Origin: Rhodospirillaceae bacterium MC!
GTDB lineage: Bacteria > Pseudomonadota > Alphaproteobacteria > MC1
Direction: 5' to 3'
Length of the DNA stretch: 64,000 nucleotides
Assembly: GCA_002632265.1 (NCBI GenBank)
Contig: NQOV01000007.1
Span: 119,583-183,582, forward strand
Shown here piece after piece: positions 1 to 64,000 of the stretch. Within the stretch, counting starts at the first letter, position 1, and each line of letters begins with the position of its first letter. The position numbers and the translations under genes were made by a program. Under the pieces are notes generated by a model. The model searched no databases. It had not been told where the DNA came from and saw only the letters and a list, made by a program, of their open reading frames with translations.

Positions 1-1181
1 ACTGCTCCTGTTAGCATTACACGAGTAGTCCCAAAAGCAATATGACTTGATGAGATCAAGCGTCCACCTAAAAAGAGATTTTTAATATTGCGACTATATA
101 AACATCTGTACGGAATGGCGTATACCCCCTTGGCGTGCCACTGATTACACGATGGCAAAGTGCTATACATACCATCAGCAGGATGTAGATCAATGGACCA
201 TCCGCCATGGGCGATATTATCTTTGTGATTTTTTTGTTGTAATACATCATTTTGAGTTAACATATAATCTCCGTAAAAGCGTCTTGCTTCTCTTTTACCT
301 GGGAGAGATCCAACCCACTCTAGAGTTTTGTTTTTCGCTTCAGGGAATTTGCCAGAGTTTTTAATATGATCCCACGCACCATAAACGACCTTGTTTAACT
401 CGAATTTGATTTCTTCGGCGTCTCTAATTGTATCCTTTCGTCCACCGTATTCGAACCACCAGAAATGACAACCCTCTTTTAAAAGCTCTACTTCCTTATG
501 TTTTGGTAATTTTGTGATATCTCTTAAGGCGAAATTAGGAGCGGTATATTTTACTTCTTCGTCTGTATCTTTTACTAAGAACATCAAAGAGTTACCTAAA
601 CAATGGCCGTAAGCTTGATCACGGACAAAGCTTTCGTTAAATTCTTCCTTTTTTTCGGCGGTAATGGTATGGTCAGCTCCTGATATATATCCCACAACGC
701 CATCGCCTGATGAATCAGAAAAGAATTTCGATTTAAAAATATATGAAGTTTCATTATTACTATTATAACCACTCACAGAAAGAATCTTGTTGTTGGCGTC
801 TGTTTCTGCTGAATTTACGGAAGTATTTAAAAATAATTGGATATTTTCTTCATCAAGAACTTTATCTAAAAGAAGAGCGTCGATCAAATAGGCGTTACCT
901 TCGGCATTTCTAAAAATATTTTCCGTTAGAATTTCATCAACAACGCCACCTTCTCGAGACCAACGATTATTGTTATCCATGGCCGCCGTAGCTCCTAACA
1001 TCCACACTCGCATTTCCGAAGACGCATTCCCACCAAGCACAGGGCGATCCTGCACTAAAGCAACCTTTAAGCCCTCACGTGCGGCCGTAATCGCCGTACA
1101 AACTCCTGGCACTCCGCCACCAATTACTGTATAATCACTAGTAATAGTAACTTCTTTTATTTTATTCTGACTTCCATTCAT
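1..1181 (-). CDS. FAD-dependent oxidoreductase (C-terminus cut by window edge)
   Basis: The gene runs off the left edge; about 393 N-terminal residues are visible. Start ATG at 1181 is preceded by an AAAGGA ribosome binding site. Near the N-terminus is a dinucleotide-binding loop, VIGGGVPG (about residues 19-26), followed by a helix and the motif GGNASSEMRVW typical of the FAD_oxidored (PF12831) group. Further on are an IDLHPADGMYS-type stretch and NLFLGGRLISSSHIAFGTTRVM, the usual C-terminal FAD-contact region of this family. Such enzymes are often encoded in polysaccharide-utilisation loci but their substrates are mostly unknown. It has its own promoter (1261-1289) and lies downstream of four permease genes and divergent from the glycosidase/sulfatase genes, so a role in catabolism of the imported sugar is inferred. 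The family call is fairly sure; the substrate is not. Confidence 0.85.
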   Translation of the reverse strand, partial: MNGSQNKIKEVTITSDYTVIGGGVPGVCTAITAAREGLKVALVQDRPVLGGNASSEMRVWMLGATAAMDNNNRWSREGGVVDEILTENIFRNAEGNAYLIDALLLDKVLDEENIQLFLNTSVNSAETDANNKILSVSGYNSNNETSYIFKSKFFSDSSGDGVVGYISGADHTITAEKKEEFNESFVRDQAYGHCLGNSLMFLVKDTDEEVKYTAPNFALRDITKLPKHKEVELLKEGCHFWWFEYGGRKDTIRDAEEIKFELNKVVYGAWDHIKNSGKFPEAKNKTLEWVGSLPGKREARRFYGDYMLTQNDVLQQKNHKDNIAHGGWSIDLHPADGMYSTLPSCNQWHAKGVYAIPYRCLYSRNIKNLFLGGRLISSSHIAFGTTRVMLTGA

Positions 1182-1221
1182 AGTCCTGATTCCTTTAATT
1201 AGATTTTTGGTTTAATTTAGT

Positions 1222-1262
1222 AAATAAATAAGATATATAAGATATATATACCTTATTTAAAT
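1222..1262 (-). terminator. hairpin between permease 1 and the oxidoreductase
   Basis: Read on the minus strand, AAATAAGGTATATA pairs with TATATCTTATTT a few bases later. Similar hairpins follow each of the other three permease genes, so this is probably the permease 1 terminator. It lies downstream of the oxidoreductase promoter, so it could instead act as an attenuator or operator in that leader. Confidence 0.45.
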
Positions 1263-1289
1263 AATAACACAATATTATATTAATGTCAA
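1261..1289 (-). promoter_or_regulatory. sigma70-type promoter for the FAD oxidoreductase
   Basis: On the minus strand TTGACA (1284-1289), a 17-nt spacer and TATTAT (1261-1266) lie about 80 nt upstream of the oxidoreductase start. The -35 box sits in the context TTTTTACTTGACA, which recurs at the promoters of permeases 2 and 3 and resembles those of the glycosidases. Confidence 0.7.
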
Positions 1290-1304
1290 GTAAAAATATT
1301 TTGC

Positions 1305-2669
1305 TTATGATTCTCTATTAGATTCTCCGATCACATGAGACATAACTCTTTTCTTCTCGTAGATACTCACAAACCTCATGATGAAAGCTAAAACTATAGC
1401 CGCCACAAATACGTATCCTGCAAGTTCGAAGTATGCACCGTCCCAGCCTTGGGTTTTAAACATATAGCCCTCGCCAATAGCACCGAAACTAGCACCTAAG
1501 GTCGAAACAAATTGGAATCCAATTAAAAATGCACTACTTACAATCTTTTTGTTAAATGACATATTAACATATGTTAAGGCCACAAGTGGCACTAAAGGAT
1601 TAACAAATATAATAAGTTGACGAGTAATAATACTTAAAACAAGGCTCGGAATATAATGATCGGGCCCCATAACATTGTGCATTTTTGCCGATACACCAAA
1701 TAAAATAAAGCAAACTACAAAACCAAAAGAACAGGCGATTAATGATCTACTAGGATTTAATTTTTTAATGGGACCAGACGCACGCAACATTAAAATTACA
1801 ACAAGTACATGAACAGGAACACCAAGAAATGTACCAAATCTTAAAGCGAATTTTTGTAGATGATCCGACCAGAAAGATAAGCCATAACGCCCTAATTGTG
1901 CGAACTGACTAAAACAAGCCACCCAAATACCAAGAGCAAAAAGTATCAAGACATAAAAACGTATATTTAAAAATAAATATTTAAAATCAGCCATTTTAAG
2001 CTTTTGTTTAGATGTTCCCCTTGTTTCTAGATTATTAAAAGGTTTTAATTTTAAGCTCCAAAGCGTAATGATCATTAAAACCGCAGCAAAACTTGCCAAA
2101 TAAAATCCAAATAATGGGCTAAATGTGTAAACAATAGTCATGGCAGATCCCATAACTAACCAACCCGCAAGGTTCGCACTACTAACTTTATCTTCAGTAC
2201 CGTTATGAGCTATAATGTAACGACCACAATAAGCCCAAGCCGCAGCAGCACCAGCTATAACCACATAACCGAAGTAAATACCGCCGATTAATCCTGCAAC
2301 ATAAAAGAGTGTAGGATTGTGCGTTAAAAGTAATGGTTCATAGACGTATTGAAAGAACGGACCTGCTGCCAAGCCCAAAATCGCAAGGCTATACATAACA
2401 TAAGGACGAAGTTGGTTTTTATCTAACAACCAACCAAATAATGGCTTATAGCAAACTGCCACAAGACCTTTCATGGCTAAAATCTCGCCAATTTGCAAGG
2501 CATCCAAATGCACTTGCTTATCTAACCATATGGCGAAGATATCCGAAAGAAGTACCGCACATATGCAGGTGTGAAAGAACATAACTAACCAAATCTTTAT
2601 GGTAGCTACTTTTTTTGTATCAATTAATCCCTGTTCTTGTAGGGATTCGATACTATCATAATCACTCAT
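1305..2669 (-). CDS. MFS permease, LacY-like oligosaccharide:H+ symporter family (copy 1)
   Basis: A 454-residue, very hydrophobic protein with about 12 membrane segments. Several blocks line up by eye with E. coli LacY (oligosaccharide:H+ symporter family): FAIWLDKQVHLDALQIGEIL, KPLFGWLLDK (LacY QPLFGLLSDK), GPFFQYVYEPLL, GGIYFGYVVIAGA (LacY GGIYLGFCFNAGA), and the C-terminal MFKTQGWDGAYFELAGY. By that alignment the LacY sugar-binding pair Glu126/Arg144 and the coupling pair His322/Glu325 are not conserved, while Lys319 is Arg, so the substrate and coupling may differ. It is one of four tandem paralogues starting MSDYDSIE. The start is supported by an AAAGGAATAAAATC-type leader shared by all copies. 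Inner-membrane sugar uptake is inferred. Confidence 0.8.
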   Translation of the reverse strand: MSDYDSIESLQEQGLIDTKKVATIKIWLVMFFHTCICAVLLSDIFAIWLDKQVHLDALQIGEILAMKGLVAVCYKPLFGWLLDKNQLRPYVMYSLAILGLAAGPFFQYVYEPLLLTHNPTLFYVAGLIGGIYFGYVVIAGAAAAWAYCGRYIIAHNGTEDKVSSANLAGWLVMGSAMTIVYTFSPLFGFYLASFAAVLMIITLWSLKLKPFNNLETRGTSKQKLKMADFKYLFLNIRFYVLILFALGIWVACFSQFAQLGRYGLSFWSDHLQKFALRFGTFLGVPVHVLVVILMLRASGPIKKLNPSRSLIACSFGFVVCFILFGVSAKMHNVMGPDHYIPSLVLSIITRQLIIFVNPLVPLVALTYVNMSFNKKIVSSAFLIGFQFVSTLGASFGAIGEGYMFKTQGWDGAYFELAGYVFVAAIVLAFIMRFVSIYEKKRVMSHVIGESNRES

Positions 2670-3423
2670 GATTTTATTCCTTTTTTTATTTTTTTATGAC
2701 TCTTAAACTCAAATGGTGTTTTATTATTCAAGCACACAAAGTCATTTTTTTATATTTGTAAATTTCATAAGTATTATTTACTTATGAATGGTTTAATTGT
2801 GTATTTTTATACTTATAAGATATAGAAAGTATCAGTAGTTATAATAGACAAATAAAATATAAAGAAAGCTTTCATCTTATTGTTCTATTATAAAATACTG
2901 TCGCTTGCAAATATAGAAAAAAAATATGTTTAGTTAGCCAAACCCCTAATCAAAATGATAAACATATGAAATATAACGATATTCTTTTTGCATAAAATAT
3001 TTATGTGTATATAAATACTTTACATTATCATAATTGTTATACAAATAAACTTACAAATATAAAATCCAATTAAAAGTTAGAAATTAAACTAGTGATTCAT
3101 ATACTTACATGGTAATTTTATTTGAATTCTGTCTTTTTAGATTCTGATAAGATTATGATTCTCATAAATATCAGTTAAAAATTATTATCATTTCATAGAA
3201 TTTTATAGGATAATAAAAAAGTTAACAGATAAAATATAAAACCATTTCAAATATTTATATTTTACTTAGCCTTTTAGTTAACTAAAATATTTAACATCCA
3301 TTCACAATCTTAATTTTTTTGAATTTAATACAATCACCCAAGAGCTGTGAAAAAGAAAATAGGATATATAATAAATATATATATACCCTATCCTATCATA
3401 TTAAAACATGTAAAATTATTCAT
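2670..3423. other. intergenic region between permeases 2 and 1
   Basis: About 750 nt without a credible gene. It holds the permease 2 terminator (3357-3398) and, about 100 nt upstream of permease 1, a perfect 9-bp inverted repeat TTCATAAGT (2764-2772) and ACTTATGAA (2780-2788) that could be an operator or leader hairpin. No convincing promoter box pair for permease 1 was found, so it may be served by a weak promoter here or by read-through. Confidence 0.5.
3357..3398 (-). terminator. terminator of permease 2
   Basis: On the minus strand ATAGGGTATATATA pairs with TATATATCCTAT across a short loop and is followed by TTTTC. It lies 25 nt after the permease 2 stop codon. Confidence 0.65.
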
Positions 3424-4788
3424 TTATGCCGATGTATCAGAATCTTCAATTACATGGGACATAACTCTTTTCTTCTCATAAGAGCTAACAATAATCATAA
3501 CGATACTTACAACTATAGAAGCCACAAAGACGTATCCTGCAAGTTCAAAGTATGCGTTTGCCCAACCTTGAGTTTTAAACATGTCGCCCTCTACCACGTT
3601 ACCAACACTACTTCCTAGAGTAGCAACAAAATGGAAACCCATTAAGAAGGCACTACTTACAATCTTTTTGTTAAATGACATATTAACATATGTTAAAGCA
3701 ACAAGAGGTAATACAGGATTAACAAATACAATAAGCTGTCTAGAAATTAAAGAAGCTACCAGACTTGGAATATAATGACCGTTTGTCATATGATCGTGCA
3801 TTCTTGCCGATATCCCAAAGAATACAAAGCATAATGCAAATCCCAATGCACAGATTATTAAAGCTCGAGACGGCTTTAATCTTTTAATGGGGCCTGACGC
3901 ACGTAACATTAATATTGTAACTAGAAGATGTACAGGCACACTAATAATACCATTAAATCTTAAGGCGAAATTCTGATGATCTTGCGGCCAGAAATATAAA
4001 GCATAACGTCCTAATTGTGCGAACTGACTGGCACAAGCCACAAATATACTAAGGGAAAAAAGTACTAAAACATAAAAACGTGGATTTAAAACTAAATATT
4101 TAAAATCAACGAGTTTAAGATTTTGCTTGGATGTGGCTCTTGTTTCCAGATTATTAAAAGGCTTTACCTTTAAGGATGCTAAAACAAGAATCATAAATAC
4201 AGCAGAAAAACTAGCAAAGTAAAATCCACTCATGGGGCTAAATGTATATATGATTGACATAGAACAATCCATAACCAACCAACCAGCTAGGCTGGCACTA
4301 CTAACTTTGTCTTCTGTACCGTTATGAGCTATAATATAACGTCCACAATATGTCCAAGCTGCAGAACCACCAGCGATCACCACATATCCGAAGTAAATAC
4401 CGCCTAACATGCCAGCCATATAAAATAATGTAGGATTATGGGTTAATAATAATGGTTTATATACGAATTGAAAGAATGGGCCAGCTAGCAAGCCTAAAAT
4501 CGCAAGACTATACATAAAATAAGGACGAAGTTGGGTTCTATCTATTATCCAGCCAAATAATGGCTTATAGAAAACCGCAATCAAGCCTTTCATGGCCAAG
4601 AGTTTCCCAATTTCCAAAGAATCCAAATGTATTTGCTTATCTAACCAGATAGCGAAGACATTAGAAAGAAGTACTCCGCATATGCAGGTATGAAAGAACA
4701 TAACTAGCCAAATCTTTATGGTAGCTACTTTTTTAGAATCGATTAATCCATCCGCTTGTAGGGATTCGATACTATCATAATCACTCAT
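3424..4788 (-). CDS. MFS permease, LacY-like oligosaccharide:H+ symporter family (copy 2)
   Basis: A 454-residue paralogue of the neighbouring permeases, alignable from the MSDYDSIESLQ N-terminus to the KKRVMSHVIE C-terminus. It keeps the LacY-like blocks FAIWLDKQIHLDSLEIGKLL, KPLFGWIIDR, GGIYFGYVVIAGG and FVNPVLPLVALTYVNMSF. It differs from the others in loops and in helix VII-IX residues, as expected if the copies have diverged in substrate. It carries its own promoter (5113-5141) with a leader of about 320 nt and its own terminator, so it is a separate transcription unit. Inner-membrane sugar or glycoside uptake is inferred from family and neighbours. Confidence 0.8.
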   Translation of the reverse strand: MSDYDSIESLQADGLIDSKKVATIKIWLVMFFHTCICGVLLSNVFAIWLDKQIHLDSLEIGKLLAMKGLIAVFYKPLFGWIIDRTQLRPYFMYSLAILGLLAGPFFQFVYKPLLLTHNPTLFYMAGMLGGIYFGYVVIAGGSAAWTYCGRYIIAHNGTEDKVSSASLAGWLVMDCSMSIIYTFSPMSGFYFASFSAVFMILVLASLKVKPFNNLETRATSKQNLKLVDFKYLVLNPRFYVLVLFSLSIFVACASQFAQLGRYALYFWPQDHQNFALRFNGIISVPVHLLVTILMLRASGPIKRLKPSRALIICALGFALCFVFFGISARMHDHMTNGHYIPSLVASLISRQLIVFVNPVLPLVALTYVNMSFNKKIVSSAFLMGFHFVATLGSSVGNVVEGDMFKTQGWANAYFELAGYVFVASIVVSIVMIIVSSYEKKRVMSHVIEDSDTSA

Positions 4789-5112
4789 GATTTTTATTCC
4801 TTTTTTAATTTTCTTTATGATTATTTTCTAATACTCTAATATATATACTCCTGACATAGATAATTAGAAAAAAATCTTTGTTTATATTAAATATGTTAAC
4901 AAATAATATTACGGCCTACTTTCCATAGATTATATCAGATCAGATTAATTGCTTTTATTACGCCTTTAAGTATGTATTTTTTATTTTATACTACTAATCT
5001 AATAGAAATTAACGTTTATTATTGAATTTGTTACATTGATCACACATGAATACATTTAAATTAAATTAATAAAACCAATATTTAACATGGTATAAATATA
5101 TTCATGTATATT

Positions 5113-5141
5113 AGTATACATCAGTTTAACTATTATGTCAA
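5113..5141 (-). promoter_or_regulatory. sigma70-type promoter for permease 2
   Basis: Minus strand TTGACA (5136-5141), 17-nt spacer, TATACT (5113-5118). It begins directly after the T-tract of the permease 3 terminator, giving a compact terminator-promoter junction. Confidence 0.75.
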
Positions 5142-5145
5142 GTAA

Positions 5146-5184
5146 AAAAAAGTAGGATGTATAACAAAACACACCCTACTTTTA
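5146..5184 (-). terminator. Rho-independent terminator of permease 3
   Basis: On the minus strand AAAAGTAGGGTGTGT pairs with ACATCCTACTTTT and is followed by a long T-run that merges into the -35 box of the permease 2 promoter. It lies about 25 nt after the permease 3 stop codon. Confidence 0.85.
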
Positions 5185-5209
5185 TTAGATATTTACTAAC
5201 TATATATCT

Positions 5210-6574
5210 TTAACTATTGGCTTGATTTTTTGAATCCAAATGAGACATAACTCTTTTTTTCTCATAAGAGCTTACAAACATCATGATTCCGCTTAAGACT
5301 ACAGCTGCAAACACGACGTATATGGCAAGTTCAAAGTATGCGTTTGCCCAACCTTGGGTTTTAAACATATCCCCCTCGGCGATATTTCCCAAACTCCCGC
5401 CTAAAGTAGATACAAACTGAAAACCAAGTAAAAAAGCACTACTTACAATCTTTTTGTTAAAGGACATATTAACATATGTTAAGGCCACCAGTGGCACTAA
5501 AGGATTAACAAATACAATCAGTTGGCGTCCAATAATACTTAAAACAAGGCTCGGCATATAATTATCTGGTCCCATGACGTCGTGCATTTTTGCCGCTATG
5601 GCAAAAACAAGAAAGCAAAATGCAAAACCAAAGGCACAGACGATTAATGATCTGCTAGGATTTAATCTTTTAATGGGACCTGACGCACGAGTCATTAGGA
5701 TCACAATAACAATATGAATGGGAAGACCGATAATACTCATAAATCTTAAAGCAAATTTTTGTTGATCGCCAGGCCAGAAATATAAGCCATAACGCCCTAT
5801 TTGTGAGAACTGACTAAAACAAGCCACCCAAATACTAAGAGCAAAAAGTACTAGAACATAAAAACGTAAATTAAAGATCAAATATTTAAAATCAGATAGT
5901 TTGAACTGCTGTTTAGATGTTCCCCTTGTTTCTAGATTATTAAAGGCTTTTGTCTTTAAACTTAGCAATGCAAGGATCATAAAGAATGCGGAAAAACTCG
6001 CCAAATAAAATCCCCATAATGGGCTAAATGTATAAACAACAGTCATACCAGCTCCCATAACTAACCAACCTGCAAGGCTCGCACTACTCACTTTGTCTTC
6101 TGTACCGTTGTGAGCTATAATATAACGTCCACAATATGACCAAGCCGCCGCAGCACCAGCGATCACAACGTATCCGAAATAAATACCGCCCAATAAACCA
6201 GCCATGTAAAATAGTGTATGATTATGGGTTAAGAGTAACGGTCTGTAAATAAATTGAAAAAATGGCCCGGCCATCAAGCCGAAAATCGCAAGACTATACA
6301 TAACATAAGGACGCAGTTGATTTTTATCCAATAGCCAGCCAAATAATGGCTTATAGAAAACCGCAACGATACCTTTCATCGCCAAGATCTCCCCAATCTG
6401 TAGAGCGTCCAAATGGACTTGCTTATCTAACCAAATGGCAAATATACCAGTGCCTAGCACTCCACATATACAAGTATGAAAGAACATAACTAGCCAAATC
6501 TTTATGGTAGCCATTCTTTTTGTATCAATCACCCCCTCGGCTTGTAGGGATTCTATACTATCGTAATCACTCAT
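5210..6574 (-). CDS. MFS permease, LacY-like oligosaccharide:H+ symporter family (copy 3)
   Basis: A 454-residue member of the four-copy tandem family, with the same N-terminus (MSDYDSIESLQAEG), about 12 hydrophobic segments and the same LacY-like blocks (KPLFGWLLDK, GGIYFGYVVIAGAAAAW, RQLIVFVNPLVPLVALTYV). The C-terminal tail ends SHLDSKNQANS, unlike copies 1, 2 and 4. The gene has its own promoter at 6775-6803 and a strong terminator just after its stop. Tandem expansion of one transporter type beside glycosidase genes argues for uptake of several related glycans, an inference from family and context. Confidence 0.8.
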   Translation of the reverse strand: MSDYDSIESLQAEGVIDTKRMATIKIWLVMFFHTCICGVLGTGIFAIWLDKQVHLDALQIGEILAMKGIVAVFYKPLFGWLLDKNQLRPYVMYSLAIFGLMAGPFFQFIYRPLLLTHNHTLFYMAGLLGGIYFGYVVIAGAAAAWSYCGRYIIAHNGTEDKVSSASLAGWLVMGAGMTVVYTFSPLWGFYLASFSAFFMILALLSLKTKAFNNLETRGTSKQQFKLSDFKYLIFNLRFYVLVLFALSIWVACFSQFSQIGRYGLYFWPGDQQKFALRFMSIIGLPIHIVIVILMTRASGPIKRLNPSRSLIVCAFGFAFCFLVFAIAAKMHDVMGPDNYMPSLVLSIIGRQLIVFVNPLVPLVALTYVNMSFNKKIVSSAFLLGFQFVSTLGGSLGNIAEGDMFKTQGWANAYFELAIYVVFAAVVLSGIMMFVSSYEKKRVMSHLDSKNQANS

Positions 6575-6774
6575 GATTTTTTTTCCTTTTTTATTTTTTT
6601 TCTGAATCTATTTTAATATTTTAACAATTAAAACAGACTCATTTATTATTATTGTTATTGTTATTATTAGTAAGTATTACATATTTATCTCATACTTAGA
6701 TACACGAATATATACATGTTTTTCTTAATCATATTAAGATTGTATTAGAGTATATTTTGATTCGTATATGTTAT

Positions 6775-6803
6775 AGTATATATTAAATTAACAATCATAT
6801 CAA
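6775..6803 (-). promoter_or_regulatory. sigma70-type promoter for permease 3
   Basis: Minus strand TTGATA (6798-6803), 17-nt spacer, TATACT (6775-6780), in the same TTTTTTACTTGAYA context as the permease 2 promoter. The implied leader is about 195 nt. Confidence 0.7.
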
Positions 6804-6821
6804 GTAAAAAATATTCTTAAT

Positions 6822-6865
6822 AGATAAATAAATAATATATATAAGAAACTATATCTTATTTATCT
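6822..6865 (-). terminator. AT-rich hairpin upstream of the permease 3 promoter
   Basis: Minus strand AGATAAATAAGATATA can pair with TATATATTATTTATTTATCT and is followed by ATTAAGAATATTTTTT. It resembles the permease terminators but has no gene directly in front, so it may be a relic or a second terminator for permease 4 transcription. Confidence 0.4.
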
Positions 6866-6966
6866 AATAATTATTAGATATTTATTAAGTAACACAATGG
6901 CGGACTTTAAACATTTCGCATACTAAATATTTTAAAGTATAGTTTTGCAATTCTCTTACATGACAT

Positions 6967-7014
6967 AAAGGGTGTGAGAAAAACTCTAAAAAGAGTACTT
7001 TACCATGCCCCTTT
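6967..7014. repeat. dispersed hairpin repeat, family 1
   Basis: AAAGGGTGTGAGAAAAACTC is followed after a short loop by GAGTACTTTACCATGCCCCTTT, giving an imperfect long stem. The same GGGTGTGA-AAAA-CTC / GAGTGCTTTTTCAC-CCC pattern recurs near 8.93, 15.7, 33.5, 41.9 and 44.4 kb, always between genes. Confidence 0.6.
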
Positions 7015-7027
7015 ATTAGATAGAAAA

Positions 7028-7096
7028 ACTTAAGCGTTTATCTAAATGCTTTTGAAACTATCTAATTTCAACATAACATTAAATAAACGCTTAAGT
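7028..7096. repeat. 14-bp perfect inverted repeat with 41-nt loop
   Basis: ACTTAAGCGTTTAT (7028-7041) is the exact reverse complement of 7083-7096. It lies in the gap between permeases 4 and 3, just beyond a family 1 hairpin. No ORF is involved. It could be a structured RNA, a regulatory site or the remains of a small mobile element. Confidence 0.55.
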
Positions 7097-7256
7097 CAAT
7101 AAAAACTCGATGATAAACAGTGATTTTTATATTTATATTTAAAAAAACATCTAATATTAAAATTTTCTGCAAGAAATAAATGGTTTTTCATGGCTTTATA
7201 AATTAAAGTATCCGTTATAGTTGTGATTTTAAGTGAAATCTTTTTAAGATACAAAT

Positions 7257-7288
7257 AAGTAGGATGTGTAATAAAACACATCCTACTT
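7257..7288 (-). terminator. perfect 13-bp hairpin after permease 4
   Basis: AAGTAGGATGTGT (7257-7269) and ACACATCCTACTT (7276-7288) form a perfect 13-bp stem with a 6-nt loop. It is nearly the same sequence as the permease 3 terminator and lies about 40 nt after the permease 4 stop codon. Confidence 0.7.
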
Positions 7289-7329
7289 TTATTAATATTT
7301 ATTAAGTTACTAATATTAATATATTTTCA

Positions 7330-8688
7330 TTATGATTTTGAATCTTCAACCACGTGAGCCATAACTCTATTTTTATCATAAACGCTAACAAGCTTCATAA
7401 TGATAGCTAAAACTATAGCGGCCACGAATACATAGATTGCAAGTTCGAAGTATGCACCAGCCCAACCTTGGGTTTTAAACATATCCCCTTCGGCAATTGC
7501 ACCAAAGCTACCGCCTAAGGTAGACACAAAGTGGAATCCAACTAAAAAGGCACTACTTACAATCTTCTTGTTAAATGACATATTAACATATGTTAAGACC
7601 ACAAGTGGAATGAACGGATTAATAAATATAGCCATTTGTCTAACAATCATAGCTAAAACAAGACTCGGCATATAATGATCTGCTCCCATGCTATCATGCA
7701 GTTTTGCTGCTAGACCAAATAAAATAAAGCAAACTACAAAACCTAAAGAACAGACGATCAAGGATCTACTAGGATTTAATCTTTTAATTGGTCCTGAAGC
7801 TTTTAGCATTATAATCGCAATCCCCACATGCAGAGGAAAACCTATAGTATAAGTAATTCTTAAGGCTGTTTTCTGAAGATCAGCAGGCCAGAAATATAAG
7901 TTGTAACGTCCTAATTGTGCAAAGGAACTAGAACAAGCTACCCAAATTCCAAGGGCAAAAAGTATTAGAACATAAAAGCGTAAATTCTTAACTAAAAATT
8001 TAAAATCAGAGAATTTAAATTTGTTCTTAGATGTTCCCCTTGTATCCAGATTATTAAAGGGTTTTGTTTTTAAAGTAAATAACACAACGATCATTAAAAC
8101 CGCAGAGAAACTAGCTAAATAAAATCCAAATAATGGGCTAAATGTATAAACAAAAGCCATAGCTGATCCCATAATTACCCAACCAGCAAAACTGGCACTA
8201 CTAACTTTATCTTCTGTTCCATTATGTGCTAGAATATAACGAGCACAATAAGCCCAAGCTGCTGAACCACCTGCGATAACCACATATCCGAAGTAAATAC
8301 CGCCCAATAAACCAGCCATATAAAATAGTGTGGGATTATGGGTTAATAATAATGGTTTATATACGTATTGGAAGAAAGGACCTGCTGCCAAGCCTAAAAT
8401 CCCAAGACTATACATAACATAAGGACGCAGTTGGTTTTTATCTATCAACCAACCAAATAATGGCTTATAGAAAATCGCAACGAGACCTTTCATCGCTAGG
8501 ATTTCCCCAATTTTTAACGCATCCAAATGGACTTGTTTATCTAGCCATATGGCAAAGATTTCCGAAAGAAGTACCCCGCATATACAGGTGTGAAAAAACA
8601 TAACTAGCCAAATTTTAATCGAGGCCACTTTTTTGGAGTCTATGACTCCTTGCTCTTGTAGAGCTTCTATACTATCATAATCACTCAT
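7330..8688 (-). CDS. MFS permease, LacY-like oligosaccharide:H+ symporter family (copy 4)
   Basis: A 452-residue paralogue of the three downstream permeases. An upstream in-frame ATG at 8760 exists, but the ATG at 8688 is chosen because it begins MSDYDSIEALQ like the other copies and is preceded by AAAAAAAGGAATAAGATC, the same ribosome binding site leader. About 12 membrane segments are visible, with the LacY-like blocks KPLFGWLIDK, GGIYFGYVVIAGGSAAW and FINPFIPLVVLTYVNMSF. The 5' leader contains three 15-bp direct repeats (8726-8770) not seen in front of the other copies, suggesting separate control. Likely an inner-membrane glycoside importer. Confidence 0.8.
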   Translation of the reverse strand: MSDYDSIEALQEQGVIDSKKVASIKIWLVMFFHTCICGVLLSEIFAIWLDKQVHLDALKIGEILAMKGLVAIFYKPLFGWLIDKNQLRPYVMYSLGILGLAAGPFFQYVYKPLLLTHNPTLFYMAGLLGGIYFGYVVIAGGSAAWAYCARYILAHNGTEDKVSSASFAGWVIMGSAMAFVYTFSPLFGFYLASFSAVLMIVVLFTLKTKPFNNLDTRGTSKNKFKFSDFKFLVKNLRFYVLILFALGIWVACSSSFAQLGRYNLYFWPADLQKTALRITYTIGFPLHVGIAIIMLKASGPIKRLNPSRSLIVCSLGFVVCFILFGLAAKLHDSMGADHYMPSLVLAMIVRQMAIFINPFIPLVVLTYVNMSFNKKIVSSAFLVGFHFVSTLGGSFGAIAEGDMFKTQGWAGAYFELAIYVFVAAIVLAIIMKLVSVYDKNRVMAHVVEDSKS

Positions 8689-8725
8689 GATCTTATTCCT
8701 TTTTTTATTTTCTTCTTTGACGCCT

Positions 8726-8770
8726 ATCACTCTAGATAATATCGCTCTAGATAATATCACTATAGATAAT
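8726..8770. repeat. three tandem 15-bp repeats in the permease 4 leader
   Basis: ATCACTCTAGATAAT is repeated three times with single-base changes (8726-8740, 8741-8755, 8756-8770), 38-82 nt upstream of the permease 4 start. Each unit contains the palindrome TCTAGA or a one-base variant. Such iterons often are binding sites for a regulator; no regulator can be assigned. Confidence 0.7.
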
Positions 8771-8930
8771 TTCCCATTGATAGAATATGCTTATAAAATA
8801 AATGGCCTACATATAATTATTTACAATGTATTGTTTAAATGGCCCATATCTATTACTTACATGACATACTATCTATTAATAAAGGATATTAATAAAATGA
8901 CAAGAGTCTTTTTTATTTTAGTAATTTAAG

Positions 8931-8979
8931 GTGCGAGAAAAACTCTAAAACGAGTGCTTTTTCACAACCCTTTATTTGC
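8931..8979. repeat. dispersed hairpin repeat, family 1
   Basis: GGTGCGAGAAAAACTC, a short loop, then GAGTGCTTTTTCACAACC: a long imperfect stem of the same family as 6967-7014. It lies in the permease 4 upstream region. Confidence 0.6.
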
Positions 8980-9908
8980 ATAAGTGTTATTTAATGAACT
9001 TATTGCATTGCACATACAAATAGATATCAAAATGAAAATTACATTGGTATTTATGACCAACACATATTATAATAAAATTTCATAACTTTGATTATAATTT
9101 TTATTATAATGTTTTTTCAAGGTCATGATTGGTTAAATGCAACTTTATTTTTAATACTATTTTAAAACGTAAGATATATAATAAATTTTGATCTTACTTG
9201 AGTAGCTTAGCATATTGTTACTCTATTGTCAATAAAAAAATAAATTGACTGTTTTCTCATCACTTACTAATTATGATTCTTAAGTATTAGAATTTAATAT
9301 CTTGAATAACTAAATGGGATATTTAAAAGAATATATCTTATTTTTAGCTCAATATTTTTATCATCAAAATATATAATATATGAATAACATCTGGATAAAT
9401 ATTACGAATTTAAATAACAAAAAATTATTCAAATCAAGATAAATATAAAATGATTCACAGGATGAATCTGCAGTTATTTTGCTTTTGAAGAACTATCTTA
9501 CATTAATAAAAAATTATTCAAATCAAAAGAAAATTCTTTTTAATATAAAAGGATTTCAAATATTTAATAATATAGTTAAAGTCTGAATATATACCTGATT
9601 TTGTAAAAATATATGATAAGTATAAAAATTACTTGACAATTTCATAAAAATATGATTTAATAGAAATAAGATAGATTTATAATTTACATAAATACTATTT
9701 AATATGATATCTATTATATAACAATTCATTTAAAAAAATGTATTATAAAATATCATAGCTATAGAATATTATTGCTTAATATCTCTTAAAATATACAAGA
9801 AAAAAAGTTATAATTAACATATAATATTAAAATTAAATATCTAAATAGCAGAATCTTAACAATAGAATCTCAAGAATAGAATCTCAATAATAACTTAAGG
9901 AGTTACTT
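8980..9908. other. divergent intergenic region between permease 4 and glycosidase 1
   Basis: About 930 nt, over 80 percent A+T, with no credible gene. It contains a 12-bp inverted repeat ATTATAATAAAA (9066-9077) / 9099-9110, a possible minus-strand promoter TTGACA (9227-9232), 17 nt, TAAGCT (9204-9209) pointing towards the permease genes, and the plus-strand promoter of glycosidase 1 at 9633-9661. The region probably carries the regulatory sites of both arms of the sugar locus. Confidence 0.5.
9633..9661 (+). promoter_or_regulatory. sigma70-type promoter for glycosidase 1
   Basis: TTGACA (9633-9638), 17-nt spacer, TTTAAT (9656-9661), giving a leader of about 240 nt. The surrounding sequence (TATAAAAATTACTTGACA...AAAATATGAT) is nearly the same at the second glycosidase promoter (12024-12052), so promoter and gene were duplicated together. 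Confidence 0.75.
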
Positions 9909-11783
9909 ATGAAAAAATTTGAACAGTTTCACACAATAAAAACAGGCGAAGCTAAATTAACTAATGGTTTTTGGGCGAACCGTGTGGAAAACTATGCCGA
10001 TATCATCGATAATCTGGAAGAAGCATTGCTTAATGAAGAAAATGCCGCTCGCATGCTAAATTTCGGAATTGCTGCAGGGGAAATCGAGGGCGAGTTTTAT
10101 ATGAACGATTGGTCCGATGGCGATTGCTATAAATTCATCGAAGGTTGTGCCAATCAATACGCCGTTACGAAAGATGAGAGAATCCTAAAAGTTATCAATA
10201 AATACATTCCATGGATCGAAAAATCTCAAGAAGAAGACGGCTACATCGGAACTCAAACCTTACTTACCGACAAAACCCGCTGGACACATCTTGAAGTACA
10301 TGAAATATATAATTTCGGACATCTATTTACAATGGCCTGCGTTCATTACGAAGTAACTCAAGATGATCGCTTACTTAATGTGGCGAAAAAGGGTGCTGAT
10401 TATTTATGGAAATTATTTTCTCCACGTCCTAAAGAGCTGGCTCATTTTGGTACTAATCCAAGCCAAATCATGGGATTAGTGGAATTGTACGAAATTACAA
10501 AGGATAAAAAGTATCTAGATTTAGCTGATATCTTCGTCTCTATGCGTGGTGAAAGCCCAGAACTAGGTGGCGATGGCACGCAAAACTTCATCCCCTTACG
10601 TGATGAAACCCAACCTATCGGCCATGCGGTAAAAGGTGCTTATCTTTACGCTGGAGCAATGGATGTATACGGTCATACAGGCGATAAAACCTTGCTTAAT
10701 GCCATTGAGAAAATTTGGAAAGATCTTGTTAAAAGACGCATATATATTACAGGTGGAGCAGGCCCGCAATATGTGGGAATTTCCGATCGTGGAAATCTAG
10801 TGCGTGAAGCTTTTGCCTCGGAATACGATTTACCCTTGAGAGTTTCATACAATGAAACATGTGCCAATATTGCTGTAGCCATGTGGGCAAAACGCATGCT
10901 CCAAATTACAGGCGAAGCAGAATATGGCGATTGGATGGAAACAATCATGTTTAATGCAGGTATATCAGGCTCAAGCTTGGATATGAAAAGATATTTCTAT
11001 TCTAATCCTTTAGCCCACAGAGCTAATCATCACATTGAACCCACATTCCAACAATATACCCATGTTCCTAATGAACGCTTTTTCACTTTTGATTGTTGGT
11101 GTTGCCCACCACAATTACTTCGCACATTTACAGGAATGCCTAAATGGATATATTCTCTATCGGATTCAGGAGTAGCAATTAACCTATTCGGCGGTAGTGA
11201 ACTTAATACTACCTTAAAAAGTGGCGAAAAAGTGGCCATGAACATCGTAACTAATTATCCTTGGGATGAAAAAATAGCAATCAACATCGAAAACGCTCCT
11301 AAAGATATGGATCTAACATTCAGAATCCCCGCTTGGTGCGAAAATGCTACCCTAAACTCTAAAGCTATCACTTGCGGAATGCACACAATCAAAGTAAATT
11401 CAGGCGATACTATAATGATAGTCTTACCAATGCAAGCTCAACTTTACACATGTGATCCCCTACTAGAACAATCAAACGGAATGTTTGCAGTGAAAAGAGG
11501 GCCAGTAGTTTACTGCTTAGAGGGTAGCGATATCGAAAATAATATCTCAATTGATGAATTAACTATCCCAGAAGATACACAATTCACAGAAACCACAATC
11601 GACGAATTTCCTTATGGTATGGTAGGCTTGAAAGCTGATCTAGTCCATCGCCCACAAGGTCAAGGATTATATCAACCTGCTAAGAATAATAGTAAGAAAA
11701 AAGTATCTGTCCGCTTTATTCCATACTTCTCATGGGCCAATAGAGAAGAACAAGACATGAGTGTATGGCTACCACGTGCTTAA
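9909..11783 (+). CDS. GH127-family (DUF1680) glycoside hydrolase, probable beta-L-arabinofuranosidase, copy 1
   Basis: A 624-residue protein of the DUF1680/GH127 family, whose founding member HypBA1 is a cytoplasmic beta-L-arabinofuranosidase with a zinc-bound catalytic cysteine. Its N-terminal two thirds are an alpha/alpha-barrel. The zinc/catalytic residues can be matched: Glu316 and Cys318 in YNETCAN, and Cys398-Cys399 in CWCCPPQ (HypBA1 Glu338, Cys340, Cys417, Cys418). The C-terminal third has beta-rich segments including FRIPAWC and KRGPVVYCLEGSD, typical of the family. No signal peptide is present, so it acts in the cytoplasm. Start supported by TTAAGGAGTTACTT before ATG. It has its own promoter and terminator. 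The sulfatase nearby suggests the natural substrate may be sulfated. Exact sugar specificity is uncertain because the family also includes other activities. Confidence 0.85.
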   Translation: MKKFEQFHTIKTGEAKLTNGFWANRVENYADIIDNLEEALLNEENAARMLNFGIAAGEIEGEFYMNDWSDGDCYKFIEGCANQYAVTKDERILKVINKYIPWIEKSQEEDGYIGTQTLLTDKTRWTHLEVHEIYNFGHLFTMACVHYEVTQDDRLLNVAKKGADYLWKLFSPRPKELAHFGTNPSQIMGLVELYEITKDKKYLDLADIFVSMRGESPELGGDGTQNFIPLRDETQPIGHAVKGAYLYAGAMDVYGHTGDKTLLNAIEKIWKDLVKRRIYITGGAGPQYVGISDRGNLVREAFASEYDLPLRVSYNETCANIAVAMWAKRMLQITGEAEYGDWMETIMFNAGISGSSLDMKRYFYSNPLAHRANHHIEPTFQQYTHVPNERFFTFDCWCCPPQLLRTFTGMPKWIYSLSDSGVAINLFGGSELNTTLKSGEKVAMNIVTNYPWDEKIAINIENAPKDMDLTFRIPAWCENATLNSKAITCGMHTIKVNSGDTIMIVLPMQAQLYTCDPLLEQSNGMFAVKRGPVVYCLEGSDIENNISIDELTIPEDTQFTETTIDEFPYGMVGLKADLVHRPQGQGLYQPAKNNSKKKVSVRFIPYFSWANREEQDMSVWLPRA

Positions 11784-11839
11784 CACTACCTAGCTAGAAT
11801 TTAACTTCTATTGTTTAACTTAACTTGTGAAACTTACCT

Positions 11840-11877
11840 AATGGAAAGATGTAAATAATTTTATATCTTTCCATTTT
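11840..11877 (+). terminator. terminator of glycosidase 1
   Basis: AATGGAAAGAT pairs with ATCTTTCCATT (11-bp stem) and is followed by TTT. It lies about 55 nt after the stop codon. Confidence 0.7.
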
Positions 11878-12023
11878 GATTTGGAATTTACTATAACATG
11901 CAGTTATCCTAATATATAAGAAATCAGCCTTAGTTAGATATTTTAATGATCATATTTAATCTCATCAATACAAATAGTTAGCATATGAAAGCTAATATTT
12001 TTCCAAATAAATATAAAAATTAC

Positions 12024-12052
12024 TTGACACATGAATAAAAATATGATCTAAT
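12024..12052 (+). promoter_or_regulatory. sigma70-type promoter for glycosidase 2 and sulfatase
   Basis: TTGACA (12024-12029), 17-nt spacer, TCTAAT (12047-12052), in the same sequence context as the promoter of glycosidase 1. The leader of about 160 nt ends in short ATATCA repeats (about 12168-12188). Confidence 0.75.
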
Positions 12053-12221
12053 GAATGTTAGTTAGATTTATTACTAATATAAATATGACTTATGAGAATA
12101 TGTAAAACAAACTAAGCTATTACAAGATATAACACTATAATAAAAGATATCTCTCAAATAGAGATAACAATATCAATATCAATATCAATGTAATTACAAA
12201 AACAAGAACAAGGAATTAATC

Positions 12222-14096
12222 ATGAAAAAATTCGAACAATTTCACACAATCAAAACAGGAGAAGCTAAATTAACTAATGGCTTTTGGGCGAAACGTGTGG
12301 AAAAATACTCAAGTATAATCGACAATTTAGAATCAGCCCTATTAAATGAAGACAACGCCGCTCGCATGCTAAACTTTGGAATTGGTGCAGGCGAAATCGA
12401 AGGCGAATTTCATATGAATAGCTGGTCCGATGGCGATTGCTATAAATTTCTTGAGGGCTGTGCCAATCAATATGCTGTTACAAAAGATAAAAAAATCCTA
12501 GATGTAATGAATAAATACATCCCATGGATCGAAAAATCTCAAGAAGAAGATGGATATATCGGAACACATACCTTATTGACCGACAAAGTCCGTTGGGATT
12601 ATCCAGAATTGCACGAATTATACAATTTAGGGCATCTATTTACCTTGGCATGCGTCCATTATGAAGTAACAGAAGATGATCGCTTGCTTAATGTGGCAAA
12701 AAAGGCTGCTGATTATTTATGGGATCTATTCTCGCCACGTCCGAAAAAATTGGCTCATTTCGGCTTTAATCCTAGTCAAATCATGGGATTAGTGGAATTA
12801 TACGAAATCACAGACGATAAAAGATATCTAGATTTAGCTGATATCTTCGTATCTATGCGTGGAGTTACTCCAGAAATCGGTGGCGATTGTAATCAAAACT
12901 TTATTCCTTTACGTGAAGAAACTCAACCTATCGGCCATGCGGTAACAGGTGCTTACCTTTACGCTGGAGCGGTGGACGTCTACGGCCATACGGGCGATAA
13001 AACCTTACTAACCGCTGTGGAACGCATTTGGAAAGAACTTATAAAACGACGCATATATATTACTGGCGGAGTGGGCCCACAATATGCCAGTTATTCAGAT
13101 CGTGGTAATCTAGTTTATGAAGCTTTCGCATCGGAATATAATTTACCCTTAAGAGTTTCATATAATGAAACATGTGCTAATATTGCCGTAGCAATGTGGG
13201 CAAAACGCATGTTACAAGTTACAAATGACGCAGAATATGGCGATTGGATGGAAACAATCATGTTTAACGCAGGGATATCAGGATCAAGCTTGGATATGAC
13301 ACGCTATTTTTATTCAAACCCTGCCGCACATAGAGCATGTCATCACATCGAGCCGACATTTGCACAATATTCCCATGTCCCTAATCAACGTTTCTTTACT
13401 TTTGATTGTTGGTGTTGTCCTCCGCAATTACTTCGCACATTTACAGGAATGCCAAAGTGGATATATGCCCTATCAGATACAGGAGTAGCCATTAACCTAT
13501 TCGGTGGTAGTGAACTTAATACTACCTTAAAAAATGGCGAAGAAGTTAACATGAACATTGTAACTAATTATCCTTGGGATGAGAAAGTTGAAATCAACGT
13601 TCTTAAAGCCCCTAAGGATATGAATCTAACATTCAGAATCCCTGCTTGGTGCGATAAAGCTACCTTAAATGGTAAAGCTATCAACTGCGGAATGCACACA
13701 ATTCAAGTAAATTCAGGCGATACCTTAACGATCATCCTACCAATGCAAGCTCAACTATATACCGCCAACCCATTACTAGAACAATCAAACGGAATGTTTG
13801 CAGTGAAAAGAGGGCCAGTAGTTTACTGCTTAGAGGGTAGCGATATCGAAAATAACATCTCAATTGATGAACTGGCTATCCCTAAAGATGTTAAGTTCAG
13901 TGAAACAACAATCGAAGAGTTCCCCTATGGTATGGTAGGCTTGAAAGCTGATCTTATACATCGTCCGCACAGTGATAATTTATATCAACCTGTGGCAGAT
14001 GATAAAGAGAAAAAAGTCCCTGTCCGCTTTATTCCATACTTCTCATGGGCAAATAGAGAAGAGCAAGATATGAGCGTATGGATTCCTAGAGCATAA
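12222..14096 (+). CDS. GH127-family (DUF1680) glycoside hydrolase, probable beta-L-arabinofuranosidase, copy 2
   Basis: A 624-residue tandem paralogue of the preceding gene, same length with no gaps and the same active-site motifs: YNETCAN (Glu316, Cys318) and CWCCPPQ (Cys398, Cys399). Differences cluster in stretches such as residues 115-135 and 215-225, so the two enzymes may handle different linkages or substituents. No signal peptide, so cytoplasmic. The start is supported by ACAAGGAATTAATC before ATG. The sulfatase gene follows 115 nt downstream without an obvious promoter, so the two are probably co-transcribed. Duplication including the promoter region is visible. Confidence 0.85.
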   Translation: MKKFEQFHTIKTGEAKLTNGFWAKRVEKYSSIIDNLESALLNEDNAARMLNFGIGAGEIEGEFHMNSWSDGDCYKFLEGCANQYAVTKDKKILDVMNKYIPWIEKSQEEDGYIGTHTLLTDKVRWDYPELHELYNLGHLFTLACVHYEVTEDDRLLNVAKKAADYLWDLFSPRPKKLAHFGFNPSQIMGLVELYEITDDKRYLDLADIFVSMRGVTPEIGGDCNQNFIPLREETQPIGHAVTGAYLYAGAVDVYGHTGDKTLLTAVERIWKELIKRRIYITGGVGPQYASYSDRGNLVYEAFASEYNLPLRVSYNETCANIAVAMWAKRMLQVTNDAEYGDWMETIMFNAGISGSSLDMTRYFYSNPAAHRACHHIEPTFAQYSHVPNQRFFTFDCWCCPPQLLRTFTGMPKWIYALSDTGVAINLFGGSELNTTLKNGEEVNMNIVTNYPWDEKVEINVLKAPKDMNLTFRIPAWCDKATLNGKAINCGMHTIQVNSGDTLTIILPMQAQLYTANPLLEQSNGMFAVKRGPVVYCLEGSDIENNISIDELAIPKDVKFSETTIEEFPYGMVGLKADLIHRPHSDNLYQPVADDKEKKVPVRFIPYFSWANREEQDMSVWIPRA

Positions 14097-14104
14097 ACTT
14101 TATA

Positions 14105-14147
14105 ATAATACCTATTTGCTTAACTTTAAAAAGCACTTAGGTATTAT
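14105..14147 (+). other. hairpin between glycosidase 2 and sulfatase
   Basis: ATAATACCT (14105-14113) is the exact reverse complement of AGGTATTAT (14139-14147), loop 25 nt. There is no T-tract, so it may be an mRNA processing or stabilising hairpin rather than a terminator. Confidence 0.4.
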
Positions 14148-14211
14148 ATAACTTCACAATAATCAATAATCAATAATCAAGAATCAAGAACAATAAGAAA
14201 GAACAATAAAA

Positions 14212-15660
14212 ATGAAACAAAATGTATTATTCATATTAGTTGATCAATGGCCAGCTCATTGCTTTACTCACAAGGGCGATAACCACATCAAAACTCCAAA
14301 TATGGACAGATTAGCAACTAAAGGAACAGTATTTAACAATGCGTTCACAAGTTGTCCATTATGTTCGCCTGCACGTGGAACATTATTAAGCTCGAAATGG
14401 CAAACTCAAACAGAATTTCTCGATAATGTTGGTGTAGGATATTCCAAACAACCCCCACTTGATTTAAGCATAGATACATGGCTAGATGGAGCAGTTTCCA
14501 CAGGTCATCACGTGGGATACTTCGGCAAATGGCACTTGGGCCACAAAGGTACAGAACTACGTGGAATTCAAAAATATGACGAAAATCTAGAAGATTTCTT
14601 ACAACCATATGAAGACGGCGTAAGCACATATTCCTATGAAAAAAGCAACAAAGGATACATCGCATCAGCCAAAGAACTCGAAAACGCCCACCAACCATTC
14701 TACGGTAATTCCCATGAAAAAACAGAAGAAACAAGACCATATGCAATCACAGGCAGAGCCAACAATTTCTTAGATGAATATGTAAAATCCAACGAAGAAA
14801 AACCGTTTATGTTGACTGTATCTCTACCTGATCCGCATTTCCCCCACTATCTGCCTAAGGAATTTGTCGAAAACATGGAAGATTTTGAGATCGAATTACC
14901 TGCAAATATAGACGATTATTACACAAATAAACCATGGTTTCAGTCTAAAGCTTGGTGGCCAAGCATGGATACATCTAAACTAACACATGATGATTGGAAA
15001 GAAGTAATAAAATACGCCTACATGCACAGAATGCTAACAGATCAAGCTATTGGAACAGTCCTAGATAAGCTTGATGATCATAATCTTACCGATAACACAA
15101 CCATAATCTTCACATCCGATCATGGCGATATGTGTGGATCTCATAACAGATTTGACAAAGGTGCGTACTTCTATGATGAAGTTTGGCGAATTCCTTTAAT
15201 CATCCAAGATCCAAAGAAAAAACCAGCCGTACAAGATAGTTTTGTCTCAATCTTAGATATCGGTAAAACCCTAATGGATCTAACCAACTACACCCCTAAA
15301 ACTAAAGTAGAAGGTAAAGATTTAAGTGATCTAGTCGGCACAAACCAAACCCCGAAAGATTGGACTCAAGAAGTTTACGGCATGTACAATATGTACAACG
15401 GCATGAGTTTCGAAATCAGAGCCATACGCAATGAGCAATATAAATACGTCTACAATCCACAATCCATAGACGAATTCTACAACCTAAGCGAAGACCCTGC
15501 CGAACTCCACAACCTAAACAATTCCAAAGCTATGTCCAAAGAACAACAGGAGTTAAAAACTAAGCTATTTACATGGATGAAAAGCATTAACGACCCAATC
15601 ATAAACGCCGACTTACCCCCTGCAGGTACTATCGATCATTTAGGCATAGTTGGGCCGTAA
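14212..15660 (+). CDS. sulfatase (formylglycine-dependent, cytoplasmic)
   Basis: A 482-residue type I sulfatase that would hydrolyse a sulfate ester on a sugar. The signature CSPARG has Cys51, the residue converted to formylglycine in this family (C-x-P-x-R). Metal and active-site motifs are visible: FILVDQW near the N-terminus, TPNMDRLA, GYFGKWHLGHKG, and FTSDHGDMCGSHNRFDKG. There is no signal peptide, whereas most bacterial glycan sulfatases are exported. A maturation enzyme (FGE or anSME) must be encoded elsewhere. The ribosome binding site is weak; the leader consists of AATCAATAATCAA-type short repeats. Placement directly after the glycosidase suggests desulfation of an imported glycoside before or after its cleavage, which is an inference. 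Confidence 0.88.
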   Translation: MKQNVLFILVDQWPAHCFTHKGDNHIKTPNMDRLATKGTVFNNAFTSCPLCSPARGTLLSSKWQTQTEFLDNVGVGYSKQPPLDLSIDTWLDGAVSTGHHVGYFGKWHLGHKGTELRGIQKYDENLEDFLQPYEDGVSTYSYEKSNKGYIASAKELENAHQPFYGNSHEKTEETRPYAITGRANNFLDEYVKSNEEKPFMLTVSLPDPHFPHYLPKEFVENMEDFEIELPANIDDYYTNKPWFQSKAWWPSMDTSKLTHDDWKEVIKYAYMHRMLTDQAIGTVLDKLDDHNLTDNTTIIFTSDHGDMCGSHNRFDKGAYFYDEVWRIPLIIQDPKKKPAVQDSFVSILDIGKTLMDLTNYTPKTKVEGKDLSDLVGTNQTPKDWTQEVYGMYNMYNGMSFEIRAIRNEQYKYVYNPQSIDEFYNLSEDPAELHNLNNSKAMSKEQQELKTKLFTWMKSINDPIINADLPPAGTIDHLGIVGP

Positions 15661-15670
15661 TACATTTTTG

Positions 15671-15716
15671 TTGACATAATCGTCTAACATATGCTATCAT
15701 ACTTAAGTATACTTAA
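15671..15716 (+). promoter_or_regulatory. promoter followed by 14-bp palindrome after the sulfatase
   Basis: TTGACA (15671-15676), 18-nt spacer, TATCAT (15695-15700), then the perfect palindrome TTAAGTATACTTAA (15703-15716) where transcription would start. No ORF follows for 500 nt; the transcript would begin with the family 1 hairpin at 15716-15778. It may drive a small RNA or the distant secreted-protein gene. Confidence 0.55.
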
Positions 15717-15778
15717 AGGGTAGGATAAGTGGTGGGAAAATTGCTGTTTATTTAGTGCTTTTCTCATCCCTTTATTCA
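15716..15778. repeat. dispersed hairpin repeat, family 1
   Basis: AAAGGGTAGGATAAGTGGTG ... AGTGCTTTTCTCATCCCTTT forms a long imperfect stem of the family also seen at 6967, 8931, 33542, 41937 and 44367. Confidence 0.55.
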
Positions 15779-16216
15779 AATTAAAGAAATTTTCGACAAA
15801 TATCCAAGATCAGGCATATGGGCAAAAATATCTCACTTGTTTACAGAACTTATCTCAAAAATAGCTCATCTGCTTCAACCTTAAGTAAAAAAAATATCTA
15901 TTTTTTAATATAAATTCTACAATGTATATACATACAAACCATTAACACCATAATAAATTACTCAACTACTATTTTTTTAGAATCATTTTCTTTAAATTAT
16001 CAAACTAAAAGATTATTTTACTCTTAAGAGATGATAAATAAAGCATTATACTATCATTGTTTTTTACTCTTAAAAATTTTGTTCTTGCATTTTAAATTTA
16101 TACATGCTAAAATGTCTGATGAACAATTGTTAATTATTTGATAAAGAAAAGGACATCAAATAATACATACAATTTCATTCAATTTATTTAATTCAATTAA
16201 TGGAACAATCAATATA
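15779..16216 (+). promoter_or_regulatory. upstream region and promoter of the Asp/Lys-rich protein
   Basis: A promoter TTGCAT (16085-16090), 17-nt spacer, TAAAAT (16108-16113) is visible. The leader carries a perfect 10-bp inverted repeat ATTATTTGAT (16133-16142) / ATCAAATAAT (16155-16164) with an AAGGA-containing loop. The remainder (15779-16080) shows nothing beyond AT-rich sequence. Confidence 0.55.
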
Positions 16217-16801
16217 ATGAAAAAAATACTCCCTACAGCATTATCTGTATTACTACTTGGTTCTTCATATGCCTATGCTAAAACTACCACATATGCAAAC
16301 CCATTGACTAGTAATATAAGCTATCAAGCGGAATCAGCAGAAGACGCACAACCAATAAGTATTAGTTTTACTTATGATAATTCTTTGTCTCAATCTTCTA
16401 TCCAACAAACTATCAATGAATCATCTCTAACCGCATCTAGCAAAAAAGATGACGATGACGAAGATGATAAAGATGTAGACAAAAAGAAGAAAAAACACGA
16501 CGATGAAGACGTGGATAAAAAGAAAAAAGACGACGACGACGAAGATGTCGACAAAAAGAAAAAAGACGACGACGACGAAGATGTCGACAAAAAGAAAAAA
16601 GACGACGATGACGAAGATGTCGACAAAAAGAAAAAGGACGACGATGACGAAGATGTCGACAAAAAGAAAAAAGACGACGATGACGAAGATAGCGACGATG
16701 ATGACGATGACAGTGGTAAACACAAGAAATCTAAACATAAAAAGTCGAAACACAAGAAGTCTAAGCATAAGAAGTCTAAACACAAAAAATCTAAGCATTA
16801 G
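16217..16801 (+). CDS. secreted Asp/Lys-repeat protein, function unknown
   Basis: A 194-residue protein with a clear signal peptide (MKKILPTALSVLLLGSSYAYA, probable cleavage after AYA). Residues about 22-74 are Ser/Thr-rich without recognisable fold. From about residue 75 the protein is built from five copies of a 12-residue unit DDDDEDVDKKKK (36-bp DNA repeats with a GTCGAC site in each), followed by an Asp run and a tail of five KHKKS units. Strongly alternating acidic and basic blocks suggest an intrinsically disordered surface or periplasmic protein, possibly binding divalent cations or anionic polymers; this is inference. The DNA repeats make it prone to length variation. Followed by a strong terminator at 16919-16952. 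Confidence 0.75.
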   Translation: MKKILPTALSVLLLGSSYAYAKTTTYANPLTSNISYQAESAEDAQPISISFTYDNSLSQSSIQQTINESSLTASSKKDDDDEDDKDVDKKKKKHDDEDVDKKKKDDDDEDVDKKKKDDDDEDVDKKKKDDDDEDVDKKKKDDDDEDVDKKKKDDDDEDSDDDDDDSGKHKKSKHKKSKHKKSKHKKSKHKKSKH

Positions 16802-16918
16802 AAACCTTTAATAAACCATTCGCCAAAGTGTATTTACAAAAGTTGTTTCTTCAAATAATAAGAAAAAACCAACTTTAAAACAATTAAACATTGTCTTACA
16901 CCCAAACGAACCCACCCT

Positions 16919-16952
16919 AAAAGCTCTTGACACCCCAGTCAAGAGCTTTTTT
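16919..16952 (+). terminator. Rho-independent terminator of the Asp/Lys-rich protein gene
   Basis: AAAAGCTCTTGAC and GTCAAGAGCTTTT form a perfect 13-bp stem with a 6-nt loop, ending in TTTTTT. Confidence 0.9.
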
Positions 16953-16980
16953 CACATTAACATAACCCCCTATCCAAGCC

Positions 16981-17521
16981 AAACTCTTAACAAACACTCG
17001 CACTCTTTGAGTAGATCTCTTAACAGACGATCCTAACATAAGAATGTTAGACACAACTTGTTCGATCACATCTGGAAGAGTGTGAAATATAGTGAATTGT
17101 CTATAATATCAGTATGTTTAATGTTGATGTTGTAAGTTGTAAGTCCTATTCTCATTCAATATCATTTCTCTTACTTATTCCTGCAGGCCTAAACTAAGTA
17201 TAATATAAGTACACATAATACTACTTTAGATCTATTGTAATAAATTAAGACCATATCTATAAATAACCACTCGCTAAACAGTACTTAAAGTATCTTAATG
17301 TATATTTATCATATATCTAGTTTAGGCCAGCACAAACAAACAAATAAACAGATAAAACAACTTACATATATTATAACTTGGAATGATCATAACTCATAGA
17401 TAAACTCACATATAATAAGTATGTATGTTTTTTATTTGTGGGAATATATAATATAAAATCGCAATTTGTACGAGATTGCAAATATAAAGTATTTAGGAGA
17501 TATTATATGGCTCGCCCTTAG
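16981..17521 (+). repeat. composite repeat element, locus A
   Basis: Non-coding element sharing parts with loci at 21.5 kb and 56.9-58.6 kb. It begins with two degenerate copies of the 34-bp unit (CTCTTAACA at 16984 and 17017), then the conserved core with a palindrome (CTAACATAAGAATGTTAG) and a (T)CTGGAAGAGTGTG motif. Next is a 143-bp module bounded by a perfect 11-bp inverted repeat GGCCTAAACTA (17186-17196) / TAGTTTAGGCC (17318-17328). It ends with AGGAGATATTAT directly before a five-codon ORF (ATG at 17507, TAG at 17521). The region lies between the Asp/Lys-rich protein and rnd genes, both converging on it. Confidence 0.6.
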
Positions 17522-17529
17522 CTTTTTTG

Positions 17530-18756
17530 TTAGCTAATTTTACATAATTTTGGTATACCGTCTTTTATGGTTAGGGATATTTCGTTGTTTAGGAGTTGAT
17601 CGATTAATGAGCCAAAGACTTCGTATCGCCAGCTGGTTTGGAATTTGTATTTTGTTTTGTAGTTATGGATTGTATCTTGATCCATATCCGTATTATTATC
17701 TTTACTGTTGTTAATTTTTTCTAAAGCGGATAAATAATCGAAAGCGTACTTGTCCATATCATCAGAGCGAGCGATTGTTGAAGTGGCTATGTTGGTATTA
17801 TTGCTGACAACTATTAACATGGATTTTATTAGTGATGATATCATTTTCGCTTTTTCTTTCAGGTGTTGTTCGGAAATAGAGTAAACTTTTTTGTGTATGG
17901 GGTTTTCTAGCCCTGTTTTTATTGCCAAGAGTATTTCATCTTGATTCATTTTTATAAATTTATCCGAATACATGCGGAGATTTTTAAGATCCTTATGATT
18001 TTCTGGCTGTTTTTGTGCCACATATAAAAGATCGTCATCTTTAAACATCTTTTTACGACTGATATTTCTTGTAATTGCGATATGTTCTCTTAAATCTGCC
18101 AATTGCGAGACAATACCTAAGATATACGGATCATGATTACGGATTTTAACCCTAGATATGGCATTATGAGCAGTGAATGTATAACGGTCTTCTTGCGTAT
18201 AACAGGCTATTTCTTGCTTGATCCACTCTAGTTTATTTTCATTTTCAGCTAACTTAAGTAACTTGCCGTATACTTTATGCAACCATATTACATCATCAAG
18301 AGCATAATCTATTTGAATTTGTGCTAAAGGACGGATTCCCCAATCTGTATCCCTTGCGGTTTTATCCAACTCCACATCGCAAAAGTGCTTAACAAGTTTC
18401 GCATAGGAAATACTTTCGCCAAAGCCTAAAAAAGCCCCTGCGATTTGCGTATCAAAGATCTTATCAGGAATCACAATATTGGCATAATTCAAAGCTATCA
18501 GATCTTGAGACATGGCGTGAAAGACAAATGTTATATTATTATTACTAAAAAGTTCATTTATCGAATCATAATTAGTAATTTTTTGCATATCTATGGCGAT
18601 AGCATTATTTTTATCGCCTATCTGGATCAAACTCAACATAGGAAAGAAAGTTTTTACATGAACGAATTCCGTATCAATAGATAAAAAATCATTATTTTTC
18701 AATTCCAAACATATATTATGTAAGTCATTTTCATTCTCAATCAAAAGCTTTTTCAT
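17530..18756 (-). CDS. rnd: ribonuclease D
   Basis: A 408-residue DEDDy 3'-5' exoribonuclease involved in trimming of tRNA and other stable RNA 3' ends. The nuclease residues are in place: Asp28 and Glu30 in SIDTEF, Asp85 in FHAMSQDLIAL, and Tyr151/Asp155 in DYALDDVIWL. An HRDC domain follows at about residues 205-290. Length is normal for alphaproteobacterial RNase D (about 380-400). It is divergent from the PTS permease gene and faces the composite repeat element at its 3' end. Confidence 0.93.
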   Translation of the reverse strand: MKKLLIENENDLHNICLELKNNDFLSIDTEFVHVKTFFPMLSLIQIGDKNNAIAIDMQKITNYDSINELFSNNNITFVFHAMSQDLIALNYANIVIPDKIFDTQIAGAFLGFGESISYAKLVKHFCDVELDKTARDTDWGIRPLAQIQIDYALDDVIWLHKVYGKLLKLAENENKLEWIKQEIACYTQEDRYTFTAHNAISRVKIRNHDPYILGIVSQLADLREHIAITRNISRKKMFKDDDLLYVAQKQPENHKDLKNLRMYSDKFIKMNQDEILLAIKTGLENPIHKKVYSISEQHLKEKAKMISSLIKSMLIVVSNNTNIATSTIARSDDMDKYAFDYLSALEKINNSKDNNTDMDQDTIHNYKTKYKFQTSWRYEVFGSLIDQLLNNEISLTIKDGIPKLCKIS

Positions 18757-18986
18757 ATTTTTTACTTTACATTCTCTTATTTTTATGATAGATTACAATT
18801 AAGGTTTTATATATAAACCTGATTAAATGGTAGTTTAGTATATCTTATTTTGTTGAGATATGCAATTACATAATATAATTTATTAATTTTTAACCAAATT
18901 AAAGTAGATAAAATAACAATTGGCAGTTAAATTATTATATAGATTATAGAAAACTTTCATCCAAATATATTTAGGAGTAAACTTTC

Positions 18987-21437
18987 ATGAGTATTTTAAA
19001 TAAATTCGCAACCTTGGGTAAGGCTTTAATGCTTCCCATTGCGGTTATGCCCGTCGCAGGTCTATTATTGCGTCTTGGTGCTGATGATATCTTGGGGCAT
19101 TTCTTTGATGCGTCATTTATCGGAGCTGCTGGTAATGCGATTTTTGCTAACTTGCCCCTTATCTTCGGTATTGGTATTGCCGTTGGCCTTGCAAAACAAA
19201 ACCACGGAGCTGCTGCACTAGCTGCTGCAGTTTCTTACTTTGTGCTTATCGGTGTGATGACATCTCTAGCACACACATTATATCTTAACCCAATTTCAGA
19301 ATTACAAACCGCCCTATATGATAAATTAATCCTAGGGAAAGCTGATATTAATCTTGTACCATTAATTAACGCAACTGGCGATATACCTACGAGTATAACA
19401 GGAGCGTATTTAGATAAAATCCACTATTTAGATTACTACAATAAATTACATGTTAACAATCCAATGACCCCAGAATTATTACAACAAGCCATAAAAGATG
19501 GTCATGTATATAATGTGTCTGACGCTTTAGCATATATGTTTAATAATGGTGCTTCTTATCAAGCTCATTTATTATCTTCTGTAACTTCAGCAATTGAGAA
19601 TTTAAAGAATGTCCAAGCCTCTGCAACTGTGGCAGCCACATTAGATCCTCAAACTATTGTTGATACTATCATTAGTGGTCATAAGCAATCTCCTGATTTA
19701 GCGGTAAAAATTGCTGATACTGCGGTAAAATCTACTAAAACCGCAATTATGAGCGATATTTCTAACGTTCTAGCAGAGAAAAAGCTTGATATGGGTGTGC
19801 TAGGTGGTATTATTGCTGGTCTAGTTGGATCTTTTGCTTATAACAAATTCCATACAACTAAACTTCCTGATGTACTTGCATTCTTCAGCGGACGTCGTTT
19901 ATCGCCAATTATGGCGGGTTTAATCTCGTTGATCATTGGTGTTATCGCTGCGTTTATTTGGGGACACATCCAAGATCTGATCGCTATGTTAGCTGATGCT
20001 GTAGTATCTTTAGGTGGGATAGGCTCATTCATTTATGGTACGCTTAACCGTCTATTATTATCATTAGGTTTACATAACGTAATGAACGTATACTTCTGGT
20101 TTAACCTAGGGGATTATGTGAATGCTCAAGGTGTTACCGTTCATGGTGATATTACTAGATTCTTCGCAGGAGATCAAACCGCTGGTAACTTCCAAGCAGG
20201 TTTCTTCCCTGTAATGATGTTTGGTTTACCTGGTGCTGGTTTAGCTATGTACTTAAATGCCAAAGCAGAAAATAAAAAAGAAGTGGGTGGTTTATTACTA
20301 TCTGTTTGTTTCACTGCCTTTTTAACTGGTATTACCGAACCGATCGAATATCTATTCATGTTCATTGCTCCGATGTTATATCTATTCCATGCGATCTTCA
20401 CAGGTATATCTTTAGCTCTTGCTAACGTATTAGATTACCATATGGGATTCGGATTCTCGGCGGGTGCTTTCGATGCGGCCTTAAACTATGGAGCACCTGC
20501 GGCTCATCATCCGTATATGTTATTCATATTAGGTCCTATCTTCTTCTTCCTATACTTGATAGTGTTCTACTTTGCCATTAAAATCTTCAACATCAGAACT
20601 CCTGGACGTGAAGAAGAAGGGCAAAATATTCATCAACAAGCTTTCTCAAACCTTTCAGATACAGAAAAAGCTCAAGCATATATAGAAGCTTTAGGTACTT
20701 TAAGTAATATAACATCAATTGATAATTGTATCACTCGTTTACGTGTTGATCTTGTTGATATTGATAAAGTTGATATTAGTGCCATTAAAACCATGGATAA
20801 TAAAGGTGTTGTTCGCCCAGGTGGTCAATCTTTACAAATTATTATCGGTTCTCAAGTGGAATTTGTTGCGAATGCAATGCGTGAAATCCAAAGCGGTTTA
20901 GCTATGCCAAAGGCTAACGTTTCCAAAGCTAAACAACAATCATCAAAAGCAGATACTCCTAGCACTAACGCAAAGGATATCAACGTACTTTCTCCTGTAG
21001 AAGGAACTGTGGTTGATCTGACTGATGTGCCTGATATCACATTCGCAGAACGTATAGTTGGCGACGGTATCGCCGTGCAACCTACAGGTAATCGCATATG
21101 TGCACCTGTATCAGGTGAAATCATTTCCTTACCGAGAGAATGTCATGCGTTCATGATTAAAGCGGATAACGGTCTTGAATTCCTTGTGCATGTTGGTTTA
21201 GAAACCGTTATGCTACGTGGTAAAGGTTTCCGTGCTTTAGCTAAAGTTGGAAGTCGTGTAGAAGCTGGCGATCCGATTCTCCAAGTTAATTGGGACGAAA
21301 TCGAAAATGAAGTGCCGTCTACAGTAATGCCTGTATTGTGTTCTTCAATGGGTGCTACATCTTCATTTACTGTAACCGCTGATATCGGTTCAGAAGTAAA
21401 TACTGGCGATAAATTATTTGAAATCAAAGCTAAATAA
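18987..21437 (+). CDS. nagE: PTS permease EIICBA, N-acetylglucosamine/glucose type
   Basis: An 816-residue single-chain phosphotransferase permease that imports and phosphorylates a hexose, most like NagE. Order: EIIC (about 1-540), EIIB (about 560-640) with phospho-acceptor Cys581 in IDNCITRLRV, and EIIA (about 665-816) with His735 in LVHVGLET as the phospho-acceptor and His720 as the partner. The IIC signature (GFFPVMMFGLPGAGLAMYLNA, FLTGITEPIEYLFMF) is typical. E. coli NagE has 648 residues; the excess comes from an insertion of roughly 160-170 residues after about residue 92 between ALYFVLIGVMTS-like helix and LDMGVLGGIIAGL. Start supported by TTTAGGAGTAAAC. It ends at a strong hairpin terminator. 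EI and HPr are not in the window. Confidence 0.9.
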   Translation: MSILNKFATLGKALMLPIAVMPVAGLLLRLGADDILGHFFDASFIGAAGNAIFANLPLIFGIGIAVGLAKQNHGAAALAAAVSYFVLIGVMTSLAHTLYLNPISELQTALYDKLILGKADINLVPLINATGDIPTSITGAYLDKIHYLDYYNKLHVNNPMTPELLQQAIKDGHVYNVSDALAYMFNNGASYQAHLLSSVTSAIENLKNVQASATVAATLDPQTIVDTIISGHKQSPDLAVKIADTAVKSTKTAIMSDISNVLAEKKLDMGVLGGIIAGLVGSFAYNKFHTTKLPDVLAFFSGRRLSPIMAGLISLIIGVIAAFIWGHIQDLIAMLADAVVSLGGIGSFIYGTLNRLLLSLGLHNVMNVYFWFNLGDYVNAQGVTVHGDITRFFAGDQTAGNFQAGFFPVMMFGLPGAGLAMYLNAKAENKKEVGGLLLSVCFTAFLTGITEPIEYLFMFIAPMLYLFHAIFTGISLALANVLDYHMGFGFSAGAFDAALNYGAPAAHHPYMLFILGPIFFFLYLIVFYFAIKIFNIRTPGREEEGQNIHQQAFSNLSDTEKAQAYIEALGTLSNITSIDNCITRLRVDLVDIDKVDISAIKTMDNKGVVRPGGQSLQIIIGSQVEFVANAMREIQSGLAMPKANVSKAKQQSSKADTPSTNAKDINVLSPVEGTVVDLTDVPDITFAERIVGDGIAVQPTGNRICAPVSGEIISLPRECHAFMIKADNGLEFLVHVGLETVMLRGKGFRALAKVGSRVEAGDPILQVNWDEIENEVPSTVMPVLCSSMGATSSFTVTADIGSEVNTGDKLFEIKAK

Positions 21438-21464
21438 TCCTTATCAACTGTATTTATTCTAAAT

Positions 21465-21526
21465 AATACCCCCGTATTCATAGGGAAATGTCTAACATTT
21501 CCCTTATGGATATGGGGTTATTTTTA
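21465..21526 (+). terminator. long hairpin terminator of nagE
   Basis: AATACCCCCGTATTCATAGG continues into GGGAAATG, which pairs with CATTTCCC and a matching outer arm ending GGGGTTATTTTT. The stem is about 26 bp with mismatches. Confidence 0.85.
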
Positions 21527-21544
21527 TAAGCTCAACTTCAACAA

Positions 21545-21671
21545 AGATCTTGACAGACGGTCCAAACATAGCATGTTTGATCGCATGTACTGGAGTGTGG
21601 AGAAAGTGATCTTGTGTAATATCCTTATGTTTTATTATTAGGTATAACATCATGGGTATGTTATATCTAAT
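21545..21671 (+). repeat. composite repeat element, locus B
   Basis: One 34-bp-type unit (AGATCTTGACAGACGGTCC), then a core with the palindrome AAACATAGCATGTTT and GATCGCATGTACTGGAGTGTG, followed by AGTGATCTTGTGTAATATCCTTATGTTT, which matches locus A over the same span. It ends with a 14-bp inverted repeat ATTAGGTATAACAT (21637-21650) / ATGTTATATCTAAT (21658-21671). The GGCCTAA module found in loci A and C is absent. Confidence 0.6.
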
Positions 21672-21725
21672 TTGTGTTTATGAGATAAGGATAAATGTGA
21701 GTAATAACGGCGTATGAAAAATTTG

Positions 21726-21754
21726 TTGCTATTTTTGCGGATTTACGATATAAT
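21726..21754 (+). promoter_or_regulatory. promoter of the DUF5718 gene
   Basis: TTGCTA (21726-21731), 17-nt spacer, TATAAT (21749-21754), about 20 nt before the start of a short leader that ends in CTAGGAGAATAGC. Confidence 0.65.
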
Positions 21755-21779
21755 ATTTAAATAAATCTAGGAGAATAGC

Positions 21780-22592
21780 ATGTCATTTGAAGATTCTTTA
21801 GCTATCGGTATTATGGGCAACATACCGGGTCATATTTCCAATGCGGAAAATATCCAAGAGGGGGTAGAGCCTACTGGCGTGTTTGCTTTTTATGTACCAG
21901 ATCATAATAGCGAATTGGGGATCTATAGTTTGACAAGCGGAAGAACCATTTTACATCCACGTAAAGGGGAAAAGATCCAAGTAGAGCCAGAAATTGTACT
22001 TGATTGTTCTATTACCTATGAAAATGGCTTGTTTGCAAAGATAATTCCCCATAAGTTATCTGTAGGCAACGATTTTTCCATCCGCACATTAAAAGGCACA
22101 ACAAAAATATCCCAACGCAAGGTATGGGGGAAAAATTCCAAGGGATTTAAAGATTATTGGTGGGATCTACCGTCATCTTTCAACCATGATGATTTTGGCG
22201 ACGAATATAAGATCATGTCTTTTATTAGAAGAAACAATATCTTACATGAATATAGTATTGAGACTTCATGGTCGGCTCATAAGCTTTTTTATGATCAATT
22301 GTTGGAATGGACAGTACAAACCCTAAACACTCAAAAGGATCAAGGGATAAAGGAAGACATCCTTAATGACATCCTAAAGGATCATCCCAAACCCCAACGC
22401 ATATTCATTTACGCAGGTGCTCCAGATTATACGAATTGGGGGCATACGCATTCTCTGGAAATTCACGATGAAATTATAATTACTGCCTATAATAATCAGC
22501 ATATATCATTGGAAAAGATAAAAGAAAACATCGAAAATAATAAACTAATAGACAACGATCATATTATTTATTTACATCAAGAAATCATATAA
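21780..22592 (+). CDS. DUF5718 family protein
   Basis: A 270-residue soluble protein. The opening GIMGNIPGHISNAENIQEG, the stretch GVFAFYVPDHNSELGIY, and VEPEIVLDC match my recollection of the DUF5718 family, which has a fumarylacetoacetate-hydrolase-like layout; the acidic EPE motif may bind a metal. No function is established. Start supported by CTAGGAGAATAGC before ATG. It has its own promoter and stands alone between composite repeat locus B and the FIST-regulator pair. Family assignment is from pattern recall only. Confidence 0.6.
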   Translation: MSFEDSLAIGIMGNIPGHISNAENIQEGVEPTGVFAFYVPDHNSELGIYSLTSGRTILHPRKGEKIQVEPEIVLDCSITYENGLFAKIIPHKLSVGNDFSIRTLKGTTKISQRKVWGKNSKGFKDYWWDLPSSFNHDDFGDEYKIMSFIRRNNILHEYSIETSWSAHKLFYDQLLEWTVQTLNTQKDQGIKEDILNDILKDHPKPQRIFIYAGAPDYTNWGHTHSLEIHDEIIITAYNNQHISLEKIKENIENNKLIDNDHIIYLHQEII

Positions 22593-22682
22593 ACACCCTG
22601 TAAATCGTAGGAGTATCAGGCTCAAGCAAGGATAATAGTTTACAGAGTAAAATAAAATATTCTAAAATATTAGAGAATAAAT

Positions 22683-22711
22683 TTGACAATGGAATGATTT
22701 TCAATTATAAT
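22683..22711 (+). promoter_or_regulatory. perfect consensus sigma70 promoter of the FIST operon
   Basis: TTGACA (22683-22688), exactly 17 nt, TATAAT (22706-22711). The transcript would carry a leader of about 145 nt. Confidence 0.85.
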
Positions 22712-22789
22712 AGTTCGTATACCATAATAATGAATTAATATCATATAGTTCATATAATTCATGTAAAAAATAAAAGTTATGAAAAAATT

Positions 22790-22830
22790 AACTACTAAGT
22801 ATTTTTAAGTTAAGTTAGTGGTTGTTTTTT
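22790..22830 (+). terminator. terminator-like hairpin in the FIST gene leader
   Basis: AACTACTAA (22790-22798) pairs with TTAGTGGTT (22815-22823), followed by GTTTTTTC. It lies between the perfect promoter and the FIST start codon, so it may attenuate transcription. Confidence 0.5.
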
Positions 22831-22863
22831 CAACTCTAAAACAATTGTAATAAGGTTTTGTTT

Positions 22864-24261
22864 ATGAAAAAATCAAACAAGTTTATAAGACTTGCAACTT
22901 TTTCAGAAAAAGATTTACTCAAACGAGATACCTCAAAACTATCTCATTTAAAGTTTGAAGATGGCGTAGCTCTTGTTTTAGTTAATTTGCCTGCCGATTG
23001 TAACGTGCAAAATATTGGCGATTACTTAACTGGATACTTCCATGGTTCTCATGTGGTGGTAATTTCCACAGATAATCCTTTAGCTTCCTGTGAAAACTAC
23101 GATGAGAATATGGAAAACAACACATTTAAAAGCATGATGAGCTTTGATAATGACGAAAGAATCTCCATTCAAGCCTTTTCTTCTAAGATATTTTCCAACG
23201 TCCAAATCCAAGTAATTGACAATGGCGACGAGCAAACATCATCCGCTTTGGAGCGAGTTGATACTATCATTAACAATCAAATATATCAAAAGTTAGATTT
23301 CCCACATACTAGTTCCGATACATTTTGTTTACTTTATTCCACATCGAAAAATTACGGCTTAGGCACAAGCTCGCTTGCATTAAATAAGTTGTATAACAAT
23401 AACATACATATCATTGGTGGGGCTACGAGTTGGCGTAAGAATTCATCACCAGAAAATGCCTTTGATTTCATATATTATCAAAATTCGATTCTTTTAAATA
23501 ATGCCATAGCGATTTTCTGTAAATTAAAAGAAGGGTTAGCTTTTTCCATTTGTTTAACCGAGGCTACGAATTACACCAACTTAAAATTTAAAATATCGTC
23601 AGCGAGCTTGGGCTTTTTACATTCCATATATGAAGTGAATGACAGCTCGCAAAAATCGAAGGTAATCAACAAGTTAACAAAATTTTTCAACGCAAAATCC
23701 CCAAGAGATCTATTTTTAGATTATTTCCAAGTTAAAAGCACACAAGAACTCATGCAGTATCTTCCATTGGTAGTAACGGAAAACGGGCCAGAGGAAAAAG
23801 AAACTAATCCGACCGCTATTTTAGGATTTTTAGACGACGGATCGGCAATTATGGCTACTAACAACTTTTTAAATCATAATAAGGTTTGCCATTTGTTGGA
23901 AATGAGGGACATTAAAAACCGCACTAAAAAATCTTGGGATCTTTACATAAGAAATAAAATTATGCCAATTGGTGGAATACTCATTGATTGTATTTCAAGA
24001 AGTATTCTAGATAAAACCATATACAAGGATTATAATTTATGGCAAGATATTCCTGTAGGAGGTTTCATCAGTAATGCTGAAATGTTTGGCATTACAAAAA
24101 ATGGAAGTTCCATAGGCTTAATGTTCTACGATATATCAACCCAACCATGGATTAATGATATATTCTTAAAGGAATTACATGAAGAACGCTTGTCAATTAT
24201 TGAACAGCAAAACCAAATTATAAACGAGTTACACACCTATGAAGAAGCCGATAAGGAATAA
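22864..24261 (+). CDS. FIST-domain sensory protein
   Basis: A 465-residue soluble protein resembling FIST N/FIST C sensory proteins: residues about 150-220 carry LLYSTSKNYGLGTSSLALNK and IHIIGGATSW, and the C-terminal part has the IPVGGFISNAEMFGIT block (FIST_C GFxSxGEI-like) followed by a short helix. FIST proteins bind small ligands; some members (NosP) bind haem and sense nitric oxide. The ATG at 22864 is chosen over an upstream TTG (22858) because AAGG is then 8 nt away. It is followed after 5 nt by a Crp/Fnr-type regulator, so the two probably form a sensor-regulator operon. Ligand unknown. Confidence 0.6.
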   Translation: MKKSNKFIRLATFSEKDLLKRDTSKLSHLKFEDGVALVLVNLPADCNVQNIGDYLTGYFHGSHVVVISTDNPLASCENYDENMENNTFKSMMSFDNDERISIQAFSSKIFSNVQIQVIDNGDEQTSSALERVDTIINNQIYQKLDFPHTSSDTFCLLYSTSKNYGLGTSSLALNKLYNNNIHIIGGATSWRKNSSPENAFDFIYYQNSILLNNAIAIFCKLKEGLAFSICLTEATNYTNLKFKISSASLGFLHSIYEVNDSSQKSKVINKLTKFFNAKSPRDLFLDYFQVKSTQELMQYLPLVVTENGPEEKETNPTAILGFLDDGSAIMATNNFLNHNKVCHLLEMRDIKNRTKKSWDLYIRNKIMPIGGILIDCISRSILDKTIYKDYNLWQDIPVGGFISNAEMFGITKNGSSIGLMFYDISTQPWINDIFLKELHEERLSIIEQQNQIINELHTYEEADKE

Positions 24262-24266
24262 AAAAC

Positions 24267-25010
24267 GTGAACAACATAGATAACGCATTTGAGCAAATAA
24301 CATTATTTAGAAATATCAATCCTGCAACCTTAAAGAAATTAAAAAAGGATGCGGAAGTTATAGTCTTTAAAAATAACGAGCAAATTTTTCTCCAAAATAC
24401 AGAAACAGATTTCTTGTACATTATTTGCGAGGGAAGTGGATACTTACAGCATATTAATACGGAAAGCAATAGTAGTATTCAATCAATTGTACTTGCTGAT
24501 TCTTGCTTTAATTTATCGACAGTATTACTGGGATTAACAGAAATAATCACAAGCTTTTCCGCAGGTAAAACAACCTTATTATGTGTCTCAAAGGAGCGTT
24601 TTTTGTCTGCCCAACAAACGGACAGAGTTCTAGAAAAAAACACTAAAACATTACTGGCAATCGAAAATAATAACCGCCTAAATCATACCATATGTTTAAC
24701 TTCTTTTGATGTGGAAGAACGTATCTCTTGGTTTTGCCTTTCACTAATTTTACACGAACGCATAAGAAAAAACGACAATAACGTCAACTCTCTTACGGTA
24801 AATCTAAACAAGGTTGTTATAGCATCCTACCTAAACATGAAACCAGAAACCCTATCTCGTGCAATCAAAAAGATCGACAAATACGGCGTAAACTTCACAG
24901 GTAAAAACATCATCATTACCGATCAAGAAAAAGCTTGTAAAGTCTGCAACCACGTAATAGGTGCAATCTGTGCCAGAAAAGACACAGACGATTGCCCTAT
25001 TAATCATTAG
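24267..25010 (+). CDS. Crp/Fnr-family transcriptional regulator
   Basis: A 247-residue regulator with an N-terminal cyclic-nucleotide-like beta barrel (about 10-125), a long dimerisation helix and a C-terminal winged helix (about 160-225; VIASYLNMKPETLSRAIKKI is the recognition region). GTG start with AAGGA 9 nt upstream inside the end of the preceding gene. The C-terminal tail contains four cysteines in CKVCNHVIGAICARKDTDDC, suggesting a redox or metal centre, although Fnr-type cysteines are normally N-terminal. Co-transcribed with the FIST gene; its last 11 bp overlap the convergent plsC gene. Confidence 0.8.
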   Translation: MNNIDNAFEQITLFRNINPATLKKLKKDAEVIVFKNNEQIFLQNTETDFLYIICEGSGYLQHINTESNSSIQSIVLADSCFNLSTVLLGLTEIITSFSAGKTTLLCVSKERFLSAQQTDRVLEKNTKTLLAIENNNRLNHTICLTSFDVEERISWFCLSLILHERIRKNDNNVNSLTVNLNKVVIASYLNMKPETLSRAIKKIDKYGVNFTGKNIIITDQEKACKVCNHVIGAICARKDTDDCPINH

Positions 25011-25779
25011 TTTTAAGCTCCTGATTTAGCTCATTTTTTTTGCATAGTTTGGCATAGGAAACATTTTCCAGTTCTAATTCTCGTGTTTTTGGTTCGATGA
25101 CCTCTTGTAACATTTTTAGATATTCTTTAGATTTATAGTTGTTGGCGTCGTCCATTGGTGGCAGGAATTCTATGATGATTTTACCTGTACCGTTTAGAAA
25201 TGATTTGTTTTTCCAAACGCAACCAGTATTTAAGGCCATGGGAATTACGCTTGCTTGGGGGAATTCTTTAGCTAAGAAGTACGCTCCTACGCTATAAGCT
25301 CGCCCACTTCCTACGGCACTTCTTGTTCCTTCGGGGAAAATTACTACAACTCGATTTTCTGCTAAAACATCTTTAGCCTTTTGATTTATAAGCTTGAGAG
25401 TTTTCATTCCCCCATCTCTGTCTATGGGAATCTGTCCGCTATTTTTCATCCACGTTCCCAACACTGGGATTTTTAAGAGTTCCTTTTTCATAATAAACGC
25501 AGGACGATTGAAAAATCCAGGTAAAAGAATAGTTTCAAGTGATGATTGATGTTTCCCTATAATAATCACAGGTTTATCCTTAGGCAGATTCTCCAAACCA
25601 CGATATTCAACCTTTGCTCCTAAAGAGATTCGTAAGGCAATACGTGTAAATAAGGCATAAGTATATTGACACACTCTCATTCCCTTAAAAGATTTGGAAA
25701 AGGGCAACAACACAACAGGCGATAAAAAAGTCGCTAGCAGAAATAATATTTTAAATAAAATTGTACGAATGTAAATCAT
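25000..25779 (-). CDS. plsC: 1-acyl-sn-glycerol-3-phosphate acyltransferase
   Basis: A 259-residue membrane-associated acyltransferase that makes phosphatidic acid from lysophosphatidic acid. An N-terminal hydrophobic segment (about 5-28) is followed by the catalytic HX4(D/E) motif as HQSSLE (His77, Glu82) and the FPEGTRS glycerol-phosphate motif near residue 150. The Glu in place of Asp is common in alphaproteobacterial PlsC. It overlaps the convergent Crp/Fnr gene by 11 bp at the 3' end and lies downstream of tgt on the same strand. Confidence 0.92.
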   Translation of the reverse strand: MIYIRTILFKILFLLATFLSPVVLLPFSKSFKGMRVCQYTYALFTRIALRISLGAKVEYRGLENLPKDKPVIIIGKHQSSLETILLPGFFNRPAFIMKKELLKIPVLGTWMKNSGQIPIDRDGGMKTLKLINQKAKDVLAENRVVVIFPEGTRSAVGSGRAYSVGAYFLAKEFPQASVIPMALNTGCVWKNKSFLNGTGKIIIEFLPPMDDANNYKSKEYLKMLQEVIEPKTRELELENVSYAKLCKKNELNQELKTND

Positions 25780-25896
25780 TGAAAAATATCCTTATATTTA
25801 GATAATGAAAAAAACTAATAAAAAAACTGTGAGTAAGATGTGAGCAAACTGGATAGCTGGATAGCTGACTAACTGGCTAGGGCAATCTGTGATTGA

Positions 25897-27177
<1,281 letters not shown>

Positions 27178-27232
27178 TTATTAGTACATTATTAGTAGAT
27201 TATTGAGAGATTAGCCCCACTTCCAAAGACAT

Positions 27233-27721
27233 CTATTTAGCACGCTCCTTTAAATTACTATTAAAATAGTTCGGATCGCCTGTTACTTCTTGGCCTGCCC
27301 ATGTGGGTATATTGATTTGTTCTTGTTCGCTCTCCAATTCCACTTCGGCAAGGATCAAGCCTGCATTGTTCCCGAAGAATTCATCGACTATCCATTCAAG
27401 TTTATCATGAATAATAAAATGACGAGTTTTATTTATGGTAGGCTTTTCTGCTAAATTCTCGAGCATTTCCGTAGCGTCTTCCAGGGGAATTTCATATTCA
27501 TATTCGTAAGATGTGAATTTAGTATCTTTTTGCGGTGCTTTGATTGTTAAATAAGCATGATCTCCATAGGTACGCACTCTTACGACCTTATTTTTAGCGG
27601 AATATATATAGCCTTGATGTATATCTATGGATTTTATAACATGTTCTTTCCATGTATTATCCCTATGCTTAAAGTTTTTTAGCTTATCGGCTAATAAAAA
27701 TTTACGTTCGATTTCCACCAT
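27233..27721 (-). CDS. CYTH-domain phosphohydrolase
   Basis: A 162-residue CYTH (triphosphate tunnel) protein; the diagnostic N-terminal EIERKFL is at residues 3-9 and the acidic/basic residues lining the tunnel recur (VRVRTYGDHAYLTIKAP, YEYEYEIPLEDA, EWIVDEFFG, LILAEVELE). Bacterial members act as inorganic triphosphatases or thiamine-triphosphatases; the substrate here is not known. The ATG lies 1 nt after the stop of the cytochrome b561 gene, so translation is probably coupled. Confidence 0.85.
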   Translation of the reverse strand: MVEIERKFLLADKLKNFKHRDNTWKEHVIKSIDIHQGYIYSAKNKVVRVRTYGDHAYLTIKAPQKDTKFTSYEYEYEIPLEDATEMLENLAEKPTINKTRHFIIHDKLEWIVDEFFGNNAGLILAEVELESEQEQINIPTWAGQEVTGDPNYFNSNLKERAK

Positions 27722-27722
27722 A

Positions 27723-28424
27723 TCACATTCCTTTCTTTTTGTTACGATTTTTCATGATCTTTTTTGCTTGTCTATCTAATTTGCGTTGATCTCTTTTGAT
27801 TTTATCTCGCTTTTTCATTTCCTGAAGAGCGAGCTTATATTCTTCTTTTTCTTGTGAAGTCATAAGGGGATTGAGTCTGCCTAAGAGATTTTCTTTATCT
27901 TTTATGATGTGCCAAAACGTTCCCACCACATGGGCAAAAACGAGAAAAATAATAGCGTAAACCATAATTATATGAAAATATAAAGCATATGTTCCTATGC
28001 TTTTTGCTACAGGAATAATATGCGGTAAGGGGATTCCCATGAAAGTTAATTTGATATCTAAACCGTTAATCATCAACCATCCTGATAAGGGCATTAACAG
28101 GAATAATATATAAAAAACATAATGGGTTAATATGGCTGATATCTTCTCAAACTTGGCGAATTTTTTCGGCAAGTGGGGATTATTTTTAAAGTTCTTGATT
28201 TTAGTATACAATCTGATGATCGCAAATAAGACCAAGCCAGAGCCAAAAATCGCATGGCGTCCCATGTGTTCCAACTGAACGCCGTGCATGGGTAGACCGC
28301 TTGAATAAAATCCGAGAATCAATAGGGTAAATATCATGACCGCCATAAGCCAATGCAATCGCCTTACGGTTACAGGATAGGATTTCTTACCAACTTCTTC
28401 TTTCTTATTTTCCATTTTTTGCAT
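27723..28424 (-). CDS. cytochrome b561 family membrane protein
   Basis: A di-haem b-type membrane protein of the cytochrome b561 group. Four membrane helices are visible, with haem-ligand histidines in RRLHWLMAVMIF, HMGRHAIFGSG, ILTHYVFYILFLLMPLSGW and YFHIIMVYAIIFLVFAHVVGTFWH. It may transfer electrons from quinol to a periplasmic acceptor or superoxide, as in other members. The C-terminal 45 residues are unusually Lys/Arg-rich and hydrophilic. The start is uncertain: GTG at 28436, ATG at 28424 (GGAAAA just upstream) or ATG at 28415. Confidence 0.85.
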   Translation of the reverse strand: MQKMENKKEEVGKKSYPVTVRRLHWLMAVMIFTLLILGFYSSGLPMHGVQLEHMGRHAIFGSGLVLFAIIRLYTKIKNFKNNPHLPKKFAKFEKISAILTHYVFYILFLLMPLSGWLMINGLDIKLTFMGIPLPHIIPVAKSIGTYALYFHIIMVYAIIFLVFAHVVGTFWHIIKDKENLLGRLNPLMTSQEKEEYKLALQEMKKRDKIKRDQRKLDRQAKKIMKNRNKKKGM

Positions 28425-28478
28425 TTTTCCAACCACTTATTTCATTTTTCTTATTTCATTTTTCTTATTTAACTTTTC

Positions 28479-29483
28479 TTATTTAACTTGTGCCACATGA
28501 ATTTCCCCATCATGGGAAAGAAGAACCCTATTATGTGTATGTTTCTTTTTGTCGAAATGCACCACTTCTTCTTCGATTCCTGTGGGATCTAAATGCACCA
28601 TAACATTGGCTGTTGGATATTTCCCCATAATGCTATATGTGATGTCAATGGCTATTTTATGGGCTTCTCGTAGGATGAGATCGCCATTCACAGTAGCATC
28701 AACTTGGATGAAATACTTATCGCCAGACGCTCGAGTTTTAAAGGCATGAATATGCAAAACCCCCTCCGTGCCTAGGATAATACTGCGGATATCACTACGT
28801 ACACCGTCTTCTATTTCCTTATCGAGCAACTGGGATAATGTCTCTTTAAAGATCCCATACACGCCAGATAAGATATATATGGCTATGGAAAAAGCGAATA
28901 ATCCGTCCAAGATCCAAAAGTGGAAATAGTAACAAATAAGTAAAGTAACTACCACGCCAGTATTGGTAAAAGTATCCGCTTGGGTATCGAGATAGCTGGA
29001 ACGAATGGCTATGCTTTTGGTTTTGTTGTATACATATCGCTTAAAAAAGTACAAGCCGATGTTAATACAGATAACCAAAATCATAATATATACAGTAGCA
29101 TGATCCACATAAAAGGGTTTTGGATGTATGATCCCCCTATAGGATTTGATCAAGAGAAATACGGCGATTCCTGTAAGCAATATGGCCTCGCCCAAGCTTG
29201 ATAGTGCTTGGATCTTACCAAAGCCAAAGCGATATTCATTGTTTGCAGGTTGCAAAGATTGACGGATCGCCAATAATGTTACGATCGAGACGGTAACATC
29301 TAAAAATCCATCAGCCAAGGCGGAAACCATGGCCAAGGAATCCGTAACCCACCACGCTATTATCTTGGAAAATAACAGTGTTAAGGACGCAAGAACAGAT
29401 ATATACGTGGATATTGTTAGAAGTCTTTTAGTAACTTCTGGGTCTAAGGGTTTTGCGGTTTCGCTTTGAGATGTGTTAGTCAT
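28479..29483 (-). CDS. cation diffusion facilitator (metal efflux)
   Basis: A 334-residue CDF transporter exporting Zn2+, Fe2+ or similar metals in exchange for protons. Six membrane segments, with the metal-site aspartates in SALADGFLDVTV (helix II) and YLDTQADTFTNTGV (helix V), followed by a cytoplasmic ferredoxin-like domain. The tail is His-rich (KKKHTHNR). By these motifs it resembles FieF/YiiP. Same strand as the neighbouring folate and tgt genes. Confidence 0.9.
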   Translation of the reverse strand: MTNTSQSETAKPLDPEVTKRLLTISTYISVLASLTLLFSKIIAWWVTDSLAMVSALADGFLDVTVSIVTLLAIRQSLQPANNEYRFGFGKIQALSSLGEAILLTGIAVFLLIKSYRGIIHPKPFYVDHATVYIMILVICINIGLYFFKRYVYNKTKSIAIRSSYLDTQADTFTNTGVVVTLLICYYFHFWILDGLFAFSIAIYILSGVYGIFKETLSQLLDKEIEDGVRSDIRSIILGTEGVLHIHAFKTRASGDKYFIQVDATVNGDLILREAHKIAIDITYSIMGKYPTANVMVHLDPTGIEEEVVHFDKKKHTHNRVLLSHDGEIHVAQVK

Positions 29484-29549
29484 GTTTAAGTTATCTATTT
29501 CATTTGTCTTATGGGTTAAATATGGGTTAAATATGGGTTAAATATGTGG

Positions 29550-30404
29550 TTATGGTTCTAATTTTACATCTATTACAGGATTAAGTTTTTGTAATAAAAT
29601 ATAGGCGGTTTCATGAAAAATTGGATGTACTGCATGCGGAGAAATTTCGCAAAGTGGTTGCAAAACAAAATCTCTAACGTGCATGCTCGGATGTGGTAGA
29701 ATCAAGGTTTCATCATAACATACATGGTTACCATATAAGATCAAATCAAGATCTAAAGTACGCATTCCCCAACGTTGCTTACGTACTCGCTCGAAATGTA
29801 ATTCCATATGTAACAGTTTTGTTAACAAATAGTAAGGACTTAGCAAGGTTTCAATTTCGATAACACCATTAATAAAATTCGGTTGATCTTCTACGCCATA
29901 GGGTTCGGTTTCGATCAGAGTGGATTCTTTTGTTACTTTTGTGAATTCTAACTCGTTGATTTCAACAATCGCTTGCTTAATAATTTCCCTGCTAGTGCCG
30001 AACTTTTGCGAATCTAAATTCGATCCCAAAGCTATGTGAGCCTTTACTCGTTCTCGTGTGATCTTGATTCCCACATCCTTAAAGGATACATCCATGGGGG
30101 CATGAGGTTTATGGATTTCGAGATCTATTTTCTTGATCATAGGATGAGTATGTAAGATATTTAAAGCTACGTACTCCCCTGCTTTTTCGATTAAATCAAA
30201 GGTATGTATAGTAAAGTATTTAATAATATTAGTGGTAATTTCAGCATAATTTATACTGGCGTCAAGATCATCGCTCATACCTGCATGCGATAGATCCAAG
30301 TAAATATTAGAGGATATATAAAAATCTTGCCCTTGTTCTTTCTCAAAGGCTAATACGCCATGATTGGCATTTATTTTTATATCTTTAATAAATATCTTAT
30401 CCAT
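29550..30404 (-). CDS. folBK: bifunctional dihydroneopterin aldolase / HPPK (FolB-FolK fusion)
   Basis: A 284-residue fusion catalysing two consecutive folate-synthesis steps. Residues 1-118 are FolB (IFIKDIKINANHGVLAFEKEQGQDF; Tyr and Lys active-site region INYAEIT and DLIEKAGEYVA). Residues about 121-284 are FolK (HIALGSNLDSQ, RKQRWGMRTLDLDLILYG, LPHPSMHVRDFVLQPL). It is divergent from folA with 60 nt between start codons, so the two folate genes share a promoter region. folP is not in the window. Confidence 0.93.
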   Translation of the reverse strand: MDKIFIKDIKINANHGVLAFEKEQGQDFYISSNIYLDLSHAGMSDDLDASINYAEITTNIIKYFTIHTFDLIEKAGEYVALNILHTHPMIKKIDLEIHKPHAPMDVSFKDVGIKITRERVKAHIALGSNLDSQKFGTSREIIKQAIVEINELEFTKVTKESTLIETEPYGVEDQPNFINGVIEIETLLSPYYLLTKLLHMELHFERVRKQRWGMRTLDLDLILYGNHVCYDETLILPHPSMHVRDFVLQPLCEISPHAVHPIFHETAYILLQKLNPVIDVKLEP

Positions 30405-30464
30405 GTTATAATCAAATCCTTAGTAATTTTTATTTTATGTATTTTATCATAAAAGGGCGATCAT

Positions 30465-31037
30465 ATGCAACTTATATCAATATTAGCCACAACAAATAAT
30501 GGAATTATCGGCATAAATAACAAAGAAAAGCACCAATATACAATACCTTGGAAGATATCAAGTGATATGAAACATTTCAAATCTATCAGCGAAAATAATA
30601 TCTTGATCATGGGATCAACAACCTATGAATCACTACCAGCGATATTTTTTAAGGATACAAGTAGAAAAATCATTGTATTAACTGGCAATAGATACAGAAC
30701 ATCCGACAAAAAGAACATCTTCATAGGACACTCAAAGGATCACGCCATGAAAATAGCTTATAATCTTTCGTATAATAATACTAAAAAGGTTATTATCTGT
30801 GGCGGTAAGGAAATTTATGAGCTATTTCTCCCTAATATTCATCAATGGATAGTATCTCACATAAATACCACCATTAATTCCCATACTCACGATCTAAGAG
30901 CAAATGACGAGCTAATCAATGTTAAAAACATACTAAGCCATATTAAAAATAATAGTCTAAAAATTACTAAAATCAAGAGCTACAAGGCAAATAAACAAAA
31001 TGAATATGACTTTGATATTATATCTTATGAACTATAA
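30465..31037 (+). CDS. folA: dihydrofolate reductase
   Basis: A 190-residue NADPH-dependent dihydrofolate reductase. Visible: ISILATTNNGIIGI, the substrate-side IPWKISSDMKHFK, NILIMGSTTYESLP and KKVIICGGKEIYELFLPN. Start ATG at 30465 follows AAAGGGCGATCAT. It is slightly longer than E. coli FolA (159) because of an extended C-terminus. It is the only plus-strand gene in this stretch and is divergent from folBK. Confidence 0.9.
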   Translation: MQLISILATTNNGIIGINNKEKHQYTIPWKISSDMKHFKSISENNILIMGSTTYESLPAIFFKDTSRKIIVLTGNRYRTSDKKNIFIGHSKDHAMKIAYNLSYNNTKKVIICGGKEIYELFLPNIHQWIVSHINTTINSHTHDLRANDELINVKNILSHIKNNSLKITKIKSYKANKQNEYDFDIISYEL

Positions 31038-31084
31038 TTCTGTTAAGGCTTGGCGATATTACAGATTGTCTGGATATGTTAAAG

Positions 31085-32233
31085 TTATATGTCGAAATAT
31101 TTGCATTCATCTTTGGGAAGTGAGTTAAAGCTGGATTTTTCGGTGCTGGTGAGCCAGCATTGGGAATTGAATGATTGTAGGTGTTCGAATAGGGCGTCGG
31201 TGCGGGTGTTGTCTAGGTGGGCGATGATGTCGTCGAGTAGTAAAATGGGGGTTTTTGCGGTGATTTGGGTTTGTAAGGTGGCGTTGCTTAAGATCAAGGA
31301 GATGAGCAAGGCCTTTTGTTCGCCTGTGGATGAGAGCTTGGCAGGTTGATTTTTTTGGGCGTGGAAGATTGTGAAAGTGGTTTTGTGAGTGCCAAAATTG
31401 TTTCTATTTGAGAGCGTATCTTTTTGGCGGTTTTCTTTGAGTTTGCCACGAAAAAATTCTTCCACTTCTATGGCTGGATTCGTTAACAATTTATTTTCTA
31501 TTGTGCCGTTGATTTTGACTTCTGCTCCTGCGAATGGGTCGTGTCCGATTTTGGAGATTGGGTTGAGTTTATCGAGAAAACTCAAGCGTGCGGCGGCGAT
31601 TGCTACGCCTTGTTTAACGATGTTATCTTCTATGATATCGAGCCATGTTTCATTAATTAAAGAACTGTGTTGTTTCGTTAAAATATTTTGGCGTTCTTTT
31701 AATGTATATTCGTATTTTGAAAGGTGGCTAGCGTGGTTATTATCCACATTGAAGATCATACGATCAAAGAAATTACGTGCCGAGCTATTGCCTTCTAAAA
31801 ATAGCTTTGTCATTTGCGGAGTTACCCAATGACAAGTTAAAATATTCGCAAGATCCTTTTGTTTTCTCGTGCGTTGACCGTTGATCATGGTGATACGCTT
31901 TTCCATACCTTTTTCCAAAGCGTTGGGATCACGGCCGCAGGCGATATCGCTAATGATTTTATTATTTTCTACTTTGGCATGGACAGCCCATAAACGTTGG
32001 CTTGTGCTTGCCATATCATTAGGATCTTTACGAGCCAATTCTGAAGAGCTAGCTCCACGAAGTCCACGCCCTATATTAAGGGTGGTTATGGCCTCGAGTA
32101 TATTGGTTTTGCCTGTACCGTTGGGGCCTGTAAATACGATAAATTGCTCGTTTGTTTCGAATCGCACAAACGGATATGTTCTAAAATCTGTTAAAGTTAG
32201 TCTAGTAATTTTTGGGTTAGATTCTAAAAACAT
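31085..32233 (-). CDS. recF: DNA replication/repair protein RecF
   Basis: A 382-residue SMC-like ATPase that loads RecA at gaps. Walker A GPNGTGKT at residues 36-43, the ABC signature LSSTGEQKALLISL and Walker B LLLDDIIAHLD. It follows dnaN with a 13-nt gap, the ancestral dnaN-recF order; dnaA is not adjacent here. The gene has an upstream ATG right after the dnaN stop and no separate promoter, so co-transcription is likely. Confidence 0.94.
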   Translation of the reverse strand: MFLESNPKITRLTLTDFRTYPFVRFETNEQFIVFTGPNGTGKTNILEAITTLNIGRGLRGASSSELARKDPNDMASTSQRLWAVHAKVENNKIISDIACGRDPNALEKGMEKRITMINGQRTRKQKDLANILTCHWVTPQMTKLFLEGNSSARNFFDRMIFNVDNNHASHLSKYEYTLKERQNILTKQHSSLINETWLDIIEDNIVKQGVAIAAARLSFLDKLNPISKIGHDPFAGAEVKINGTIENKLLTNPAIEVEEFFRGKLKENRQKDTLSNRNNFGTHKTTFTIFHAQKNQPAKLSSTGEQKALLISLILSNATLQTQITAKTPILLLDDIIAHLDNTRTDALFEHLQSFNSQCWLTSTEKSSFNSLPKDECKYFDI

Positions 32234-32246
32234 TAAATCCTTACAA

Positions 32247-33368
32247 TTATACTCGCATTGGCATTAGAACGTATAAAAGAGAATCGTCGGAAACATCTCG
32301 TAAAATAGCGGGTTCGGTAGATTGACCGAATGTGATTTGTACGGTTTCGTCTTCGATCTGATTGATGATATCTAGCAGATACTTACCATTGAAACCGATA
32401 GAGAATTCCTCGCCATTTTCCCATGTAACTTCCATATCTTCTTCGGCTTGGTTATTGCTTACGGAATTTGCTACGAGAGTTAGTTGATTATCTTGAATTT
32501 CCAACTTAATGGCACGGCTACGATCAAGTGATACGGTAGAAACACGATCTACAGATTTTGCAAAGCTAACTGCCTCTAATTCTAAAAGTTTATTGTTATT
32601 TTTAGGGATAACACGTTGATAATCTGGGAAACTTCCGTCAATTAGTTTTGATGTGATTGTGATTGACCCCATTTCAAACTTGATCAATGTTTCGTTAAAG
32701 CTGATTTTGATATTACCTTCGAAATTTTCCGATAATTTAAAGATCTCATGGACTGTTTTTCGTGGTACTATGATACCTTGTAGATTTTCGGCCCCCTCTG
32801 GCAATTCCACTTCCACACGTGCCAATCGGTGGCCGTCGGTTGCTACTACTCTTAGGACTTTGTTATCTTCTGTATCGTTGTCGGATGCGTGCATGTAGAT
32901 ACCGTTTAGATAGTATCTTGTTTCTTCTGTTGAAATGGCGAAACGGCTTTTGTTGATTAGATATGAAACGCTTTCCGTATCGATTTCAAATGAGCCAGTA
33001 TATTCATTTTGTTTTAAGACTGGGAATTCGTCCGAAGCTAGGATAGATAGGCTAAAACGAGAACGCCCTGCTTTTAAATCGATTTGATTTTCTGTTAGTG
33101 TGAATTCGATATCTTCTGATGACGGTAATTTTTTCACGATCTCATATAGGGTATGAGCTGGTGTTGTTGCTGTGCCTTCTTCTTCTACTTCTACATCGAT
33201 TGTTTCTGCAAGTTCGATTTCCATATCCGTAGCGTGTAGGATTAGCTTTCCGTCCGACACTGTCATTTTTACATTAGATAAAATCGGAACAGTAGTTTTT
33301 CTTTCTACAATGCTTTGAACATGTGATGTTGCTTTTAAAAGGTCTGCTTGTTTTACTGTAAATTTCAT
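32247..33368 (-). CDS. dnaN: DNA polymerase III sliding clamp (beta subunit)
   Basis: A 373-residue beta clamp with three repeated domains: MKFTVKQADLLKATSHVQSIVERK at the start, VVATDGHRLARVEVELPEG in the middle and the C-terminal LLYVLMPMRV, all diagnostic. Length is standard. Start follows ATAAGGATATCC. It is upstream of recF in one likely operon and downstream of a strong terminator closing the chemoreceptor gene. Confidence 0.97.
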   Translation of the reverse strand: MKFTVKQADLLKATSHVQSIVERKTTVPILSNVKMTVSDGKLILHATDMEIELAETIDVEVEEEGTATTPAHTLYEIVKKLPSSEDIEFTLTENQIDLKAGRSRFSLSILASDEFPVLKQNEYTGSFEIDTESVSYLINKSRFAISTEETRYYLNGIYMHASDNDTEDNKVLRVVATDGHRLARVEVELPEGAENLQGIIVPRKTVHEIFKLSENFEGNIKISFNETLIKFEMGSITITSKLIDGSFPDYQRVIPKNNNKLLELEAVSFAKSVDRVSTVSLDRSRAIKLEIQDNQLTLVANSVSNNQAEEDMEVTWENGEEFSIGFNGKYLLDIINQIEDETVQITFGQSTEPAILRDVSDDSLLYVLMPMRV

Positions 33369-33476
33369 ATGGATATCCTTATAAATTCTAATAAATAATA
33401 ATTCTGATAGTATAACAGAAAAATTTCTAAATGTATATGATTCTCTTTATAGATTTATAAAAATTATTTAAGAGAC

Positions 33477-33518
33477 AAAAAAAATCCGCTTGCGATAATA
33501 TATCGTAAGCGGATTTTT
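33477..33518 (-). terminator. strong (possibly bidirectional) terminator between chemoreceptor and dnaN
   Basis: AAAAATCCGCTT-GCGATA pairs with TATCGTAAGCGGATTTTT (18-bp stem with one mismatch). T-runs exist on both strands. Confidence 0.9.
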
Positions 33519-33541
33519 ACGGCTATGAAGAGCTAACCAAA

Positions 33542-33646
33542 GGGTGTGAAAAAGTGCTTGAGTGCTTGTTTTTAAGGCATGCGGGGTGTATACCCCATAC
33601 ATAAGCATGACTTAAAAGCATTACAATGAGTGCTTTTTCACGCCCT
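33542..33646. repeat. dispersed hairpin repeat, family 1, long nested form
   Basis: Outer arms GGGTGTGAAAAAGTGCTT (33542-33559) and AGTGCTTTTTCACGCCC (33629-33645) pair over about 17 bp. Inside are a CATGC/GCATG pair and a compact GGGGT-GTAT-ACCCC hairpin (33583-33596). It begins 3 nt after the chemoreceptor stop codon, so it is the 3' end of that mRNA. Confidence 0.7.
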
Positions 33647-33648
33647 TT

Positions 33649-35607
33649 TTATTTAATAGATTCTAAGAAACTAGTAACTTCATGTTCCATGGTATCACTA
33701 ACAGTTGAGATATTGTCGGATACGCTAGAAATATTCTTAGCTTGAGCGTCAGTTTCTTCGATACTGTTGGTAATTTGAGTGATACTTGCGTTAATGTTTG
33801 ATACTGATTGGTTTACGGTTGACATATTCTGATCGATATCATTAATTGTTACACTTTGTTCTTCAATTGCGGCAGCGATTGCGGTAGATGTTGAGTTTAG
33901 TTCTTCCATAGTGGTTGAAATGATTTCAACGGCAACCGATGCTTCATTTGTTTTCTCTTGTACTTGGTTAATTTGAGCGGTAATTGTTTCTGTAGCTTTT
34001 GCGGTTTGGGTAGCTAAGTTTTTAACTTCCGAGGCCACAACGGCGAAACCTTTACCTGCTTCCCCAGCACGAGCCGCCTCAATTGTGGCATTAAGTGCTA
34101 GTAAGTTAGTTTGGTCGGCGATATCGTTAATCAGAGAGGCAACTTCGCCAATTTTGGTAACTTCGTCCACTAGAGTACTAATGGTATGAGATGATTTATC
34201 GATGTTTTCAGAGGCTACATTCGCATGAGACATACCCGCTTGTGCTTGGCGACTGATCTCGTTTGTTGCTGATGATAACTCGGTGGTAGAGCTTGCTACT
34301 CTGGTAATTTCATCGGCAACTAAAGATACACTTTTATCTGCCTCATGAACTGCTTTTAGCGAGCTAGCTGATTGAGTTTTTAATAGGCTTGAACTATCTT
34401 CTAAGTTTTGTCTATTACTTATAAGTTTTGAGATAGCCTCTTTTGAACTTCCGTCAAACTTAGCGATTTGGCGTAGTAAGTTGGCGTTACTTTCTTCTTT
34501 AAGTCTTGCAGTTTCGGCAATTTCTTTTTCACCTTCGATCTGTTTAATTAAACTATCTTTAAGTAATCCTAGGGAGTTGTTTAAGTTTGTAAACTCACTA
34601 CCGTCGGTTGTTTTTGGTACAATACAATTTACATTACGATGAGCTAGCTCATCAATAATACCGATTGAATGGGTAAGACGGATAATAATTGATTTAGTAA
34701 GATAAATAATGGCGATTGCTAGGATTAAAACAATAAAGATAATACTTATAATTGAAATTGTTAACACTGCCGAATTAATTAAGCCTGTTTCTGTAAGAGA
34801 GTATAATTTCCAATCAGTATTTGCCACAAGGAAAGTATCAACTAGATATTTTTTACCGTCGATGGTAGTTGTTTTTACCCCTGCTGGCACATAATCATGT
34901 AAAGGCTTACCTAATACGCCTTTCATATTTGTAGATACAATTTTCTTACTTTTAGTATTTTCTAAAAAGATCTTACTGTGAGTTGCATCAATTTTATCAT
35001 ATAAGCTTTCGAAGTTTGCTAAGGTGATATCTACCGCTGTAACAAAGGTTTTATTATCTTGAACGATTGATACAACTGTTTGGTTAATACTATTCACATA
35101 AGGATCGGTTACATACAGACCACCAGGAGCTTTTTTTGCCCCTTGATACCAAGGGCGTTCCGACGCACGAAAATCTTTCATGGTTAATGAACCATTATTT
35201 AAAAGAGTACCATTCGGATACCCTGTATATACGTTGACAAGAGTTTGATCGAAAGATGCGGCCTCGGTATAAATTTTATGTAATTGTGTTACTTTGCTTA
35301 ATGGATTATAATTCGAACCGTCTTTAGGTGGGTAAGTATAATCTGTTTTACCTGTAAAATCTGGTGCTTTTGCAGGGTTAATATTCATTTTTTTAGTAAT
35401 ATTTGAAAGCTGTTTAACTAGAAAGAATTTATCTTTCATAACTGTTGATAAGTTTTGGGCTAAAGAGGCGGAAAACTGTCTGGTACTTTTTAAGGTATCG
35501 GCTTCAAGTAATGGGGCGGTTCTTAAGGTTAAAAATCCGATAGCGAAAACAACTGGAATAATTGCAGAGGCTAACAGCGGAATTAATATTTTATTTCTTA
35601 TCTTCAT
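33649..35607 (-). CDS. methyl-accepting chemotaxis protein with Cache sensor
   Basis: A 652-residue inner-membrane chemoreceptor. Membrane segments at about 7-27 and 279-305 enclose a periplasmic dCache-type sensor ([24 protein letters not shown] is typical). A HAMP-like linker and the cytoplasmic signalling domain follow, with the hairpin tip [21 protein letters not shown] near residues 500-525. Family ligands are amino acids or organic acids; this one is unknown. No che genes are in the window. It ends in a family 1 hairpin and a strong terminator, so it is a single-gene unit. Confidence 0.93.
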
Positions 35608-35992
35608 GGTACTTCCTAAGTTTGTAAGTAAATTCGTTATTATAGAATCTCAAAATGGTTAACAAATATTAACATATATCATGTATCATTGTCAAACAAA
35701 AATAAATAAGATGTTGTTTAAATTATATATTTACCATTTTTAATTAATAATATGTAATAAATTTACAAATAGTTAACATAAATGTAAGTGTTTAATTTAA
35801 CTAGATAATATCAATCTTTTTAGTGATTCTCTAAGTTGTAATTATAAAAGATAAATATAAAAATAAAGTTAAGAAAAAACAATTTTTTATGACTGCTTGT
35901 AATTTTTCTTAACTTTATGATTATATTTTTGCTTGTAGGATAGTTAAAGGATCAAAAAACAAGATATTTTACTATTTAGTTACATTATGAAA
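35608..35992 (-). terminator. intergenic region with a 16-bp perfect hairpin (35863-35918)
   Basis: ATAAAGTTAAGAAAAA (35863-35878) is the exact reverse complement of 35903-35918; on the minus strand it is followed by TTTTATATTT and lies about 75 nt after the stop of the coiled-coil gene, so it is probably that gene's terminator. The rest (35608-35860) is the AT-rich upstream region of the chemoreceptor, with nothing else recognised. Confidence 0.7.
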
Positions 35993-38821
35993 CTATCTTG
36001 AACCTAAACGATGATGAGATGAAGAACTTTTGTTAAATATACTTTTCTTACGCATGCGAGTTGGTAAAGAGTGAAATCCTGTGCTGTGGCTTTCCGATAG
36101 CTGACTATTTACTCCTGGTATGCTATCAACGGTAAAGGTCTGCTTGATCTTGCCATTTTCTGCAGAGCTTTGAATTCGGCTCACGCTGTAATTAATATGT
36201 TGGTTTTTCTTTTTGAAAGATATTTTCTTCTTAGAAATTTTCTTCTTATGAGCTATCTTCTTATGAGCTATCTTCTTATGAGCTATCTTCTTATGAGCTG
36301 TCTTCGTAGAAAGTTTCTTGTTTTTAATCTTCTTAGGATTCACTTGAACGCTTTTACTATAATTCTTACGCTCACTTGAAACCTTGCCAATATTTGCTTT
36401 CTTAGAACTTACTTTCTTATAACTTACTTTCTTGGGACTTACTTTCTTTACGCTGGCTTTCTTTACGCTGGCTTTCTTCAAGCTTGATTTCTTAAGGCCT
36501 GCTTTCTTAATACTCGCTTTCTTAATAGTAGCTTTCTTAATAGTAGCTTTCTTAATAGTAGCTTTTTTATGATTGGCTTTCTTCACACCCAATACATGAG
36601 TAGATTTCTTAAGACCCACAGGAGAGATTTTATGCTCTTGTGTGCTTGTGTGAGTTCTCAATAAATGAGTGGATTTATGCTTATGTTTATGGGATGTGGC
36701 GTATAATTTAGCGGAATGTTTATGTTGTGCCAATAGTCCTGTAGAGCCTGTTAATTCGTCCAACTGGGCTTTAATGTTGGCTTTATTTTCCCTATCCACA
36801 GATAACTCCTGCTTAGCGTCATCCAAATGGGATCTATGGCTTAAGCGTTCTTTTTTGTTGTCTGATATGACTTTTTTAAATAAAATAACACTTCCTTGAG
36901 AAAGCTTTTTCTCGTCCTTAAGATCGGTAATTTTAGTTTTATAACCAACCTTATCATCTTGAGCTAGTAAGATATTATCTTTTTTCTCGCTAAGATCAAC
37001 CTTAGATTGATCAAGATTTTCTTTACTATCTTGAATATGTTCTCGAGTAGCTGAAATACTTTGAACATAATCGCCTTTTACTGTTAAAAGATCTTCTTGA
37101 ATTTTTAAAACTTCATCACGATCGGCTCTCAATTGATCAAGCTCCATGATCTTTAAGGGTTTGCTGTTTCTAAGCTCTTGAATGCTGTTAATGGCGGTTA
37201 ATTTATCAGCTTTATTTTTCTCCAAATCTGCCACATGAATTTCAAGGCTTTCTTTAACTTCACTTAAGTTAGTTTTTAGATCTGCACGCTCTTCTTTTGC
37301 TTGCACAAGTAAGGGCTTATTATTTTCAAAACTCGCTTTTAATGGATCATAAACACTTGTTTTATATTCATTTAGATCGGAAGTTTTTTCATTTATATCT
37401 TGAGTAATATTCTTGGCGATTTTCTCCTTATACTTTAAACTATGGGATAATTGAGTGGTTTCGCTCTTAATACCTTTGATGAGATTCTTATATTTTACCA
37501 CGCTAACAAAATCATGATCCTTAAGAGCTTCCTTTAATTTTACTTTGTAATCCGCTTGTAAAGCATTATTCTTTTTGATATTTGTTGTAAGATTATCAAC
37601 TTCTTTATTTACCGCAGTTAGTTTATTTTCCTGGGAAGATAAATCATCTTTTTTAGCTATATAATGTGCTTTAGCGTCCTTAAACTCGCCAATTGAGGCT
37701 TTTAATTCGCTCATTAAAGCTTTATTTTCTTGGATATTGCTTTTTAAGTTGACTATAAAAGACTTATCGGCAGTAATATTGCTTTTAGTGTTTTCTATAT
37801 CCGCTTGGGCCTCTTGTTTATCTTCAATACTTGAGCGTAATGATTGGATAATGCTTTGTAAATCGGCTTTTGCTTGGCTTGTGTTGTTTCTAATGCTAGC
37901 AATTAGTTTATTATTTTCCCCTATTTTCTCTTTAATGGTAGAAAGCAGATTTTTATATTCTGTAATACTGTTTTTATCTTGGGTAATTGAAGCCCTTACA
38001 CCTACGATATTATCAATAATACTTTGACGCATTTGTTTTAGTCCAGCTAAATTTACCTTGGTTTCACTTAGATATTTACGATAATTTTCTATGTTTAATT
38101 TAGCTTGGGCGATTTTATCTTTATCAGTATTTACACCGTCTCGGCTTTGATTAATGATGTTGGTATTTTCTTGGATCAAGATCTTTTCATTGGCAATTAA
38201 GCCTAATTTTGCTTGGATAGCCTCGTTAACACTTGCTAAAAGCTTTCTTAAATCGTCAATAATTTGAGCGTTATCGTTATCAGGATCAGGATTAATCTCC
38301 GAGCCGTTATCGTCGTCGTTGCCATTACCGTTATCGTTATCAGCGTCCGAACCGTTAGAGTTATCATTACCGTTATCCGAATCAACAGTGTTATCACTCT
38401 CATTTGGGAGAATCATGCTAGATGTAGATCTATGGGATGTGCCGAATTCAATGGGCGGTATAATATACACATCTTCATTGGTGGTGATCTTACTTCCTGC
38501 TACCTTTTTACTGTGAGTAGCGTAAGATTGTGCCTTAAAGTTATCAATATTAAGCTCATCAACTGTTACCACTTTATCAGTATAGATAATACTACTTGCT
38601 GGTAATAAATTAACGGGGATAGCTTTGGGATTGTCTAAATCTTCTATATATACGCTTTGCTCTGCTGTGGAATTCTCGTAACTCGTAGCATAGTGATTGG
38701 TTATCTTTTTAGTTACCACGTAACCCAAAAGCATACTAACTAAACCAACAAAGAAACCCGATATTAAATATTGTATCGCTTGTTGAAATGAGATTCTTTC
38801 TTTGTAATAATTGTGTTTCAT
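35993..38821 (-). CDS. membrane-anchored coiled-coil protein with histone-like Lys-rich tail, function unknown
   Basis: A 942-residue protein not recognised as a known family. Layout: one membrane segment (about 17-38, ISGFFVGLVSMLLGYVV), a linker, an Asp/Asn/Gly-rich stretch (about 141-186), a very long coiled coil (about 186-690, Lys/Glu/Asp-rich heptads), then a strongly basic tail (about 700-900). The tail contains tandem five-residue units of the KKATI/KKASV type and AHKKI units repeated four times, like bacterial histone H1-like proteins. If anchored with the N-terminus inside, the tail would be periplasmic and could bind anionic wall or envelope polymers; if cytoplasmic it could tether DNA. 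Single-gene unit upstream of the chemoreceptor. Confidence 0.7.
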   Translation of the reverse strand: MKHNYYKERISFQQAIQYLISGFFVGLVSMLLGYVVTKKITNHYATSYENSTAEQSVYIEDLDNPKAIPVNLLPASSIIYTDKVVTVDELNIDNFKAQSYATHSKKVAGSKITTNEDVYIIPPIEFGTSHRSTSSMILPNESDNTVDSDNGNDNSNGSDADNDNGNGNDDDNGSEINPDPDNDNAQIIDDLRKLLASVNEAIQAKLGLIANEKILIQENTNIINQSRDGVNTDKDKIAQAKLNIENYRKYLSETKVNLAGLKQMRQSIIDNIVGVRASITQDKNSITEYKNLLSTIKEKIGENNKLIASIRNNTSQAKADLQSIIQSLRSSIEDKQEAQADIENTKSNITADKSFIVNLKSNIQENKALMSELKASIGEFKDAKAHYIAKKDDLSSQENKLTAVNKEVDNLTTNIKKNNALQADYKVKLKEALKDHDFVSVVKYKNLIKGIKSETTQLSHSLKYKEKIAKNITQDINEKTSDLNEYKTSVYDPLKASFENNKPLLVQAKEERADLKTNLSEVKESLEIHVADLEKNKADKLTAINSIQELRNSKPLKIMELDQLRADRDEVLKIQEDLLTVKGDYVQSISATREHIQDSKENLDQSKVDLSEKKDNILLAQDDKVGYKTKITDLKDEKKLSQGSVILFKKVISDNKKERLSHRSHLDDAKQELSVDRENKANIKAQLDELTGSTGLLAQHKHSAKLYATSHKHKHKSTHLLRTHTSTQEHKISPVGLKKSTHVLGVKKANHKKATIKKATIKKATIKKASIKKAGLKKSSLKKASVKKASVKKVSPKKVSYKKVSSKKANIGKVSSERKNYSKSVQVNPKKIKNKKLSTKTAHKKIAHKKIAHKKIAHKKKISKKKISFKKKNQHINYSVSRIQSSAENGKIKQTFTVDSIPGVNSQLSESHSTGFHSLPTRMRKKSIFNKSSSSHHRLGSR

Positions 38822-38917
38822 AATAAATTCCTAACCTATAAAAATATTCATAATGAGAGTGATTTCAATACATAGGAATAAGTTAGATTTTATTTGTGAA
38901 TTTCAATATAAAAAACA

Positions 38918-38953
38918 AAAAAAGACTCTATCTTAAAAAGATAGAGCCTTTTT
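38918..38953 (-). terminator. Rho-independent terminator of gap
   Basis: GACTCTATCTT (38924-38934) and AAGATAGAGCC (38938-38948) pair over 10-11 bp; on the minus strand the stem is followed by TTTTTTTG. Confidence 0.9.
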
Positions 38954-38984
38954 CTAAATTACTAAAAATTAATTTTCATTAAAA

Positions 38985-40010
38985 TTAGCAATTAAACATA
39001 GCTACCGCTGTGTCTGTCATACGACAAGAGAAACCCCATTCGTTATCATACCAAGAAGCGATACGTACGAAGTTACCGTCCATTACTTTAGTACCAGTCG
39101 CATCAAAGTTTGATGTGAATGAACTATGGTTGAAATCGATAGATACGAAAGGACCATCGAAATAACCTAAAGCATTTTTAAGAACTTTAGAATCAGCCGC
39201 TTTTTTGATTGCAGAGTTGATCTGATCAACTGTAACATCTTTACCAGCTTCGAAAGTAAGATCCACTAGAGATACGTTAGGAGTCGGTACACGTACCGCA
39301 ACACCGTCTAACTTACCTTCTAATTTAGGTAATACTTTAGCAACCGCAATAGCAGCACCTGTAGTAGTAGGGATCATGCTTAAAGCACCAGCACGAGCAC
39401 GGCGTGGATCTGGATGATATGAATCAACAATGTTTTGATCGCCTGTATAAGCGTGAATAGTAGTCATGAAACCACGAACAATACCGAATTCTTCATCTAA
39501 AATTTTAGCTACAGGAGCTAAACAGTTAGTTGTACAAGACGCATTAGAAACAATAGTCATATCTGATTTAAGATCGCTATCATTTACACCGTAAACAACA
39601 GTAAGATCCGCTGTGCTTTCGCCTTTTCCTGCTTTACTAGGAGCAGAGATAAGAACTTTTTTAGCACCAGCTTTTAAGTGTCCGCCAGCTTTTTCTTTAG
39701 AAAGGAAAAGACCAGTACATTCATAAACAACATCAACATTAAGACCACCCCAGCCTAAATCAGCAGGGTTGCGTTCTGAAAAACATTTAACTGTTTTACC
39801 GTCAACGATGATATCAGAACCAGAAGCTTTAACATCATTTTTTAAAACACCATGAACTGAATCATACTTTAATAAATGAGCGTTAATTTCAACTGGTGCT
39901 AAATCATTAATACCTACAACTTCAACATCTGTACGACCACTTTCTAAAATCGAACGGAACGCTAAACGACCGATACGACCAAAACCATTAATAGCAACAC
40001 GAATAGCCAT
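38985..40010 (-). CDS. gap: glyceraldehyde-3-phosphate dehydrogenase
   Basis: A 341-residue NAD(P)-dependent glycolytic enzyme. MAIRVAINGFGRIGRLAFR gives the Rossmann start, and the catalytic cysteine lies in SNASCTTNCLAP near residue 155, with the His in TIHAYTGDQN. An upstream in-frame start at 40169 would add an unrelated hydrophobic stretch; the ATG at 40010 is preceded by TTTGGAGGTTTATA and is clearly right. Divergent from the zauP-like/zapA pair, as is common in alphaproteobacteria. Confidence 0.97.
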   Translation of the reverse strand: MAIRVAINGFGRIGRLAFRSILESGRTDVEVVGINDLAPVEINAHLLKYDSVHGVLKNDVKASGSDIIVDGKTVKCFSERNPADLGWGGLNVDVVYECTGLFLSKEKAGGHLKAGAKKVLISAPSKAGKGESTADLTVVYGVNDSDLKSDMTIVSNASCTTNCLAPVAKILDEEFGIVRGFMTTIHAYTGDQNIVDSYHPDPRRARAGALSMIPTTTGAAIAVAKVLPKLEGKLDGVAVRVPTPNVSLVDLTFEAGKDVTVDQINSAIKKAADSKVLKNALGYFDGPFVSIDFNHSSFTSNFDATGTKVMDGNFVRIASWYDNEWGFSCRMTDTAVAMFNC

Positions 40011-40250
40011 TATAAACCTCCAAAAAATAAGATTGGTTAAATTAAATAAATCACATTTCCAACATCTAATTTCCTTTATTTTATAGCATAAAAACAAGAA
40101 TATCAAAAAAAAAAGAATTGTGATATTGCAATTTAAAGAATTACATGTAATAATAGAAATATAAAACATCTAATTTTGCAACATGTAAATATTGTAACAC
40201 AAGAATAATCAAATGTTAAGAGTTTTTTATATATAATTAAAGGAAATAAC

Positions 40251-41546
40251 ATGGAAACAATATCACAAAGTAATATAAATACTGATTTGTATAGTAAATA
40301 CAACACCTTAGACAACGGCAAAAATTTACAAGAAAATACAAATACTTTTAGAAATCCCTTGCAAAAAATTGATTCTAAGAATTTAAGCTCCAACCCGACC
40401 CCTGCCTCTTCGTTCCTTTTAGCAAGTGGCGGATTGGATTTCGCTCTAAAGGCTCTCAAGCGAAATATCGAAGCATTACAAAAGGAAAAACAAACTCTTA
40501 AGCTAAAAAATGGCAATCTAGAATTGGAATTAAGCCAATCATCAGAACAAAAGAAGATTTTAGAAGCTGAAATTCTCGATCTGACCAAGAAAAATAGTAT
40601 ATACGAAACCAGTATTCAAGATTTAAAAGCTAAAGTTCAATCTCTTCTCGACGGTGGATCTCTGGGAAATCAGACGATTACATCTGATTCTATCTCTGAT
40701 TCGCTATCTGCTCCAACTCCTGCTCCAACTCCAACTCCTGATCCTAAGCCTGCTAGCACGCCTATTCTTGATCCGACGCCTACAGTTTCCCAACCGCTGG
40801 CGATCAATCCATTTACACCACTTAATCCGCCTGTGATGAATCCGAATCCGCCTGCCAATCCCCCAACAGATTCGCAAGCAAAAGACACAAGCAAGGTAGC
40901 AAATCCCAATGAAGTCTTGCACGATGTGGCGAATTTCTTGAATTTTGATGAACCTACAGAGCAATTAAATACTCTCCTAGAGCAGGATCTAGGAACAAAA
41001 GAACCAGCGATAAAAACAAAATTACCCGAGATTCTAGATTCGGACGGCAGTAGCCTTAATCCTGCTGATCACATGGTCAATTTCGATGATGTTATCAATA
41101 AGCAAGCACAAAATAACATTTCCATTGAAGATCATGAAGAATTTAACAATTTCCTTTCGAAAAACAACACTCCACCACCGCCACCGCCACAGCCTAAGGA
41201 TTTTGTTATCAATAACAATATTCCAAACATTTCAAACCCCGTACCAACTCCCATGACACCGCCTTCGGTTAGTAATATTATAGATCAAAAGAACTACAAT
41301 AATATCAATCAGATAAGTAATAGCTTAAGTGCTAATATGGAAAATAATAGCAATATGAATCCTGCAACTCCCACCATTCCCCAACCCGTACAAATCCCAA
41401 CTCCAAACACTAATCCAAGTATGAGTAATCCAAGTATGAGTAATCCAAGTATGAGTAATCCAAGTATGAATAATCCAAGTATGAACAATCCGAGTATAAA
41501 TAATAAAAAAAATATACCTAATTTAGATCTAATGTTAAATAAATAA
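40251..41546 (+). CDS. coiled-coil, proline-rich protein upstream of zapA (ZauP-like candidate)
   Basis: A 431-residue cytoplasmic protein. Residues about 60-125 form a coiled coil (ALKALKRNIEALQKEKQ onward) similar in type to the short DUF4164/ZauP proteins encoded next to zapA in alphaproteobacteria. The rest is low-complexity: a Pro/Ala/Thr-rich stretch (about 145-215), a PPPPPPQP run near residue 310 and five NPSMSN/NPSMNN hexapeptide repeats near the C-terminus. It precedes zapA by 12 nt, so the two are one operon. In Caulobacter, ZauP and ZapA act together in Z-ring organisation; by position this could be the partner, with an unusual disordered extension. AAAGGAAATAAC precedes the start. 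Confidence 0.6.
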   Translation: METISQSNINTDLYSKYNTLDNGKNLQENTNTFRNPLQKIDSKNLSSNPTPASSFLLASGGLDFALKALKRNIEALQKEKQTLKLKNGNLELELSQSSEQKKILEAEILDLTKKNSIYETSIQDLKAKVQSLLDGGSLGNQTITSDSISDSLSAPTPAPTPTPDPKPASTPILDPTPTVSQPLAINPFTPLNPPVMNPNPPANPPTDSQAKDTSKVANPNEVLHDVANFLNFDEPTEQLNTLLEQDLGTKEPAIKTKLPEILDSDGSSLNPADHMVNFDDVINKQAQNNISIEDHEEFNNFLSKNNTPPPPPPQPKDFVINNNIPNISNPVPTPMTPPSVSNIIDQKNYNNINQISNSLSANMENNSNMNPATPTIPQPVQIPTPNTNPSMSNPSMSNPSMSNPSMNNPSMNNPSINNKKNIPNLDLMLNK

Positions 41547-41558
41547 GGAAAAAATCAC

Positions 41559-41930
41559 ATGAGCAATTTAAACAATGTAGACAATACAGCTACAATAACC
41601 ATGAATATCAAGGGAAAAACATATTCGATCCGCTTGGATAAAAACCAAAAACATCTTGCCACAAGAGCCGCCGAATACGTTAATAAATCCCTAGATAGCG
41701 TAAAAGGTAACTTCGCCAACGCCGATCGAGAAGTGATTCTAACATACGGAATCATTTTATTAGCCGATGAAGCTCTCGAACTCAAAGAAGAAATCAAAAA
41801 ACTTCAAGCAGAAAAAGCTCAACTGGAAAACAACGTAAAAATCCACGCCGAAGACGAAGTCATCCGAGTTCTCGAAAAACACACAGAAAAAGTCAACACT
41901 CTTTCGGCCATGCTAAATAAAAATATCTAA
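41559..41930 (+). CDS. zapA: cell division protein ZapA
   Basis: A 123-residue FtsZ-associated protein. The N-terminal globular part (ATITMNIKGKTYSIRLDKNQ, then ATRAAEYVNKSLDSV) and the C-terminal coiled coil (ADEALELKEEIKKLQAEKAQLENN) are the ZapA pattern. AAGGAAAAAATCAC precedes the ATG. Acts at the cytokinetic ring, probably with the upstream coiled-coil protein. Confidence 0.85.
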   Translation: MSNLNNVDNTATITMNIKGKTYSIRLDKNQKHLATRAAEYVNKSLDSVKGNFANADREVILTYGIILLADEALELKEEIKKLQAEKAQLENNVKIHAEDEVIRVLEKHTEKVNTLSAMLNKNI

Positions 41931-41936
41931 AAAATG

Positions 41937-42008
41937 GGACTGGGGGAAATAGCCAAATAAAATAATCACATAAAATAACCAAATAAGTGCTTTTTCACTG
42001 CCCTTTTA
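41937..42008. repeat. dispersed hairpin repeat, family 1
   Basis: GGGACTGGGGGAAATAGCC ... AAGTGCTTTTTCACTGCCC, an imperfect long stem lying between the convergent zapA and membrane-protein genes. The right arm covers the membrane-protein stop codon. Confidence 0.5.
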
Positions 42009-42435
42009 ACACAACTGCAAGTGAAATTGCTATAACAAATAATATGACTAAAAGTGGTAGCAAATTTATATTTCTTCTTCTAACTTCTTTTGATTCTTTC
42101 TTGTAAGCTCTATAAATTATCAGGATCACAACAAAAATCACACCAGCCAGCATTAAGCACAATTCAAAGGCGTAATATATTATCAGCGGAAAATTCCGCC
42201 ACATCATCTCTTGCGAATAAAAACACCCTGCAAACATTAACCCTTCCATACATGCACTTGCTAAGATAAACAATATAATGATTCTCACGAATCCCGTCTG
42301 CTTCACAAACCCCTTACACAACTCCACCCCTACCCTAAAAGCAACATACAAAGCTATCAAACCAACAACAACACACAACAACAAAACTCCCAACATCATA
42401 ATTATATCTGTAGTTGAAATAGTAAACCCTGCCAT
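41995..42435 (-). CDS. small multi-pass membrane protein, unknown
   Basis: A 146-residue protein with four hydrophobic helices (about 10-35, 48-68, 80-105, 122-143) separated by short basic loops. Not recognised. The first two helices with a glutamate in ASACMEGLMFAGCF superficially recall rotary ATPase proteolipids, but length and loop do not fit well. Its stop codon lies inside a family 1 hairpin. It is downstream of the cytosine methyltransferase on the same strand with a 19-nt gap, so it may be transcribed with the restriction-modification genes. Confidence 0.6.
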   Translation of the reverse strand: MAGFTISTTDIIMMLGVLLLCVVVGLIALYVAFRVGVELCKGFVKQTGFVRIIILFILASACMEGLMFAGCFYSQEMMWRNFPLIIYYAFELCLMLAGVIFVVILIIYRAYKKESKEVRRRNINLLPLLVILFVIAISLAVVLKGQ

Positions 42436-42454
42436 AATTTTCCGCCTTTGTTTG

Positions 42455-43372
42455 TTAAATTATATTTTGTAAAGATAAGGATTGTGCTATTGCTCGCACA
42501 ACATTTACACATACACTATTACCAAATTGCTTATATGCCTGATTATCACTGACAACAATTTTAAAAGACCGAGGAAAGCCCTGCAATCTAGCGGCCTCTC
42601 TTGGCGTTAGCTTTCTAGGATTCTTATCTTTTTGTTCTATCAAGATTTCTGATCCATCTTTGTAATATCTAGCCGATATGGTATTTGTATAATGACTATG
42701 CTCATTTACCATACCATAACCAAAGCCGTTTCCCTTTTGTTTATGCTCAAGCTTACGACGTTGATGGCCAGCCCATAGGCGATCCGATATGGTATATTTC
42801 TCATGAACATTTTTATCTAGAATATCCCCAACAACGCATTTTTCCCCTGTGGGTTTGGGAAATTGATAATTGATGTGCGTATCCTTTAAAGCGACTATAT
42901 ATATTCTTTCTCTTTTTTGTGGCAAGCCAAAATCTATCCCTGATAGTATTTGATCAAATACATTATAGCCTTGTTTTTCCAAACTGTTTTTTATGACCTT
43001 AAATGTGTTGCCCTTATCGTGGGATTTTAATCTTTTAACATTTTCCAATAAGACTACATTGGGTTTATGATATGCAATAATCTTTTCAATATAAAAGAAG
43101 AGTACCCCCCTTTCATCTTCAAAGCCTTTTTTGAATCCTGCTTGAGAAAATGGCTGACAAGGGAATCCAGCTAATAATAAATCATGTGCTGGGATATCTT
43201 TGGGATCTATTTGAGTAATATCACCGAATGGTTCTTCGTCATAGTTGGCAATATATGATTGTCTAGCGAATTTGTCAATTTCCGATGAAAACACACACTC
43301 GCCCCCTAATTCATCAAAAGGTATTCTGATTCCGCCAATGCCTGCAAATAAATCGATAAATTTAAATGTCAT
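42455..43372 (-). CDS. DNA (cytosine-5) methyltransferase of a type II restriction-modification system
   Basis: A 305-residue C5-cytosine methyltransferase. Ordered motifs: I FIDLFAGIGG (6-14), IV GFPCQPFSQAG with catalytic Cys72, VI ENVKRL, VIII QKRERIYIVA, a variable target-recognition region about 190-245, and IX/X PREAARLQGFP and YKQFGNSVCVNV. It starts 4 nt after the stop of the endonuclease gene, forming an R-M operon. Given the EcoRII/SsoII-like partner, the target is probably CC(W or N)GG, an inference. Confidence 0.93.
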   Translation of the reverse strand: MTFKFIDLFAGIGGIRIPFDELGGECVFSSEIDKFARQSYIANYDEEPFGDITQIDPKDIPAHDLLLAGFPCQPFSQAGFKKGFEDERGVLFFYIEKIIAYHKPNVVLLENVKRLKSHDKGNTFKVIKNSLEKQGYNVFDQILSGIDFGLPQKRERIYIVALKDTHINYQFPKPTGEKCVVGDILDKNVHEKYTISDRLWAGHQRRKLEHKQKGNGFGYGMVNEHSHYTNTISARYYKDGSEILIEQKDKNPRKLTPREAARLQGFPRSFKIVVSDNQAYKQFGNSVCVNVVRAIAQSLSLQNII

Positions 43373-43376
43373 AATA

Positions 43377-44255
43377 TTAGTTTTCCCAATAGTTTAATAT
43401 ATCTGGTATTTCGTGAAAGAAATATTCTTCAAAGGAAATTACATTTCTTTTATCTAAAAGCTTTTCCTTAAAATTTTGAAAGACAACAAGTATTAAATTA
43501 TGTTTCGCCATTTTATCCACAACTGATTTACTGATGTTATCATCAGCGGTTAATAAATATATGCTTGATAAATTAGCACGTTTTAACTCTTCAACAACTT
43601 CTTGCCATCTCTCTCGCAGAGTGGTTTTCATAGTGCCTACGATGACTTTATCTCGTCTTTTTTCGAACTCTTCCAAGCCTGGCAATAGCGAATCCACCAA
43701 CTTACCGAATCCTTTTTCTTCAAAAATCGAAGATCCTATTAAAGCTTGGGACGCATATTTATAATCTAAAGCATTATATAGGGCATAAATACAATATTCA
43801 AAGGTTTTTCCTGCTCTAGAACGGCGTGATTGTGTATTGCTTAAGCCTAAATGATAAATATAAGGATATATCATCCCTGAATATTCCCCATAAACATCAT
43901 TAATACTCTTATATATCTCTTCTTTAGTGCCTAATAGGTTTAAATTATTATCCAATAGGGTTTTAAAAGTATCTTTGGGTGTGGAAAATTTGTTGATTAA
44001 TTCTTTTAATACAAGAGTATTGAATTTACTTTCTTCCAATAGAAATTCTTCATAGCACGTTTCTCGCAAAAAGTATAGTATATTCGATATATCTTTGTTT
44101 TGTAACGATTTTGCGATCTTATCTTTGTATTTTTTAAAAACGAAGTTTGTATTGTCATAAACTGTTTTAATATGCTCTTTTCTCATATCTCGAATGTACT
44201 TTGTGAACTGTTTATCTTCTTCTTCGCTCAATTTAACTAAATAGCTTAATTCCAT
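43377..44255 (-). CDS. type II restriction endonuclease, EcoRII C-terminal/SsoII family
   Basis: A 292-residue nuclease, the usual size for PspGI/SsoII/Ecl18kI relatives. Recognised by SRRSRAGKTFE (about 143-153) and VGTMKTTLRERWQEV (about 206-220), which correspond to the conserved RSRAGKSLE and KTTCKDRWRQ blocks of EcoRII-C type enzymes (CCWGG/CCNGG cutters). Lys210 is the likely catalytic lysine of the PD-(D/E)xK fold. It is followed by its cognate cytosine methyltransferase after 4 nt. A promoter and a palindrome lie just upstream. Confidence 0.8.
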   Translation of the reverse strand: MELSYLVKLSEEEDKQFTKYIRDMRKEHIKTVYDNTNFVFKKYKDKIAKSLQNKDISNILYFLRETCYEEFLLEESKFNTLVLKELINKFSTPKDTFKTLLDNNLNLLGTKEEIYKSINDVYGEYSGMIYPYIYHLGLSNTQSRRSRAGKTFEYCIYALYNALDYKYASQALIGSSIFEEKGFGKLVDSLLPGLEEFEKRRDKVIVGTMKTTLRERWQEVVEELKRANLSSIYLLTADDNISKSVVDKMAKHNLILVVFQNFKEKLLDKRNVISFEEYFFHEIPDILNYWEN

Positions 44256-44291
44256 AATCTTCTCTATAATTTAAAATCTATATTAGCTTTA

Positions 44292-44334
44292 ATAATATAC
44301 ATTTAATCTTAATATTGCAAGATAAAACTATCTT
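44292..44334 (-). promoter_or_regulatory. promoter and palindrome of the restriction-modification operon
   Basis: On the minus strand TTGCAA (44315-44320), 17-nt spacer, TATTAT (44292-44297). Directly overlapping the -35 box is the inverted repeat AAGATA-GTTT-TATCTT (44319-44334), a candidate operator; no separate C-protein gene was found. Confidence 0.6.
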
Positions 44335-44366
44335 AAGGCATATGAAAAATAAGTTCATATGTTCTT

Positions 44367-44403
44367 CGCCCCCCCCACACAAAACCAAAGGGGTGGGAAA
44401 AAG
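44367..44403. repeat. GC-rich hairpin with an eight-C run upstream of the R-M operon
   Basis: A run of eight C (44369-44376) followed by CAC ... and GGGGTGGGAAAAAGTGC forms a short GC-rich stem. The right part is a half copy of hairpin family 1. It lies immediately after the comF stop codon and could be its terminator; a C8 homopolymer is striking in so AT-rich a genome. Confidence 0.5.
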
Positions 44404-44407
44404 TGCT

Positions 44408-45199
44408 TTACATTCCTACGTCGTAAACACTCATGGTGGCGTCTTTTTGGACTTTGGCGATGGTTAGGGTGTAGATTTGGTTTGCTCCTGCTTTTTTGAG
44501 AATTTTGGCACATTCGTTTAGGGTAGAGCCTGTGGTGTGGACGTCGTCTATTATGAGAATGTTTTTGTTGTAGATGAGATCGGGATTTTTAAGGGAAAAG
44601 CTATTTTTTATATTATAGGTTCGTTGTCGGCTGGTGCGACCTTCTTGGGGGCGGGTGGGTTTGGATTTGTAGAGGATGTTGGGTTGGAGTTTGTTGATAT
44701 CGCCTGTGATTTTGCTTAGATATTTAGCTAAAAGAAAGGCTTGGTTGTATTTTCTTTTACGCATTTTTTGATTGTGAATGGGAATAGGGATAATAAGATC
44801 AGATTTAGTAAAAAGTTCTTGTCCAGTATTTGCCATTAGTTTGGCGAAGAACATTGAAAGTTCGGTACTATCGTTATGTTTAAATTTAATAATAAGAGTT
44901 CGAATTTCTTTAGTATAAGAGAATACGGCTTTGGCATGATCAACAAAGGGCGGTTGGCGATAGCATTTGGGACAAACAGGTAAATGATTCAAACGCAATA
45001 GGACATCTGTTCCAGATAGACGCTCTAAACATTTACTACAAGTTTGGCTTGTGATGAATTCGAGCTTATGCCAACAATCAAGGCAGATATCATCTTGAGA
45101 AAACACGGTGTTTTTACAAACCAAGCAGAGATTCGGCAGTAACAAAAATTTTACTAGAACAAACATATGCTTTATTTTGTCGAAAAATGAATATATCAT
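44408..45199 (-). CDS. comF: ComF family phosphoribosyltransferase
   Basis: A 263-residue protein with an N-terminal cysteine-rich zinc ribbon (CLVCKNTVFSQDDICLDCW, then CSKCLERL and CPKC) and a C-terminal phosphoribosyltransferase domain with the PRPP loop ILIIDDVHTTGSTLNEC. Members support natural transformation or nucleotide metabolism. It overlaps the upstream pcm-like gene by 4 nt (ATGA), indicating translational coupling. Confidence 0.88.
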   Translation of the reverse strand: MIYSFFDKIKHMFVLVKFLLLPNLCLVCKNTVFSQDDICLDCWHKLEFITSQTCSKCLERLSGTDVLLRLNHLPVCPKCYRQPPFVDHAKAVFSYTKEIRTLIIKFKHNDSTELSMFFAKLMANTGQELFTKSDLIIPIPIHNQKMRKRKYNQAFLLAKYLSKITGDINKLQPNILYKSKPTRPQEGRTSRQRTYNIKNSFSLKNPDLIYNKNILIIDDVHTTGSTLNECAKILKKAGANQIYTLTIAKVQKDATMSVYDVGM

Positions 45200-45834
45200 A
45201 AATTAAATAGTTCGGCACTTACGTTGTAGAATTTTTCTTCGCTAAATTGGGTTAAAGATGTTTTAGTTATCTTAAGGCCATATGTGAAGTTCTCATTTTT
45301 AATGAGAGTTACCAATCTCCCACCAACGGCCAATTGATCAATAAAGACTTGTGGCACTTCATGAATCGCTCCATTAATTAGGATGATGTTGTAGGGGGCG
45401 TTTTTAGCGTATCCGTCCTTATATAGCATTTCTATCACGACACTATTATCGATTTCGAATCTTGACAAATTCTCTTCTGTGATACTTACGAGTTTATAAT
45501 TCTTTTCTAAAGCTAAAATATTCGCTCCGAGTTTGGACATAACAACGGTGGCATATCCTGAACTACAGCCGATTTCTAACACGCTATCATTATCTTTAAT
45601 ATCGCACTTATGAATTAATAATAGCTGGGTAGACGGGGCTAGGATGAAATCGTATTTATTAAAATGCAATAATCTATCTTGATAGGCGGATTTATCACGA
45701 TATTTTATGGGAACAAAATGCACTCGATCGCACTCAAAGGCCACTTGAGCGATATCTGACGGTATATGATGTGATACAATCAATTGATTTATCATCATAT
45801 TATAATTCATAATTTTATTTTTTAGCTCGCCCAT
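45196..45834 (-). CDS. protein-L-isoaspartate O-methyltransferase-like protein
   Basis: A 212-residue class I SAM-dependent methyltransferase of the PCMT family, with APSTQLLLIHK, the SAM-binding VLEIGCSSGYATVVMSKL and GGRLVTLI. In many alphaproteobacteria such a gene is adjacent to tolC or comF, but repair of isoaspartyl residues is only presumed. The start at 45834 is kept; an in-frame ATG at 45810 is possible. It overlaps comF by 4 nt. Confidence 0.8.
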   Translation of the reverse strand: MGELKNKIMNYNMMINQLIVSHHIPSDIAQVAFECDRVHFVPIKYRDKSAYQDRLLHFNKYDFILAPSTQLLLIHKCDIKDNDSVLEIGCSSGYATVVMSKLGANILALEKNYKLVSITEENLSRFEIDNSVVIEMLYKDGYAKNAPYNIILINGAIHEVPQVFIDQLAVGGRLVTLIKNENFTYGLKITKTSLTQFSEEKFYNVSAELFNL

Positions 45835-45872
45835 AATTACATTTTTCCACTCACTAAGATTCCTTAAGAAAT

Positions 45873-46892
45873 TTATACTTTATTAGGCAATTCGCCTGTG
45901 TCAAAAAATAAGTGTATATTATTTATAGTAGTTTTTGAAATATTAAATAAAGCCTCTTTTGTGAAAAATGATTGGTGCGATGTCATAAGAACATTGCTCA
46001 TACCTAATAAGCGTGCTAATACTTCATCTTTTACAACATTTTCGGTAGATGAACGATCTTCAAAGAAGTAAGCTGCCTCTTCTTCATAAACATCCAGACC
46101 CGCTGCTCCTACTTTGCCGTTAATTAAAGCTTGAACTAAATCACGAGTATGAATCAAACTACCTCGGCTTGTATTAATTAAAATAACGCCTGTTTTCATA
46201 CGGTTAATGGTTGATGAGTTGATTATGTATCTTGTGGTAGGCAGTAAAGGACAGTGTAGCGATATGACATCAGATAAAGGGAACAAGCTATCTAGATCCA
46301 CATAGCTAAAGTTTTCCAATTTCTTTAGCTCTTCATTTTCATAAACGTCATAGGCGATCACTTTCATACCTAAGCCGAGCATTAACTTAATGAAAGTAGC
46401 ACCGATCTTACCAGTGCCGATAACTCCGCAAGTTTTTCCATAAAGATCCATACCTAGGAAACCGTCAAGACTAAAATTAATCTCACGAGTACGGTTATAA
46501 GCTCGGTGGGTTTTGCGGTTAATTGTCATTAATAAAGCTAAAGCATGCTCTGCCACCGCATGGGGCGAATATTCTGGAACTCGAACAATGGGAATCTTAT
46601 CGCCTAGATATTCAAGATCAACATTATTAAAGCCTGCACAACGCATGGCGATCAGTTTAACGCCGTATTTTACTAGCTTATCGATTAATGGGGCGTTGAT
46701 AATATCATTAACAAAAAAACATACCACATCCGAATCTTTGGCGAAACTTATGGTTTCTTCATTGGCGTGATCCTTAATGAAATGTAATTCCATATCTGGC
46801 GATACTGTTTTCTCTTTTACCAATTGAGCTAAGGCGTCCTTTAAAAAGGTTCTATCGTGGGGTTTAGTGTCGAAAATTGAGATGTTTATCAT
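45873..46892 (-). CDS. ldhA: D-lactate dehydrogenase (fermentative, D-2-hydroxyacid family)
   Basis: A 339-residue NAD-dependent enzyme reducing pyruvate to D-lactate. NAD-binding GVIGTGKIGATFIKLMLGLGM, the arginine region LINTSRGSLI, the glutamate in GLDVYEEEAAYFFEDRS and the catalytic His in MTSHQSFFTKEA fit LdhA rather than other family members. Indicates fermentative metabolism. Its promoter region (46893-47008) is followed upstream by the 109-bp repeats. Confidence 0.92.
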   Translation of the reverse strand: MINISIFDTKPHDRTFLKDALAQLVKEKTVSPDMELHFIKDHANEETISFAKDSDVVCFFVNDIINAPLIDKLVKYGVKLIAMRCAGFNNVDLEYLGDKIPIVRVPEYSPHAVAEHALALLMTINRKTHRAYNRTREINFSLDGFLGMDLYGKTCGVIGTGKIGATFIKLMLGLGMKVIAYDVYENEELKKLENFSYVDLDSLFPLSDVISLHCPLLPTTRYIINSSTINRMKTGVILINTSRGSLIHTRDLVQALINGKVGAAGLDVYEEEAAYFFEDRSSTENVVKDEVLARLLGMSNVLMTSHQSFFTKEALFNISKTTINNIHLFFDTGELPNKV

Positions 46893-47350
46893 TTTGTATT
46901 ATCTTTATATATCTAAAGGTTAGTTGTATATTATAAGATACAACTTATTTAACAAAAAGTCAATAAAAATCCCAACAGAAATATATTTCCGTTGGGGAAT
47001 TAAGTAAAGATCCGCAGGATTGGGAGAAATGAGCTAAGGTGTGCTTGTAATCGGTACGCCGTGTACTTAATGCTTACACTAGCCCTATTTCCAAGTGCAT
47101 ATTAGCCCACTTACCACGATCCGCAGGATTGGGAGAAATGGGCTAAGGTGTGCCTTTAATTAGGGCGACATGTACGACATGTTTACCTTAGCCCTAATTA
47201 AAGGTGCATATTAGCCCATTTATCACGATCCTATAGGATTGGGAGAAATGGGATAAGATGTGCTTGGAAATAGGGCGACGTGTACTCACGTCTACATAAG
47301 CCCTATTTCCAAGTGCAGATTAGCCCATTTATCACGATCCTGCATGGTGT
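46893..47350. repeat. tandem 109-bp hairpin repeats between oppA and ldhA
   Basis: Three units of exactly 109 bp start at 47009, 47118 and 47227, with a partial fourth start at 47336. Each reads GGATTGGGAGAAATGRG..., then an arm such as CCTTTAATTAGGGC, a small apical palindrome (GACGTG-TACT-CACGTC in unit 3) and the complementary arm GCCCTAATTAAAGG, closing with TTAGCCCATTTATCACGATCC. Unit 2 and unit 3 have different arm sequences but both remain paired (GGAAATAGGGC / GCCCTATTTCC in unit 3), showing compensatory change. The first unit's inner arm has decayed. The 46893-47008 part is the ldhA upstream region. Confidence 0.8.
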
Positions 47351-48976
47351 CTATTTTACGAAGTACATATAACGAACGGGGTGAGTATCTACGGCGTTGG
47401 AATAGTATCCTTTTAGTTTGGTAGATTTAAGGTTCTTAGAGATGTAGAAGTGAATAGGAATGATTGGCATATCTTTCATAAGCTGTCCTTCTGCTTTATA
47501 GAAGTAGTTGGCACGTTTTTTCATGTTTACTTCTGACGCTCCTAATTTCATATATTTGTTATATACAGGATTATTATAGCTTGAATAGTTATTTGATCCG
47601 CCGATTTTTCCGTATAGTAGGAATAGGAAATCATAGGCATCGTTATAATCAGGCACCCACGCAGCACGACCGATTTCAAAGTGTTTACGTTCAAGATTAT
47701 CATAGAGTGTTGTAGCGTCGGAGTTTGAAAGCTTAACTTTTACTCCTATTTTTTTCCAAAAGCTGGAAATTGCCACTAGTTCTTTTCTGTGTTCTGTATT
47801 TGTATTATAGCTAACGTTTACTTGTAGCGGATGAGCTTTGGAATAGCCAAGATCAGCCATGAATTTTTTAGCGGTAGCTAATCTTTTACTCATGGGCCAT
47901 TTGCTCCAATACACTTTATTCGCCCCTGATATACCAGCTAGACCACTAGGTACGAAGTTATAAGCAGGGCTATAACCTTTTAGTACAGTTTTGATCAGCG
48001 TTTTACGGTTGATAGACATTGATAAGGCTTGTCTTAACTTCACTTGATCGTAAGGTTTTTTAAGCAAGTTAAAGCTTAGATATTCCACGCCTTGATAAGG
48101 AGCGATTATGGCAGTGCCTGGCATTTCCTTATTGTATAGATCATATTTGGCGGTATCAAAGATATCTACCCAATCAACTTCGCCAGTTTTGAAACGTCTT
48201 GCCAAAGCCTCTTCGTCTTCTTGGGAATAGAAGACAACATTTTTAATTTTAACGTTTTTAGCGTCATAGAAGTTTTCATCTTTAGTTAGATTAATTACAG
48301 TAAAGCCTTTACTTTTTACTACTTTGTAAGGACCATTGGAAACTATATGAGCGTCTCTCGACCATTGTTTACCATATTTTTCTACTACGTGTTTAGGGAT
48401 GATACTTGCCACTTGGTGGGTTTGCAATCCTGCAAAAAATGGGGTGGGATTAATTAAATCGAATTGGACAGTTAAATTATTAATTTTCTTTACGCCTAAA
48501 GCTGTTGTGGGCTTTTTGCCTGTGTTAACTTCTTTACCGTTTTTCACTAAGTACATGAAACTCGCATATTTAGATGCGGTTTTAGGATCCATTAAATGAC
48601 GATAAGAGAATACTACATCATCGGCGGTTATTGGTTTACCGTCTGACCATTTTAAGCCTTTACGTAAATGAAAGACAAATATTCTACCGCCGTTTTTAGT
48701 TTCCCATTTGCTGGCAAGACCTGGAACAGTTTGACCCTTAGCGTTAATGGTGGTTAAGCCTAAAAATACATTAGTGGCTACCATACGTTCCCATGTACCA
48801 TTCATTTGTTGTGGATCTAGCGTTTTTGGTAAACCTGAATTCCCAATGTGTATGGTATCATTAAGATTACCACTAGAACGAGCATACGCACTTGAAGAAA
48901 TCAGAGAGCTACTTAAGGTAAAAGCCCCGACTATCACACTTGATAGAATTAGCTTATTTATATATTTATTTTTCAT
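47351..48976 (-). CDS. oppA: periplasmic oligopeptide-binding protein (SBP family 5)
   Basis: A 541-residue ABC-transporter solute-binding protein with a signal peptide (MKNKYINKLILSSVIVGAF to SSAYA). The family 5 pattern is clear: LPKTLDPQQMNGTWERMVATNVFLGL, WSDGKPITADDVVFSYRHLMDPKTAS, and DYNDAYDFLFLLYG. Length matches E. coli OppA (543). The ATG at 48976 is chosen over an upstream TTG because it begins the signal peptide and follows AAAGGGTTTAATATC. No permease or ATPase genes are adjacent, so it is an orphan receptor. The 292 nt upstream (48977-49268) hold nothing recognisable. Confidence 0.88.
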   Translation of the reverse strand: MKNKYINKLILSSVIVGAFTLSSSLISSSAYARSSGNLNDTIHIGNSGLPKTLDPQQMNGTWERMVATNVFLGLTTINAKGQTVPGLASKWETKNGGRIFVFHLRKGLKWSDGKPITADDVVFSYRHLMDPKTASKYASFMYLVKNGKEVNTGKKPTTALGVKKINNLTVQFDLINPTPFFAGLQTHQVASIIPKHVVEKYGKQWSRDAHIVSNGPYKVVKSKGFTVINLTKDENFYDAKNVKIKNVVFYSQEDEEALARRFKTGEVDWVDIFDTAKYDLYNKEMPGTAIIAPYQGVEYLSFNLLKKPYDQVKLRQALSMSINRKTLIKTVLKGYSPAYNFVPSGLAGISGANKVYWSKWPMSKRLATAKKFMADLGYSKAHPLQVNVSYNTNTEHRKELVAISSFWKKIGVKVKLSNSDATTLYDNLERKHFEIGRAAWVPDYNDAYDFLFLLYGKIGGSNNYSSYNNPVYNKYMKLGASEVNMKKRANYFYKAEGQLMKDMPIIPIHFYISKNLKSTKLKGYYSNAVDTHPVRYMYFVK

Positions 48977-49268
48977 GATATTAAACCCTTTATAAAAAAT
49001 TTTTATCTCAAGAAACACTTTAACACAGATTTTTTAATAAATCAAGTATTTTATTTATAATTTTATATAAATCAGATAAAACTTACCTTTTAGATCAAGA
49101 AAATAACATGTTACCACTATAAAATATTTTTCTTATTCGTCATATCATACAAAAAAGCCTTAAATATAAAATTTAGATTGTGAAAGTTAAATAATTACCC
49201 AAATAACTCTTATGTTAAAGTTATTTTATCTTTACTTGATTTTTTCTTGTCTGGTTTATTTTATTCTG

Positions 49269-50144
49269 TTATCTTGTTTTACATTCTAAAACAGCACAGC
49301 GAGGATTCTGGGAGATATCTTTTACTAGATAGCTAGAAAAATCATACCTTAAAGCTAAAGCCTGCACGCTTTCCCATTGTTGCCACCCGATCTCTAAAAC
49401 AAGACGCCCTTGGGCTTTAAGGAAGTTTCTTGCCTGTGAGATGATGATTTCATAAGCTTGTAAGCCGTTATTTTTGGCATATAAGGCTTGTTTCGGCTCG
49501 AATTTTGCCACATTTTGAGCAATAAAAGGATCGCTTACATCGATATACGGCGGATTCGAGACAATAAGATCAAACTTATCCACACAAGAATCCAATTCAT
49601 CAAACCAGTTAGACTGAATAAATTTAACTCTATCTTCTAAATTTAAGGATAGGGCGTTCTCTTGTGCTATGGCTAAAGTATCCGCTGATATATCTATGGC
49701 CATAGCTTGGGAGTTTTTATATTCATCAAGCAATGATAATATAATACAGCCTGATCCTGTTCCTAGATCTAAGATCTTGATATCTTGGGTTTTTGTGGGG
49801 TAAAGCTTAAGGATTTCCACCATTAAGGTTTCCGTATCTTGCCTTGGGATTAGGGTGTGTTCGTTAACCTTAAAGAAATTATTCCAAAAGAAAGCTTTAC
49901 CGATAATATACGCAAGCGGTTTACCTGTAAAGCGTTGTTTTAGGCAGTTATTTAATCTCTCAACTTCATCAGATGTTAACAAACTATCCCCATGAAGTTT
50001 TATTTTACTAGGCGAATAACCCAAGAGATCTTCAAATATTATCCGAGTCTCAAAAACAAACTCATGTATATTATTAGCCAATAAACACTCTTTAACTTGC
50101 TCATAAGCATACTTTAATTTACTATTGTCTTTTATAAGATCCAT
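49269..50144 (-). CDS. prmC: release factor glutamine methyltransferase
   Basis: A 291-residue SAM-dependent enzyme that methylates the GGQ glutamine of peptide release factors. SAM-binding DLGTGSGCIILSLL and the glutamine-methylation motif VSNPPYIDVSDP are present; the N-terminal helical domain ends with GKPLAYIIGKAFFWNNFF. It is downstream of prfA, its substrate gene, as in many bacteria, but here separated by a 109-bp-repeat array. Confidence 0.95.
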   Translation of the reverse strand: MDLIKDNSKLKYAYEQVKECLLANNIHEFVFETRIIFEDLLGYSPSKIKLHGDSLLTSDEVERLNNCLKQRFTGKPLAYIIGKAFFWNNFFKVNEHTLIPRQDTETLMVEILKLYPTKTQDIKILDLGTGSGCIILSLLDEYKNSQAMAIDISADTLAIAQENALSLNLEDRVKFIQSNWFDELDSCVDKFDLIVSNPPYIDVSDPFIAQNVAKFEPKQALYAKNNGLQAYEIIISQARNFLKAQGRLVLEIGWQQWESVQALALRYDFSSYLVKDISQNPRCAVLECKTR

Positions 50145-50492
50145 ACTTTATAAGATCCTTAACTATAACCATAAAAAGAATTAAGATGTGCCTTAGGGCG
50201 ACATGTACTCACGTCTACATAAGCCCTAAGATAAGATACATATTAGTAGCCCACTCATCCACCACCGCAAGCCCTAGGATTGGGAGAAATGGGCTAAGAT
50301 GTGCCTTAACTTAGGGCGACGTGTACTCACGTCTACATAAGCCCTAATTAAAGGTGCAGATTAGCCCATTTATCACGATCCTATAGGATTGGGAGAAATG
50401 GGATAAGATGTGCTTGTAAATAGGGCGACATGTACTCACGTCTACATAAGCCCTATTTCCAAGTGCAGATTATCCCATTTCTCTCAATCCTA
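50145..50492. repeat. 109-bp hairpin repeats between prfA and prmC
   Basis: The same repeat as at 47.0 kb: one partial copy (from about 50184), then units whose GGATTGGG starts are exactly 109 bp apart (50277 and 50386). The last unit closes with a 23-bp outer stem, TAGGATTGGGAGAAATGGGA... against ...TCCCATTTCTCTCAATCCTA (one mismatch), and this right arm includes the prfA stop codon TAG at 50490-50492. The hairpin therefore forms the immediate 3' end of the prfA reading frame. Confidence 0.8.
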
Positions 50493-51545
50493 TTCGAAGT
50501 CGGCGAGCTTGGATGCTTGATCTTCGGCTATTAGGGCGTCGAGCATTTCATTCATATCGCCGTTCATGAAAGAATCTAGAGTGTATAATGTGAGATTAAT
50601 TCTGTGATCACTTATACGCCCTTGGGGAAAGTTGTAGGTTCTTATACGTTCGGATCTATCGCCTGATCCTACTTGTGATTTACGATTTTCGGCACGTGCT
50701 TTTTGTGAGTCTTGTAATTGCTGATCGTAAATTCTTGCTCTTAGCATTTTCATGGCTTTTTCACGGTTTTTTATTTGACTACGTTCATCTTGACACTGGG
50801 AAACTACACCAGTGGGCAAGTGAGTTATACGCACTGCTGAATCTGTTGTGTTTACGTGCTGACCGCCTGCTCCTGATGACCTGTAAGTATCCACTCGCAG
50901 ATCGGCAGGATTGATCTTGATGTCCACTTCTTCCACTTCTGGCAATACTGCTACGGTGGCCGCTGATGTGTGAATTCTGCCACTTGATTCGGTGGATGGC
51001 ACACGCTGAACACGGTGAACGCCTGATTCAAACTTCAAACGTCCAAACACGTCTTTTCCGCTGATTGAGACTACTACTTCTTTATATCCACCGATCCCGA
51101 TTTCACTTGATTCGACAATTTCGCTTTTCCATCCTTGAGAATTGCCGTATCTTTGATACATTTCACAGAGATCTGCTGCAAATAAGGCTGCTTCGTCGCC
51201 CCCTGTACCTGCTCGAATTTCAAGCATTGCGGATTTCTCATCGGCTTTATCTTTGGGAATGAGAGAGACTTTTACTTCTTGTTCTAAGGTGGGGATGAGA
51301 TCCTTTAATTCTAGAACTTCCATTTGTGCAAGTTCTTTCATTTCGGGATCTTTGAGCATTTCTTGAGCGTCTGCATATGATTTGCGTGCGTCTGTAAGTT
51401 TGTTTACCACTTCCACCACAGGATTAAGATCCGCATATTCTTTGCTCATGGTTACAAAATCGCTACCGCCTGCACTTTCCGAAAGCAATACCGCCAATTC
51501 CTTATGACGTGCTACCACTGATTTTAATTTATCATCTAAAGACAT
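50490..51545 (-). CDS. prfA: peptide chain release factor 1
   Basis: A 351-residue RF1 decoding UAA and UAG. The codon-recognition motif is PST in [17 protein letters not shown] (position of the RF1 PAT), and the catalytic GGQ is in [23 protein letters not shown]. Standard length. The stop codon overlaps the outer arm of a 109-bp repeat. Followed on the same strand by prmC, which modifies the GGQ. Confidence 0.97.
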
Positions 51546-51622
51546 CTTATTTAACTTTCAATTGTTTGTTATAATATCATATAATATAAAGAATTTTAAT
51601 ACATATGTAAACAAAATTCTTT

Positions 51623-52864
51623 TTATTTCTTTTGTAAATAGTTGGCAAGATCGCTTAAAGATACGGTTTCTTGTTCGCCTAAAGATAAATTTTTAACTGT
51701 GGCTTGCTTATTTTCCCATTCGTCATCGCCGATGATAATGGCATATTTAGCATTTAATTTATCGGCTCTTTTCATGCGTTTTTTCATATTTCCACCGTAG
51801 GCAAGATCAATATTAACTCCTGCATTTCGCAAATCATAGGCGATTGTAATGGCTTCATTTTCGCATTTTTCCCCTAAAGGAATGAGAGCGTGAATTTCAG
51901 GAGCTGACGAATCTAACGTGGTAAGCATGGCTAAACGCTCTACGCCACTCCCCCAACCAACGCACCCAGTGGGCTGACCGCCGAAACTTTCAATAATCCC
52001 GGTATAACGCCCACCACCGATTACCGTACCTTGCGATCCTAGATCATTACTTACGAATTCAAAGGCTGTATGCTGATAATAATCCAAGCCACGCACAAGT
52101 TTATTGTTGTGATTGAATTCTATCCCTGCTTTATTTAAGCCAGCCTTTACAATTTCATAAAATTCCTTTGATTGCTCATTTAGATAATCATACATCTTCG
52201 GAGCATTTTCAACTATTTTTTGATCTGTTTTATCTTTAGAATCCAAAATACGTAGGGGGTTTGTTGTTAAACGATTCTTACTATCTTCGCTTAGATCGTT
52301 TTTGTATTCTTCTAGATACTCAACTAAGGCTTTACGATACTCATCACGGCTTTCACTATCGCCTAAAGAGTTCAATTCTAGAGATATGTTCTTTAATCCC
52401 AATTTATCCAAGAGATTTTTAGCTAGTATGATAATTTCAATATCCGCATTCGGGCTATCTGATCCGATGATCTCTGTCCCTATTTGATGAAATTGACGTT
52501 GTCGCCCCTTTTGTGGACGTTCATATCTAAACATCGCTCCAGTATATATACACTTATAAGGAGTGTTGTGAGCCATACCATGCTGGACAAAAGCACGAGA
52601 AACCGACGCCGTACCCTCTGGACGCAAAGACATTCTCTCGCCCCCACGATCTTCAAAGATATACATTTCCTTATTCACAACATCAGATGTTTCGCCCAAG
52701 TTACGAACGAAAACTTCCAACATCTCAAATATGGGCGTTTGGATCTCTTCAAAGCCGTACTTTTTACTTAGATCTAAAGCGGTATTGATAACATTTTTAT
52801 GATTTCTCATTTCATCGCCAAATAAATCATGCGTCCCACGTGGTGTTTGAATTTTCTTAGACAT
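51623..52864 (-). CDS. hisS: histidyl-tRNA synthetase
   Basis: A 413-residue class II synthetase. Motif 2 region YKCIYTGAMFRYERPQKGRQRQFHQ, the histidine-binding LVRGLDYY and motif 3 GCVGWGSGVERLAML are present, with a C-terminal anticodon-binding domain. Separated by 21 nt from ispG upstream on the same strand, so likely co-transcribed. Confidence 0.96.
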   Translation of the reverse strand: MSKKIQTPRGTHDLFGDEMRNHKNVINTALDLSKKYGFEEIQTPIFEMLEVFVRNLGETSDVVNKEMYIFEDRGGERMSLRPEGTASVSRAFVQHGMAHNTPYKCIYTGAMFRYERPQKGRQRQFHQIGTEIIGSDSPNADIEIIILAKNLLDKLGLKNISLELNSLGDSESRDEYRKALVEYLEEYKNDLSEDSKNRLTTNPLRILDSKDKTDQKIVENAPKMYDYLNEQSKEFYEIVKAGLNKAGIEFNHNNKLVRGLDYYQHTAFEFVSNDLGSQGTVIGGGRYTGIIESFGGQPTGCVGWGSGVERLAMLTTLDSSAPEIHALIPLGEKCENEAITIAYDLRNAGVNIDLAYGGNMKKRMKRADKLNAKYAIIIGDDEWENKQATVKNLSLGEQETVSLSDLANYLQKK

Positions 52865-52885
52865 ATTATAATTCCTTATTCCTTA

Positions 52886-53983
52886 CTATTTGTTCTCAAG
52901 CTCATTGGCTTTTTGTTCTACTTCTTTTATGATCTGATCGATCAGATCTTTTTCATGGATTTTTCTTGTGGTGTTACCGTCAAGATATAACATATGATTA
53001 TCGGCATTTCCACCAGTGATCCCAATTTGCGTATATTTCGCCTCGCCCGGACCGTTGACCACACAGCCGATTATGGATATGGTAATATGCTCTTTAATGT
53101 GTGCCAATTCCTTTTCCAAGGTCTTGACTGTGGATATTACATCCAAGCCCTGCCTTGCACAGGTGGGACAGGATATGATTTGAATTCCACGATGGCGTAA
53201 ATTTAAAGCACGCAATAGGGAATAAGCCACCTTCACTTCTTCCACAGGATCAGCAGAAAGAGAAACCCTAATAGTATCGCCGATCCCTTCTGATAGCAAC
53301 ATCCCCAAACCTGCCGAAGAAAGTACTGTGCCATGAAGTAAACTCCCTGCTTCGGTAATTCCCAAATGCAAGGGAAAATCCCCTTGTTTTGCCAACTGAC
53401 GATAGGAATCCACCGCTAAAAACATATTACTGGCTTTCACTGATATCTTAAAATCATGAAAATCTTCATCTTGAAGAAATTTAGCATGATTTAAAGCACT
53501 TTCTACCATAGCATCAGGACAAGGTTCTTTATATTTATCTAAAATGGATTTCTCTAAAGATCCTGCATTCACGCCGATTCGTATGGAACAATTGTGATCT
53601 CTTGCAGATTTCACAACTTCGGCAATACGTTCCCTACTTCCGATGTTCCCTGGATTAATTCGCAAGCACGACGCCCCAGCCTCGGCAGATTCTAAAGCTC
53701 TTTTATAATGGAAATGAATATCGGCAACAATGGGAACGCTAGTATTTTTTACGATATCTTTTAAGGCTTTTGTGGAATCTTCATCTGGGCAAGAAACTCT
53801 TACAATATCCGCTCCAGCCTCTTCCAATTCCAGTACTTGCCTTATGGTAGCTTGTGAATCGCTTGTTAAAGTATTAGTCATAGATTGCACCGCTATCACG
53901 TGATCGCTCCCAATTGGCACATTTCCAACCATGACAGATCTTGTTTTCCTACGCTTTATTTTATAGTCGTTATATATACTCAT
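52886..53983 (-). CDS. ispG: 4-hydroxy-3-methylbut-2-enyl diphosphate synthase (flavodoxin/ferredoxin)
   Basis: A 365-residue iron-sulfur enzyme of the MEP isoprenoid pathway. TIM-barrel start [28 protein letters not shown]-type sequence and the [4Fe-4S] cysteines in [11 protein letters not shown] and [18 protein letters not shown] are the family signature. Followed by hisS after 21 nt. Confidence 0.96.
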
Positions 53984-54160
53984 AAATTACTCTTTATTTT
54001 TACTCTTATTTATATTTATAGCTTTATTCCGATAACATTATCTCTAATCGCTCAATTTTTTTCATATAAACATAAAAAATTAACAATTAACAATTATAAT
54101 GATAGAATGAAGTTACAATTATACATTTACAATTCTAATAAGATTTAAACGGATTATACC

Positions 54161-55078
54161 ATGATGAACATAAAAATACCATCGAAAATTAATATTTATT
54201 TATTTTTTATTTTCTCTATGCTGATATCTAGTAATATATCTTACGCTGATAAGGATAAAATCGTTAATAATCTATCCTTAGAAAAGATGTTAAATCAATC
54301 ACAAAGCACTAAAAACAACGTGAACAAACAAAATAGCACAGATCAAAATCAAACAAACCAGCAGAATCTAGGAACTCCCTCTCAATCACAAATTATGGTA
54401 GCATATACCATTAACATCCCCCAATTTATGCCAACAAAATTACCGAATATGTATCCTTCAAGATCAAAAATTTCTAACCGTGTTGTCCAGATATCAGATG
54501 AAATAACATCTCTTGCAAAAACAACAAAAAAATTATACAATCAAACCATAGAGAATCACGATAAAAACAATAAAGTATATACTAAATATCGCAAGATTAT
54601 TGATAATATCAACGCTATTCTTGATACTGGAAACTCATTACCTGGCGATCCCGAACTTACACAAAAGGTCAATGTGGCTTATCAGTTATTGGAAACTATC
54701 AAGCATAATTTATCTATTCTCCAAACTCTGAATATGGGGGTAAAACAACAAGTTGACATCAACGAATTTTTAGTGGCGTCCATAAAGCGAACTCAAAATA
54801 TTGAAGTAGCTAACAATAACGATAAACTAAATTTAAAACGCTTGGCGAAAATTATTAGCCATAACACTTTGTATCTTAAGTATTTTAGAAATAACTTTCA
54901 AGAGATCATGACTAAACATCAATTATTAATTAGTAAAATAACATCAGAACTTTCAAGAGTGAATGCAGGGGTAATCGCAGGGAAATCCATAAAAGTAATC
55001 TTCCAAGAAAACCAGCAGAAAATGGGGAAGATCAATGTAAAAATCATAAACGATCACTATATGCTTATAAAAGACTAA
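54161..55078 (+). CDS. secreted helical protein, unknown
   Basis: A 305-residue protein with a signal peptide (to about residue 30, SSNISYA). A short Asn/Gln/Ser-rich stretch (about 45-80) is followed by mainly helical, Lys/Asn-rich sequence (about 110-290) with weak heptad character. No family recognised. Divergent from ispG and 66 nt upstream of serB on the same strand. Probably periplasmic. Confidence 0.6.
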   Translation: MMNIKIPSKINIYLFFIFSMLISSNISYADKDKIVNNLSLEKMLNQSQSTKNNVNKQNSTDQNQTNQQNLGTPSQSQIMVAYTINIPQFMPTKLPNMYPSRSKISNRVVQISDEITSLAKTTKKLYNQTIENHDKNNKVYTKYRKIIDNINAILDTGNSLPGDPELTQKVNVAYQLLETIKHNLSILQTLNMGVKQQVDINEFLVASIKRTQNIEVANNNDKLNLKRLAKIISHNTLYLKYFRNNFQEIMTKHQLLISKITSELSRVNAGVIAGKSIKVIFQENQQKMGKINVKIINDHYMLIKD

Positions 55079-55144
55079 CTTAAACTTAAGCTTATACTCA
55101 TAACTTACTTAAATATATCAACCACTAAAATAAGAGAAAGATCA

Positions 55145-56125
55145 ATGAATATATACGTACTAACTCTAGTTTCTGCTGAAAATACATTCTTAGATACAAA
55201 AATTATAGCAAACGCCCAACACTCTCTCCAAACCATTGCGAGCGTGAAAATTTTAGATACAAATTCCCTATCAAAAAAAGACTCTAGCGAAGACCCAAAA
55301 AAAGACCATACAAAAGAACGTGCAGTTGATATATTATTCTCAATTGATGAAGATAACATCCAAGAACTATCAAGCGTTAATCTGGAGAAAACCTTAGTGG
55401 ATTATTGCATTCAACCATTTAAAGGACGCTTTAAGAAGTTACTGGTTACCGATATGGATAAAACAGTAATCGATAACGAAACCATTGTCGAAATGATCAC
55501 AGCCATGGGGCAAGGCGAAAAGGCTCAAGCCTTAATGAATCAAGCAAAAAACAATGAAATAACCTACATGAAAGGGATCAAAGCAAGATCCAAACTGTTA
55601 ACAGGCACTAAGGCAACACCATTATTTAAGCAACAATTGGCAACAATCAAATATATTAGCGGAGCTAAAACCCTAATCGCCACCCATAGATACTTAGGGG
55701 GAATTCCCTTTCTACTAACTGCAGGAGTGGAAGAATTCGCTCAAAAGGTGGTAAAAGAATTGGGATATAGTGGACACTATTCAAACTTCTTAAGCCGTGA
55801 TGTGGAAGATAAATTCGACGGCTACGTCGATGGACCTGTACTAAGTTCCGAACAAAAGGCCATGCTTTTGGGGGTATTGTGTAAAGAACAAGATATTGAG
55901 CTTGAAAATTCCTGTGCAATTGGCGACGGCATCAACGATATCGGCATGATCGACGGTGCAGGCTTGGGCGTATCTTATAAATCTCCTGATAACGTACGCC
56001 AATACGCCAATGCAGAAATCAACGTCGGCAATCTTGAAACATTATTATTCTTCATGGGAATTGTCGAAGATAATTTCATCCATGATATTGACGAGCTAAA
56101 AGAAAAACGCAACACACAGAATTAA
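55145..56125 (+). CDS. serB: phosphoserine phosphatase
   Basis: A 326-residue HAD phosphatase releasing serine from phosphoserine. The nucleophile motif DMDKT is at residues 103-107, with the later EFAQKVVKELGYSGHYSN region and motif III/IV GDGINDIGMIDGAGLGVSYKSP. The N-terminal extension of about 95 residues is usual for SerB with a degenerate ACT-like domain. Divergence from ispG and co-direction with sfsA (45 nt) suggest a serB-sfsA unit. Confidence 0.93.
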   Translation: MNIYVLTLVSAENTFLDTKIIANAQHSLQTIASVKILDTNSLSKKDSSEDPKKDHTKERAVDILFSIDEDNIQELSSVNLEKTLVDYCIQPFKGRFKKLLVTDMDKTVIDNETIVEMITAMGQGEKAQALMNQAKNNEITYMKGIKARSKLLTGTKATPLFKQQLATIKYISGAKTLIATHRYLGGIPFLLTAGVEEFAQKVVKELGYSGHYSNFLSRDVEDKFDGYVDGPVLSSEQKAMLLGVLCKEQDIELENSCAIGDGINDIGMIDGAGLGVSYKSPDNVRQYANAEINVGNLETLLFFMGIVEDNFIHDIDELKEKRNTQN

Positions 56126-56169
56126 AGGGTAAAAACGCAAGAATTAAAAAGCAAGGATTAAGAATAAAA

Positions 56170-56874
56170 ATGCAATATGATGTAACGCTACTAAAAGGTA
56201 AGCTAATTAAACGCTATAAGAGATTTATGGCAGATATCGAACTTGAAAATGGTTCTATCATTACCGCCCATTGTACCAATTCTGGAAGTATGAAAACGGT
56301 TTTAGAGATCGGAGCTACTGTCTATGTTTCGCCAGCAGATAACCCCAAACGTAAATTAAAATATACTTGGGAAATGATCGAGCTAAATGGCCAGCTTGTG
56401 GGAATCAATACTTCAATTCCCAATAAGATCGGCTTTGAAGAAATATCAGCAAACAATATCCCAGAACTTGCAGGCTACGAAATCGTAAAAAAAGAAGTGA
56501 AATACGGTAAAAACAGCCGTATAGATATCTATCTAGAAGATCCTAAACTTGGAATCCACTATGTGGAAATCAAAAACGTAACCCTATCATACGGCAACAA
56601 CCTTGCCGAGTTCCCTGATTCCGTAACCACAAGAGGAACAAAACACTTACACGAGTTAATAGATATGGTAAAAGAAGGACATAAAGCAAGTATGTTATAT
56701 ATTATCCAACGTCAAGACTGCCACACCTTTACCACCGCAAAAACAATCGACCCCAACTATCACCAAGCCCTACTAGACGCAAAAAAAGCAGGCGTCAACA
56801 TCCTCGCCTACGACTGCAAAATCACCCCCACCTCTATCACTCTAAACAATAAAATAAACATCGACTTAACATAA
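56170..56874 (+). CDS. sfsA: sugar fermentation stimulation protein SfsA
   Basis: A 234-residue SfsA protein, a DNA-binding/nuclease-like fold of unclear role. Diagnostic stretches: GKLIKRYKRFMADIELENG, AHCTNSGSMKTVLEIGA, KYGKNSRIDIYL, VEIKNVTLSYGNNLAEFPD, TTRGTKHLHEL. It ends 4 nt before the large 34-bp repeat array begins. Confidence 0.93.
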   Translation: MQYDVTLLKGKLIKRYKRFMADIELENGSIITAHCTNSGSMKTVLEIGATVYVSPADNPKRKLKYTWEMIELNGQLVGINTSIPNKIGFEEISANNIPELAGYEIVKKEVKYGKNSRIDIYLEDPKLGIHYVEIKNVTLSYGNNLAEFPDSVTTRGTKHLHELIDMVKEGHKASMLYIIQRQDCHTFTTAKTIDPNYHQALLDAKKAGVNILAYDCKITPTSITLNNKINIDLT

Positions 56875-56878
56875 ACAC

Positions 56879-57830
56879 CCTATCCTATCCGATCAAACAT
56901 CTTAACATACACACCACCATATCCTATCAAACATCTTAACATACACACCACCGTATCCTATCAAACATCTTGCCATACACACCACCATATCCTATCAAAC
57001 ATCTTGCCATACACACCACCATATCCGATCAAACATCTTGCCATACACACCACCATATCCGATCAAACATCTTGACATACAAGACGCCCTATCCTATCAA
57101 ACATCTTGACATACAAGACGCCCTATCCTATCAAACATCTTGACATACACACTACTATATCCGATCAAACATCTTGCCAGACACATTACCGTATCCTATC
57201 AAACATCTTAACATACAAGACGCCCTATCCTATCAAACATCTTAACATACAAGACTCCATATCCGATCAAACATCTTAACATACACACCACTATATCCTA
57301 TCAGACATCTTGCCATACACACCACCATATCCGATCAAACATCTTGCCATACACACTACCGTATCCTATCAGACATCTTGACATACACACTACCATATCC
57401 TATCAGATATCTTGACATACACACTACCATATCCTATCAGATATCTTGACACACACCACCATATCCGATCAGACATCTTAACATACACACCACCATATCC
57501 GATCAGATATCTTGACAGATACACCACCATATCCTATCAGATATCTTGCTAGACACACTACCATATCCTATCAGATATCTTGACATACACACTACCGTAT
57601 CCTATCAGATATCTTGACATACGCACCACCATATCCGAGTAGATATCTTGACAGACACCACAACATATCCTATCAAACATCTTGACATACACAATACCAT
57701 ATCCTATCAAACATCTTGACATACACACCACCATATCCTATCAGATATCTTGACATACAAGACTCCATATCCTATCAGATATCTTGACATACACACTACC
57801 ATATCCTATCAGATATCTTGGCAGATAATT
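56879..57830 (+). repeat. tandem array of about 28 copies of a 34-bp unit (composite element, locus C)
   Basis: The unit is roughly TATCCTATCAAACATCTT + GACATACACACCACCA, spaced 32-35 bp (34 typical), with point variants and no unique spacers. Units near the left end read CAAACATC, the middle CAGACATC, and the right half CAGATATC, a gradient that indicates local amplification. Each unit carries TTGACA or a near variant. The array abuts the conserved core at 57815-57905. Confidence 0.9.
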
Positions 57831-57905
57831 CAAACATAACAGTGTTACATATAGAATGTTTGATTGCATGTACTGGAGTTTGTCATCTCATTCATTGTCC
57901 CTAAC
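57815..57905 (+). repeat. conserved core of the composite element, locus C
   Basis: ATCTTGGCAGATAATTCAAA then an interrupted palindrome (AAACAT ... ATGTTT) and GATTGCATGTACTGGAGTTTG, closely matching the core at 21.55 kb (GATCGCATGTACTGGAGTGTG). Confidence 0.65.
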
Positions 57906-57942
57906 ATGGGTATTTTAAACATTAATGTATTTTCCATGTGCT

Positions 57943-58088
57943 GGCCTAATATAGGTGTAATATAAGTATATATAACACTAATATAGATATATTATAACGA
58001 ATTGATGATATGTTTAAAAACAGTTATCTTATTAAATCGCACTTAAAATAGCAATAGATGTACTCATATTATATATTTAGTTTAGGCC
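57943..58088 (+). repeat. GGCCTAA-bounded module C1
   Basis: A 146-bp AT-rich segment whose ends form the perfect inverted repeat GCTGGCCTAA / TTAGGCCAGC (counting two flanking bases). Same architecture as the 143-bp module at 17186-17328. Confidence 0.65.
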
Positions 58089-58125
58089 AGCAAGTATAAT
58101 AATCAATAGAGTAAAAAAACAACCA

Positions 58126-58153
58126 TTGTTCTTTATAGATGTTCTGTTATAAT
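58126..58153 (+). promoter_or_regulatory. promoter for the first tiny ORF
   Basis: TTGTTC (58126-58131), 16-nt spacer, TATAAT (58148-58153), about 50 nt before the tiny ORF and its strong AAGGAGG ribosome binding site. Confidence 0.55.
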
Positions 58154-58201
58154 TTAGAAATGACAATAACAAGCATTCAGATTTAAGGAGGAAGATATAA
58201 T

Positions 58202-58264
58202 ATGACTGTTATTATATCTTCTATTTATTCTTATATTTCACGGCCTAAGGTATATATATTGTGA
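58202..58264 (+). CDS. tiny hydrophobic peptide ORF 1 (20 residues)
   Basis: ATG at 58202 follows AAGGAGGAAGATATAAT, the best Shine-Dalgarno sequence in the window. The peptide is 20 residues, Ile/Ser/Tyr-rich, ending in RPKVYIL; its last codons read through the GGCCTAA end of module C2. The second tiny ORF nearby resembles it. By size, hydrophobicity and the adjoining hairpin it could be a small membrane peptide of the type I toxin kind, or a leader peptide; neither is shown. Confidence 0.4.
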   Translation: MTVIISSIYSYISRPKVYIL

Positions 58265-58370
58265 ATATATCTAATAATATCTTAAGTATAGTTTAATAAA
58301 ATATTATTTTGAGATATGTACTTAATGTATTATTATACATCTAAACTAACATTGTATATACTTTAGGCCG
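58241..58370 (+). repeat. GGCCTAA-bounded module C2
   Basis: 130 bp with ends CGGCCTAAGGTATATATA and TGTATATACTTTAGGCCG, complementary over about 17 positions with few mismatches. Confidence 0.65.
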
Positions 58371-58423
58371 TAAATTGAAACTTATGAGAATTGTAATATG
58401 ATATCGTCTTTTATAAATAAAAT

Positions 58424-58480
58424 ATGGCTGTTTTATATTCTATTTATTATTCTATTCTACGGTCTAAAATATGTAGATAA
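58424..58480 (+). CDS. tiny hydrophobic peptide ORF 2 (18 residues)
   Basis: An 18-residue ORF similar to ORF 1 (MAVLYSIYYSI versus MTVIISSIYSYI, then RSK versus RPK). It also reads into the GGCCTAA-type end of the next module. It has no clear ribosome binding site, so it may be a decayed copy. Confidence 0.3.
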   Translation: MAVLYSIYYSILRSKICR

Positions 58481-58603
58481 TACGTATATATAATAGTGCT
58501 TTAAGTGTAATTTAATAGAGTGAGATTTCTGGATATATCATTAATTTATTATAACATATCTAAACTAATATTATATATACTTATACTAAATCATCTTTAG
58601 GCC
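58461..58603 (+). repeat. GGCCTAA-bounded module C3
   Basis: 143 bp with ends GGTCTAAA and TTTAGGCC (one mismatch, a G-T pair in RNA). Followed by AGTAGGAATTAT and a two-codon ORF. The rest of the gap (58604-58882) is AT-rich upstream sequence of the LacI regulator with nothing else recognised. Confidence 0.6.
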
Positions 58604-58882
58604 ATGAATTGAAAAAGTAGGAATTATATGGAATAGGTGGTTATGTTTGTGGGTAAAGATATCGTAAAATATATTCTTTGATTAAAATACTAATACAGAA
58701 AAGTAATATTTTTCTTTCTCGTAATAAATCCTTAATACATTTTGTCATATAATACTATACATAGTATATAAAACACTCTTTTCAATAGAATTAAATATTG
58801 TAAATTAATATGAAAACAATAGCATATCAGTATTATATACATATAATAATATAATATTCAAATGGAGTTTTATAAATATACC

Positions 58883-59959
58883 ATGGCCAAAGTACGATTA
58901 AAAGATATTGCTGAAGTTGCCAAACTTTCACTTTCTACAGTGTCAAGAGCTTTAAATAATGATCCAGAAATTTCCTTGGAAACTGTAAAATACGTTAAAC
59001 TAGTAGCCGAACAAATGGGCTATATCAAAAATAAGGACGCCAGTTCCCTACGCACTGGCACGAATCAAAACATTGTTCTTGTGAGTGTTGCAGGAACAAA
59101 CAATAACGATATCTTTTTCAGCCCCAAATATCACGCCATGCAGGATGGAGCTTTTAAGGCTGTAGAAAAAACAAATCTTAGCTTATTCATCTTACCAGTT
59201 AACTTAGAAAACATCATCGAAAAACTTGATACATTATGTAAAGAAAACAAACCCCAAGGATTAATTATCGATGGTCAGTATCTACGAGTGGAAACCATAA
59301 AAGCCATACAGAAATTTCAAGTCCCCATGGTGGTATTACAGAATAATGAATGTCTTAGCGTTCCCAATATTATGATCAATCAAGATGTGTACGTCTATGA
59401 AGCGATAAAATCTCTGATGTTAAAGGATGTTAAGAAAATATATCTTTGTCATTCTTTAGTTCAGAATTCATCTTCTAATCTCTATAAAGAAGGTGTTAAC
59501 ATGGCTCTAAATGATAGCCTAAAACAATACGATATTCGCCACCAATACGAAGAGTTATTCAGCAATAACGCAGGATTCTCAAGCTTTGTCGAACGTGTTA
59601 TCAGAAAAAATAAGGATAAAAACATCGGCTTTATTGTTTCATCCACAAGTTACAGTGCGTCAATTTATAGTGCTTGTGCTAGAACTAAAGCAGAAATAGG
59701 CAAAACTGTTCACTTAGCTACCCTAACATCCATTCCCGAATTCTTCGCCATTACCCATGTGGCATCCAACATATGGTTTGTAGATTTCAAAGAGCTAGGA
59801 ACATTATTAGTAGATACTCTCTTGCAATTCATATCAGGCGTGCCAGCGAACCAGCTACAAAAAAATATCTCTCCCACACGCATAAGAAAAGACTACATCG
59901 AAAAACGCCAGCAAGCCCAACTACCAAAAGAAACCAAAATTACCATTTTAGATCTATAA
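58883..59959 (+). CDS. LacI-family transcriptional regulator
   Basis: A 358-residue sugar-responsive regulator: N-terminal helix-turn-helix and hinge (VRLKDIAEVAKLSLSTVSRALNNDPEIS) followed by a periplasmic-binding-protein-like ligand domain (about 65-345). The start at 58883 gives the usual MAKVRLKDIA N-terminus; an ATG at 58862 is also open. The motif is clear but the target is unknown; it could control the sugar locus at 1-15 kb or the PTS gene, neither adjacent. It lies immediately after the composite repeat element. Confidence 0.9.
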   Translation: MAKVRLKDIAEVAKLSLSTVSRALNNDPEISLETVKYVKLVAEQMGYIKNKDASSLRTGTNQNIVLVSVAGTNNNDIFFSPKYHAMQDGAFKAVEKTNLSLFILPVNLENIIEKLDTLCKENKPQGLIIDGQYLRVETIKAIQKFQVPMVVLQNNECLSVPNIMINQDVYVYEAIKSLMLKDVKKIYLCHSLVQNSSSNLYKEGVNMALNDSLKQYDIRHQYEELFSNNAGFSSFVERVIRKNKDKNIGFIVSSTSYSASIYSACARTKAEIGKTVHLATLTSIPEFFAITHVASNIWFVDFKELGTLLVDTLLQFISGVPANQLQKNISPTRIRKDYIEKRQQAQLPKETKITILDL

Positions 59960-60423
59960 AGTGAGATAAAGCTCATAATATCACATATAATATTGAATTT
60001 TAAGACTTAAATAAACATATAAAAATACTTAACATTTATTAAAAAAGTATTAACATTAGAAAAACAAAGTAAAATATAACTCATAAGAAAAAAACATATA
60101 ATGTTAAATTAATAATTTCATAAGTTAGTTAATATCATAATTAAATAGCCACTAAGATATTGATTATAACAACATATCAATACATTATATAAGATAACTT
60201 ACAATATAACTTTAAAATATTTCTGTAAACTTAAAAAATTAATTCTTGACATATTTAAGTTTATGTTTTATAATACATAAAAAGTATAGCATAAGTATGA
60301 TAATAAGTACATTAATAAGTATGGTCATAAGCAGAGTGTAAGTATAATATGAGTATGGTAATGAGTATCATAATACATATTGTATCCACTAAAGACAAAC
60401 AAAAATATAAAGGAATTTTTAAA
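59960..60423 (+). promoter_or_regulatory. upstream region of the HSDR_N-DUF5655 gene with a perfect consensus promoter
   Basis: TTGACA (60246-60251), exactly 17 nt, TATAAT (60269-60274), followed by a leader of about 145 nt built from loosely repeated ATAAGTATG-type words (about 60285-60375). The stretch 59960-60240 shows only AT-rich sequence. Confidence 0.75.
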
Positions 60424-61521
60424 ATGTTAAAAACAAAACTCAAGCAACTAATGGAAAATTTACATGCCAACGAGCAAATAAATTATGAATTCGCCTTAAA
60501 TAGTGAAGAAGCCACAAACTCGGTTATTGTAGAACCATTTTGCCAAATACTAGGTTATAAGAGCGAAAACTTTGCCGAATTCAGAAGAGATATAGCAATC
60601 AATTACACCAATTCCAAAGCTGATTATGGTATTTACTATGAAAATCAGCTGGCACTTATTATTAAGACCAAGAAATTAGCCACAGATTTTAATATGCAGG
60701 ATCTAACCAACTTTAACAATTTATTTTATAAATCAAAGTCTCAATTTGCCATTCTTACCAACGGATTAGAGTATCGTTTTTTCACTTGCGAAGAAAAAAA
60801 CAACACAAGAACCATAAATAACGAGCCATTTTTCATCTTTAACTTAAAAGAATTCACAGATACGGACATCCAAAAACTAGAAAATTTCAAGCGTGAAAAT
60901 TTTAATCCCAATGAAATCATACACACCATAGAAAAAATCAACATCTTAGAATCTTTCAAAAGTAAATTACTAGAAGAGATTGAAAATCCTAGTATTAATT
61001 TTGTCAACTTTTTCATTCAAGAATCCAACTATAAGTTCCCAGAATATTACCAAAATCATCAATGCACTCCCATACTTAAGGACGCTATGGAACAGATATT
61101 TAATTTAACTCATCCCAATTCCTCACATGATGAGCAGGCAAGCAATAGCCAACATCTAACCAATAATGATTACGATACTCATTTTAACAAGCTAGCCATT
61201 AACAATCTAAAAAACATCATGAATATCCTACGAGAGTATATATTTAGCCTAGATTCTAACATAGGAGAAAAAACCCACTCTTCTTATATAGGTTACTACG
61301 CCAACAAGAATTTTATCCGAGTATTTACCCAAGCAAAATCCATAAAAATATATTTAAGATTAAACGATTCAGACATGCTAAAATACGAAGAATACGGCAA
61401 AAAACTTCCCGATGGTCATCGCCACGGATTAGTACAATTTAACATACAAATCACAGAAAATAGTAATCTGGAAAAAATAAAAGAAATGATTCTCGTTGCC
61501 TATGAATATACACAAAAGTAA
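60424..61521 (+). CDS. HSDR_N-like nuclease-fold protein with C-terminal DUF5655 domain
   Basis: A 365-residue protein. Residues about 25-130 match the type I restriction HsdR N-terminal pattern: EATNSVIVEPFCQILGY, an aspartate in SKADYGIYY, a lysine in ALIIKTKK and the SQFAILTNGLEYRFF block; the usual IE-x-K glutamate is replaced (IIKTKK). The C-terminal 100 residues (NIMNILREYIFSLDSNI to the VAYEYTQK end) resemble DUF5655, often joined to such nuclease domains. Start ATG at 60424 follows AAGGAATTTTTAAA; an upstream ATG at 60349 lacks a site. Stands alone behind a perfect promoter. A role in nucleic-acid defence is possible but unproven. Confidence 0.7.
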   Translation: MLKTKLKQLMENLHANEQINYEFALNSEEATNSVIVEPFCQILGYKSENFAEFRRDIAINYTNSKADYGIYYENQLALIIKTKKLATDFNMQDLTNFNNLFYKSKSQFAILTNGLEYRFFTCEEKNNTRTINNEPFFIFNLKEFTDTDIQKLENFKRENFNPNEIIHTIEKINILESFKSKLLEEIENPSINFVNFFIQESNYKFPEYYQNHQCTPILKDAMEQIFNLTHPNSSHDEQASNSQHLTNNDYDTHFNKLAINNLKNIMNILREYIFSLDSNIGEKTHSSYIGYYANKNFIRVFTQAKSIKIYLRLNDSDMLKYEEYGKKLPDGHRHGLVQFNIQITENSNLEKIKEMILVAYEYTQK

Positions 61522-61627
61522 CAAATATCTTTTCCACCCTTAACTCTCTCTATAAATTTAATTCTTTCGTAATCATATTAATATATAATCATACACATGA
61601 ATAAAAAATACTAGGTGAGTTTGTAGA

Positions 61628-62080
61628 ATGCGTAACAATGTAATCAATGATTTTTGGAAAAGAAAATCACTAGAAGATATGACACATGAAGAATGGGAAT
61701 CCCTGTGCGATTTTTGTGGTAGATGTTGTTTACACAAATTAGAAGACATTGAAACCCAAGAAATATGCCACACTCGAGTATCTTGCAGATTGTTAAATCC
61801 CGTTGATAGCAGTTGCACAAAATACAACAAACGTATGCTTTTAGTTCCTGATTGCGTAAAAGTAGCACCCCATAACATCCAAGATATCATCCATTGGATG
61901 CCGAAAACTTGTAGCTACAAACTGCTATACCATAAAAAAGATCTTCCCCCATGGCATCCGCTAATTACAAATGATCCCTTAAGCACGACCAAATCAGGCA
62001 ATAGCGTTGCAGGAAAAACCATAAGTGAACTTGATGTTTTAAACTTGGATGACCACATAATCAATGAAGAAGATTTATGA
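61628..62080 (+). CDS. ycgN: YcgN-family cysteine cluster protein
   Basis: A 150-residue UPF0260/YcgN protein with the cysteine-rich signature CDFCGRCC near residues 29-36, CRLLN, CTKYNKRM and the C-terminal KTCSYKLLYHKKDLPPWHPL. The cysteines probably bind zinc or an Fe-S cluster. AGGTGAGTTTGTAGA precedes the start. Function unknown. Confidence 0.9.
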   Translation: MRNNVINDFWKRKSLEDMTHEEWESLCDFCGRCCLHKLEDIETQEICHTRVSCRLLNPVDSSCTKYNKRMLLVPDCVKVAPHNIQDIIHWMPKTCSYKLLYHKKDLPPWHPLITNDPLSTTKSGNSVAGKTISELDVLNLDDHIINEEDL

Positions 62081-62201
62081 TTCTCTCACATACACATATT
62101 AGATTCTCTAAATTCTCTCACAATTCTCTCACACATGTGATTCTATAAAGCTAATATTTAAGGGAAAAATCAAGAAATTTCAAAAATAATTAATTTTACG
62201 C

Positions 62202-62230
62202 TTGCATATCAAAAAGTTTTATGCTATGAT
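62202..62230 (+). promoter_or_regulatory. promoter of the structured RNA
   Basis: TTGCAT (62202-62207), 17-nt spacer, TATGAT (62225-62230), directly upstream of the structured region. Confidence 0.65.
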
Positions 62231-62236
62231 ATATAA

Positions 62237-62391
62237 ATGGATGAAAGCTGGAATCTGCCGTGATGTGGATTTATCAGGAGCCTTATACGTATATAAAGGG
62301 AGCTGTCCCTGTTCTTACTCGTGGGTAGAGCATATGGCACCCACTTGGTGATTTTTAGGCACCATGAAGATTTCCGACACACGTTTTTTTT
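62237..62391 (+). ncRNA. structured small RNA of about 155 nt, candidate 6S RNA
   Basis: A promoter, about 155 nt of locally GC-richer sequence with no ORF, and a T8 tract. The ends pair (CTGGAATCT with AGATTTCCGAC), and internal hairpins are visible: CCTTATA-CG-TATATAAAGG, GGGA-GCTG-TCCC, a perfect GTGGGT / ACCCAC stem and GGTG / CACC. The size and the TATGGCACCCAC segment recall alphaproteobacterial 6S RNA, which binds RNA polymerase; this identity is tentative. Alternatively it is a leader with terminator for the downstream gene, 207 nt away. Confidence 0.5.
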
Positions 62392-62442
62392 GGCTTTTAT
62401 CCTTTATTTCTTAATATGAAAAAACATCATAACAAACAACAA

Positions 62443-62485
62443 AATACTTTATAGCGATCATTAACAAGCTATAAAGTATTTTTTT
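62443..62485 (+). terminator. perfect 13-bp Rho-independent terminator
   Basis: AATACTTTATAGC (62443-62455) and GCTATAAAGTATT (62468-62480) followed by TTTTTTC. It is a second terminator after the structured RNA and before the DUF2066 gene. Confidence 0.85.
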
Positions 62486-62598
62486 CTTGATTTTTCCTTG
62501 GCTTTTATATACAATTACTTAATTCTTATATGATTCTTAAAGGGCGTAATATGTGATACATTCACATCTTACCTTGCAAACACGAAGCCGAGCTTGAA

Positions 62599-63780
62599 AT
62601 GAAACCAATAAAAAAACAAACTCTATTACTTATCGCTATCCTTTCCCTGCTTACAATAATTAGTAATTACAAAATAGCACATGCCAAAGTAACGAGTTAT
62701 AATATTAATGGTGTTTATGTGAATGTTCAATCTTCTTCCAGTGCAAAAGCACGTGAGAAAGCTTTTGCTATCGGCAAGCAAAAAGCATTCGCCATGCTTA
62801 TGGAAGAGTTGGTAATGGCGAGCGATCTGAAAAAACTTCCACCTTTAGAAAATAACATTTTAAGTTCCTATGTGGCTTCATTTGGCGTTCAAAGTTCTAA
62901 AACAACGCAAAAAAGCTTTTTAGGAGTTCTAAATTTCACATTCGATTCTAAAAAGGTAAATAACTTTTTAAGATCATCTAAAGTTAATTTTGTTCGTATC
63001 AGTAAAAAGCCCGTGTTAATTGTGCCTGTGAGTAAATTCGGCACTCAATATATGATCGGCTATGCCCATGATACAACCAAATTATGGCAGAAATCTTGGC
63101 GAGAAACAAGAACATCAAATTATGGTCTAGTTTCCTTTAAGTATCTTTATACTTCTTCTGTTTTGCCCAAATCATTAAGCCCTAACCTGTTAGTCAAAGG
63201 CGATCGCCGTGCAATTCTAGCCTTGAGACGACATTTCGGCTTGTTAGATATTGCGATCGTCTACATTGCATCAGGCAAGGGCGGATTGGCGGGGCGTGTT
63301 TTATATGTTCCCATTCATAACAAGCGTAAGATCTTAAACATTAGCCATAGCCCCAACTATAATGATAGCATACATAAAGCTAAGAAATTGATTTCCAGCT
63401 ATTGGAAACTCAACAATATGCAAGAAAATTCCAACACTGATTCGAAAATACAAATTGTTTCTACCATTCGCAAAATACAACCATGGTTACGCTTAAAAAG
63501 ATATATTACAAGCGTTGGCACTAATACCCATTTAGTATCACTACAAATGGGACATATGGCATTGGTTACCGATTACCCAGGTGGTGGGAAATATCTTGCA
63601 CATTTATTACGTGGCTACGGATACAATATGGTATATAAGGATTCATATTGGGAAATATCTCTCATTGGACAATCTGCCATTAAGAATAGTACAGGCAAAA
63701 AGGGGAATGTGAAGAAAATAGATTCCGCTCCTGTAAAAAGCATGAATGCAGAAAGCTCAAATCTACCCATGGCCAACTAA
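62599..63780 (+). CDS. DUF2066 domain secreted protein
   Basis: A 393-residue exported protein with a signal peptide (MKPIKKQTLLLIAILSLLTI to AHA). The opening YNINGVYVNVQSSSSAKAREKAF and VNFVRISKKPVLIVPV are characteristic of DUF2066, found in alpha- and gammaproteobacteria. In alphaproteobacteria it commonly sits just before the DnaA-like hdaA gene, as here. Function unknown; probably periplasmic. The ribosome binding site is weak (GCCGAGC). Confidence 0.82.
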   Translation: MKPIKKQTLLLIAILSLLTIISNYKIAHAKVTSYNINGVYVNVQSSSSAKAREKAFAIGKQKAFAMLMEELVMASDLKKLPPLENNILSSYVASFGVQSSKTTQKSFLGVLNFTFDSKKVNNFLRSSKVNFVRISKKPVLIVPVSKFGTQYMIGYAHDTTKLWQKSWRETRTSNYGLVSFKYLYTSSVLPKSLSPNLLVKGDRRAILALRRHFGLLDIAIVYIASGKGGLAGRVLYVPIHNKRKILNISHSPNYNDSIHKAKKLISSYWKLNNMQENSNTDSKIQIVSTIRKIQPWLRLKRYITSVGTNTHLVSLQMGHMALVTDYPGGGKYLAHLLRGYGYNMVYKDSYWEISLIGQSAIKNSTGKKGNVKKIDSAPVKSMNAESSNLPMAN

Positions 63781-63847
63781 AAAAGTACCCATAGGATTGT
63801 AAGATTGGGATTTTAAGATTAGAATTTTAAGATTAGGATTTCAAAAT

Positions 63848-64000
63848 ATGGAAAAAATAGAAAAAAATGAACAATTGGGTTTATCTTTATTTTTCCCTGC
63901 TGATTATCATGAAGATAGTTTCATAGTCTCTTCATTCAATCATATGGCGGTAAAGACATTGGAGGCGTATCCCAACAAATGGAATAGAAATACTTTAATT
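63848..64000 (+). CDS. hdaA: DnaA-like replication-initiation inhibitor HdaA/Hda (partial)
   Basis: The first 51 codons before the right edge encode MEKIEKNEQLGLSLFFPADY followed by a segment with DSFIVSSFNHMAVKTLEAYP. The clamp-binding QLGLSLF motif near the N-terminus and the DFLVAPSN-x-A-like segment match HdaA, which with the beta clamp promotes DnaA-ATP hydrolysis. Position directly after DUF2066 agrees. The AAA+ domain lies outside the window. Confidence 0.75.
   Translation, partial: MEKIEKNEQLGLSLFFPADYHEDSFIVSSFNHMAVKTLEAYPNKWNRNTLI

What the first reader, a model, noticed from the sequence alone, without database searches (positions are those of the whole stretch)
56879..58603. Composite non-coding element: 34-bp array, palindromic core, GGCCTAA modules and tiny ORFs
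The 2-kb gap between sfsA and a LacI regulator has an ordered architecture: about 28 units of 34 bp, a conserved core, then three successive GGCCTAA...TTAGGCC segments with tiny ORFs at their junctions. The core and unit recur at about 17.0 and 21.5 kb in the same orientation with different unit numbers. I do not recognise this combination. Possibilities: a non-autonomous mobile element, a regulatory RNA/peptide system, or a nucleoid- or replication-related site.
Basis: partly seen in the sequence, partly recalled or inferred. Interest (0 to 1): 0.8.

Follow-up and report, generated by a model that had tools for sequence, protein, structure and literature searches.

The report
Gene-end repeat mosaic with nested MITEs
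The gap between sfsA and the LacI regulator is a pile-up of two genome-wide, lineage-specific repeat families: a 33/34-bp tandem-repeat element that sits just after gene ends, and palindromic mini-transposon-like elements. It is not a new regulatory device, but it shows an unusual class of self-complementary DNA palindromes.

Summary
A 27.6-copy, 34-bp array (56886-57820) runs into a core (57816-57913), followed by three related GGCCTAA/GGTCTAA...TTAGGCC segments. Searching the same genome (an alphaproteobacterium by protein similarity, with no held relative below class) shows these are copies of two dispersed families. (1) A "unit-core" element: 45 core hits in 579 kb of selected stretches. 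It begins about 45 nt after a stop codon, points the same way as the upstream gene in 42/45 cases, never sits between divergent genes, and has 1-28 tandem 33/34-bp units. (2) A roughly 290-bp palindromic, TA-flanked MITE-like element whose centre is GGCCTAA...TTAGGCC, often inserted in or just after the core; the window carries three decayed copies. "Tiny ORFs" are by-products of the MITE terminus. The best surprise is a 17-bp form, GGCCTA(A/T)5TAGGCC (47 copies, absent from 384 other genomes of the class). Its flanking arms differ at nearly every locus yet stay self-complementary, with no G.U preference, which points to DNA template-switch copying rather than RNA selection. I read the locus as a mosaic of mostly parasitic repeats in a safe gene-end niche, closest to BrickBuilt, BOX and REP/BIME. 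No RNA, peptide or replication function is supported.

The parts
56170..56874 (+). sfsA, upstream co-directional gene (stop codon just before the array)
   Evidence: NCBIfam TIGR00230, 233.7 bits
56886..57820 (+). 34-bp minisatellite, 27.6 units, consensus ATCTTGACATACACACCACCATATCCTATCAAAC; homologous to 33-bp arrays at other gene ends
   Evidence: TRF; homologous array on contig C7, E=4.6e-7; unit profiles
57816..57913 (+). core of the unit-core family (decayed copy of the class with CATGTACTGGAG)
   Evidence: nhmmer E=7.7e-10 against the family profile; alignment A1
57943..58088 (.). GGCCTAA...TTAGGCC module 1 (146 bp), centre of a MITE-like element that lacks its left arm
   Evidence: fold z=-4.94
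58082..58168 (+). right arm of module 1, ending GAAATGACAA (58157-58166) followed by TA
   Evidence: nhmmer E=4.5e-13; terminus listed
58185..58264 (+). AAGGAGG + ATG 'tiny ORF' (20 aa from 58202); lies in an inverted pair of MITE-terminus sequences, not a conserved gene
58242..58369 (.). module 2 (128 bp), GGCCTAA...TTAGGCC, decayed MITE copy
   Evidence: fold z=-8.18
58413..58467 (-). partial left arm of module 3
   Evidence: nhmmer E=2.4e-5
58461..58603 (.). module 3, GGTCTAA...TTAGGCC, decayed MITE copy
   Evidence: fold z=-1.47
58862..59959 (+). LacI-type regulator, downstream gene
   Evidence: NCBIfam LacI-family matches below equivalog cut-offs
17018..17120 (+). second copy of unit(1)+core in the window, after an intrinsic terminator
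   Evidence: nhmmer E=1.4e-15; terminator
17186..17328 (.). MITE module downstream of that core
   Evidence: fold z=-5.68
21548..21632 (+). third copy of unit(1)+core in the window, without a GGCC module
   Evidence: nhmmer E=8.2e-13

Best explanation
The region is a nested mosaic of dispersed, non-coding, probably selfish repeats in the tolerated space after sfsA. Layer 1 is a unit-core element at the gene end; its first 33/34 bp has been amplified in tandem, most likely by replication slippage or recombination, to 28 units here (1-21 elsewhere). Layer 2 is a roughly 290-bp, TA-flanked, palindromic MITE-like element. It was spread in the past by a Tc1/IS630-type (TA-targeting) transposase that is no longer found in the assembly; here there are three copies in a row, all decayed. 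A 17-bp mini form of the same centre (GGCCTA(A/T)5TAGGCC) forms palindromes elsewhere whose arms are kept complementary by intra-strand template-switch copying. Shown: family membership, copy numbers, order, orientation and distance to stop codons, TA flanks, MITE lodged in core, arm covariation without G.U bias. Inferred: slippage, the lost transposase, template switching, and absence of a host function.
For: Own-genome search: 107 matches to the GGCCTAA segments and 47 to a core consensus; profile search gives 45 core hits in 579 kb. Three focal modules in one 19-copy family. Upstream gene co-directional 42/45, no divergent placement, 5' end nearer the stop codon in 37/41; first unit typically 23-67 nt after the stop. 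Units are 33 bp elsewhere, 1-21 per locus. Upstream genes are unrelated housekeeping and other genes. TIR plus TA in 22/26 termini against 9.7% TA background. MITE lodged in the core in L047 and L004. Mini palindromes: 91.5% cells paired against 73.6% in shuffles, 116 two-sided against about 8 one-sided changes; GT 5 against AC 10. Lineage-restricted: core and mini palindrome absent from 384 class genomes.
Against: No empty site in a relative could be compared (no held relative below class). No PF13358 or PF01797 transposase in the 95.5%-complete assembly, so mobility is historical and indirect. The narrow distance to the stop codon and the co-directional bias (13 against 3 in tandem spacers, p=0.02) are stronger than a pure safe-harbour model needs and could reflect a gene-end function or a targeted insertion.
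Confidence: 0.72

Rival explanations
1. The unit-core element is a functional gene-end device, a Rho-type (factor-dependent) terminator or mRNA 3'-end element, with the array as an enlarged loading site.
For: Co-directional, about 45 nt after stop codons. Gene ends with a core are C-rich right after the stop (C/G 2.57 against 1.41 and 1.08) and have intrinsic terminators less often (4/22 against 15/35 convergent, p=0.08). The focal array is strongly C>G (4.87).
Against: Other arrays are not C>G (0.57-1.43). Several cores lie downstream of an intrinsic terminator. No conserved RNA structure. The terminator difference is not significant. The element is found after only a minority of genes.
Confidence: 0.15
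2. The whole array+core+modules is a single composite non-autonomous mobile element.
For: The order unit array, core, GGCC module recurs; 27/46 cores have a module downstream and 0/46 upstream.
Against: 19/46 cores have no module within 450 bp and 30/59 intergenic modules have no core pointing at them within 800 bp. At some loci the MITE, with its own TA-flanked ends, splits the core.
Confidence: 0.08
3. Regulatory RNA or small-peptide system encoded by the modules.
For: AAGGAGG-ATG at 58185-58204 and stable predicted folds of modules 1 and 2.
Against: The SD-like GGAGAAGATATAATATGG is the MITE terminus; in other copies it reads ATG GAA TGA, two codons then stop. No Rfam hit. No two-sided covariation in the MITE interior. 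The mini palindromes show no G.U preference.
Confidence: 0.03

Closest known systems
BrickBuilt minisatellite-MITE of Porphyromonas gingivalis (PMC4596501)
   Same: Tandem short units with flanking non-repeat parts, intergenic, about 20 copies, species-restricted, another MITE found inside one copy
   Different: 23-bp unit in a different phylum; BrickBuilt has small inverted-repeat ends around the array, not seen here; no strong gene-end orientation is described in the parts I read
BOX elements of Streptococcus pneumoniae (PMC3049150)
   Same: Modular, a variable number of tandem middle units, intergenic, over-represented between convergent genes
   Different: No boxA-Bn-C bracket: the tandem unit here is the 5' end itself; no conserved stem-loop of the core; sequence relation not seen
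RUP-type IS630/Tc1 MITEs (PMC2229807)
   Same: Palindromic, A+T-rich, TA at the ends, non-autonomous
   Different: Longer (about 290 bp), different ends, no cognate IS630 transposase found here
REP/BIME palindromes (PMC3733652)
   Same: Short palindromes, extragenic, next to gene 3' ends, between convergent or tandem genes
   Different: Conserved centre GGCCTA(A/T)5TAGGCC with variable arms, instead of a conserved stem with GTAG or CGTC tag; no RAYT transposase
Quasipalindrome template switching (PMC7202029) and coding palindromes of Nematomorpha mtDNA (PMC6649704)
   Same: Inverted-repeat arms kept perfect although sequence varies; template copying proposed
   Different: Here dispersed copies share one fixed 17-bp centre in a bacterial genome

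Membership tests
IS630/Tc1-type MITE (GGCCTAA modules) | Terminal inverted repeats | tested here: met
   TTGTTATTCC...GGAATAACAA ends on roughly 290-bp copies; focal module 1 keeps only the right end
IS630/Tc1-type MITE (GGCCTAA modules) | TA target duplication | tested here: inconclusive
   22/26 termini followed by TA against 9.7% background; no empty site available
IS630/Tc1-type MITE (GGCCTAA modules) | Cognate transposase with the same ends | tested here: not met
   No PF13358 hit in the assembly; no long TIR pair; so called MITE-like, not filed as an IS630 MITE
REP/BIME | GTAG or CGTC tag at one end of a conserved 20-40 bp palindrome | tested here: not met
   Conserved part is the centre, arms vary
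REP/BIME | RAYT (Y1) transposase | tested here: not met
   No PF01797 hit
REP/BIME | Extragenic, downstream of genes | tested here: met
   59/64 modules intergenic, none between divergent genes
BOX | Two end modules enclosing a tandem middle module and forming one stem | tested here: not met
   Array is at the 5' end; RNAalifold gives 0 pairs for the core
BrickBuilt | Minisatellite with leader and tail inside small inverted-repeat ends | tested here: inconclusive
   Array plus tail (core) present; no leader or inverted ends seen
Known RNA family | Match to an Rfam model | tested here: not met
   0 hits at gathering threshold for the window and at E<=5 for 56800-58900
Rho-dependent terminator | C-rich, G-poor transcript after the stop codon in the family | tested here: not met
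   Only the focal array is C>>G (4.87); other arrays 0.57-1.43

The most novel reading that the evidence does not exclude
GGCCTA(A/T)5TAGGCC is a palindrome seed: once present, fold-back copying at its centre turns neighbouring DNA into an inverted copy, so dispersed copies share a 17-bp centre but have locus-specific, perfectly complementary arms. At L209:12168 one arm contains 9 bp of the local 33-bp unit and the other arm is its inverted copy.
Probability: 0.22. Interest if true: 0.7.

Novelty: new variant of a known kind. Interest (0 to 1): 0.45.

Why it matters
It shows how several bacterial repeat families stack at gene ends, and gives a countable natural set (47 palindromes with one centre and different arms) in which template-switch palindrome copying can be told apart from RNA selection. 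The gene-end anchoring (about 45 nt after the stop, co-directional) of a minisatellite element is unusually clear and makes terminator against safe-harbour models testable by RNA 3'-end mapping.

Tried and rejected
(1) Core as structured RNA: fold z 0.01, alifold 0 pairs, a hand-drawn long stem not followed up. (2) Rfam: nothing. (3) Rho terminator: composition not conserved between arrays, terminator depletion not significant. (4) Unit hairpin: best 5-bp stems pair in at most 83% of cells, no convincing covariation. (5) Core motif in GTDB contigs and viral contigs: none, although the own genome may be left out. (6) IS630 and Y1 transposases: none. (7) 33-bp arrays as coding repeats: the one array inside an ORF (L211, 187 aa) lies after the stop of an oligopeptide-binding-like gene (named by eye, not searched) and is judged spurious.

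Full report
CHECK. The array is real: 27.6 copies of 34 bp at 56886-57820, with units listed. The core follows directly. Then come GGCCTAA...TTAGGCC at 57943-58088 and 58242-58369, and a variant GGTCTAA...TTAGGCC at 58461-58603. Modules 1 and 2 fold better than shuffles (z -4.94 and -8.18), module 3 hardly (z -1.47). The core of this copy does not (z 0.01), so "palindromic core" is not confirmed.

GENOME. The window is G000:C11:119583-183582 of a 2.05-Mb, 19-contig assembly, 34.7% G+C in the window. SfsA is nearest to Alphaproteobacteria (up to 57% identity), and all 40 genomes returned as relatives are only of the same class, so this is an isolated lineage.

FAMILY 1, UNIT-CORE. A profile search of 579 kb (own-genome stretches plus the window) gives 45 core hits; 24 align. 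Two sub-types differ by a 15-nt stretch (ACATAGCGATGTTGCACAAAGTTTGTTCGATC and AACATAGCATGTTTGATCGCATGTACTGG). The tandem unit is the 5' part of the element. Other arrays have 33-bp units, consensus GTCTTGACAGACGGTCGCCCTATTCGGGCGGAT, with up to about 21 units; the focal array is the 34-bp variant and matches the C7 array at E=4.6e-7. The upstream gene is co-directional in 42/45. In 41 assigned cases the flanks are 25 convergent, 13 tandem-same, 3 tandem-opposite and 0 divergent; 38 co-directional compares with a random-placement mean of 23.7 (sd 3.3 for 45 draws; maximum 36 in 20,000). Tandem spacers alone give 13 against 3, p=0.02. The first unit mostly begins 23-67 nt after the stop codon. 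Three convergent spacers carry cores in both directions. Upstream genes are diverse, for example GMP synthase, a DNA gyrase/topoisomerase IV subunit A, MnmG and alanine racemase.

FAMILY 2, GGCC MODULES. There are 107 blast matches in the genome. In the stretches, modules fall into two main sizes: about 37 of 16-17 bp and about 20 of 107-146 bp. The long form has outer arms of about 80 bp ending in GGAATAACAA followed by TA; 22 of 26 termini are followed by TA. In L047 and L004 this element sits inside the core. The three focal modules align with 16 other copies; module 1 keeps its right arm and TA-flanked end, module 3 part of its left arm. No IS630-type DDE_3 or Y1 transposase is in the assembly.

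TINY ORFS. The SD-ATG at 58185-58204 lies in an inverted pair of MITE terminus sequences; the terminus GGAGAAGATATAATATGGAATGACAATA has an accidental SD and ATG and would code Met-Glu-stop in other copies. The remaining small ORFs are array frames or decayed arms.

MINI PALINDROMES. GGCCTA(A/T)5TAGGCC occurs 47 times in the genome, its reversed control 0 times, and neither core nor mini palindrome is found in 384 other class genomes. The 34 in hand have arms extending a median 13 bp and up to 22 bp; 31 different 11-nt arms occur among the 34. Pair counting: 91.5% paired, 14 variable pairs all with two-sided changes, 116 two-sided against about 8 one-sided cells, and slid controls only 30-46% paired. 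Among inner-arm departures there are 5 G.T and 10 A.C. RNA selection would tolerate G.U over A.C; copying at DNA level would not. In L209 the array-side arm holds 9 bp of a 33-bp unit and the far arm is its inverted copy, one case that favours copying over insertion into a ready-made palindrome. The long modules show no two-sided covariation. Template switching at quasipalindromes is known in E. coli (PMC7202029), and palindrome maintenance of unknown mechanism in Nematomorpha mtDNA (PMC6649704).

FUNCTION. Gene ends with a core are C-rich after the stop and slightly poorer in intrinsic terminators (p=0.08), which tempted me towards Rho termination, but other arrays are not C-rich and several cores follow intrinsic terminators. 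BOX and other pneumococcal repeats are likewise concentrated between convergent genes, which their authors read as parasitic DNA tolerated there (PMC3049150); REPs likewise sit near gene 3' ends (PMC3733652). I therefore prefer parasitic repeats in a safe harbour, with gene-end targeting or function as the main open alternative.

LIMITS. Stretches were chosen around hits, genes were called by a simple ORF rule, no relative exists for empty-site comparison, and no expression data were available.

Noticed in passing
window 47009-47340 and 50192-50493: Another palindromic tandem repeat family, 109-bp units with TAGGGCGACGTGTACTCACGTCTACATAAGCCCTA, again directly after the stop codons of minus-strand genes (47351-49018 and 50490-51545).
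   Followed up: partly
L211:5476-5690, L236:15132-15270, L231:5490-5600: A second short element with the same TIR (TTGTTATTCCAAGTTATA...) but a different interior, about 110-215 bp, without the GGCC centre; sometimes in tandem.
   Followed up: partly
L076 (C19:167319), L077 (C14:446), L078 (C5:46300): Three contig ends carry a core copy with the same score and extent, suggesting assembly breaks in a longer, nearly identical repeat.
   Followed up: no
window 1305-8760 and 9909-14096: Three 454-aa ORFs plus one of 476 aa form a tandem set of paralogues (the one scanned is an MFS permease), next to two 624-aa ORFs (the first matches an aceric acid hydrolase model below cut-off) and a sulfatase-like gene: looks like a sugar-use cluster.
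   Followed up: no
window 16470-16690: 36-bp in-frame repeat inside the 194-aa ORF (acidic/lysine-rich low-complexity protein).
   Followed up: no
L024, L030 and L037, upstream of the MITE match: Other simple tandem runs (TGTTATC, GGATTGT and similar) lie directly beside MITE copies.
   Followed up: no
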